Part shown: positions 1-27,168 of the stretch, piece after piece | How positions within the stretch are numbered: the first letter of the stretch is position 1 | How the letters are laid out: each line of letters starts with the position of its first letter | Assembly (NCBI GenBank): GCA_900549945.1 | Contig: URQJ01000006.1 | Span: 1 to 27,168, forward strand | Direction of reading: 5' to 3' | DNA length: 27,168 nt | Source of the DNA: an uncultured Oscillospiraceae bacterium | GTDB lineage: Bacteria > Bacillota > Clostridia > Oscillospirales > Acutalibacteraceae | Notes under the pieces: generated by a model | Databases searched by the model: none | What the model was told of the DNA's origin: nothing | What the model saw: only the letters and a program-made list of their open reading frames with translations | Made by a program: the position numbers and the translations under genes

Positions 1-40
1 GAGATCTACACTCTTTCCCTACACGACGCTCTTCCGATCT
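1..40 (+). other. Illumina adapter (5' contig end)
   Basis: These bases match the 3' part of the Illumina universal adapter, ending in CGACGCTCTTCCGATCT. They are library sequence and not part of the genome. Native sequence begins at 41, in frame with the truncated kinase. Confidence 0.98.
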
Positions 41-1309
41 GGCGATGTCGACGCTGTGAGCGTCTCCGCGCAGGGCGACGCGCTTTTATTGGTCGGTCGG
101 AGCGGGCAGCTTCTGGCGCCGGTGCAGCTCGGAATGGATTACCGTGCCGCCGCGCAGACGGAAAGGCTGTGCGCGCACTGGGGAGAAAGCGCCCTGTACC
201 GGCGAACCGGCATGCCACCGCACCCTTTGAATTTCTTTTTGAAGCTGCTTTGGACGGCGGAAAACTGCCCGGCGCTTCTGGAAAAAACATGGAAGGCGAT
301 GACCTATGCGGATTTCTTCCTGTATCGGCTCTGCGGCACCGCGAAAATCGACGCGACCATGGCAGGGCGGACGATGGCGGTACGCCTGAGCACCGGGGAT
401 TGGGATGACGTGTTTTTATCCGAAGCTGGCGTCAGTCGGGAAAAGCTGTCTGAAATCTGCCCGCCGGGAACGGCAGTCGGCGTGGTTCGGGCGGATACCG
501 CGAGGATGCTCGGCATTTCGGAAAAAGCGCTGGTGGCGGCAGGCGGGCACGATCAGGTCTGTGCCGCGCTGGGCGCCGGCGTCAGCCGCCCGAGGATCGG
601 GCTCGATTCACATGGAACTGCGGAGGTTCTTTCCACAGCGCTTTCGACGCCCTGCCTGACGGAAGCGCTGCGGATGGCCGGGTGCCCGTGCTATCCGCAC
701 GGCGTCGAAGGGCGGTACTTTACCTTTGGCCTGAACCATACGGGCGGCGTCGGCCTGCAGCGGTACAGGGCGCTGTTCGGGTATGCGGATTACGAAGCGA
801 TGTTGGCGTCTCTGCCGCCGGAGCCGACGGCGCTGCTCACGGTTCCGTCGTTTTTGGCGGATGCCCGGGGCGCCTGCGCGGGGACGGTCACCGGGCTGCG
901 TCTTTCGACGGCCCGGGAAGAGATCTGCAAATCTTTTTTGGAGGGGCTTGCCTTTGAAATGCGCCGGTTTCTGGAGCTGTTCAGCGCGGCTGGCGCGCCA
1001 GTTCACGAGCTGCGCTGTGTGGGCGGCGGGGCGCGCTCGGCGGTCGGCCTTCAACTCAAGGCCGACGTGTACGGCAGGCCGGTGGCGACGCTGCATGTCC
1101 GGGAGGCTGCGTGCCTCGGCGCGGCAATACTGGCCGGAACGGCCGCAGGTGCATTTGCTTCTGTCGAGGAGGGGATCGCCCGGATGGTTCGTACAGCGCG
1201 TGTTTATGCGCCGGATCCGGTGCGTGCGGCCTTGTATCGGGAAAAATACGGGGCTTACGTCCGGCTGCTCGAGGGCTTGAGACAGGATCGTTGGACGGTT
1301 CATGTGTGA
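41..1309 (+). CDS. FGGY-family carbohydrate kinase (5' truncated)
   Basis: This is a sugar kinase of the FGGY family (xylulokinase/glycerokinase type), which phosphorylates a sugar or polyol with ATP in the cytosol. The frame is open from the adapter junction at 41 (GDVDAVSVSAQGD...). The GTG at 56 is therefore internal, and roughly 65-80 N-terminal residues, including the first phosphate-binding DxGTT-type motif, lie off the contig. SVSAQGDALLLV matches the family's conserved substrate-domain segment. GGHDQVCAALGAG and the later GGGARS motif mark the start of the C-terminal FGGY domain and its nucleotide-binding part. The stop lies 16 bases before the next gene's TTG start, so the two are probably cotranscribed. 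The substrate cannot be read from the sequence. The isomerase and dehydrogenase neighbours suggest a pentose, polyol or sugar-acid route. Confidence 0.9.
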   Translation, partial: GDVDAVSVSAQGDALLLVGRSGQLLAPVQLGMDYRAAAQTERLCAHWGESALYRRTGMPPHPLNFFLKLLWTAENCPALLEKTWKAMTYADFFLYRLCGTAKIDATMAGRTMAVRLSTGDWDDVFLSEAGVSREKLSEICPPGTAVGVVRADTARMLGISEKALVAAGGHDQVCAALGAGVSRPRIGLDSHGTAEVLSTALSTPCLTEALRMAGCPCYPHGVEGRYFTFGLNHTGGVGLQRYRALFGYADYEAMLASLPPEPTALLTVPSFLADARGACAGTVTGLRLSTAREEICKSFLEGLAFEMRRFLELFSAAGAPVHELRCVGGGARSAVGLQLKADVYGRPVATLHVREAACLGAAILAGTAAGAFASVEEGIARMVRTARVYAPDPVRAALYREKYGAYVRLLEGLRQDRWTVHV

Positions 1310-1325
1310 AAAAAGGAGGATCGTA

Positions 1326-1940
1326 TTGAAAGATCAGGAAATTTTAGAGGAAATCCGGCGGACGCTGGAGATGGAAGCGGCCGCTGTGCAGGGGATTCTG
1401 CGATGGATTCAGGATGAGGAATGGGTGCGGCTCGTGCGCCTTTTGGCCGGTCATACCGGCCGGATCGCGGTGAGCGGGTGCGGCACCTCAGCGATGGCCG
1501 CGAGAAAAATCGCACATTCGCTGTGCTGCATCGAGCGGCCCGCGTTTTTCCTCACGCCGTCCGATGCCGTGCACGGCGGGCTGGGCGCTGTGCAGGCGGG
1601 CGACGTCTGCATTTTGGTCAGCAAAGGCGGCAATACGGCGGAACTTCTACACATGCTGCCCGCGCTGCAAAAGAAGGGCGCCGCCGTGGTTGCTGTTACG
1701 GAAAACCGTGAGTCCACGCTCGCGCAGGCCGCAGCACTGGTACTTAATGTCCGCATCGAGCGCGAGCCCTGCCGGTTCAATATGCTGGCGACGGCCAGCA
1801 CGGTTTCGGTGATCGCAGCGTTTGACGCGATCTGCATCGCGCTGATGCAGCTGACGGGCTACACGCGCGCGCAGTTTTCGGTGATTCACCCCGGGGGCGC
1901 CGTGGGCGAGCGGCTCGCGTCGGAAAAGGAGGTGCTGTAA
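1326..1940 (+). CDS. SIS-domain phosphosugar isomerase-like protein
   Basis: A 204-residue single-domain SIS protein, resembling the SIS half of KpsF/GutQ arabinose-5-phosphate isomerases but without their C-terminal CBS pair. SGCGTSAMAARK near residue 45 and SKGGNTAELL near residue 98 are the two sugar-phosphate-binding loops, and HPGGAVGERL near the C-terminus is the KpsF-type signature. I place the start at the TTG at 1326, because AAGGAGGA at 1313-1320 sits 5 bases upstream. The ATG at 1302, eight codons earlier, overlaps the kinase stop and has no ribosome site. It probably isomerises the kinase's product, a phosphorylated ketose or aldose; the exact reaction is inferred from context only. 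Confidence 0.85.
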   Translation: MKDQEILEEIRRTLEMEAAAVQGILRWIQDEEWVRLVRLLAGHTGRIAVSGCGTSAMAARKIAHSLCCIERPAFFLTPSDAVHGGLGAVQAGDVCILVSKGGNTAELLHMLPALQKKGAAVVAVTENRESTLAQAAALVLNVRIEREPCRFNMLATASTVSVIAAFDAICIALMQLTGYTRAQFSVIHPGGAVGERLASEKEVL

Positions 1941-1941
1941 A

Positions 1942-2994
1942 ATGGAAGCATGGCAGATGAAAGCGGCTGTTTTTAAGGGCCCCGGAAAAATGGAGCTTGA
2001 AAGCCGGCCCATACCGGCCTGCCCAGATCCGGGCGTGCTGATCAGGGTGCGGTTCTGCGGTATCTGCGGCAGCGACGTGCGGAATTTTGCGAACGGGCTG
2101 AAAGGTGGCGTTACAAATCAAATCATGGGCCATGAGGCTGTGGGTGAGATTGCGGAGATTCGGGGCAGCATCCCGTTTTCCGTGGGCGACCGGGTAGCGC
2201 TGGCGCCGGACGTACACTGCGGGAAATGCTGGTACTGCAAGCGCGGCCTCGTGAACCTGTGTGAAAACCACAGGATGCTCGGTACGCATTTTCCCGGCGG
2301 CTTTGCGCAATATATGGCGCTGTCGCAGGAGCAGATCGAGCACGGTTTTCTTGAGAAAATCCCGGATGCGCTCTCCTATGAGGAAGCGGCGCTTTCGGAA
2401 ACGGCCGCGGCGGTGGTGGCGTGCCAGAACCGTCTAGGAATCACGGTCGGCGATACGGTAGTGGTTATCGGGGACGGCCCAGTGGGCTGCCTGCACGTAC
2501 AGCTTGCAAAATCGAGGGGCGCGGCGCAGGTCATTCTTGTGGGCATGGACCGCCTCGCGCTTGCAGAGCGCTTTCATCCCGACCTTCTGCTCTGCAACCG
2601 TGACCCCGAAGCTGTGGTGGAAGCGGTGCTGCGGGCAACGGGAGGCCGCGGCGCCGATGCGGTGATCGCCGCTGTACCTGCCGCCTCTGTTCAGCAGCAG
2701 GGGCTTCGAATGCTCCGCCGGCGGGGGACGCTGGTCATCTACGGCGGCGTGCCGCAGCAGGCGGCGCTTTCCGAGATGGATTCGAACCGGATCCATTACA
2801 ATGAGCTTACGGTGACAGGCGCGTTTTCCTATCCGGCGGACGGGCTGCAAAACGCGCTTGCCGCGCTGTGCAGCGGAAAGATTGAGGCCGGCCGGTTTAT
2901 TTCGGCGGTCGTTCCGCTCAATGCGATTCTCGAGGGCTTCGATATGGCGCGCCGCGGCAGTTCGCTGAAGGTGCTGGTGGATCTTTGGAGATGA
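1942..2994 (+). CDS. zinc-dependent medium-chain alcohol/polyol dehydrogenase
   Basis: A 350-residue MDR-family oxidoreductase of the sorbitol/threonine dehydrogenase type. Catalytic-zinc ligands appear as CGICGSD near residue 38 and GHEAVGE near residue 61. The structural zinc cysteines follow in CGKCWYCKRGLVNLCE near residue 92. A Rossmann NAD(P)-binding segment VVVIGDGPVGCLHVQLAK lies near residue 172. The length is normal for the family. The start at 1942 follows an AGGAGGTG ribosome site, and the gene begins one base after the isomerase stop, so translation is tightly coupled. It likely interconverts a polyol or hydroxy-sugar and its keto form before or after the kinase step. The substrate is not determinable. 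Confidence 0.9.
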   Translation: MEAWQMKAAVFKGPGKMELESRPIPACPDPGVLIRVRFCGICGSDVRNFANGLKGGVTNQIMGHEAVGEIAEIRGSIPFSVGDRVALAPDVHCGKCWYCKRGLVNLCENHRMLGTHFPGGFAQYMALSQEQIEHGFLEKIPDALSYEEAALSETAAAVVACQNRLGITVGDTVVVIGDGPVGCLHVQLAKSRGAAQVILVGMDRLALAERFHPDLLLCNRDPEAVVEAVLRATGGRGADAVIAAVPAASVQQQGLRMLRRRGTLVIYGGVPQQAALSEMDSNRIHYNELTVTGAFSYPADGLQNALAALCSGKIEAGRFISAVVPLNAILEGFDMARRGSSLKVLVDLWR

Positions 2995-3034
2995 AGCCTT
3001 CCGTTTTGGTGGATTTTACAGTAGAAATTGAGGC

Positions 3035-3050
3035 TTAAAAAGTATATAAT
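3035..3050 (+). promoter_or_regulatory. candidate promoter -10 and half-operator of the rpiR-type gene
   Basis: A consensus TATAAT lies at 3045-3050, but no convincing -35 is placed 16-18 bases upstream. TTAAAAAGT at 3035-3043 directly before it differs by one base from the half-site TCAAAAAGT found twice upstream of the ABC operon. That would fit autoregulation by the same repressor. A small hairpin, CAGGG-AAA-CCCTG, follows in the leader near 3078-3090. Confidence 0.4.
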
Positions 3051-3127
3051 AGACGAAATAAGAGAAATTTGGAAAAGCAGGGAAACCCTGTATCACCACA
3101 ATTTCAAGCGAGAGGAAGTGAGCGCCT

Positions 3128-4009
3128 ATGACCGTCGATTTATCAGATCCGCAGATCCAGAAAATTACCTATCAGTGCCTGTTGAGGATTCAGTCGGTTT
3201 ATGATTCTCTCAAATCTGCCGAGCGCAGGGCGGTGGATTTTCTGATGACAGATCCGGAATTCCTTGCAAAAAATTCGATTGTGGAGGTGGCGGTCAGAGC
3301 CGGGTGCAGCGAGGCGACGCTTGTCCGCCTGAGCTACCGCATGGGCTTCGGGAGTTATTCCGATTTAAAAGCCGCTGTTTTGAAAGAGGATGCAACGGAA
3401 AATCTGGAATGTCTTTACGAGGGGATTGAGGAGCACGACGATGCGCCCACGGTGATGGGCAAGGTGATGCGCTCCTCAATACAGGCGATTGAGGATACCG
3501 TCAGCCTGATCGACCCGCAGGCCTATCAAAGGGCTGTGGACGCGATTCTGGCTGCGTGCAGGCTGCAGTTTGCGGGGATCGGCGACGCTGGCGTTGTGGC
3601 GATGTCCGGCTACTACAAGTTTTTCCGGCTCGGCATGAACGTGTACTTTTCACAGGATTATGACGTGGCGCTGATGATGACCTCGCAGCTCGGAAAGGGC
3701 GACGTGCTGGTGGCGGTCAGCCATTCCGGCAAGACAAAAACGACGCTCAACACGCTGCACTGCGCAAAAGAGCGCGGTGCAACGGTGATCGCTGTGACGA
3801 ACAGCCCGTATTCACCGATCGGCAAGCAGGCGGATATTCTGCTTTCCACGGCGGTATTTGGGGAAAATATGATCGGCGAGAGTATGGCGAAGCGCATCCC
3901 CTCGTTCTGCCTTTTGGAGAGCCTGTACATCAATGCGCTGGCGCACATCGACGGCGGGCAGCGGCAGCAGCTTGAGCAGCGCGACCAAGCCCTGCTGATC
4001 AATAAATGA
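3128..4009 (+). CDS. MurR/RpiR-family transcriptional regulator
   Basis: A 293-residue regulator with the standard two-domain layout. An N-terminal HTH_6 domain occupies about residues 10-85 (RRAVDFLMTDPEFLAK, then ...AGCSEATLVRLSYRMGFGSYSDLK). A C-terminal SIS effector domain occupies about residues 130-270, with VAVSHSGKTKTTLN as the phosphosugar-binding loop. RpiR proteins sense a phosphosugar and repress or activate sugar catabolic genes. The start has a GAGGAAGTG ribosome site. It sits between the catabolic genes and the lactonase/ABC operon, and 1.5 kb upstream of paired palindromes that are natural candidates for its operators. The effector is inferred to be an intermediate of the neighbouring pathway. 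Confidence 0.92.
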   Translation: MTVDLSDPQIQKITYQCLLRIQSVYDSLKSAERRAVDFLMTDPEFLAKNSIVEVAVRAGCSEATLVRLSYRMGFGSYSDLKAAVLKEDATENLECLYEGIEEHDDAPTVMGKVMRSSIQAIEDTVSLIDPQAYQRAVDAILAACRLQFAGIGDAGVVAMSGYYKFFRLGMNVYFSQDYDVALMMTSQLGKGDVLVAVSHSGKTKTTLNTLHCAKERGATVIAVTNSPYSPIGKQADILLSTAVFGENMIGESMAKRIPSFCLLESLYINALAHIDGGQRQQLEQRDQALLINK

Positions 4010-4011
4010 GG

Positions 4012-4076
4012 GAGGGCCTCGCGGAGAAATCCGGCGCGCAGCCGGCGGACCATCGCGGGGCCTCTTTCGTTTTTTT
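4012..4076 (+). terminator. branched rho-independent terminator after the regulator
   Basis: An outer stem pairs GAGGGCCTCGCG (4012-4023) with CGCGGGGCCTC (4054-4064), with one mismatch and one bulge. It encloses a second perfect hairpin, CCGGC/GCCGG (4031-4045). A T-run follows at 4070-4076. It begins 3 bases after the stop codon. Confidence 0.7.
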
Positions 4077-4162
4077 GGGGACTCGCGGCGGGAGCGGATC
4101 GCTTTCTCTGCGGCGCAATCGATCGATAAAAGTCTTTTCTAAATAAAAAGGAGGCGGCTGAG

Positions 4163-5176
4163 ATGCAATCGTACCGGCTGTATGCGGGGGCTTATACGGA
4201 TGGGAAGCCGGGGGACGGCGTATATTTTCTGGACTTTGATGCCGACGGCCTGCGGGCCGCGCAGGTTTGCGGCGGCGTGGTGAATACTTCTTACGTACTG
4301 CCGGAGAGCGGCCGTCTCTACGCTGTGGAGGAGGTCGACGGGGCGGCTTCCGTGCTCGAGTTTGAGCCGGCCGCCGGCACGTCGTTCCGGCGCTGGGCGG
4401 TGCCCGGCTCCGGCCTGTGCCACATCGCTTCGAATGGGCCGTTTCTGTATGCTTCCGGCTATGCGGGCGGCACGCTGACCGGCCTGAGAAAATCGGACGG
4501 GGCCGTGTGCAGCTTTCTGCGGCATGAAGGGAACAGCGTGCACCCGCTGCGGCAGACGCAGGCGCACGTGCATTCGGCGTTGCCAACGCCGGACGGACGC
4601 CGCCTCCTTGTGGCGGATCTCGGCATGGACCGCCTGTTTCAGTACGAGATCGGCCCGGGCGGCGCGCTGGAACCGCGCGGAGCGCAGCCTTGGATAGCGG
4701 TGCCGCCCGGGCAGGGGCCGCGGCATTTTGCGTTTCACCCCAATGGGGCGTGGCTGTATTTGGCGGCAGAGCTCAAACGGTCGCTGTTCGTTTACCGCAA
4801 TGCGCCCGCAGGGCTGGCGCTTACCGCGGCGTACACGCTGCGGCGGGATGGCGATCCCGCGGATTCACTTGCGGCGGACGTTCATGTGACGCCGGACGGC
4901 AATTTTGTCTACGCCTCCGTGCGCGGGGCGGATTGCCTTTACTGCTTCCGGATCCTCGAGCGCGGCAGCCGTTTGGAAGAAGCCAGCCGGTTTTCGAGCG
5001 GCGGGTGTTGGCCACGCAGCTTCGACATCAGCCCGGACGGCTTGTATATCGCGGTCGCCAATCAAATGCCGGGCAGTGTGACGGTTTTTCCGAGAGACAC
5101 GCGCACCGGCGCGCTGGAAGCGCCGGTTGCCGTGCTGGCGCTTCCGCAGGCGGCCTGTGTGAAATGGGAGCGCTGA
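4163..5176 (+). CDS. lactonase family protein (YbhE/6-phosphogluconolactonase type)
   Basis: A 337-residue protein of the seven-bladed beta-propeller lactonase family, which includes E. coli YbhE/Pgl. Such enzymes hydrolyse sugar lactones, classically 6-phosphogluconolactone. Family signatures are HVHSALPTPDGRRLLVADLG near residue 133 and GQGPRHFAFHPNGAWLY near residue 181. There is a repeated PDG-R/F-x-L/Y-V blade pattern and a late FDISPDGLYIAVANQ. No signal peptide is visible, so it should be cytosolic. AAAAGGAGGCGG precedes the ATG. A terminator lies on each side, so it is a monocistronic unit. It may act on the lactone formed by a sugar oxidation step in this cluster, which is an inference. 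A non-enzymatic propeller role is possible. Confidence 0.88.
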   Translation: MQSYRLYAGAYTDGKPGDGVYFLDFDADGLRAAQVCGGVVNTSYVLPESGRLYAVEEVDGAASVLEFEPAAGTSFRRWAVPGSGLCHIASNGPFLYASGYAGGTLTGLRKSDGAVCSFLRHEGNSVHPLRQTQAHVHSALPTPDGRRLLVADLGMDRLFQYEIGPGGALEPRGAQPWIAVPPGQGPRHFAFHPNGAWLYLAAELKRSLFVYRNAPAGLALTAAYTLRRDGDPADSLAADVHVTPDGNFVYASVRGADCLYCFRILERGSRLEEASRFSSGGCWPRSFDISPDGLYIAVANQMPGSVTVFPRDTRTGALEAPVAVLALPQAACVKWER

Positions 5177-5220
5177 GCCGCCGGCACTTCCGAATCAGGC
5201 GTTTTTCGCCGGCATGCAAA

Positions 5221-5253
5221 AGAACCTTCGGTATTGCCGAAGGTTCTTTTTTT
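5221..5253 (+). terminator. rho-independent terminator after the lactonase
   Basis: A perfect 11-bp stem, AGAACCTTCGG/CCGAAGGTTCT, with a 5-base loop is followed by an uninterrupted T-run at 5248-5253. Confidence 0.95.
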
Positions 5254-5531
5254 GTATGGGTGGCAGACTGCCGGAAATCACGGCGGCATTGGATATCGGC
5301 GTGACAGCCGAACATCCTCTGCATCGGCGGCAGGCTTGCGGCAGAATGCCCGGCAAAAAGGCTGCTGGGAAAACGCGCTGCGAGAAATCTTTGCTTTTCG
5401 GTCGAAACTGCGCCGGGCTCGGGGCGTCAGGAAGGCTTTCATGTACCAAGGCAGAGTGAAAAAAGGAGGTATAAGGATGAAAAACTGAGATTTATATTTA
5501 TTGAAAATCAAAATCAGTAAATATTAACGTA
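5254..5531. other. non-coding stretch with a 3-codon mini-ORF
   Basis: I see no convincing gene here. The only notable signal is AAAAAAGGAGGT at about 5459-5470 with ideal spacing to ATG AAA AAC TGA (5477-5488). This is a textbook ribosome site serving a three-codon frame. From about 5490 the sequence turns sharply AT-rich and leads into the operator/promoter region. Confidence 0.5.
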
Positions 5532-5551
5532 TCAAAAAGTACACTTTTTGA
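5532..5551. promoter_or_regulatory. 20-bp palindromic operator, copy 1
   Basis: TCAAAAAGT-AC-ACTTTTTGA is a perfect palindrome with 9-bp arms and a 2-bp centre. A second copy lies at 5687-5706. An RpiR-type dimer is the obvious local candidate to bind it, but this is inference. Confidence 0.75.
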
Positions 5552-5638
5552 GATCTGCATTTTATGCGTTTTTTTTGCCTGCATTTCTGCACATTTCGGC
5601 AAGTTATCAAAAATATTAAATTTTATGCTATAAAACTA

Positions 5639-5667
5639 TTGATTTTTTAGAATTTTAGGTGTATTAT
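5639..5667 (+). promoter_or_regulatory. candidate promoter of the ABC operon
   Basis: TTGATT (5639-5644) and TATTAT (5662-5667) are separated by 17 bases. The predicted start near 5674 lies just upstream of operator copy 2 and gives a leader of about 235 nt. Confidence 0.6.
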
Positions 5668-5686
5668 TGGTTTCAAGAAAGAACTT

Positions 5687-5706
5687 TCAAAAAGTGTACT
5701 TTCTGA
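5687..5706. promoter_or_regulatory. 20-bp palindromic operator, copy 2
   Basis: TCAAAAAGT-GT-ACTTTCTGA has the same spacing as copy 1, with a single arm mismatch. It lies about 20 bases downstream of the -10 element, where a bound repressor would block early elongation or initiation. The copies are 155 bp apart, which would allow looping. Confidence 0.7.
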
Positions 5707-5764
5707 TAATGTTTCGATTTCGTGACATTTATACAGGGGGAGGAGGTGCTGAACCATCAGCATT

Positions 5765-5911
5765 ATGCGGGAAAAGCGGCTTCAGGAAATAAAGCGAAAC
5801 GTGAAAAGTCTGTTTTCTAAAAATACCGGCTTCATTCCATGCGGATCGGCTTTCGCCCGTACAGTTTGGGGAAACATATTGAAACAAACAAGCAAAGGAG
5901 AACAATCATGA
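5765..5911 (+). CDS. possible 48-residue leader ORF, ATGA-coupled to the binding protein
   Basis: A short frame beginning MREKRLQEIKRNVK ends in a TGA that overlaps the binding-protein ATG (ATGA). AGGAGGTG at 5741-5748 is 16 bases before the ATG, which is too far for an ordinary start. No family is recognised. It may be a translated leader that couples expression, or chance. The strong ribosome site without a well-placed start codon is the odd point. Confidence 0.25.
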   Translation: MREKRLQEIKRNVKSLFSKNTGFIPCGSAFARTVWGNILKQTSKGEQS

Positions 5912-7905
5912 AGAAAAGAACAGTAGCGATGCTGTTGTCTGCGGTCATGCTGCTCACCGGTGCGATGAGCGGCTGCGGCGGCAATTCGACAGGTACGTCG
6001 ACCGGCGGATCGGGCGACAGCAGCACATCCGGCGGAAGCTCGTCTTCCACGGATACGGGTAAGCTGGCCGCGACAGGCATTACCACGGCGGTCGGAACGA
6101 ACCGCGATGAAACGCTTATCGTCGAGTGCCAGAGCCCGACCGACACCCCGGGCCAGTTCAATACGTATATGACCGGCACGGCGACCAACTTCGGCATCCA
6201 TCAGCTGATGAGCGCCCACCTTTGGGAAATGGACACGGTTGCCGGCGAGCAGTTCCCGGAAATTGCCGCGGATATGGGCACGCCGAACGAGGACTTCACG
6301 GAGTGGACCGTTAAACTCCGCGAGGGCGTCAAATGGTCGGACGACGAGGATCTGAACGCGGATGACGTCGTTTTCACGTTCAACATGATCAAGGAAAACG
6401 ATGCGATCGGCGCTTCCGCCGCGACCAACCTGTATGTGGAAGCTGTGGAAAAGGTGGATGACTACACCGTTAAGTTCAAGATGACGGAGTCCTTCCCCCG
6501 CCTGACGCAGCGCTACGGCATCACGGTTTGGGGCTGCGATTATCGAATTGTTCCCGAGCACATCTACTCCCAGCAGGCGGACGTGACCACGTTTAAGGAC
6601 GAGCAGCCCGTCGTGGCAGGCCCTTATGTCGTAGAGGATTACGACCCCAACGGCGACTGGGTTCTCTATAAGCTCCGCGACGATTGGTTCCAGAGCACGC
6701 TCGGCGTGGTCGGCAGCGATTACTACGGCTACACCGAGGACCAGAAGCCCGCGACCTACGTATGGTTCCGCTATCTCGGCGACTCCACGACGAGACAGAT
6801 GCAGATGGTCAACAATGAAGTGGACGTACTCTGCGAAGTGACCATGGAAGAGTTTGAGTCTATGAACAGCTCGAACGAAAACATCGAGTGCTGGTATCCC
6901 GAATTCCCTTATGCAACCTCGGACGATCCGGGCGCGAAATCCATCGTATTCTCGCACGGTCAGGGCGCGCCCTATGACAATGCGGACTTCCGCTGGGGCC
7001 TGACGCTTGCGCTGAATATCGACGAGCTCACGCAGAACATCTTCTCCGGCGCCGGCCGTGTAGCGCCGATTCCGCTGATGAACAACACGAGCTACCTGCA
7101 GCAGACCTATACGATCCCGATGCAGGAGTGGCTGGAAAACTTTGAGCTGGATCTGGGCGACGGCACCACCTTTAAGCCCTATGATACAGGCTATGCAGCC
7201 CGCATCGCAGAGTCTCTCGGCATTGAGGGCACGGAAGAAGAGCTGATCGAAATGTTTGGCGCCGGCTGGTGGAAGCATGACGCTGAAGCGGCCGAGAAGC
7301 TGCTCATCAAGGCCGGCCTCGAAAAGAGATCGGACGGCTGGTATTTTGACGGAGAGCCCTTCACCATGGAGCTGAGTTATCTGGCCGGTACGGAGGCGCA
7401 GGCTCCCCGCACGATTCAGGCAGCCTACAACCAGTGGACCGCTTTCGGCCTGAACTGCACGATCACCTCGAAGAGCTCCGCGACATGGGATGTGGACGGC
7501 GGACAGGGCAACTACGAAGTGGCCGGCTACTGGCCCTCCGGCGGTATCATGAAGGACTTCTACTCCGCGATCAGCGGCTTTGACAACCAGCTGATTAAGC
7601 CGGTCGGCGAAACCAGCTCCGGTCAGAGCCTGCGCTGGGACAACCAGACGGCTTCCGACATTCTGCACAAGCTGGCGAATACCGACCCGAACAGCGATGA
7701 GGCCTATGACCTGCATGTTCAGTTCCTGCAGGAGGCTGTGAAGGATATGCCCTTTATCAACGTGACGAACGGCACGAAGTTTGTGCCGACCAACAGCACC
7801 TACTGGGAGGGCTACCCAAACTCCGAGAACAACTACAACGGTCCTTGGTGGTGGTGGAGCTGCTTCAAGTACATGCTGCCCAACATTACGCCTGTGCAGG
7901 GTTGA
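5908..7905 (+). CDS. ABC transporter substrate-binding lipoprotein, family 5 (DppA/OppA type)
   Basis: A 665-residue extracytoplasmic solute-binding protein. It has a lipoprotein signal peptide, MKKRTVAMLLSAVMLLTGAM, with a lipobox ending at Cys23. A Ser/Thr/Gly-rich tether follows (residues about 26-55), then the large family-5 fold with EWTVKLREGVKWSDDEDLNA, the hallmark of this family. I start it at the ATG at 5908, because AAAGGAG lies at the right distance and the signal peptide begins there; upstream in-frame codons would put charged residues before it. Family-5 proteins bind peptides but also oligosaccharides. The catabolic neighbours favour a sugar ligand here, by inference. Expression is probably controlled by the paired palindromes upstream. 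Confidence 0.95.
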   Translation: MKKRTVAMLLSAVMLLTGAMSGCGGNSTGTSTGGSGDSSTSGGSSSSTDTGKLAATGITTAVGTNRDETLIVECQSPTDTPGQFNTYMTGTATNFGIHQLMSAHLWEMDTVAGEQFPEIAADMGTPNEDFTEWTVKLREGVKWSDDEDLNADDVVFTFNMIKENDAIGASAATNLYVEAVEKVDDYTVKFKMTESFPRLTQRYGITVWGCDYRIVPEHIYSQQADVTTFKDEQPVVAGPYVVEDYDPNGDWVLYKLRDDWFQSTLGVVGSDYYGYTEDQKPATYVWFRYLGDSTTRQMQMVNNEVDVLCEVTMEEFESMNSSNENIECWYPEFPYATSDDPGAKSIVFSHGQGAPYDNADFRWGLTLALNIDELTQNIFSGAGRVAPIPLMNNTSYLQQTYTIPMQEWLENFELDLGDGTTFKPYDTGYAARIAESLGIEGTEEELIEMFGAGWWKHDAEAAEKLLIKAGLEKRSDGWYFDGEPFTMELSYLAGTEAQAPRTIQAAYNQWTAFGLNCTITSKSSATWDVDGGQGNYEVAGYWPSGGIMKDFYSAISGFDNQLIKPVGETSSGQSLRWDNQTASDILHKLANTDPNSDEAYDLHVQFLQEAVKDMPFINVTNGTKFVPTNSTYWEGYPNSENNYNGPWWWWSCFKYMLPNITPVQG

Positions 7906-7962
7906 GAAACGCAATTTAGAGCAGACCGCAACGCTGTGACATGATTTGAATGCAGAGGAGGA

Positions 7963-8002
7963 GAGGCGTGCGTCCGGAAGCATCAGGACCGCGCCTCTTT
8001 TT
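7963..8002 (+). terminator. intercistronic hairpin/attenuator
   Basis: GAGGCG...GCGTCC pairs with GGACCGCGCCTC, with one bulge, and is followed by five T. It lies between the binding protein and the first permease of the operon. A partial terminator here would let the binding protein be made in excess over the membrane components. Without a further promoter, readthrough must supply the downstream genes. Confidence 0.65.
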
Positions 8003-8065
8003 CCGCATTTGTTTTGCCGCTTTGGCTGCGGCGGTTTGCTGATTCCCTTTAAAGGAGTGGAGGCT

Positions 8066-9064
8066 GTGAAATTCAGAACCTTTTTTCTGCATCGGATTCT
8101 TGCGTGGGCACTGACTATTCTGATCGGCGTTACCTTTATTTTCTTTATACCGCGCATGTTCCCTTCAGATCCTGTTGAAAACATGATTGCTCAGATGCAG
8201 TCTCGGTCCGGCAATATGGACCCTGCCGAAATGGATGCGCTGCGCGAGCAGCTCCGGATTCAGTTCGGCCTTGACGGCTCTTTGCTGGAGCAGTATTTTT
8301 ACTTTTTGACCCATGGATTGCTGCAATTTGACTTTGGCCCGTCTCTGATGAGCTATCCGGAGCCGGTGACGAATATCATAGGCCGCAATCTGCCGTATAC
8401 GCTTGGGCTTTCTTTGATTTCCACGCTTTTGGCTTGGGCGATCGGCAACTTTATCGGCCTGCTGGCGGGCTTCCGCAAGAATAAGCGTTCCTCCAAGATT
8501 CTGGAGGGCATCGCCATCTGCATTTACCCGATTCCGTATTTCCTGATTGCGCTGGTGCTGCAGATTGTGTTCGCCTTTGTTCTAGGGTGGTTCCCCATCC
8601 AGACGACGCTGCTCACGAGAGGCACGTTTATGCAGTGGCTCGGCTCGCTGCTGCACGCTTCCATCCTCCCGGCGCTCTCCATGCTGCTGCTTGGAACCGG
8701 CTGGTGGATCATCTCCATGAAATCGCTGGCCAGCACGACCTCGGAGGAGGATTACGTGATGTTTGCCAGATACCGCGGCCTTTCAGAGGGCACGATCGGC
8801 AAGAACTATGTATTCCGCAATTCCATCTTGACGCAGATCACGGCGCTTGCCATGAGCCTCGGCGGTGTGTTCGGCGGCTCCATCATGACGGAAATTATTT
8901 TTGGGTATCCGGGCGTGGGCACGCTGATTCAGAACGCGATCCTGCAGTCGGACTACAACATGATTCTGGGATGTATTACGATATCCATTGTGGCGATTTC
9001 CACCGCTACGCTGATTGTCGATCTGGTCTATCCCTTTATCGATCCGCGCATTCGTTACGGCTGA
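8066..9064 (+). CDS. ABC transporter permease (DppB/OppB type)
   Basis: A 332-residue inner-membrane permease with about six membrane helices. It begins MKFRTFFLHRILAWALTILIGVTF, the usual N-terminal helix of the family, followed by the extracytoplasmic loop with RIQFGLDGSLLEQYF. The EAA-like cytoplasmic loop is seen near YVMFARYRGLSE. The GTG at 8066 is chosen because GGAGTGGAGG precedes it and the protein then aligns with normal OppB N-termini. The same frame is open upstream to 7946, but that part crosses the intercistronic hairpin and is unlike any permease. It pairs with the following permease to form the channel. Confidence 0.93.
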   Translation: MKFRTFFLHRILAWALTILIGVTFIFFIPRMFPSDPVENMIAQMQSRSGNMDPAEMDALREQLRIQFGLDGSLLEQYFYFLTHGLLQFDFGPSLMSYPEPVTNIIGRNLPYTLGLSLISTLLAWAIGNFIGLLAGFRKNKRSSKILEGIAICIYPIPYFLIALVLQIVFAFVLGWFPIQTTLLTRGTFMQWLGSLLHASILPALSMLLLGTGWWIISMKSLASTTSEEDYVMFARYRGLSEGTIGKNYVFRNSILTQITALAMSLGGVFGGSIMTEIIFGYPGVGTLIQNAILQSDYNMILGCITISIVAISTATLIVDLVYPFIDPRIRYG

Positions 9065-9081
9065 GGGAAGGGGGAAGGCAA

Positions 9082-9918
9082 ATGAAAAAATTTTGGAAAG
9101 TCGCCAATTTCCGGTTGAAGGCCGGCCTGATTATCACGGCTTTCTTCCTGATTATCGGCTTTGTCGTCTATTATTTTCCGCATACCGACCCGTTCACCTT
9201 CAATACATACCCCAATAAGCTCGGGGCTTCTGCGGAGCACTGGCTCGGCACGACGAGCATGGGGCAGGACGTCGTATGGCTTCTGATCGAATCCATCCAT
9301 AATTCGCTGGCGATCGGCCTGATCGTCGCGTTCCTCGGCACCGTGGTCGGCGTTCTGGTCGGTCTGCTGGCCGGCTTTGCCGGCGGCGCTCTGGACCGCG
9401 TCCTGATGGTGATCACGGATACCTTTGTGGTCATCCCGTCTCTGCCGATTCTGATTATGATGACGTCTTTGATGAAAGGCAGCTCGACGACGATCGTCAT
9501 GGCGCTGATGCTTGCCATGTTTGCATGGGCTTGGCCCAGCCGGCAGATCCGGTCCATGGCGCTGAGCATCAAGGAGCGGGACTTTATCCACACGGCCCGC
9601 TTTTCCGGAGAAAGCACGCTGCAGATTGTCGTCACGGAAATTCTTCCCTATGCGCTTACTTGGTCTCTCTCAAACTTTATGAATGCCACCCTGTCTGCGA
9701 TCGGGTCGGAATCCAGCCTTGCGGTGCTGGGGCTTTCCCCCGGCAATCTGGTTTCTCTGGGCAACATGATCCAGTGGGCCAGAAGCTACAATGCGATTTT
9801 CAATAAGCAGTATCTCTGGATCGGCGCGCCCATCGTGGCCACAGTGATTCTGTTTATCGGCCTGTTCTTGCTGATTACGGGCTATAACGATTATTTATCT
9901 ATGAAGAGAGGCAGGTAA
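9082..9918 (+). CDS. ABC transporter permease (DppC/OppC type)
   Basis: A 278-residue second permease subunit, in the typical OppC size range. The N-terminal helix LKAGLIITAFFLIIGFVVYYF is followed by the OppC motif HWLGTTSMGQDVVWLLIES near residue 53. Further helices and the ATPase-contacting loop around SIKERDFIHTARFSGEST follow. The ATG at 9082 has GGGGGAAGG upstream. It lies 17 bases after the first permease and 5 bases before the first ATPase, all in one transcription unit. Confidence 0.94.
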   Translation: MKKFWKVANFRLKAGLIITAFFLIIGFVVYYFPHTDPFTFNTYPNKLGASAEHWLGTTSMGQDVVWLLIESIHNSLAIGLIVAFLGTVVGVLVGLLAGFAGGALDRVLMVITDTFVVIPSLPILIMMTSLMKGSSTTIVMALMLAMFAWAWPSRQIRSMALSIKERDFIHTARFSGESTLQIVVTEILPYALTWSLSNFMNATLSAIGSESSLAVLGLSPGNLVSLGNMIQWARSYNAIFNKQYLWIGAPIVATVILFIGLFLLITGYNDYLSMKRGR

Positions 9919-9923
9919 CGGAT

Positions 9924-10895
9924 ATGCTGAAAGTCGATCATCTGTCCACTTCTTATAAGACGCTGGATGGGGACGTCCACGTCATCAACGACTTAAATTT
10001 TGAGATTCGGGAAAATGAGATTTTCGGTATTGCCGGTGAATCCGGCTGCGGCAAAACGACGCTGCTGAAAACCCTGTACGACATTGTCGAGTATCCGCTC
10101 GTCATCGATCAGGGAAAAGTGACGCTGAGCGGAGAGAAAAACGGAAAGCCCTTTTCCTTTGAATCCGGCCAGATTCGGAAAACCTGGTGGAACAATATAT
10201 CCTACGTGCCGCAGGCGGCGCAGAGCGTGCTGAACCCCATCGTGCGGCTCAAAAAGCAGTTTCTGGATTCCATACCGAAGCAGGACAAGCGAAACGAGAC
10301 GGAGAAGCAGACGCTCGCCCGCGTCGCGAAATATCTGGAGGAACTCAGCCTTTCTCCGGATGTGCTGGAGGCATACCCGTTCCAGCTTTCCGGCGGCATG
10401 CGCCAGCGCGTGATCATCGCGCTTGCAACCTTTATGTCGCCCAGCGTGGTTCTGGCCGACGAGCCGACCACGGCGCTCGACGTTGTCGTGCAGCGCGGCA
10501 TCCTGATGATGCTGATGCGCCTGCAGCGCCAGCTGAAAAATACGATGGTGATCGTCAGCCATGACATGGGCGTGCACTATCAGGTGACGGACCGCATGGC
10601 GATCATGTATTCCGGCAGCATCATCGAGCTGGGCAATACGGAGGAAATTTTCAGCGATCCGGTTCACCCGTATACCACGATGCTCGTCGGGTCCCTGCCG
10701 CGTGTAGGCGATAAGAGTCAGAAGGTGGGTATTCCGGGCCGGCCGCCTGCATTGACAAATCCGCCGCCGGGGTGCCGCTTTGCACCGCGCTGCCCGTATG
10801 CGACGGACCTGTGCCGCAAGGAAATCCCCGCGTTCCGCGAGGTAAAGCCGGGCCGGTTCGCTGCCTGTCATCTGCTGAATAAGGGGGTGGAATAA
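9924..10895 (+). CDS. ABC transporter ATP-binding protein (DppD/OppD type)
   Basis: A 323-residue ATPase that energises transport. Walker A is GESGCGKTT near residue 37, the signature is LSGGMRQRV near residue 155, and Walker B is VVLADEPTTALD near residue 175, followed by the switch histidine in VSHDMGV. The C-terminal oligopeptide-transporter extension has GCRFAPRCPYATDLC. In well-studied relatives this cysteine-rich tail can hold an Fe-S cluster; here the cysteines are present but the cluster is unproven. The stop codon abuts the next ATG (TAA-ATG). Confidence 0.95.
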   Translation: MLKVDHLSTSYKTLDGDVHVINDLNFEIRENEIFGIAGESGCGKTTLLKTLYDIVEYPLVIDQGKVTLSGEKNGKPFSFESGQIRKTWWNNISYVPQAAQSVLNPIVRLKKQFLDSIPKQDKRNETEKQTLARVAKYLEELSLSPDVLEAYPFQLSGGMRQRVIIALATFMSPSVVLADEPTTALDVVVQRGILMMLMRLQRQLKNTMVIVSHDMGVHYQVTDRMAIMYSGSIIELGNTEEIFSDPVHPYTTMLVGSLPRVGDKSQKVGIPGRPPALTNPPPGCRFAPRCPYATDLCRKEIPAFREVKPGRFAACHLLNKGVE

Positions 10896-11867
10896 ATGGC
10901 TGAAAAATTGTTGGAAATCAAAGGGGTCAGCAAAATTTTCCGTATCGGCGGTATGATTCGCGGCAAAAAGTTGGTCGCAGTCGATGATGTTTCGATCTCC
11001 ATCGACAATGACAAGCCGGTTATTCTCTCCGTCGTCGGCGAATCCGGCTGCGGAAAATCCACCCTGTGCAAGATGGTGCTGCGCCTGCACCGCCCGGATA
11101 TGGGTGATATCATTCTGGACGGGAGATCTTATCTGGATAAAAAGGGGTATGATCCGCTGCAGTTCAAGCTGGATGTGCAGCCCATTTTCCAGAACCCTTA
11201 CGAATCCTTTTCCGCCCGTAAGCCGGTAGATTCCTATCTGTTCAATACGGCTCTGCGGCTCGGCATCGCGAAAAACCGGGAGGAAGCGACGAAGCTGGTG
11301 GACGAGGCACTGAAAAGCGTCGGCCTTTCTCTGGCAGTTGTAAAGGGAAAGTATCCCACGCAGTTTTCCGGCGGCGAACTGCAGCGCGTTTCCATCGCCC
11401 GCGCGCTGATTACCCGCCCGAAGCTGATCATTGCGGACGAGCCCGTCGCAGCGATTGACGCATCCATGAAGATGAATATCGTCAATCTGTTCAAGGAGCT
11501 CAAGGATAAGTATGGCATTTCCTTCATCTATATAACGCATGACCTCTCTACGGCGTACTATGTTTCGGATTACATTGCGACGCTGTACCGCGGCTGCCTG
11601 ATCGAGTACGGTCCGGCCAAGGAGATCATGGATAACCCGGCGCATCCGTATACGGAGCTTCTGATGAATGCAGTGCCGAAGGTGGGGGATAAGTGGAAAG
11701 AAGATCTGGTCCTTCCGGATATGGAGGATAAAGAGTATTCCATTTCCTACTGTAAATTTGCGCCCCGGTGTCCGTACGCCACCGATGAGTGCAGAAATGC
11801 GCGGCCCGGAGAAACCTATCTCAACGAGACGCGTAAGGTCATGTGCTTCCATCCCTTGAAGGGCTGA
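10896..11867 (+). CDS. ABC transporter ATP-binding protein (DppF/OppF type)
   Basis: The 323-residue partner ATPase. Walker A is GESGCGKST near residue 49, the signature is FSGGELQRVSIARAL near residue 160, and the Walker B region is LIIADEPVAAID. The C-terminal FAPRCPYATDEC extension is present. The usual DEPVSALD segment reads DEPVAAID here. The D-E pair and D-loop aspartate are kept, so this is a mild variation, not inactivation. Start and stop are unambiguous. It is the last gene of the operon and is followed by a terminator. Confidence 0.95.
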   Translation: MAEKLLEIKGVSKIFRIGGMIRGKKLVAVDDVSISIDNDKPVILSVVGESGCGKSTLCKMVLRLHRPDMGDIILDGRSYLDKKGYDPLQFKLDVQPIFQNPYESFSARKPVDSYLFNTALRLGIAKNREEATKLVDEALKSVGLSLAVVKGKYPTQFSGGELQRVSIARALITRPKLIIADEPVAAIDASMKMNIVNLFKELKDKYGISFIYITHDLSTAYYVSDYIATLYRGCLIEYGPAKEIMDNPAHPYTELLMNAVPKVGDKWKEDLVLPDMEDKEYSISYCKFAPRCPYATDECRNARPGETYLNETRKVMCFHPLKG

Positions 11868-11936
11868 ATCTGCTGAAAAACAGATTTCCCATTTGGAAAT
11901 AACCGGTTCTGGGTTAGGTTAATCCGGAAACTTCTG

Positions 11937-11981
11937 AACGGCGTGTGCCATGCTGCGGCAGGTATACGCCGTTTTTGTTTT
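11937..11981 (+). terminator. terminator of the ABC operon
   Basis: AACGGCGT (11937-11944) pairs with ACGCCGTT (11966-11973), and TGCC/GGCA can extend the pairing inside. A T-rich tail, TTTTTGTTTT, follows. A weaker AATCTG/CAGATT hairpin lies immediately after the stop codon. Confidence 0.85.
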
Positions 11982-12805
<824 letters not shown>

Positions 12806-13081
12806 GGGGGCGGCGGTAGGGGGCTACTGGGTTGGCTTTTGAAATGAAGTGCATATGCCTTTGAGTCTCAAATCGATCCGGTTTCGGGATTTGCCAGACC
12901 TATTCTAAAAGCTGTTTTTATAGTTCCGATAATGGGATAAGGAGAATGTAGAAAAGCGGGACCCCTACCTGAATAATCAGGCGGAAACCCCACTTTGACC
13001 AATTTAACTGCTGTTTGGATATCTATGGTGAAACCGTTTTCCGAATTTTGCCCCCAAAGCCCAAACCCGCATAAATACTAA
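12806..13081. other. non-coding stretch with nested hairpin
   Basis: No gene is seen. Around 12953-12998 a short perfect hairpin, CCTGA-ATAA-TCAGG, sits inside a longer pairing of AAAGCGGG with CCCCACTTT. It could be a structured RNA or a protein-binding site, and I have no match for it. Confidence 0.35.
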
Positions 13082-13112
13082 GAAAAAATGGAGTGACCAA
13101 AAGTCACTCCAT
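13082..13112 (-). terminator. minus-strand terminator downstream of the orphan gene
   Basis: A perfect 10-bp stem, ATGGAGTGAC/GTCACTCCAT (13088-13112), has a 5-base loop. Read on the minus strand it is followed by six T, so it would end transcripts from the gene at 13363-14466. Confidence 0.75.
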
Positions 13113-13269
13113 CGTGGGTTTGCGCTGCAAAAAGATGCCAGCAAAAAACCTTAGTCCCAATCCGCAAAAATTTGGTAGCAAGCCGAAGCGTTGTGAATGT
13201 GTTTACAAGCGAGTAGTGCAGGTGTGGCGCGACTTTTGCAGAGGAGGAGCGACAATCCAAACGGCGAAG

Positions 13270-13326
13270 CCGTGCCTTCCACGTCGCGGTAAATCCTTGA
13301 GGCTCGCCGCGACGTGGAAGGCACGG
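13270..13326. repeat. perfect 20-bp inverted repeat
   Basis: CCGTGCCTTCCACGTCGCGG (13270-13289) is repeated exactly in inverted orientation at 13307-13326, with a 17-base loop. It has no T-tail, is far longer than needed for a terminator, and sits between the recombinase and the orphan gene. It could be a dispersed palindromic repeat, a recombination site, or a structured RNA. Confidence 0.9.
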
Positions 13327-13362
13327 TCATAATTGATATTGTTTGAACTACTACAAAAACAT

Positions 13363-14466
13363 TTAGGTGATCGTAACAATATCAATCAAACCACTATCAG
13401 GATAATATTTTAAAGCAATTGTGGTTTTTCTAATATTGCCATGAATGGTTGGAAACTCAACACAGACATTAAACATCAGGTCGCCATATTGATTTTCTTT
13501 TAGGTTATAGATGTAATTGGCGCATATTTTCTTAAAGGCTTCTTCGGTAAAGCGTTTTTTGTCGTCCGAATCATAACCCAACGATTCAATAATCAGTCCC
13601 TTTCCTTTTTTCTTGTCTGTCAAATATTTACTCCACTTGTCGTCTGAAATATTTAGGGTGATTTTTTCAAAGGAATCAAATTTAGGAAATAGTGCATTAA
13701 AGGAAAAACCAATGTCATCTTTGTCCGGTACTTCGCTTTCTATTTTGTAACTCAGAAATGCGCTATAACTATCATCGTTTATACTCGAAAGCGAAAAACC
13801 ATTGGTTTCAAACGGAAACCCACGCATATTAATATTTTCTTCATCTGCACAATTCGAAGGATGTGACATAATAATTCTATTCTTACTTTTTATACAGACA
13901 GACGTAAGTATGGTGGAAAGGTAACTTTTAAACAAAGAACAATATGTTAAATCTGCAAATCCAGTAAACCACGAATACGGATAGAGCCCTTCAACAATTT
14001 TCAGCCGCTGGCTGCCGCTTAAGCGATTCACATAGATCAGGTAGTACTGGTTGCTATACATATACTTGAATTCATGACATCTTACCAAGACCTCGTGCAT
14101 TACAGAACGTAGCAGTTGCTGTGAACTGGGGTGCCGTAGAGTGTCAATATAATCCCCACACAGGATACTGTAGGTGCTGTCTTTGTCCAAAAGCGGAATT
14201 AACTTTTCAAATACATAATATCCATAGTCAGAAGAATTAATTTGGCTTGAGTCAATAACAAAGCATGTCTCAAATTTGTCCTTATCTTGATTTGGAATCA
14301 AAGCGCCTTTTAACGCATCATAAGAGATGTTTTTCAGCGTTAACTGTTTCTGTAAAATATTGAATCCACTCTGTATGGCCTCATAGACATTCTCATCACT
14401 GAGTTTAAAATAAGATTTCATAACAGGATATAAAAGATAGCCTTTTGCATCAAAGGTAAAAATCAT
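13363..14466 (-). CDS. AT-rich orphan protein of unknown function
   Basis: A 367-residue soluble protein with no signal peptide or membrane segment. I recognise no family. It begins MIFTFDAKGYLLYPVMKSYF and has a Lys/Asp/Ser-rich composition with AT-ending codons. By eye its GC is well below the roughly 60% of the flanking genes, which points to recent acquisition. GAGGAGACGTC precedes the ATG. Segments such as ETCFVIDSSQINSSDYGYYVFEKLIPLL alternate strands and helices without visible catalytic motifs. It lies just outside the left end of the integrated element, facing away from it. A defence or other accessory role is possible because of its island-edge location, but nothing in the sequence demonstrates it. 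Confidence 0.8.
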   Translation of the reverse strand: MIFTFDAKGYLLYPVMKSYFKLSDENVYEAIQSGFNILQKQLTLKNISYDALKGALIPNQDKDKFETCFVIDSSQINSSDYGYYVFEKLIPLLDKDSTYSILCGDYIDTLRHPSSQQLLRSVMHEVLVRCHEFKYMYSNQYYLIYVNRLSGSQRLKIVEGLYPYSWFTGFADLTYCSLFKSYLSTILTSVCIKSKNRIIMSHPSNCADEENINMRGFPFETNGFSLSSINDDSYSAFLSYKIESEVPDKDDIGFSFNALFPKFDSFEKITLNISDDKWSKYLTDKKKGKGLIIESLGYDSDDKKRFTEEAFKKICANYIYNLKENQYGDLMFNVCVEFPTIHGNIRKTTIALKYYPDSGLIDIVTIT

Positions 14467-14531
14467 GACGTCTCCTCTGCCTATTCATTATGCTGGTTGC
14501 ATATAGTTTCTTCAGATAATAAGAGGATTGT

Positions 14532-14582
14532 TAAAAGAAAAGCTGCATTTCAACCTTATAAACAAGGCTAAAATGCAGCTTT
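14532..14582 (-). terminator. original tRNA-Arg terminator, displaced by the insertion
   Basis: A perfect 12-bp stem, AAAGCTGCATTT/AAATGCAGCTTT (14539-14582), has extra CCTT/AAGG pairing inside and reads into TTTTCTTTT on the minus strand. It lies 4 bases beyond the left copy of the tRNA 3' fragment. It was therefore probably the native terminator of the tRNA gene before the element inserted. Confidence 0.85.
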
Positions 14583-14586
14583 AACT

Positions 14587-14635
14587 TGGCGCGCTTGAAG
14601 GGACTCGAACCCCTGACCTACTGGTTCGTAGCCAG
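14587..14635. repeat. attL: 49-bp copy of the tRNA-Arg 3' half
   Basis: Identical over 49 bases to 23003-23051, covering the CCA end through the anticodon loop and part of the 5' anticodon stem. The remaining 5' half of the tRNA is absent here, so this is an attachment site and not a second tRNA gene. Confidence 0.97.
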
Positions 14636-14746
14636 GAAACAGTGATTTTTCTGCCCAAACACAGCCAAAGGCAGAGCGGAAAAAGCTAGATTCTACGCGG
14701 GTATTCTACCGCCTGCGCGATAATCGCATCGGGCGGCAGGAGATGG

Positions 14747-14769
14747 AAAGTGTGTTACAAAGTGTGTTA
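14747..14769 (+). promoter_or_regulatory. left pair of integrase arm-type sites
   Basis: Two tandem AAAGTGTGTTA copies (14747-14757 and 14759-14769) have a 12-bp period. The same sequence and the same 12-bp phasing occur near the right end at 22909-22931. A CCGCC...GCGAT-A-ATCGC...GGCGG hairpin lies just to the left (14709-14736). Confidence 0.7.
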
Positions 14770-14770
14770 T

Positions 14771-14801
14771 AAAAAGCCGGGGGAAGCGGCGTTCCCTTGG
14801 C
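14771..14801 (-). terminator. terminator of the element's leftward operon
   Basis: On the minus strand an imperfect stem (GCC and GGGAA paired with TTCCC and GGC, two mismatches) is followed by five T, shortly after the last gene's stop codon. Confidence 0.6.
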
Positions 14802-14808
14802 CTTTTGT

Positions 14809-15213
14809 TTATTCCGGAATGTTGCCGCTCATTATGTCGAAGTGCCGACGGTAGCGGCGCGGAATCGTGAGATCGATCATATAGCCTAGGTCGGAGAGCA
14901 CATGCGAGATCGTGCGGAATCCGTCCTTGTAGAACTGGGCGATCCGCTTTTGCTTGTCGGCGATATGCGCGTAATCGGAGGGGCAGACGAACGTCCACTC
15001 GGCGGCCTTGTCGTCGAATACGACGCGAAAGCACCGGTCGAGGTTGATTTCGCCGATACCGGCTTTATTGAGCAGAATGTAGTGCTCCGGGGCTTCGTCA
15101 ATCGGCGCGATCGCAGCGGTTTCCTCGTCGTAGGTGATTGCGAGAATAAACATTTCGCTGGTGCCGAAGCGGGCGGTCACGGTTTCTTTATCGGGTACAT
15201 AGATCATGTTCAT
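14809..15213 (-). CDS. element protein of unknown function (134 aa)
   Basis: A soluble 134-residue protein beginning MNMIYVPDKETVTARFGTS. No family is recognised. The first half looks beta-rich (SEMFILAITYDEE, YILLNKAGIGEINL). The second half, with AHIADKQKRIAQFYKDGF and HVLSDLGYMIDL, looks helical. GGAGG lies 9 bases before the first ATG; a second in-frame ATG at 15207 is also possible. It is the last gene of the leftward operon, next to attL, where satellites and prophages often carry accessory genes. No function is claimed. Confidence 0.75.
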   Translation of the reverse strand: MNMIYVPDKETVTARFGTSEMFILAITYDEETAAIAPIDEAPEHYILLNKAGIGEINLDRCFRVVFDDKAAEWTFVCPSDYAHIADKQKRIAQFYKDGFRTISHVLSDLGYMIDLTIPRRYRRHFDIMSGNIPE

Positions 15214-15269
15214 GGCGTAATTCCTCCACGTGTCCTGCGGTGATTATACCGCATCCAGCGGGATAAAGC

Positions 15270-15303
15270 AAGTCCGGAAACCATAAGTACGGCTTCCGGA
15301 CTT
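15270..15303 (-). terminator. hairpin between the two left-end genes
   Basis: A perfect 10-bp stem, AAGTCCGGAA/TTCCGGACTT, begins 3 bases beyond the stop of the 204-residue gene. The T content after it is modest (GCTTTAT), so termination may be partial. Confidence 0.5.
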
Positions 15304-15306
15304 TAG

Positions 15307-15921
15307 TTATCCGATCATTTCGAGTAGATCGTAGTTGGTCGGATTCGGCTCTCCGAACGTCTCGACGATGTTTATCATAATGGGGCTGGAAACGCCTTGT
15401 CCAAAACCAATTCCGCGCATATTTTTCACGGCATCGACAGCACTTTCTGCAAATCTCGTATATGCAGCGATCTTTTTTTCTACGGTTGGAATAATGCTGG
15501 TGTCGTAATGGCTTGCGCGATCGAATTCGCTGTTTTCTCCATGTTTTCTGTTATGCGCTTCACCGCATTGGAGCAGGATGAAGCACATGGTTCCGTTTTT
15601 CTTGTGGCGTTCCACCATAGCTTCAAACTGTTCAAGGGATAGGTCGAACTTCAAGAGTTTCATGTCTCCGTCGTCGATCTTATTCCCATCCAGCGCACCC
15701 CATCTGCGGACGGCTTCGATGGCTTTGTCTTTTGCTTCATTGATGGAGTCGATGGCGCCCTGCCTCTGGGTTTCAAGTTCTGCATCCAGCTTTTTGATTT
15801 CGTTTGCAGCTACGTCTTCCTGATAGCGTTGCTTTGCGCGGTCAGCCTTTTCTTCATAAGCTTTTGCGGCGGCGTAGTAGCTGGATAATGCGTTTTTCAT
15901 GCTTTGCAGATAAGTGTTCAT
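15307..15921 (-). CDS. element protein of unknown function with N-terminal coiled coil (204 aa)
   Basis: A soluble 204-residue protein. Residues about 1-75 are strongly helical and charged (AYEEKADRAKQRYQED, KKLDAELETQRQGAIDSINE), as in a coiled coil. This is followed by a mixed domain with GTMCFILLQCGEAHNRKHGE and a glycine-rich NMRGIGFGQGVSSP near the C-terminus. No family is recognised. AAAGGAGG precedes the ATG. It lies downstream of the DUF4417 and Gly/Ser-rich genes in the same leftward operon. Its location and coiled coil would suit a structural or interference role, but that is speculation. Confidence 0.75.
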   Translation of the reverse strand: MNTYLQSMKNALSSYYAAAKAYEEKADRAKQRYQEDVAANEIKKLDAELETQRQGAIDSINEAKDKAIEAVRRWGALDGNKIDDGDMKLLKFDLSLEQFEAMVERHKKNGTMCFILLQCGEAHNRKHGENSEFDRASHYDTSIIPTVEKKIAAYTRFAESAVDAVKNMRGIGFGQGVSSPIMINIVETFGEPNPTNYDLLEMIG

Positions 15922-15935
15922 TTGGGGTTCCTCCT

Positions 15936-16202
15936 TTAGCTGTTTTTTATTACATAATTTCTGAGCTGCGCGGTTGTATTACCGGACATCAAAGACTTTG
16001 CTCGCCGGATGCCTTCCTCTCTTGACATTCCGGACTTCATAGCACTATTCGCAAAAATTGCGGTAGCAAATGTTTCGAGATCCTCTCGGGATAGGCCTTT
16101 TGCAATGTTTTTGGTTATCTTTGGAACAGAAAACGGTTCGCCGCTTCCGCTGCGACCTTTATTTCCACTGCCATTTTTTCCGCTGGATCCTCGTCCGCCC
16201 AT
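15936..16202 (-). CDS. small element protein with Gly/Ser/Lys-rich N-terminus (88 aa)
   Basis: An 88-residue protein. Residues 1-22 are a disordered MGGRGSSGKNGSGNKGRSGS tract, followed by a compact helical part (SREDLETFATAIFANSAMK, SREEGIRRAKSLM). No family is assigned. AAGGAGGCGG sits upstream, inside the end of the restored DUF4417 frame, whose TAA overlaps this ATG. The two genes are therefore translationally coupled if the DUF4417 frame is corrected. Confidence 0.75.
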   Translation of the reverse strand: MGGRGSSGKNGSGNKGRSGSGEPFSVPKITKNIAKGLSREDLETFATAIFANSAMKSGMSREEGIRRAKSLMSGNTTAQLRNYVIKNS

Positions 16203-16838
16203 TATTGACCGCCTCCTTTCTCAAATTTGTCGTAAAAGCATCCCATCGGGACAACTTCGCACTTCAATTCTGCAGGGATATGGCCATAGCAAAGAATTTG
16301 AGCTGGATTCAACCTTTTTTTTCATTTCTCTGTACCCTGCAAGGAACAAAGCCTTGCTTTCTCGTCTTTTTTGTGTTCCGATGGTGCTTATCGCTACGGC
16401 AGAGCCATGCGGCTCACCATCGAAACACCATTGAAAACTTTCCGGTCCTGCCCACGAAATCGTGGGAACTACGTTGATGCCAAGGCTTTGCCAATATGCG
16501 CCCACCCAATGCTTCCGGTAGTGATTATAAATCTGCAGAGCCGTGGGCATATTCGTGTAGATTGAGAAATCCGGAGCACAAACGGCTGCGAAATTTCTCA
16601 GCATGTGAATATATCGGTCCGGATATGTCCACACAACGTTGAATCTGTAATCATCCAAGAAAAAATGTAATCCGGAATGATTTGGACTTTTTGTGCTTTT
16701 TTTCTCGGAAAAACTCCAAAATTTAATTTCTGGTAGAATTGGAAGTGCGGGTGAAAGCTCCGGAATGTTATACGGTCCGGAACAATTTGCCGGGTCATAC
16801 GATCCTAAATTCTTGAAGGGCAATTCTGCCGTGTTCAT
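16202..16838 (-). CDS. DUF4417 protein with frameshift at an A8 tract
   Basis: The protein fits the DUF4417 family of phage and mobile-element proteins: PDFSIYTNMPTALQIYN, GINVVPTISW, SFQWCFDGEPHGSAVAIS and the helix following it. As written, the frame ends at 16221 with an atypical tail (LLWPYPCRIEVRS). At the minus-strand A8 run (16315-16322), reading with seven A gives ...EMKKRLNPAQILCYGHIPAE..., which is the expected family ending. That frame runs to a TAA at 16204-16202 that overlaps the next ATG, giving a normal 211-residue protein. The gene is therefore broken by one extra A, mis-assembled, or expressed through slippage. The biochemical function of DUF4417 is unknown to me. The start has AAAGGAG upstream. 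Confidence 0.85.
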
Positions 16839-16874
16839 TTTTTCTCCTTTGTGAATTTGCTCGGATGTGGATAT

Positions 16875-17015
16875 TTAAATCCGCTCAAGTTTTTTTATTG
16901 GTTGCGCTTTTTGGGCGAAACCTGCGCTTTTTTTGTATTGCTTTTTGTTTCGTTTCGCTTGCTTTTTTAGGACTTTCGAAATCTGCGGATCACCGGCTTG
17001 CGGATATGCGCGCAT
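16875..17015 (-). CDS. possible 46-residue highly basic protein
   Basis: A short frame in the gap between the ArpU-like gene and DUF4417, beginning MRAYPQAGDPQISKVLKKQ and continuing Lys/Arg-rich to ...PIKKLERI. About one third of the residues are Lys or Arg. The ribosome site is weak. Position within the operon and codon choice support it; its size, weak ribosome site and A-rich DNA count against it. If real, it might bind nucleic acid. Confidence 0.4.
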   Translation of the reverse strand: MRAYPQAGDPQISKVLKKQAKRNKKQYKKSAGFAQKAQPIKKLERI

Positions 17016-17030
17016 TGCCGTGTCCAGAAT

Positions 17031-17444
17031 TTATTTTTCGGGCATCGGAATTTCTGTGATCTTTTTCAATATTCTGGAAGCGCGGACCCGTGCTTGCGTT
17101 TCGCTCATATCCATTTCCGCAGCGATTGTGTACCATGTCGGGCGGCGCAGCCAGCTCTCCCGCTCCCGTGTATCCTTGGGGCCTAAATAGGCAAGCTCGG
17201 CAAGACGGTAATCCAAACGGGACAGCTTTGCAAGAACCGGCTGCAAGGTGTGATATGTTCGCTGTATATGCTCAAGCTGCGCCTGCTTGGCCTCGATTTC
17301 CTCGCGGTAATACTCAGACAGGGCAGGCACGGAAGCGGCGTTCCTATCGGCGTAAAGTGTGGCGATTTCGTCGCGCAGCTGTGCAATCTGCTCCGGCATA
17401 TCGTAAAAGCTGTTCAAAAGCCGTTCGGCTTCTTTAGGGGTCAT
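17031..17444 (-). CDS. phage-type transcriptional regulator (ArpU/sigma-70 region 4-like)
   Basis: A 137-residue protein. The N-terminal half is a long charged helix (YYREEIEAKQAQLEHIQRTY). The C-terminal half ends in a helix-turn-helix, WYTIAAEMDMSETQARVRAS (about residues 104-123), typical of phage late-gene regulators of the ArpU/RinA/DUF1492 kind. GAGGAGAAC lies upstream of the ATG. In phages such proteins switch on packaging and structural genes. None are present here, so it may act on the element's own left genes or on a helper phage, both inferences. Confidence 0.7.
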   Translation of the reverse strand: MTPKEAERLLNSFYDMPEQIAQLRDEIATLYADRNAASVPALSEYYREEIEAKQAQLEHIQRTYHTLQPVLAKLSRLDYRLAELAYLGPKDTRERESWLRRPTWYTIAAEMDMSETQARVRASRILKKITEIPMPEK

Positions 17445-17483
17445 GGGCGCGGTTCTCCTCGTTTCATTTTGGGAATTTATCGC

Positions 17484-17729
17484 TCAAGAAGGGGGGCAGT
17501 CGGTGCCGGAGGTATTCAGCTTTTTTCTGAGCAGCCCCCCGGGGGATAAATTTTCCTGCGCCGCTTTCCTTTCCCAATAGCGCCGCTGGTATTCGCGGCA
17601 TTTCTCGCGGTTTCGCCGCTTCCATTGCCGGGTATATTCCCGCTGCTTTTCGGCTTGTTCCGGGTGTGTGCGCCTGTATTCGCGCTGGTATGCACGGCGC
17701 AGTGCCTTTGCTTCTTCGCTCATGGTCAT
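17484..17729 (-). CDS. small highly charged helical protein (81 aa)
   Basis: An 81-residue protein rich in Arg, Glu and Tyr with a repetitive pattern: YQREYRRTHPEQAEKQREY, then WKRRNREKCREYQRRYW. It is almost certainly a long helix or coiled coil. Similar short proteins are common beside replication genes of Firmicutes phages, and no function is known to me. GGAGGTC is 6 bases before the first ATG (17729); a second ATG lies at 17723. An overlapping longer frame here has no family resemblance and is rejected. Confidence 0.7.
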   Translation of the reverse strand: MTMSEEAKALRRAYQREYRRTHPEQAEKQREYTRQWKRRNREKCREYQRRYWERKAAQENLSPGGLLRKKLNTSGTDCPPS

Positions 17730-17744
17730 CTGTTTGACCTCCCC

Positions 17745-18626
17745 CTATACATAATCCCCGCCGTATTTTTCGTACTGATCTACGGATTTCATCCACGGCT
17801 GATCGTCGTCGCTGTACTGTTGCAGATCGCCATACGAGGGCGTGTGTTTCGGCTTGTGCTCGTTCTGTTCCCAACTGTCGGCAATCTTTTTCCAGTTGCG
17901 AATAGGCTTTCCGTCGATCATCCAATCCCGGCGCTGATTGAAATCGTAGAATTTTTCGGGATTGATGTTTTTCCCCTTGCAGTATTCTTTGACCTCATCA
18001 AAAGAAGGAATAATACAGCCTGACGGACTGCCGTTTTGCCCTGTCTTGTCTAGGTCTATATCTTCTCTATCTCTAGGTCTATATCTAGGTCTGTCTCTCC
18101 GTAACGAAGTGACGCTATTTTCGTCACATTGTAACGCCTCCGCGTCACTTTGTGACGGCTTTTCGTCACATGATTGGCGCGTACACTCGCTATCTTGTGA
18201 CGCTTTTTCGTCACATGGTTTATTTTCGCTCGTAGTTGGCGTGTCATAATGTTCACCGGAGCGACTTCGAAGCTCCCGCATTCGATAGGCGCTCGCACCC
18301 TCTGAACCCAAATTCTCGCCGACAAAGGGGATGAAGTATTGATCGCTTGTTTTCTCGATCATCAAGCCGTATTGCTTCAAGAATCCAGTTACGGTAGAGA
18401 CGCTTTCAACATCTTCATTCAGCATAACGGCAATTTCTTCCTCCGGCGAATCCCCCATGCCTTCGAAAGTGAGAGTGCCGCCGCTTCGGAGGCTGGCGAG
18501 CATCATCCCCAGATAAATGCACACCAGCTTGTAGCCGTTTGGCTTTTGCTTCAAATACTTGATTTCTTTGGACTGAAAGAAATCTTCCGGCAGTCTCAGC
18601 CACCAGTATCTTTTTTCTTTGCTCAT
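17745..18626 (-). CDS. phage replisome organizer / replication initiator
   Basis: A 293-residue replication protein. Residues 1-110 match the phage replisome-organizer N-terminal winged-helix domain: YWWLRLPEDFFQSKEIKYLK, then NGYKLVCIYLGMMLASLRSGG. Residues about 125-200 are a low-complexity linker with repeated CDEK-x-SQ and an Arg/Asp stretch. The C-terminal part (PSFDEVKEYCKGKNINPEKF, RNWKKIADSW) resembles the helicase-loader-interacting tail of phage initiators. The linker DNA contains dense GTGAC/GTCAC repeats, so the origin probably lies within this gene. It should initiate replication of the excised element with host helicase. Start ATG at 18626. Confidence 0.85.
   Translation of the reverse strand: MSKEKRYWWLRLPEDFFQSKEIKYLKQKPNGYKLVCIYLGMMLASLRSGGTLTFEGMGDSPEEEIAVMLNEDVESVSTVTGFLKQYGLMIEKTSDQYFIPFVGENLGSEGASAYRMRELRSRSGEHYDTPTTSENKPCDEKASQDSECTRQSCDEKPSQSDAEALQCDENSVTSLRRDRPRYRPRDREDIDLDKTGQNGSPSGCIIPSFDEVKEYCKGKNINPEKFYDFNQRRDWMIDGKPIRNWKKIADSWEQNEHKPKHTPSYGDLQQYSDDDQPWMKSVDQYEKYGGDYV
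18109..18216. repeat. iteron-like repeats, candidate replication origin
   Basis: Within 108 bases there are seven GTGAC or GTCAC copies. These include three exact TTTTCGTCACAT units (18118-18129, 18160-18171, 18205-18216) and several inverted pairs. The adjacent 18058-18090 carries direct repeats of CTAGGTCTATATC. All of this lies in the linker-coding part of the initiator gene, as in lambda O. Confidence 0.65.
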
Positions 18627-18679
18627 TCTTGCTCCTTTTGCGTTAATGGAAAGCAGCGTTTTCCGCGCCGCAGGATTTC

Positions 18680-18871
18680 CTAGCTTTTGTTGTTGGTTTG
18701 TACTGCCTTTATACCGTCCGTATATCCTCGACGGTACGCGCTTTCCGTTGCCTCGTGAATTGCCAGCACGATTTCGCGCGATTTGGCGTCAAATTCTTTG
18801 CCCATGCTTTCGTAGTATTGCTTTGCTTCCGCAAGGACATCCTCCCGGCTGATATGCGAAACAGCGTTCAT
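18680..18871 (-). CDS. small element protein (63 aa)
   Basis: A 63-residue helical protein beginning MNAVSHISREDVLAEAKQYY. No family is recognised. Its ATG overlaps the preceding gene's TGA (ATGA at 18868-18871), so it is translationally coupled to it. It lies directly upstream of the replication initiator. Confidence 0.65.
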   Translation of the reverse strand: MNAVSHISREDVLAEAKQYYESMGKEFDAKSREIVLAIHEATESAYRRGYTDGIKAVQTNNKS

Positions 18872-19281
18872 CCCTGCTCACCGCCTTTCTGTTTTGTTGC
18901 CATTAAGCGGCGGCGCTTTGTGCTGGCATACTCACGTGCAAGAATCTGTGCCAGAAAGCACGCGTCCTTGTGTGGCAGGGTGGTCTTAAGCTGCTTCCGC
19001 CAGAGTGCCAGCCGGTCGATCCATTTGCCGTCTTCTGGGGGAGAAGCAATGGCGCGCTGGACGTCCTCGTCGAAAGTAAGAAATACAGCTTTCATTTTTC
19101 GATAGGAATCATCGCGCGCATCAAGGTTGTTCCCCTCGAGCGTCCAAGGCCAGTATCCCCAATCTGTGATTTGCATTCTTCGAACGGTTCGCACCCGGAC
19201 TTCATCGGTTCCGCTGCGTCGCGCGCGGCGGATTTCCTTTGTGATCTGGATGGCGGTTGACAAGTCTTTAAATATCTGCAT
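18868..19281 (-). CDS. element protein of unknown function (137 aa)
   Basis: A 137-residue soluble protein beginning MQIFKDLSTAIQITKEIRR. It is rich in Arg and Trp (TDWGYWPWTLEGNNLDARDD, WIDRLALWRKQL). No domain is recognised. GGAGG lies 5-6 bases before the ATG. It overlaps the small membrane protein gene by 14 bases and the following gene by 4. A + strand promoter sits across its ribosome-binding region, so transcription of the antisense RNA could interfere with this gene as well. Confidence 0.7.
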   Translation of the reverse strand: MQIFKDLSTAIQITKEIRRARRSGTDEVRVRTVRRMQITDWGYWPWTLEGNNLDARDDSYRKMKAVFLTFDEDVQRAIASPPEDGKWIDRLALWRKQLKTTLPHKDACFLAQILAREYASTKRRRLMATKQKGGEQG

Positions 19282-19513
19282 TGCATTTTCCTCCGCTTTC
19301 TGGTATAGTGGAGGTGGAAACAGGCTTCCTAAATCTGTTCCACCCTGCCGCTTCGGTGTTCCCGCATCGAAGCGGCTTTTTTATGTTGGCGATTTCTGGC
19401 GATCTGTGCGCCGCTTCCGCGGGAGGGTCGAGCATGTCCCACAGCTTTTCCAGAAGCCCGCAAAGGCCAATCAGCCCGCACATGCCGGTGATGCCAGCCA
19501 GTATGTAAATCAT
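19268..19513 (-). CDS. small membrane protein with one N-terminal helix (81 aa)
   Basis: MIYILAGITGMCGLIGLCGL at the start is a single hydrophobic helix followed by an acidic turn and a polar 50-residue tail. GGGAGG precedes the ATG, which overlaps the upstream TGA (ATGA at 19510-19513). The tail-coding DNA contains two hairpins and, on the opposite strand, a promoter and terminator. The true protein could be a small membrane toxin or holin-like regulator. The tail has low coding character, so the frame is less certain than its neighbours. Confidence 0.55.
   Translation of the reverse strand: MIYILAGITGMCGLIGLCGLLEKLWDMLDPPAEAAHRSPEIANIKKPLRCGNTEAAGWNRFRKPVSTSTIPESGGKCNADI
19281..19309 (+). 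promoter_or_regulatory. candidate + strand promoter inside the leftward operon
   Basis: TTGCAT (19281-19286) and TATAGT (19304-19309) are exactly 17 bases apart, with a TG extension before the -10. It points against the surrounding genes. Confidence 0.55.
19316..19382 (+). ncRNA. candidate ~67-nt antisense RNA
   Basis: A predicted start near 19316 is followed by a hairpin (GGTGGAAACAG at 19313-19323 with CTGTTCCACC at 19335-19344, one bulge). A strong terminator follows: perfect 9-bp stem GCCGCTTCG/CGAAGCGGC (19347-19376), then six T. It is fully antisense to the small membrane protein gene. Promoter, fold and terminator are seen; expression is inferred. Confidence 0.5.
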
Positions 19514-19743
19514 ACGGCCCTCCCGGGCGCCTGCCCATCGATGAAATATTCCACCCAATCCGTGCGGGGAATCTCGAGCAGATTGCCTATCTTCTGTATG
19601 TCCTCGCCGCTCCACGGCATAAAGCCATTGATGCGCGCGGAGATGTACGTCTGTCCGCGGCCGGTTATTTCCATCAGCTCGGCCTGCGTAACACCGCATT
19701 CAAACATGCGGCCTTTGAGCTTCGACCATCTTCTTGCTGCCAT
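19510..19743 (-). CDS. XRE-like helix-turn-helix protein (77 aa)
   Basis: A 77-residue DNA-binding protein. The HTH is around residues 17-40 (VTQAELMEITGRGQTYIS), followed by GEDIQKIGNLLEIPRTDW, a layout like small phage XRE/DUF739 proteins. AGAAAGGACGG is upstream. It may be an accessory regulator or excisionase-like factor of the element; no dedicated excisionase was otherwise found. Confidence 0.75.
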   Translation of the reverse strand: MAARRWSKLKGRMFECGVTQAELMEITGRGQTYISARINGFMPWSGEDIQKIGNLLEIPRTDWVEYFIDGQAPGRAV

Positions 19744-19861
19744 TGTTATTCCGTCCTTTCTGTTTTCGTGCGATTTCAGCCCTTGCTGGGTCGAGGGGTA
19801 AAACTACCTTGCCCGCCGCGAAAAGGGGCCTTCTCCAGCGCTGCGCAGCGTTTGCCACGTG

Positions 19862-20143
19862 TTACATGTTGAGCGCCGCGATCTTCGCTTCAAAATCGGC
19901 TGTGACCTTTTCGAGGTGCCGGGCGAATGCTTGCAGCGTTTGAAGCTCGCCGCTTTCTACGCCGCGTTTCATCTCACGCGATACAGCAACGCGGAGAGCC
20001 TGCGCGAGGGTCCGGCAATATGCTGGGTCAAGCATTACGGTTTCCGTGCCTTCTCCACGGCTTCTCGGCCTTTCTCTCGGCGTTCCGATGATGTATTGAT
20101 ACTTGTCCGCAGTGATGGCAAGCCTTTCGTTCAACCAGATCAT
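19862..20143 (-). CDS. small element protein (93 aa)
   Basis: A 93-residue soluble protein beginning MIWLNERLAITADKYQYIIG, with a helical second half (QTLQAFARHLEKVTADFEAK). No function is recognised. Its ATG overlaps the TGA of the antirepressor-like gene (ATGA at 20140-20143). The 118-base gap after it holds no gene that I can see. Confidence 0.65.
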   Translation of the reverse strand: MIWLNERLAITADKYQYIIGTPRERPRSRGEGTETVMLDPAYCRTLAQALRVAVSREMKRGVESGELQTLQAFARHLEKVTADFEAKIAALNM

Positions 20144-20802
20144 TCCGCAGCACTTCCTTTCCGCAGGAATACGGCTTTCATCGTCTCGTAGTCGATGCCC
20201 ACGGCGTACAGCCCGGCGATCGCCGCTTCCTGCTTCTGGTAGGCTTCAAGCTCGTCCGCGGTCAGAAGATCGAGGGTCCGCCGGTCGCTGCCGGGCGCGC
20301 GGTCCTTCTTGATCTGCGCCGCTGTCTTGCCGAACGCCGCCTTGTATGCAAGATCGGTATACAGCTTGTAGTCCCACTTGCTGTGGTTTGGGTTGTCCCG
20401 GATCATGTCGGTCAGGCTGCGCCGCTGGGGCTTGCCCTCGGTGCGCAGCGCTTTGAATCGAGCAATCTCGGCGCGCATGGCGTAGAATTCGCGGACGAGG
20501 GCTCTCTTGAAGGCCTTGACCGGCTCTGTGTTGCGCAGGTATGTAATCAAAAGGGTGGCCTGCTGCTCGTTCAGGTGGTAGAGCTTTTCCTTTTGGCCTG
20601 TTGCGGATTCTTCTAAAGCTCGGATTTCAAATCCGACCTTTCCGAATGCTTTAAGGTCTTTTTGATGGTTGCGGATGAGCCTTGTGACCGTCGAGCGGCG
20701 CACCTGCGCGCAGCTCGCAATGATCTCATCCGTGGTGAACGGTTCATCGTCTCCCGCTTCCAGAAACACCAGGCACGGAAGCGGCGTTGGAGTGTGGGTC
20801 AT
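20140..20802 (-). CDS. Rha-family phage regulatory protein / antirepressor
   Basis: A 220-residue protein resembling Rha. The N-terminal part has the HTH-like FTTDEIIASCAQVRRSTVTR, then YHLNEQQATLLITYLRNTEP and FKRALVREFYAMRAEI, the conserved core of Rha and related antirepressors. The C-terminal 90 residues contain DYKLYTDLAYKAAFGKTAAQ. AGGAGGAC precedes the ATG. It follows the Cro-like gene in the early operon. In phages such proteins interfere with the repressor or host functions at induction. Here it is a candidate to trigger derepression, because the CI-like repressor lacks a cleavage domain. Confidence 0.75.
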   Translation of the reverse strand: MTHTPTPLPCLVFLEAGDDEPFTTDEIIASCAQVRRSTVTRLIRNHQKDLKAFGKVGFEIRALEESATGQKEKLYHLNEQQATLLITYLRNTEPVKAFKRALVREFYAMRAEIARFKALRTEGKPQRRSLTDMIRDNPNHSKWDYKLYTDLAYKAAFGKTAAQIKKDRAPGSDRRTLDLLTADELEAYQKQEAAIAGLYAVGIDYETMKAVFLRKGSAAE

Positions 20803-20805
20803 GGT

Positions 20806-21012
20806 TTAGTCCTCCTTTTCGGTCTCGATGATCTCGGCAACGTCTACACCCAGTGCGCGGGCTATCGCTTTCCCAACAAGGTCGGAACAGAATTTCCCGG
20901 AGCGGACTTTCGTAATAGTTGGACGTGAAGCGCCGGATAACTCCGCAAGCCGCTTCACGGTCATGCGTTGCCGTGCCATTTCGGCAATCAGTTTTACACG
21001 ATCAATTTGCAC
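20806..21012 (-). CDS. Cro-like XRE-family regulator (68 aa)
   Basis: A 68-residue HTH protein, first gene of the leftward early operon. RMTVKRLAELSGASRPTITK is the HTH. It starts at GTG 21012 with AGAGAGGTGA upstream. It is transcribed divergently from the CI-like gene across three shared operators, as in lambdoid switches. Confidence 0.88.
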   Translation of the reverse strand: MQIDRVKLIAEMARQRMTVKRLAELSGASRPTITKVRSGKFCSDLVGKAIARALGVDVAEIIETEKED

Positions 21013-21032
21013 TTTGATTCACCTCTCTCGGT

Positions 21033-21099
21033 ATTCGTTTGAATCTATTATATGAGATTCATTTGAATTTGTCAAGGGCGTTTTTGTATTCACTTGAAT
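21033..21099. promoter_or_regulatory. three lysogeny-switch operators
   Basis: Three 12-bp sites share the ATTC-R-N2-TGAAT pattern: ATTCGTTTGAAT (21033-21044), ATTCATTTGAAT (21057-21068) and ATTCACTTGAAT (21088-21099). The first two flank or overlap the early promoter. The third overlaps the -35 of the repressor promoter, which suits repressor and Cro competition. Confidence 0.8.
21047..21075 (-). promoter_or_regulatory. early leftward promoter
   Basis: On the minus strand, TTGACA (21075-21070) and TATAAT (21052-21047) are 17 bases apart, a perfect consensus promoter. One operator lies in its spacer and another at the transcription start. Confidence 0.9.
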
Positions 21100-21122
21100 A
21101 TTTTACAGCTTTGTGTTAAAAT
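21094..21122 (+). promoter_or_regulatory. repressor promoter
   Basis: TTGAAT (21094-21099) and TAAAAT (21117-21122) are 17 bases apart. The -35 lies in the third operator, allowing autoregulation. Confidence 0.7.
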
Positions 21123-21141
21123 CCAATTTAGAGGTGAGAGT

Positions 21142-21591
21142 ATGGACATAGGATCGAGAATAAAAGAAATACGCAGTGCGTCCGGGCTTACTCAGTCCCA
21201 GCTTGCGGAACTCAGCGGAGTGGCAGTTATCTCAATTAGGCAGTATGAATCTGGAAAACGTCAGCCACGTGTCGATCAGCTTCGGGCAATTGCCTCGGCT
21301 CTAGGGGTAACGGTAGACTACTTGCTTGATATAAAACCTGCCCGTGCAGTTGATCCAGACGAAACCACAGAGGAAAGAGAAAAGCGACTTGGATTACCAA
21401 AAGGCGCGCTGAGCAATATGCAAAAAGTCGAAGATGTGGAAGCGCAGAACAAGGCCGATATGGATAAAGCCATGGATGCCTTGAACATTGCAGGGCAGCG
21501 GGAAGCTGTAAAACGCGTGCGGGAAATGGCAAGTACGGAAGAGTATAAGCGAACGTCATTTTCCGATGTGTGGGGATATGGAAAGAAGTAG
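21142..21591 (+). CDS. CI-like XRE-family repressor (149 aa)
   Basis: A 149-residue repressor. A clear HTH_3 domain fills residues 1-65 (IRSASGLTQSQLAELSGVAV, then VDQLRAIASALGVTVDYLL). The remaining 80 residues are a charged helical tail with no S24/LexA peptidase motifs. SOS-type self-cleavage is therefore unlikely, and no ImmA-like protease gene is present. The ATG at 21142 has GAGGTGAGAG before it; in-frame TTG codons upstream lie in the operator region and are rejected. It should hold the element dormant by binding the three operators. Confidence 0.9.
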   Translation: MDIGSRIKEIRSASGLTQSQLAELSGVAVISIRQYESGKRQPRVDQLRAIASALGVTVDYLLDIKPARAVDPDETTEEREKRLGLPKGALSNMQKVEDVEAQNKADMDKAMDALNIAGQREAVKRVREMASTEEYKRTSFSDVWGYGKK

Positions 21592-21690
21592 ACCTTAAAT
21601 TTTTGGGGAGGTTCACGCGAATAAAAATAGAGCGGCCATATCAAGAATCCCGCGCAGGGCGCAGAGGAATCGGAAAAGAGGTGTATTCTG

Positions 21691-22908
21691 GTGGGAAAGC
21701 GGACGAACACCGCGGCATGGAGCGACAAATACAAGCGCTGGCAGATCAACGTGCAGAAGGACGGCCTGCGCCGCAGCTTCTACAGCTCCACGCCCGGCCG
21801 GAGCGGGCAGCGCGAAGCGAACGCAAAGGCGGATGCCTGGCTGGACAGCGACATCATCGGCGCCGCTTCCAACGTCGAAAAGCTGTTCAACGAATTCGCG
21901 GAAGCAAACAAGCTGCTTGCGGGTTCCTCGGCGGCGAAGCAGATCGACTATTACAGGCGCGTGTGGATCGCGCCGCACCTCGGGCGTGTGAAGATCGCGA
22001 ACATCTGCGACAACGATGTGCAGAAGCTCCTCGATCTCATGGTTTCCAAGGAGCTTTCCCGCAAGTCCGTGCAGAACTGCAAGGGGATCCTCTCCAAATT
22101 CCTAAAATGGTGCCGGAAGAACAGATACACCGATTACCGGCCGGACGATGTGGAAATATCGGCGAGCGCCCGGAACAAAGGCAAGCGCGTGTTGCAGCCG
22201 GCAGAGCTGGCGACGCTGTTTTCCTCCACGGAAACGACGTTCAACGGGAAGCCGATGGAGGACCCCTATATTTATTGCTACCGGTTCGCGGTCCTGACCG
22301 GCCTGCGCCCGGGCGAGCTGCGCGGGCTGAAATGGGAGGACATAGCCGGCAATGTGGTGCACGTCCGCTGGGCGATCAACATTCACGGCGAGGAAACGCA
22401 CGGTAAGAACGAAAACGCGGTGCGCAGCTTCGTGCTTTCCGATCAGGCCGCCGAAGCCCTGCAAAAGCAGAGGGAGCAGGGGAACCCCGGCGAATATGTT
22501 TTCCCGCTTCCGTCACATTCCGTCTATTACACTCACTGGAAAGCCTATTGCACGCACAACGGCATCACGCCGGTAAGCCTTTATGAGCTGCGACATACTT
22601 TCGTGAGCATCGCCAAGGCGCTGCCGGAGGGGGAGATCAAGCCGCTTGTGGGCCATTCCCGGAATATGGACACGTTCGGCACCTATGGCCACGAGCTGAG
22701 CGGTGAGGACACAGCCACAGCCCGCAAGGTGACGGAGATCTTCGACCGCCTGACCGCGCCGGAGAAAGCGGAGGAAAGCGGCGATACGATGCAGCGGCTC
22801 AAGGACAAGCTGCGCAGCGCCGTGGACGAAGAAACCGCCGCCGAAATTCTCGCGCTGGTCGATGCGCTCATAAAAGAAAAAAGCGCCGGAAAAACCGGCG
22901 CAAAATGA
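21691..22908 (+). CDS. int: tyrosine recombinase (integrase)
   Basis: A 405-residue phage/ICE-type integrase that catalyses integration into and excision from the tRNA-Arg gene. The layout is an N-terminal arm-binding domain, a SAM-like core-binding domain (about residues 60-150), then the catalytic domain. Catalytic features are the first Arg in TGLRPGELRG, the second Arg in YELRHTF, the third-box His in LVGHSRN, and the nucleophile Tyr in TFGTYGHE. The usual His of the H-x-x-R box is Tyr here (Y-E-L-R). GTG start at 21691 with AAGAGGTG upstream. It lies next to attR, and its last codons form a minus-strand terminator. Confidence 0.95.
   Translation: MGKRTNTAAWSDKYKRWQINVQKDGLRRSFYSSTPGRSGQREANAKADAWLDSDIIGAASNVEKLFNEFAEANKLLAGSSAAKQIDYYRRVWIAPHLGRVKIANICDNDVQKLLDLMVSKELSRKSVQNCKGILSKFLKWCRKNRYTDYRPDDVEISASARNKGKRVLQPAELATLFSSTETTFNGKPMEDPYIYCYRFAVLTGLRPGELRGLKWEDIAGNVVHVRWAINIHGEETHGKNENAVRSFVLSDQAAEALQKQREQGNPGEYVFPLPSHSVYYTHWKAYCTHNGITPVSLYELRHTFVSIAKALPEGEIKPLVGHSRNMDTFGTYGHELSGEDTATARKVTEIFDRLTAPEKAEESGDTMQRLKDKLRSAVDEETAAEILALVDALIKEKSAGKTGAK
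22877..22901 (-). terminator. minus-strand terminator inside the integrase 3' end
   Basis: A perfect 7-bp stem, GCGCCGG/CCGGCGC (22883-22901), is followed on the minus strand by six T. It would stop transcripts entering the element from the tRNA side. Confidence 0.7.
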
Positions 22909-22931
22909 AAAGTGTGTTATTTTATGTGTTA
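22909..22931 (+). promoter_or_regulatory. right pair of integrase arm-type sites
   Basis: AAAGTGTGTTA (22909-22919) and TTATGTGTTA (22922-22931) place their shared GTGTTA cores 12 bp apart, exactly as in the left pair at 14747-14769 and in the same orientation. Confidence 0.7.
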
Positions 22932-22966
22932 CGGAACACAGATAAAAGGCAGACAGAAAAAGAAAG

Positions 22967-22997
22967 AACCCGCAAAAACTCAATGTTTCTGCGGGTT
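22967..22997 (-). terminator. element-supplied terminator for tRNA-Arg
   Basis: AACCCGCA/TGCGGGTT (22967-22997) reads into CTTTCTTTTT on the minus strand. It lies 5 bases beyond the tRNA CCA end and replaces the native terminator now found at 14532-14582. It also has some T-tail on the + strand, where it could end integrase transcripts. Confidence 0.8.
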
Positions 22998-23002
22998 TTC
23001 TG

Positions 23003-23051
23003 TGGCGCGCTTGAAGGGACTCGAACCCCTGACCTACTGGTTCGTAGCCAG
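23003..23051. repeat. attR: 49-bp repeat within the intact tRNA
   Basis: Identical to attL at 14587-14635. The repeat spans the anticodon loop, where many tRNA-targeting integrases cut. Confidence 0.97.
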
Positions 23052-23079
23052 TCACTCTATCCAGCTGAGCTACAAGCGC
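23003..23079 (-). tRNA. tRNA-Arg: tRNA-Arg (anticodon ACG)
   Basis: The full cloverleaf is visible on the minus strand. The acceptor GCGCTTG pairs with CAAGCGC, the D arm is GCTCAGCTGGATAGAGT, the anticodon loop CTACGAA gives ACG, the T arm has GGTTCGAGTCC, and the CCA end is encoded. The gene is whole even though an element sits in its 3' end, because the element supplied the identical 49 bases. Confidence 0.97.
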
Positions 23080-23102
23080 ATCTGTTTTTTAACAGCTTAG
23101 TT

Positions 23103-23131
23103 ATTATAGGCTCTTTTTGGGGAAAAGTCAA
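23103..23131 (-). promoter_or_regulatory. tRNA-Arg promoter
   Basis: TTGACT (23131-23126) and TATAAT (23108-23103) on the minus strand are 17 bases apart, placing the start about 15-20 bases before the mature tRNA. Confidence 0.9.
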
Positions 23132-23164
23132 GGGTTTTGCAAAAAAAATCGAAAAAAATTTGCG

Positions 23165-23194
23165 AAAAAAAGGGCGGCCTGCTGTAGGCCGCCC
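23165..23194 (-). terminator. terminator of the glycosyltransferase operon
   Basis: A perfect 9-bp stem, GGGCGGCCT/AGGCCGCCC (23172-23194), is followed by seven T on the minus strand, shortly after the stop codon. Confidence 0.95.
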
Positions 23195-23206
23195 TGAAAG
23201 TCGTGT

Positions 23207-24199
23207 TTATTCGCTTTTTTCCGGTTCTGCGGGCGCTTTCTCTTTCAGGTGCGTCTCGATCAAGTAGCGCGGCCGCTGCTTGACCTCGCTGTAAATCTTG
23301 CCGATGTAGGTGCCGACCACGCCGAGGCACAGCATCTGCAGGCCGCCGAGCAGCCAGATCGAGGCGACGATCGCCGTCCAGCCTGCGACCGTCACGCCGA
23401 GCAGGTGCGAGATCAGCGCGTACAGAAGGCCGAAAACGCTCAGAACAGAAATCAGGATGCCGAGGTTCGAGATCAGCTTCAGGGGCTTGACGCTGAACGA
23501 GGTGATGCCGTCGAGCGCGAGCGCGATCATCTTTTTCAGCGGGTATTTTGATTCGCCCGCAAAGCGCTCGCCGCGGTCGTAATAGACGTAGTCGCTTTTA
23601 AAGCCGATCAGCGGCACGATGCCGCGCAGAAAGAGGTTGACCTCCTTATATTCCGCGAGGCCCTCGAGCGCGCGGCGGCTCATTAGGCGGTAGTCTGCGT
23701 GGTTGAACACGATGTCCACGCCGAGCAGCCGCAGGAATTTGTAGTAGCCCTCGGCGGTCGAGCGCTTGAAAAACGTGTCCTTGTCGCGCTTGTTGCGCAC
23801 GCCGTAGACGACGTCGCAGCCCTCCATGTATTTTTCCACGAAGCGGTCGACGGCGTCGGTATCGTCCTGCAAATCGGCGTCCATGCTGATCGCGCAGTCG
23901 CACAGCGGCGCGGCGGTCATCAGCCCGGCAAGCAGCGCGTTCTGGTGGCCGCGGTTGTGCGCGAGCTTCACGCCGTCCACATAGGGGATCGCGGCGCTGT
24001 ATTCGGAGATGAGGGACCATGTCTGATCGCGGCTGCCGTCGTCCACGTAGAGGATGCGGCTTTCGCGGTCGATCAGCCCGGTACGGATCATCGTGTGCAG
24101 CTTTTCGGTCAGCCGTTTGGTGGTTTCGGGGAGGACGGCCTCCTCGTTATAGCAGGGAATCACCAGATAAAGTACCGGTGCGGTGCGCTCAGTCGTCAT
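23207..24199 (-). CDS. GT2 polyprenyl-phosphate glycosyltransferase (CsbB/GtrB type)
   Basis: A 330-residue membrane-anchored glycosyltransferase. The N-terminal GT-A domain has LVIPCYNEEAVLPET near residue 12, YVDDGSRDQTW near residue 50 and the metal-binding DADLQDD near residue 102. Two C-terminal membrane helices follow (LGILISVLSVFGLLYALISH and ASIWLLGGLQMLCLGVVGTY). This is the DPM1/GtrB/CsbB layout, whose members move a sugar from a nucleotide donor onto undecaprenyl phosphate. The gene overlaps the preceding YfhO-family gene by 11 bases. In B. subtilis, CsbB and YfhO act together in lipoteichoic acid glycosylation, so the pair here likely decorates a wall polymer. The exact sugar is unknown. 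Confidence 0.9.
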   Translation of the reverse strand: MTTERTAPVLYLVIPCYNEEAVLPETTKRLTEKLHTMIRTGLIDRESRILYVDDGSRDQTWSLISEYSAAIPYVDGVKLAHNRGHQNALLAGLMTAAPLCDCAISMDADLQDDTDAVDRFVEKYMEGCDVVYGVRNKRDKDTFFKRSTAEGYYKFLRLLGVDIVFNHADYRLMSRRALEGLAEYKEVNLFLRGIVPLIGFKSDYVYYDRGERFAGESKYPLKKMIALALDGITSFSVKPLKLISNLGILISVLSVFGLLYALISHLLGVTVAGWTAIVASIWLLGGLQMLCLGVVGTYIGKIYSEVKQRPRYLIETHLKEKAPAEPEKSE

Positions 24200-26738
24200 T
24201 TGTAAAGCCCTCCTTTTTTTCCAGTGCCCGGTCCGCTTTCAGGCGCGGCTTCAGGCGGATCAGCGTATGGTTTGTAAAGCTGGTGTTGTGTTTCTTTGCG
24301 TAGTGCGAAAGCGGGCGCACGACCATGTTGTGCGCGAGGATGACCATCCGGCGGCGGTACTTTTCGACCGCGCGCATGCACAGCAGATAGAGCACAAGCA
24401 GGGCAATGCACAGCAACGTGATCAGGCCGCCGAGCAGCAGGCCGGGCGTCTCGTAGACAAACTCGATTTCCACATTTGTGCCGGCGTTGACGCGAATTGC
24501 CATGAAGCCGACGTTTACCCTTTCGATGTCGGCCTTTTCGCCGTTGACATAGGCGGTCCAGCCCGATTCATACGGGATGCTGAAAAAGACAGGCACGTCC
24601 TTTTCGGTCGAGATCGTCGCCGTGAAGCCGGTGTTCGTGTACTGGAAAGTGTCGCAGGCCATCGCGGCGCGGTTTGCACAGTCCGCCTCATAGGCGGCCG
24701 TCGTGTAAAGGATCTGGTCGGCTGTCAGCTCCGTGAGCATGTCGCTCCATTTTTCGGCCTGCCGCCGGGTCAGCACAAGGCCCTTGAGCATCAAAAGCTC
24801 GCGTTGGTTTTCAGCCGCCGCCTCATACGTTTCCTCAGTCACGTAGCTGTCGTAGGCGAAGCCCATCGGGATGTAGTTCTCGTTTTCCCAGATGTCGAAG
24901 CCGTTCGCGTTGCCGTAGTACATCCAGCCGGTCATCGAGGGCGAGGCGTAATCCTCGCCGGCGAAATACTTGTCGTCGTGGTCGCAGTCGAAGAGGTACT
25001 TCACGCTTGTCAGCGCCCTAAGGCCGTAGTGCGCCGTATCGGGGCGCGAGGCCACGTCGCGCTGCACGCCGATCGAATCGTAAAACTCCATCAGCGAACC
25101 GGGCACGATGCTGTGGAACGCCTGAATCGACTGCACCTGCCAGAACATCGCGGAGTTGTCGAGGCTTTCGTAGAAATCCACGCGCACGCGGTCGTCGCGC
25201 AGATCCTCGATCGAGACGTCCTCGCCGCCGTTGAGCGCGTAGGGGATGATGTGGTTGTAGGTGTAGTCGGACTGCGTTTTGCCGAGCGCGATGAAGTAGA
25301 TCGAATACAGCGTGATTACGGCGCTCAGGCAGACGAAGGAGGCGCGGAAGAATTTTTTCGAGCCGCGCACGTAGAAGGTGAGCAGAAACGCCGTGAGCGT
25401 CAGGCAGATCAGCGCGATCGCCACGTAGCACCAGAAGCGCGTCGGGTATTTCTCGAGGCCGTAGGTGACGGAGACGATCTCGCCGTCCTCCTTGATGAGC
25501 GTCGGCATCAGGCCAATCACAAGGGCCGTCACGGCCGTGATCACCGTTGTCCACTTGATCGAGCGCTTCCAGTCGACGCATGGGTTCTCGAGCGCCATCA
25601 TCGTGGCGGCTGCCATCATCAGCGTCAGCATGTAGAACCAGCGGGCGTAGTACGAGGCGTTCAGAAGCTGGAAAGCCGCGTTGAGACCCGGGACAAGCGC
25701 CATGACGAACAGGATCCAGAGCATTTTTTTCAGCCAGTGGCGGCGGCGCATCTGCAGCCAGCCGATCACGCCCGTCATGCTGAACATCGGCAGCCACGCG
25801 CCGAGCGAGGCCCATTTCGAGCCGGAATCCGGCGTGAAGTTCGGGCGCGCGGGCAGATCCGGCGGGAAAAAGAGCGATTGCAGGATGTGCACATACCGCT
25901 GGTTTTTGTCGTAGAGCAGCGCGTTCCACCCGCTGATCGGGTTTGAAACGCGGTAGTTCTGCATGATGCACAAAACGCTCGGCACGAGCAGGATGCAGGA
26001 GATGCCGAGGCCGAGCACGGCCTCGAGCGCGAGCAGCAGGAAATTCTGCGGGCTGATTTTCCAGCTTCCGGAGAGCAGGCGGACAAAGAAATAGATAACC
26101 GTGAAGCACACCATGCCGACGAAGAAATAATAGTTTACAATGCAGCATGCGGCGACCGCGAGCGCAAAGATGCCGCGGCGGTGCGCATACATGTATTCGT
26201 CCAGCGCGGCGAGCAGCAGCGGGAAGAAGATGATCGCCTCGTGGAAGTGGTTGAAAAAGATGTTGTAGACCGAAAAGCCCGAAAACGCGTACAGCAGCGA
26301 AGCGAGCAGCGCCGTGCTCGGGCTGCGCGCGTAGCGGTGAAGGTATACGTAGCCCGTCAGCGCCGCCGAGGCGAATTTCAGCATGAAGAGCGGGCCCATG
26401 AGAAATTGCAGCCACTCGCCGGGGAACGGGATCGTGAGCCAGAAAAATGGGCTGCCGAGCAGGTAAAACGAATACGAGCCGATGAAGTTCGCGCCGAGGT
26501 CGGTCAGGTGGCTCCAGCCGATATTGCCCGAGCGCACCGCGTCGTGCGCCAGCCGGTAAAACGGCACCTGCTGCACGTTGAAGTCGCCGTAAAAGAGGAA
26601 GCGCCCGCCGTCCACCAGCATGAAAGGCAGAAAAATCACGAAGGCGAGCGCTAAGCCGAACAAGAAGGCGTAGAGAAAGTAATTGCCGCGCACCCGGCTG
26701 CGAAGCCGCTCGCCGGCGTGAGCTTTAGAGGTATCCAA
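24189..26738 (-). CDS. yfhO: YfhO-family membrane glycosyltransferase
   Basis: An 849-residue polytopic protein. About a dozen helices span residues 20-480, with the family's first outer loop (GGRFLFYGDFNVQQVPFYRL near residue 48, then LTDLGANFIGSYSFYLLGSP). A large outer beta-rich domain follows (about 490-770), and a final helix, LLGGLITLLCIALLVLYLLC. This GT-C-like layout transfers lipid-linked sugars to wall polymers outside the membrane. The start is TTG at 26738 with AGGAGG 8 bases upstream; no better start is in frame. It leads a two-gene operon with the GT2 enzyme that would make its lipid-linked donor. Confidence 0.9.
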   Translation of the reverse strand: MDTSKAHAGERLRSRVRGNYFLYAFLFGLALAFVIFLPFMLVDGGRFLFYGDFNVQQVPFYRLAHDAVRSGNIGWSHLTDLGANFIGSYSFYLLGSPFFWLTIPFPGEWLQFLMGPLFMLKFASAALTGYVYLHRYARSPSTALLASLLYAFSGFSVYNIFFNHFHEAIIFFPLLLAALDEYMYAHRRGIFALAVAACCIVNYYFFVGMVCFTVIYFFVRLLSGSWKISPQNFLLLALEAVLGLGISCILLVPSVLCIMQNYRVSNPISGWNALLYDKNQRYVHILQSLFFPPDLPARPNFTPDSGSKWASLGAWLPMFSMTGVIGWLQMRRRHWLKKMLWILFVMALVPGLNAAFQLLNASYYARWFYMLTLMMAAATMMALENPCVDWKRSIKWTTVITAVTALVIGLMPTLIKEDGEIVSVTYGLEKYPTRFWCYVAIALICLTLTAFLLTFYVRGSKKFFRASFVCLSAVITLYSIYFIALGKTQSDYTYNHIIPYALNGGEDVSIEDLRDDRVRVDFYESLDNSAMFWQVQSIQAFHSIVPGSLMEFYDSIGVQRDVASRPDTAHYGLRALTSVKYLFDCDHDDKYFAGEDYASPSMTGWMYYGNANGFDIWENENYIPMGFAYDSYVTEETYEAAAENQRELLMLKGLVLTRRQAEKWSDMLTELTADQILYTTAAYEADCANRAAMACDTFQYTNTGFTATISTEKDVPVFFSIPYESGWTAYVNGEKADIERVNVGFMAIRVNAGTNVEIEFVYETPGLLLGGLITLLCIALLVLYLLCMRAVEKYRRRMVILAHNMVVRPLSHYAKKHNTSFTNHTLIRLKPRLKADRALEKKEGFTNDD

Positions 26739-26773
26739 GAGCTTGTCCTCCTGTTTTCTGAGTATTCTATAAA

Positions 26774-26802
26774 ATTATAGCACAATCGCTGTAGGGATTA
26801 AA
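26774..26802 (-). promoter_or_regulatory. promoter of the yfhO-GT2 operon
   Basis: TTTAAT (26802-26797) and TATAAT (26779-26774) on the minus strand are 17 bases apart, with a TG extension directly before the -10. Confidence 0.75.
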
Positions 26803-26831
26803 GCCAATTTTTGTTTTTTAAGGAATTTTTA

Positions 26832-26860
26832 TTGAAAAGTTCGGGCGCGTCGGCTACAAT
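26832..26860 (+). promoter_or_regulatory. promoter of the yfbR-like gene
   Basis: TTGAAA (26832-26837) and TACAAT (26855-26860) are 17 bases apart, 31 bases before the start codon and divergent from the yfhO promoter. Confidence 0.8.
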
Positions 26861-26891
26861 AAAAGGGAACGAGGAAAGGACGGGCAGGCGG

Positions 26892-27118
26892 ATGGAACAG
26901 TTTTTTGCCATGCTTTCGCGCATGAAATACATCAACCGGTGGGGGCTGATGCGCAGCACCCAGAGCGAGAATATCGCGGAGCATTCGCTCGACGTGGCGG
27001 TCATCGCCCACGCGCTGGCGCTGCTGCGCACGCGGCGCTTCGGCCTGCCGTGTGATGCCGAGCGCGCCGCGGTGCTCGGGCTTTTCCACGATGCAACGGA
27101 GATCATCACCGGCGATCT
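26892..27118 (+). CDS. yfbR: HD-domain 5'-deoxynucleotidase, YfbR-like (3' truncated)
   Basis: The first 75 codons of an HD-superfamily phosphohydrolase. FFAMLSRMKYINRWGLMRST, then ENIAEHSLDVAVIAHALA with the first metal His, and LGLFHDATEIITGD with the HD pair, match YfbR, which removes phosphate from deoxynucleoside 5'-monophosphates. AAAGGACGGG lies upstream of the ATG. The gene runs into adapter at 27119, so its C-terminus is missing because of the contig end. Confidence 0.85.
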
Positions 27119-27168
27119 AGATCGGAAGAGCGTCGTGTAGGGAAAGAGTGTAGATCTCGGTGGTCGCC
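27119..27168 (-). other. Illumina adapter (3' contig end)
   Basis: AGATCGGAAGAGCGTCGTGT and onward is the reverse complement of the Illumina universal adapter. It is not genomic and should be trimmed. Confidence 0.99.

What the first reader, a model, noticed from the sequence alone, without database searches (positions are those of the whole stretch)
14587..23051. Complete 8.4-kb integrated element with exact 49-bp attL/attR in tRNA-Arg(ACG)
The two ends carry an identical 49-bp repeat covering the tRNA CCA end through the anticodon loop. The integrase lies next to the intact tRNA copy, and the left copy lacks the tRNA 5' half. This fixes both boundaries to the base and predicts the empty site: tRNA 23079-23003 joined to 14586 and leftward.
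Basis: seen in the sequence. Interest (0 to 1): 0.8.

Follow-up and report, generated by a model that had tools for sequence, protein, structure and literature searches.

The report
Small phage-like element in tRNA gene
An 8.4-kb piece of phage-derived DNA appears to have inserted itself into an arginine tRNA gene of a Clostridia-type bacterium and rebuilt the gene as it did so; this is a common way for such elements to settle, and since no genes for making virus particles were recognised in it, it probably depends on other phages or is the leftover of one.

Summary
An exact 49-bp repeat lies at 14587-14635 and 23003-23051; the right copy is nt 29-77 of tRNA-Arg(ACG), the left a displaced 3' fragment. 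The same pair lies beside the integrase gene in 11 of 19 related loci and twice, flanking the site, in an apparently unintegrated phage scaffold, MT837424. The unit is 8,416 bp.

Two inferences go too far. A 49-bp identity does not fix the crossover to the base. The predicted empty site was not seen: in UBA1417, syntenic and unoccupied, the tRNA is followed by a terminator matching 22943-23002, inside the element (54 of 61 columns), not by the sequence left of 14587. My reading: this terminator is carried in the attP, as in MT837424, with a shared origin in UBA1417. The DNA left of 14587 may itself be foreign.

Among 16 predicted genes, lysogeny, regulation and replication genes were recognised but no packaging, head, tail or lysis gene. 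It resembles a PICI-type phage satellite; a truncated prophage is the main rival. New member of a known kind.

The parts
23003..23079 (-). intact tRNA-Arg(ACG), rebuilt attachment gene
   Evidence: ARAGORN; Rfam
23003..23051 (-). core of tRNA-proximal attachment site (tRNA nt 29-77)
14587..14635 (-). core of distal attachment site, displaced 3' tRNA fragment
22912..22931 (-). tandem arm-type integrase site beside int (TAACACAT-AAAA-TAACACAC)
14750..14769 (-). tandem arm-type integrase site at distal end (TAACACAC-TTTG-TAACACAC)
22943..23002 (-). terminator-like hairpin between core and arm (T); element-borne under the integration model; matches the tRNA 3' flank of UBA1417 (54 of 61 columns)
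14523..14586 (-). different terminator-like hairpin directly after the displaced fragment (X), outside the element
21691..22908 (+). tyrosine integrase, 405 aa
   Evidence: Pfam PF00589; PHROG 1; alignment
21142..21591 (+). XRE/HTH_3 repressor-like regulator, 149 aa
20806..21012 (-). Cro-like HTH protein, divergent from the repressor
20140..20802 (-). Rha-family phage regulator, 220 aa
   Evidence: PF09669; PHROG 2657
19862..20143 (-). 93-aa protein, match to PHROG 154 (replication initiation), E 3.1e-7
19510..19743 (-). DUF739 HTH protein
19268..19513 (-). 81-aa ORF, no match
18868..19281 (-). 137-aa ORF, no match
18680..18871 (-). 63-aa ORF, no significant match
17745..18626 (-). phage replisome organiser (Phage_rep_org_N), 293 aa
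   Evidence: PF09681; TIGR01714; PHROG 5968
17484..17729 (-). 81-aa protein, PHROG 14214 (unknown function)
17031..17444 (-). PHROG 36 transcriptional regulator; sub-threshold RinA-family match
   Evidence: (23.5 bits, cut-off 31.9)
16221..16838 (-). DUF4417 protein (PHROG 940 'nuclease')
15936..16202 (-). 88-aa ORF, no significant match
15307..15921 (-). 204-aa ORF, no significant match
14809..15213 (-). 134-aa conserved unnamed protein, last gene before the distal core

Best explanation
An 8,416-bp phage-derived integrative element whose tyrosine integrase recombined an attP with the tRNA-Arg(ACG) gene. The attP order is arm pair - terminator - 49-bp tRNA 3' fragment - arm pair. Integration cut the gene within its last 49 nt, which include the anticodon loop, supplied a new 3' end plus a terminator on the tRNA side, and left the original 3' end at 14587-14635. 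The gene plan is integrase and repressor facing one way; Cro-like, Rha, replisome organiser and PHROG 36 regulator facing the other; and no recognised packaging, head, tail or lysis gene. This fits a PICI-type satellite: silent under its repressor, excised and copied when de-repressed, packaged only by a helper phage. Shown by sequence: anatomy, arm sites, gene families, lack of recognised virion genes. Inferred: excision, replication, helper dependence, and that the terminator at 22943-23002 came in with the element.
For: Exact repeat and displaced fragment. Arm pairs at both ends, 0.00 expected in shuffles. The same pair (up to 3 mismatches) lies -2 to +40 bp from the integrase end in 11 of 19 related loci scanned (about 7 independent); 3 of the 8 misses hold 15 or fewer bases past the gene; 1 hit in 261,709 shuffled bases. 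MT837424 (L300), a scaffold from human faecal samples joining an integrase to holin and endolysin-like genes across the site, reads integrase - arm - hairpin - 23 nt of a tRNA 3' end - arm. A second small element, L149 in genome G350: related integrase (48-49%), arm pairs at both ends, a 25-bp repeat in tRNA-Gly(CCC) 11,856 bp apart, repressor, primase/helicase-like and PHROG 36 genes, and no virion-category PHROG hit at E <= 0.01 in the 10 proteins tested. Integrase relatives at 78-98% exist in 14 protein clusters; in 5 of the 14 the longest contig is 8.1-9.9 kb.
Against: No relative carries the predicted empty site (no positive control). The tRNA 3' flank of UBA1417 matches the inside of the element, and far better (z 22-25) than the MT837424 attP hairpin does (z 4.4). 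No excised form or read could be examined; no whole genome is held for the window. No TerS, cos/pac site or interference gene was identified (cos/pac not searched). Close relatives of the replisome organiser and of the 134-aa end protein lie on contigs of 84-288 kb, so these genes are not tied to an 8-kb unit. Of 17 window proteins tried only integrase and DUF739 found a match in L149 (two queries were in the wrong frame), and its 220-aa protein does not match the 204-aa protein here.
Confidence: 0.55

Rival explanations
1. Truncated prophage: a full siphophage-like prophage integrated at tRNA-Arg and lost its late region, leaving the early genes between intact attachment sites.
For: 9 of 12 viral-contig relatives of the integrase lie on contigs of 16.7-46 kb, and FP_Lugh (34 kb, complete phage) has one at 41%. 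FP_Lugh runs integrase - repressor - HTH - ... - PHROG 36 regulator - terminase small subunit; the window has a similar order up to a PHROG 36 regulator but no terminase after it.
Against: The 16 predicted genes are open, both attachment cores and both arm pairs are intact, and an independent small element of similar plan exists (L149). The two PHROG 36 proteins share no significant BLASTP match, so direct descent from a Lugh-like phage is not shown.
Confidence: 0.38
2. The DNA left of 14587 is not the native flank but another mobile element in tandem; the hairpin X (14523-14586) belongs to that neighbour and the true empty site is the tRNA joined to something further left. (Compatible with the best explanation; concerns the flank only.)
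For: The windows 13001-14000 and 13501-14500 have 38% and 36% G+C; the other 51 one-kb windows have 44-65%. X and ORF 13363-14466 were not found in relatives (0 of 148; 0 of 198). A resolvase-type recombinase lies at 12200-12805. Islander describes tandem arrays at tRNA genes (PMC4383910, passages).
Against: No third core copy in the window. Of the two ORFs scanned at 11850-14586 one is a serine recombinase and the other has no match; no second tyrosine integrase was seen.
Confidence: 0.45
3. The terminator at 22943-23002 is the native tRNA terminator and the contig is rearranged or chimeric at the 49-bp repeat.
For: UBA1417, syntenic up to the tRNA (83% over 4.2 kb), has this terminator with no related integrase in its genome (G001, 0 matches at E <= 1e-60); the match stops about 60 bp past the tRNA.
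Against: Arm pairs flank both cores at attP-like spacing (71 + 49 + 114 bp), as in MT837424 (arms 190 bp apart, hairpin between the integrase-side arm and the core). The ten bases after CCA in the window equal those of MT837424 (CAGAAAACCC) and differ from UBA1417 (CGAAAAACCC).
Confidence: 0.07

Closest known systems
tRNA-targeting integrative islands (Islander class; PMC4383910)
   Same: tRNA gene plus same-orientation 3' fragment downstream, tyrosine integrase between them, 2-200 kb, fragment reaching through the anticodon region
   Different: nothing found that departs from the class
Phage satellites of the PICI/StCI type (PMC13376191)
   Same: integrase between direct repeats, 7-20 kb, regulatory and replication genes, no recognised virion genes
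   Different: no terminase small subunit or interference gene recognised; helper dependence untested
Faecalibacterium phage FP_Lugh (NC_047912) and phage scaffold MT837424
   Same: related integrase (41% and 49%) with arm-type sites beside it (3 mismatches in FP_Lugh, exact in MT837424); MT837424 also has a hairpin and a tRNA 3' fragment between two arm pairs; FP_Lugh has a similar early gene order
   Different: both carry lysis genes and FP_Lugh a complete late region; none recognised in the window element
L149, 11.9-kb element in genome G350 at tRNA-Gly(CCC)
   Same: integrase family, arm pairs at both ends, tRNA 3' repeat, XRE-type regulator, PHROG 36 regulator, no virion genes among 10 proteins tested
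   Different: the intact tRNA lies at the end away from the integrase; different replication gene and cargo; its distal core is the contig's first base, so the outer flank is not seen
L273 (IMG/VR UViG_2698536367_000002; host not named in any call)
   Same: integrase, XRE regulator, Rha and Phage_rep_org_N in the same order
   Different: only distantly similar integrase (23% over 168 aa); lies beside a RecF/SMC-like gene, no tRNA in the locus; has an IstB/DnaC-like ATPase

Membership tests
tRNA-targeting integrative island (criteria of Islander, PMC4383910) | intact tRNA gene plus a 3' fragment downstream in the same orientation | tested here: met
tRNA-targeting integrative island (criteria of Islander, PMC4383910) | tyrosine integrase gene inside the interval | tested here: met
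   PF00589
tRNA-targeting integrative island (criteria of Islander, PMC4383910) | length 2-200 kb | tested here: met
   8,416 bp
tRNA-targeting integrative island (criteria of Islander, PMC4383910) | (added here, not an Islander filter) uninterrupted site in a relative as predicted | tested here: inconclusive
   UBA1417 is unoccupied but carries another 3' flank; predicted flank in 0 of 148 relatives, no positive control
Phage satellite (criteria stated for StCIs, PMC13376191) | integrase between direct repeats, 7-20 kb | tested here: met
Phage satellite (criteria stated for StCIs, PMC13376191) | regulatory and replication genes | tested here: met
Phage satellite (criteria stated for StCIs, PMC13376191) | no virion structural genes | tested here: met
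   16 predicted genes scanned with Pfam and PHROGs; the only head/packaging-category hits seen are weak HTH matches of the Cro-like protein to TerS models (E 0.0087 and 0.024), below 15 better matches, 13 of them to transcription regulators. For the XRE and Cro-like proteins 25 of 42 and 25 of 29 PHROG hits were shown
Phage satellite (criteria stated for StCIs, PMC13376191) | (PICI literature) excision, replication and packaging with help of a phage | not testable with these tools
   needs cells or particles
Complete autonomous prophage | terminase, capsid, tail and lysis genes | tested here: not met
   none recognised among 16 predicted genes
Integrative conjugative or mobilizable element | relaxase or type IV secretion genes | tested here: not met
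   no such Pfam match among the 16 predicted genes; origin of transfer not searched

The most novel reading that the evidence does not exclude
A family of small satellites in Ruminococcaceae-type bacteria shares its integrase and arm-site code with full phages of the same hosts, and carries in its attP not only a tRNA 3' end but also the host tRNA's own transcription terminator, so that each integration swaps both the gene end and its terminator. That would help explain why the 3' flanks of this tRNA look different in almost every relative listed.
Probability: 0.3. Interest if true: 0.5.

Novelty: new member of a known kind. Interest (0 to 1): 0.3.

Why it matters
It gives a defined small element with both attachment cores and both arm-type sites readable from sequence, and an arm-site motif (TAACACAC-N4-TAACACAC) that marks the attachment site of a group of phage integrases and can help find the ends of related prophages and satellites. 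It also cautions that the sequence right after a tRNA may come from past elements, so a relative's empty site need not look as predicted.

Tried and rejected
Rejected: ordinary tRNA cluster (one tRNA in the window). Rejected as weak: an older third core copy (scores within the range of 10 shuffles).

Led nowhere: near matches of the whole element in the phage and plasmid collections (none); two exact patterns (core plus terminator; arm pair) in viral contigs (0 and 0); replisome organiser and 134-aa protein in viral contigs (no pattern match; 4 pattern matches, none a relative); a closer integrase in whole genomes (5 of 394, 3 of 398 and 2 of 198 genomes at E <= 1e-60, best 55% identity; the three samples overlap). 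So no second copy of this same element could be read as DNA. The replisome organiser and the 134-aa protein were each found in 1 of 250 family genomes. The left part 1-14586 showed the transporter operon at 77% in 2 of 9 genomes tried (G003, G014) but no joint with the tRNA. ORF 13363-14466 has no match in the phage records. Model of the 134-aa protein (mean pLDDT 89.2) has no match at E <= 0.001 in PDB or BFVD, and its profile only three PDB-sequence hits with E 0.062 or worse. DUF4417 protein and ORF 13363-14466 match no PDB sequence at E <= 0.1. PADLOC: 7 proteins, one hit at E 0.053. Exact direct repeats of 18 bp or more beside the integrase were sought in 12 other relatives and found in none (the stretches held are partial).

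Errors of my own: under-counted arm sites because a best-match setting hid the second window site; one search replaces it. In some searches two of 17 query translations (Cro-like and 63-aa protein) were in the wrong frame, so their lack of hits says nothing.

Literature searches covered only the held open-access library. No claim of absence from print is made.
Full report
What is there. The window has one tRNA, tRNA-Arg(ACG) at 23003-23079 on the minus strand. Its last 49 nt (nt 29-77) recur exactly at 14587-14635, with no other copy at up to 3 mismatches and none expected by chance. The interval of 8,416 bp holds, on the tRNA side, a tyrosine integrase gene reading toward the tRNA (21691-22908; PF00589).

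Arm sites. Both ends carry a tandem pair, TAACACAY-N4-TAACACAC, at 14750-14769 and 22912-22931, where 0.00 matches are expected. I scanned 19 loci with related integrases, leaving out L146 (only 44 aa of integrase), L155, L156, L301 and the short duplicates L129-L134. In 11 of 19 a pair with up to 3 mismatches lies -2 to +40 bp from the integrase end: L137, L138, L139, L140, L144, L145, L148, L149, L151, L300, L302. Eight lack it (L135, L136, L141, L142, L143, L147, L150, L152); three of these (L135, L142, L143) have 15 or fewer bases past the gene. Several of the 11 look like repeats of one phage (L137/L148, L138-L140, L144/L145), so the independent number is about seven. The orientation of the pair relative to the integrase varies between loci. 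One round of shuffled sequences gave 1 hit in 261,709 bases.

A free attP for comparison. MT837424 (L300), a 6.9-kb scaffold from human faecal samples, joins an integrase (49% identical) to holin and endolysin-like genes across integrase - arm 3838-3857 - hairpin - 23 nt of a tRNA 3' end - arm 4048-4067. In a prophage these two gene sets would lie at opposite ends, so I take this to be the unintegrated form (inference). The window, closed into a circle, would have the same order with 71 bp, 49 bp and 114 bp between the arms. So the hairpin at 22943-23002, between arm and core, belongs to the attP under this model.

The empty-site prediction. L001 (Ruminococcaceae bacterium UBA1417) shares the neighbouring genes (83% over 4.2 kb; glycosyltransferase 92%) and has the same tRNA; its genome G001 has no related integrase at E <= 1e-60. 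Its 3' flank matches window 22943-23002 in 54 of 61 columns and then drops to background, while the outer flank 14527-14586 scores within the shuffled range. Of 47 3' flanks compared (three of them from phage loci; tRNA matches not reaching nt 77 and flanks under 50 bases were dropped), UBA1417, seen twice as L001 and L081, stands at z 22-25 and no other exceeds 5.4; the MT837424 hairpin reaches 4.4. The outer flank X has a best z of 3.6. X was found in 0 of 148 relatives and ORF 13363-14466 in 0 of 198, both without a positive control. Either a terminator like that of UBA1417 was captured into the attP, or the UBA1417 terminator is a scar of a lost relative of the element; the data do not separate these.

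What the element encodes. Sixteen predicted genes were scanned with Pfam and PHROGs. They include integrase, XRE regulator, divergent Cro-like protein, Rha, DUF739, replisome organiser (also TIGR01714), a PHROG 36 regulator (sub-threshold RinA match) and DUF4417; most of the rest are unassigned. No terminase, capsid, tail or lysis gene was recognised. The Cro-like HTH has weak TerS-model matches (E 0.0087 and 0.024), behind 15 better matches; for it and for the XRE protein the PHROG lists were cut at 25 rows. In FP_Lugh a PHROG 36 gene lies just before the terminase small subunit; here it is followed by DUF4417 and unassigned genes. The two PHROG 36 proteins do not match each other significantly by BLASTP.

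A second small element. L149, the first 12,000 bases of a 94,913-base contig of genome G350, has a 48-49% integrase, arm pairs at 139-158 and 11788-11807 (the latter with 2 mismatches), and a 25-bp repeat at 1-25 and 11857-11881 that is the 3' end of tRNA-Gly(CCC). Ten proteins tested gave XRE-type, primase/helicase-like, PHROG 36 and sigma-like matches and no virion-category hit at E <= 0.01. The intact tRNA lies at the end away from the integrase, again with a hairpin-like stretch between core and arm (read by eye). Of the window's proteins only integrase and DUF739 matched in L149. This favours a recurring satellite plan over a single accident of deletion, but it is one case with largely different genes.

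Relatives by protein. The integrase has 14 listed relatives at 78-98% identity over 98-100% of its length; in 5 of the 14 the longest contig is 8.1-9.9 kb (habitat not stated). One contig length, 115,894, appears both for an 86% integrase and a 47% replisome organiser, which suggests but does not prove linkage. Close relatives of the replisome organiser and of the 134-aa protein also lie on contigs of 84-288 kb.

Judgement. Site-specific integration into tRNA-Arg is close to certain (about 0.93). Satellite against truncated prophage is about 0.55 to 0.38. Papers: PMC4383910, PMC13376191, PMC8022706 (P22-type attP rebuilding thrW) and PMC9897764 were seen as abstract parts and passages found by terms; all others as search listings only. 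That arm-type sites flank the core in the attP of lambda-type integrases, and the names PICI-like behaviour and ArpU, are recalled knowledge.

Noticed in passing
window 14809-15213 (-): The 134-aa end protein belongs to a well-conserved family (62 relatives; 23 invariant columns in 28 sequences) with no Pfam or PHROG match and a confident model (pLDDT 89) without a counterpart at E <= 0.001 in PDB or BFVD. In L179 a 57% relative sits directly upstream of a large serine recombinase, so it may be tied to mobile-element ends.
   Followed up: partly
window 13363-14466 (-): A 367-aa ORF in DNA of 36-38% G+C, unlike its surroundings, with no match in Pfam, PHROGs, NCBIfam, PADLOC, PDB sequences, phage records or 198 relatives.
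   Followed up: partly
window 12200-12805 (+): Serine resolvase/invertase-type recombinase (PF00239) between the peptide transporter operon and the low-GC ORF; similar DNA (71-74%) in G003, G010 and G011.
   Followed up: no
window 13270-13326: Perfect 20-bp inverted repeat with a 17-bp loop.
   Followed up: no
tRNA 3' flanks in relatives: By eye, nearly every relative has a different hairpin after its tRNA-Arg(ACG)-like gene (some rows are other tRNAs), as if the flank were often replaced.
   Followed up: partly
L149:1-12000: Second small element without recognised virion genes, between a tRNA-Gly(CCC) and its 25-bp fragment, with the integrase at the far end.
   Followed up: partly
P0179 (206 aa): A relative of the 134-aa protein joined to a transposase domain (PF05598); may be an insertion-sequence fusion ORF.
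   Followed up: no
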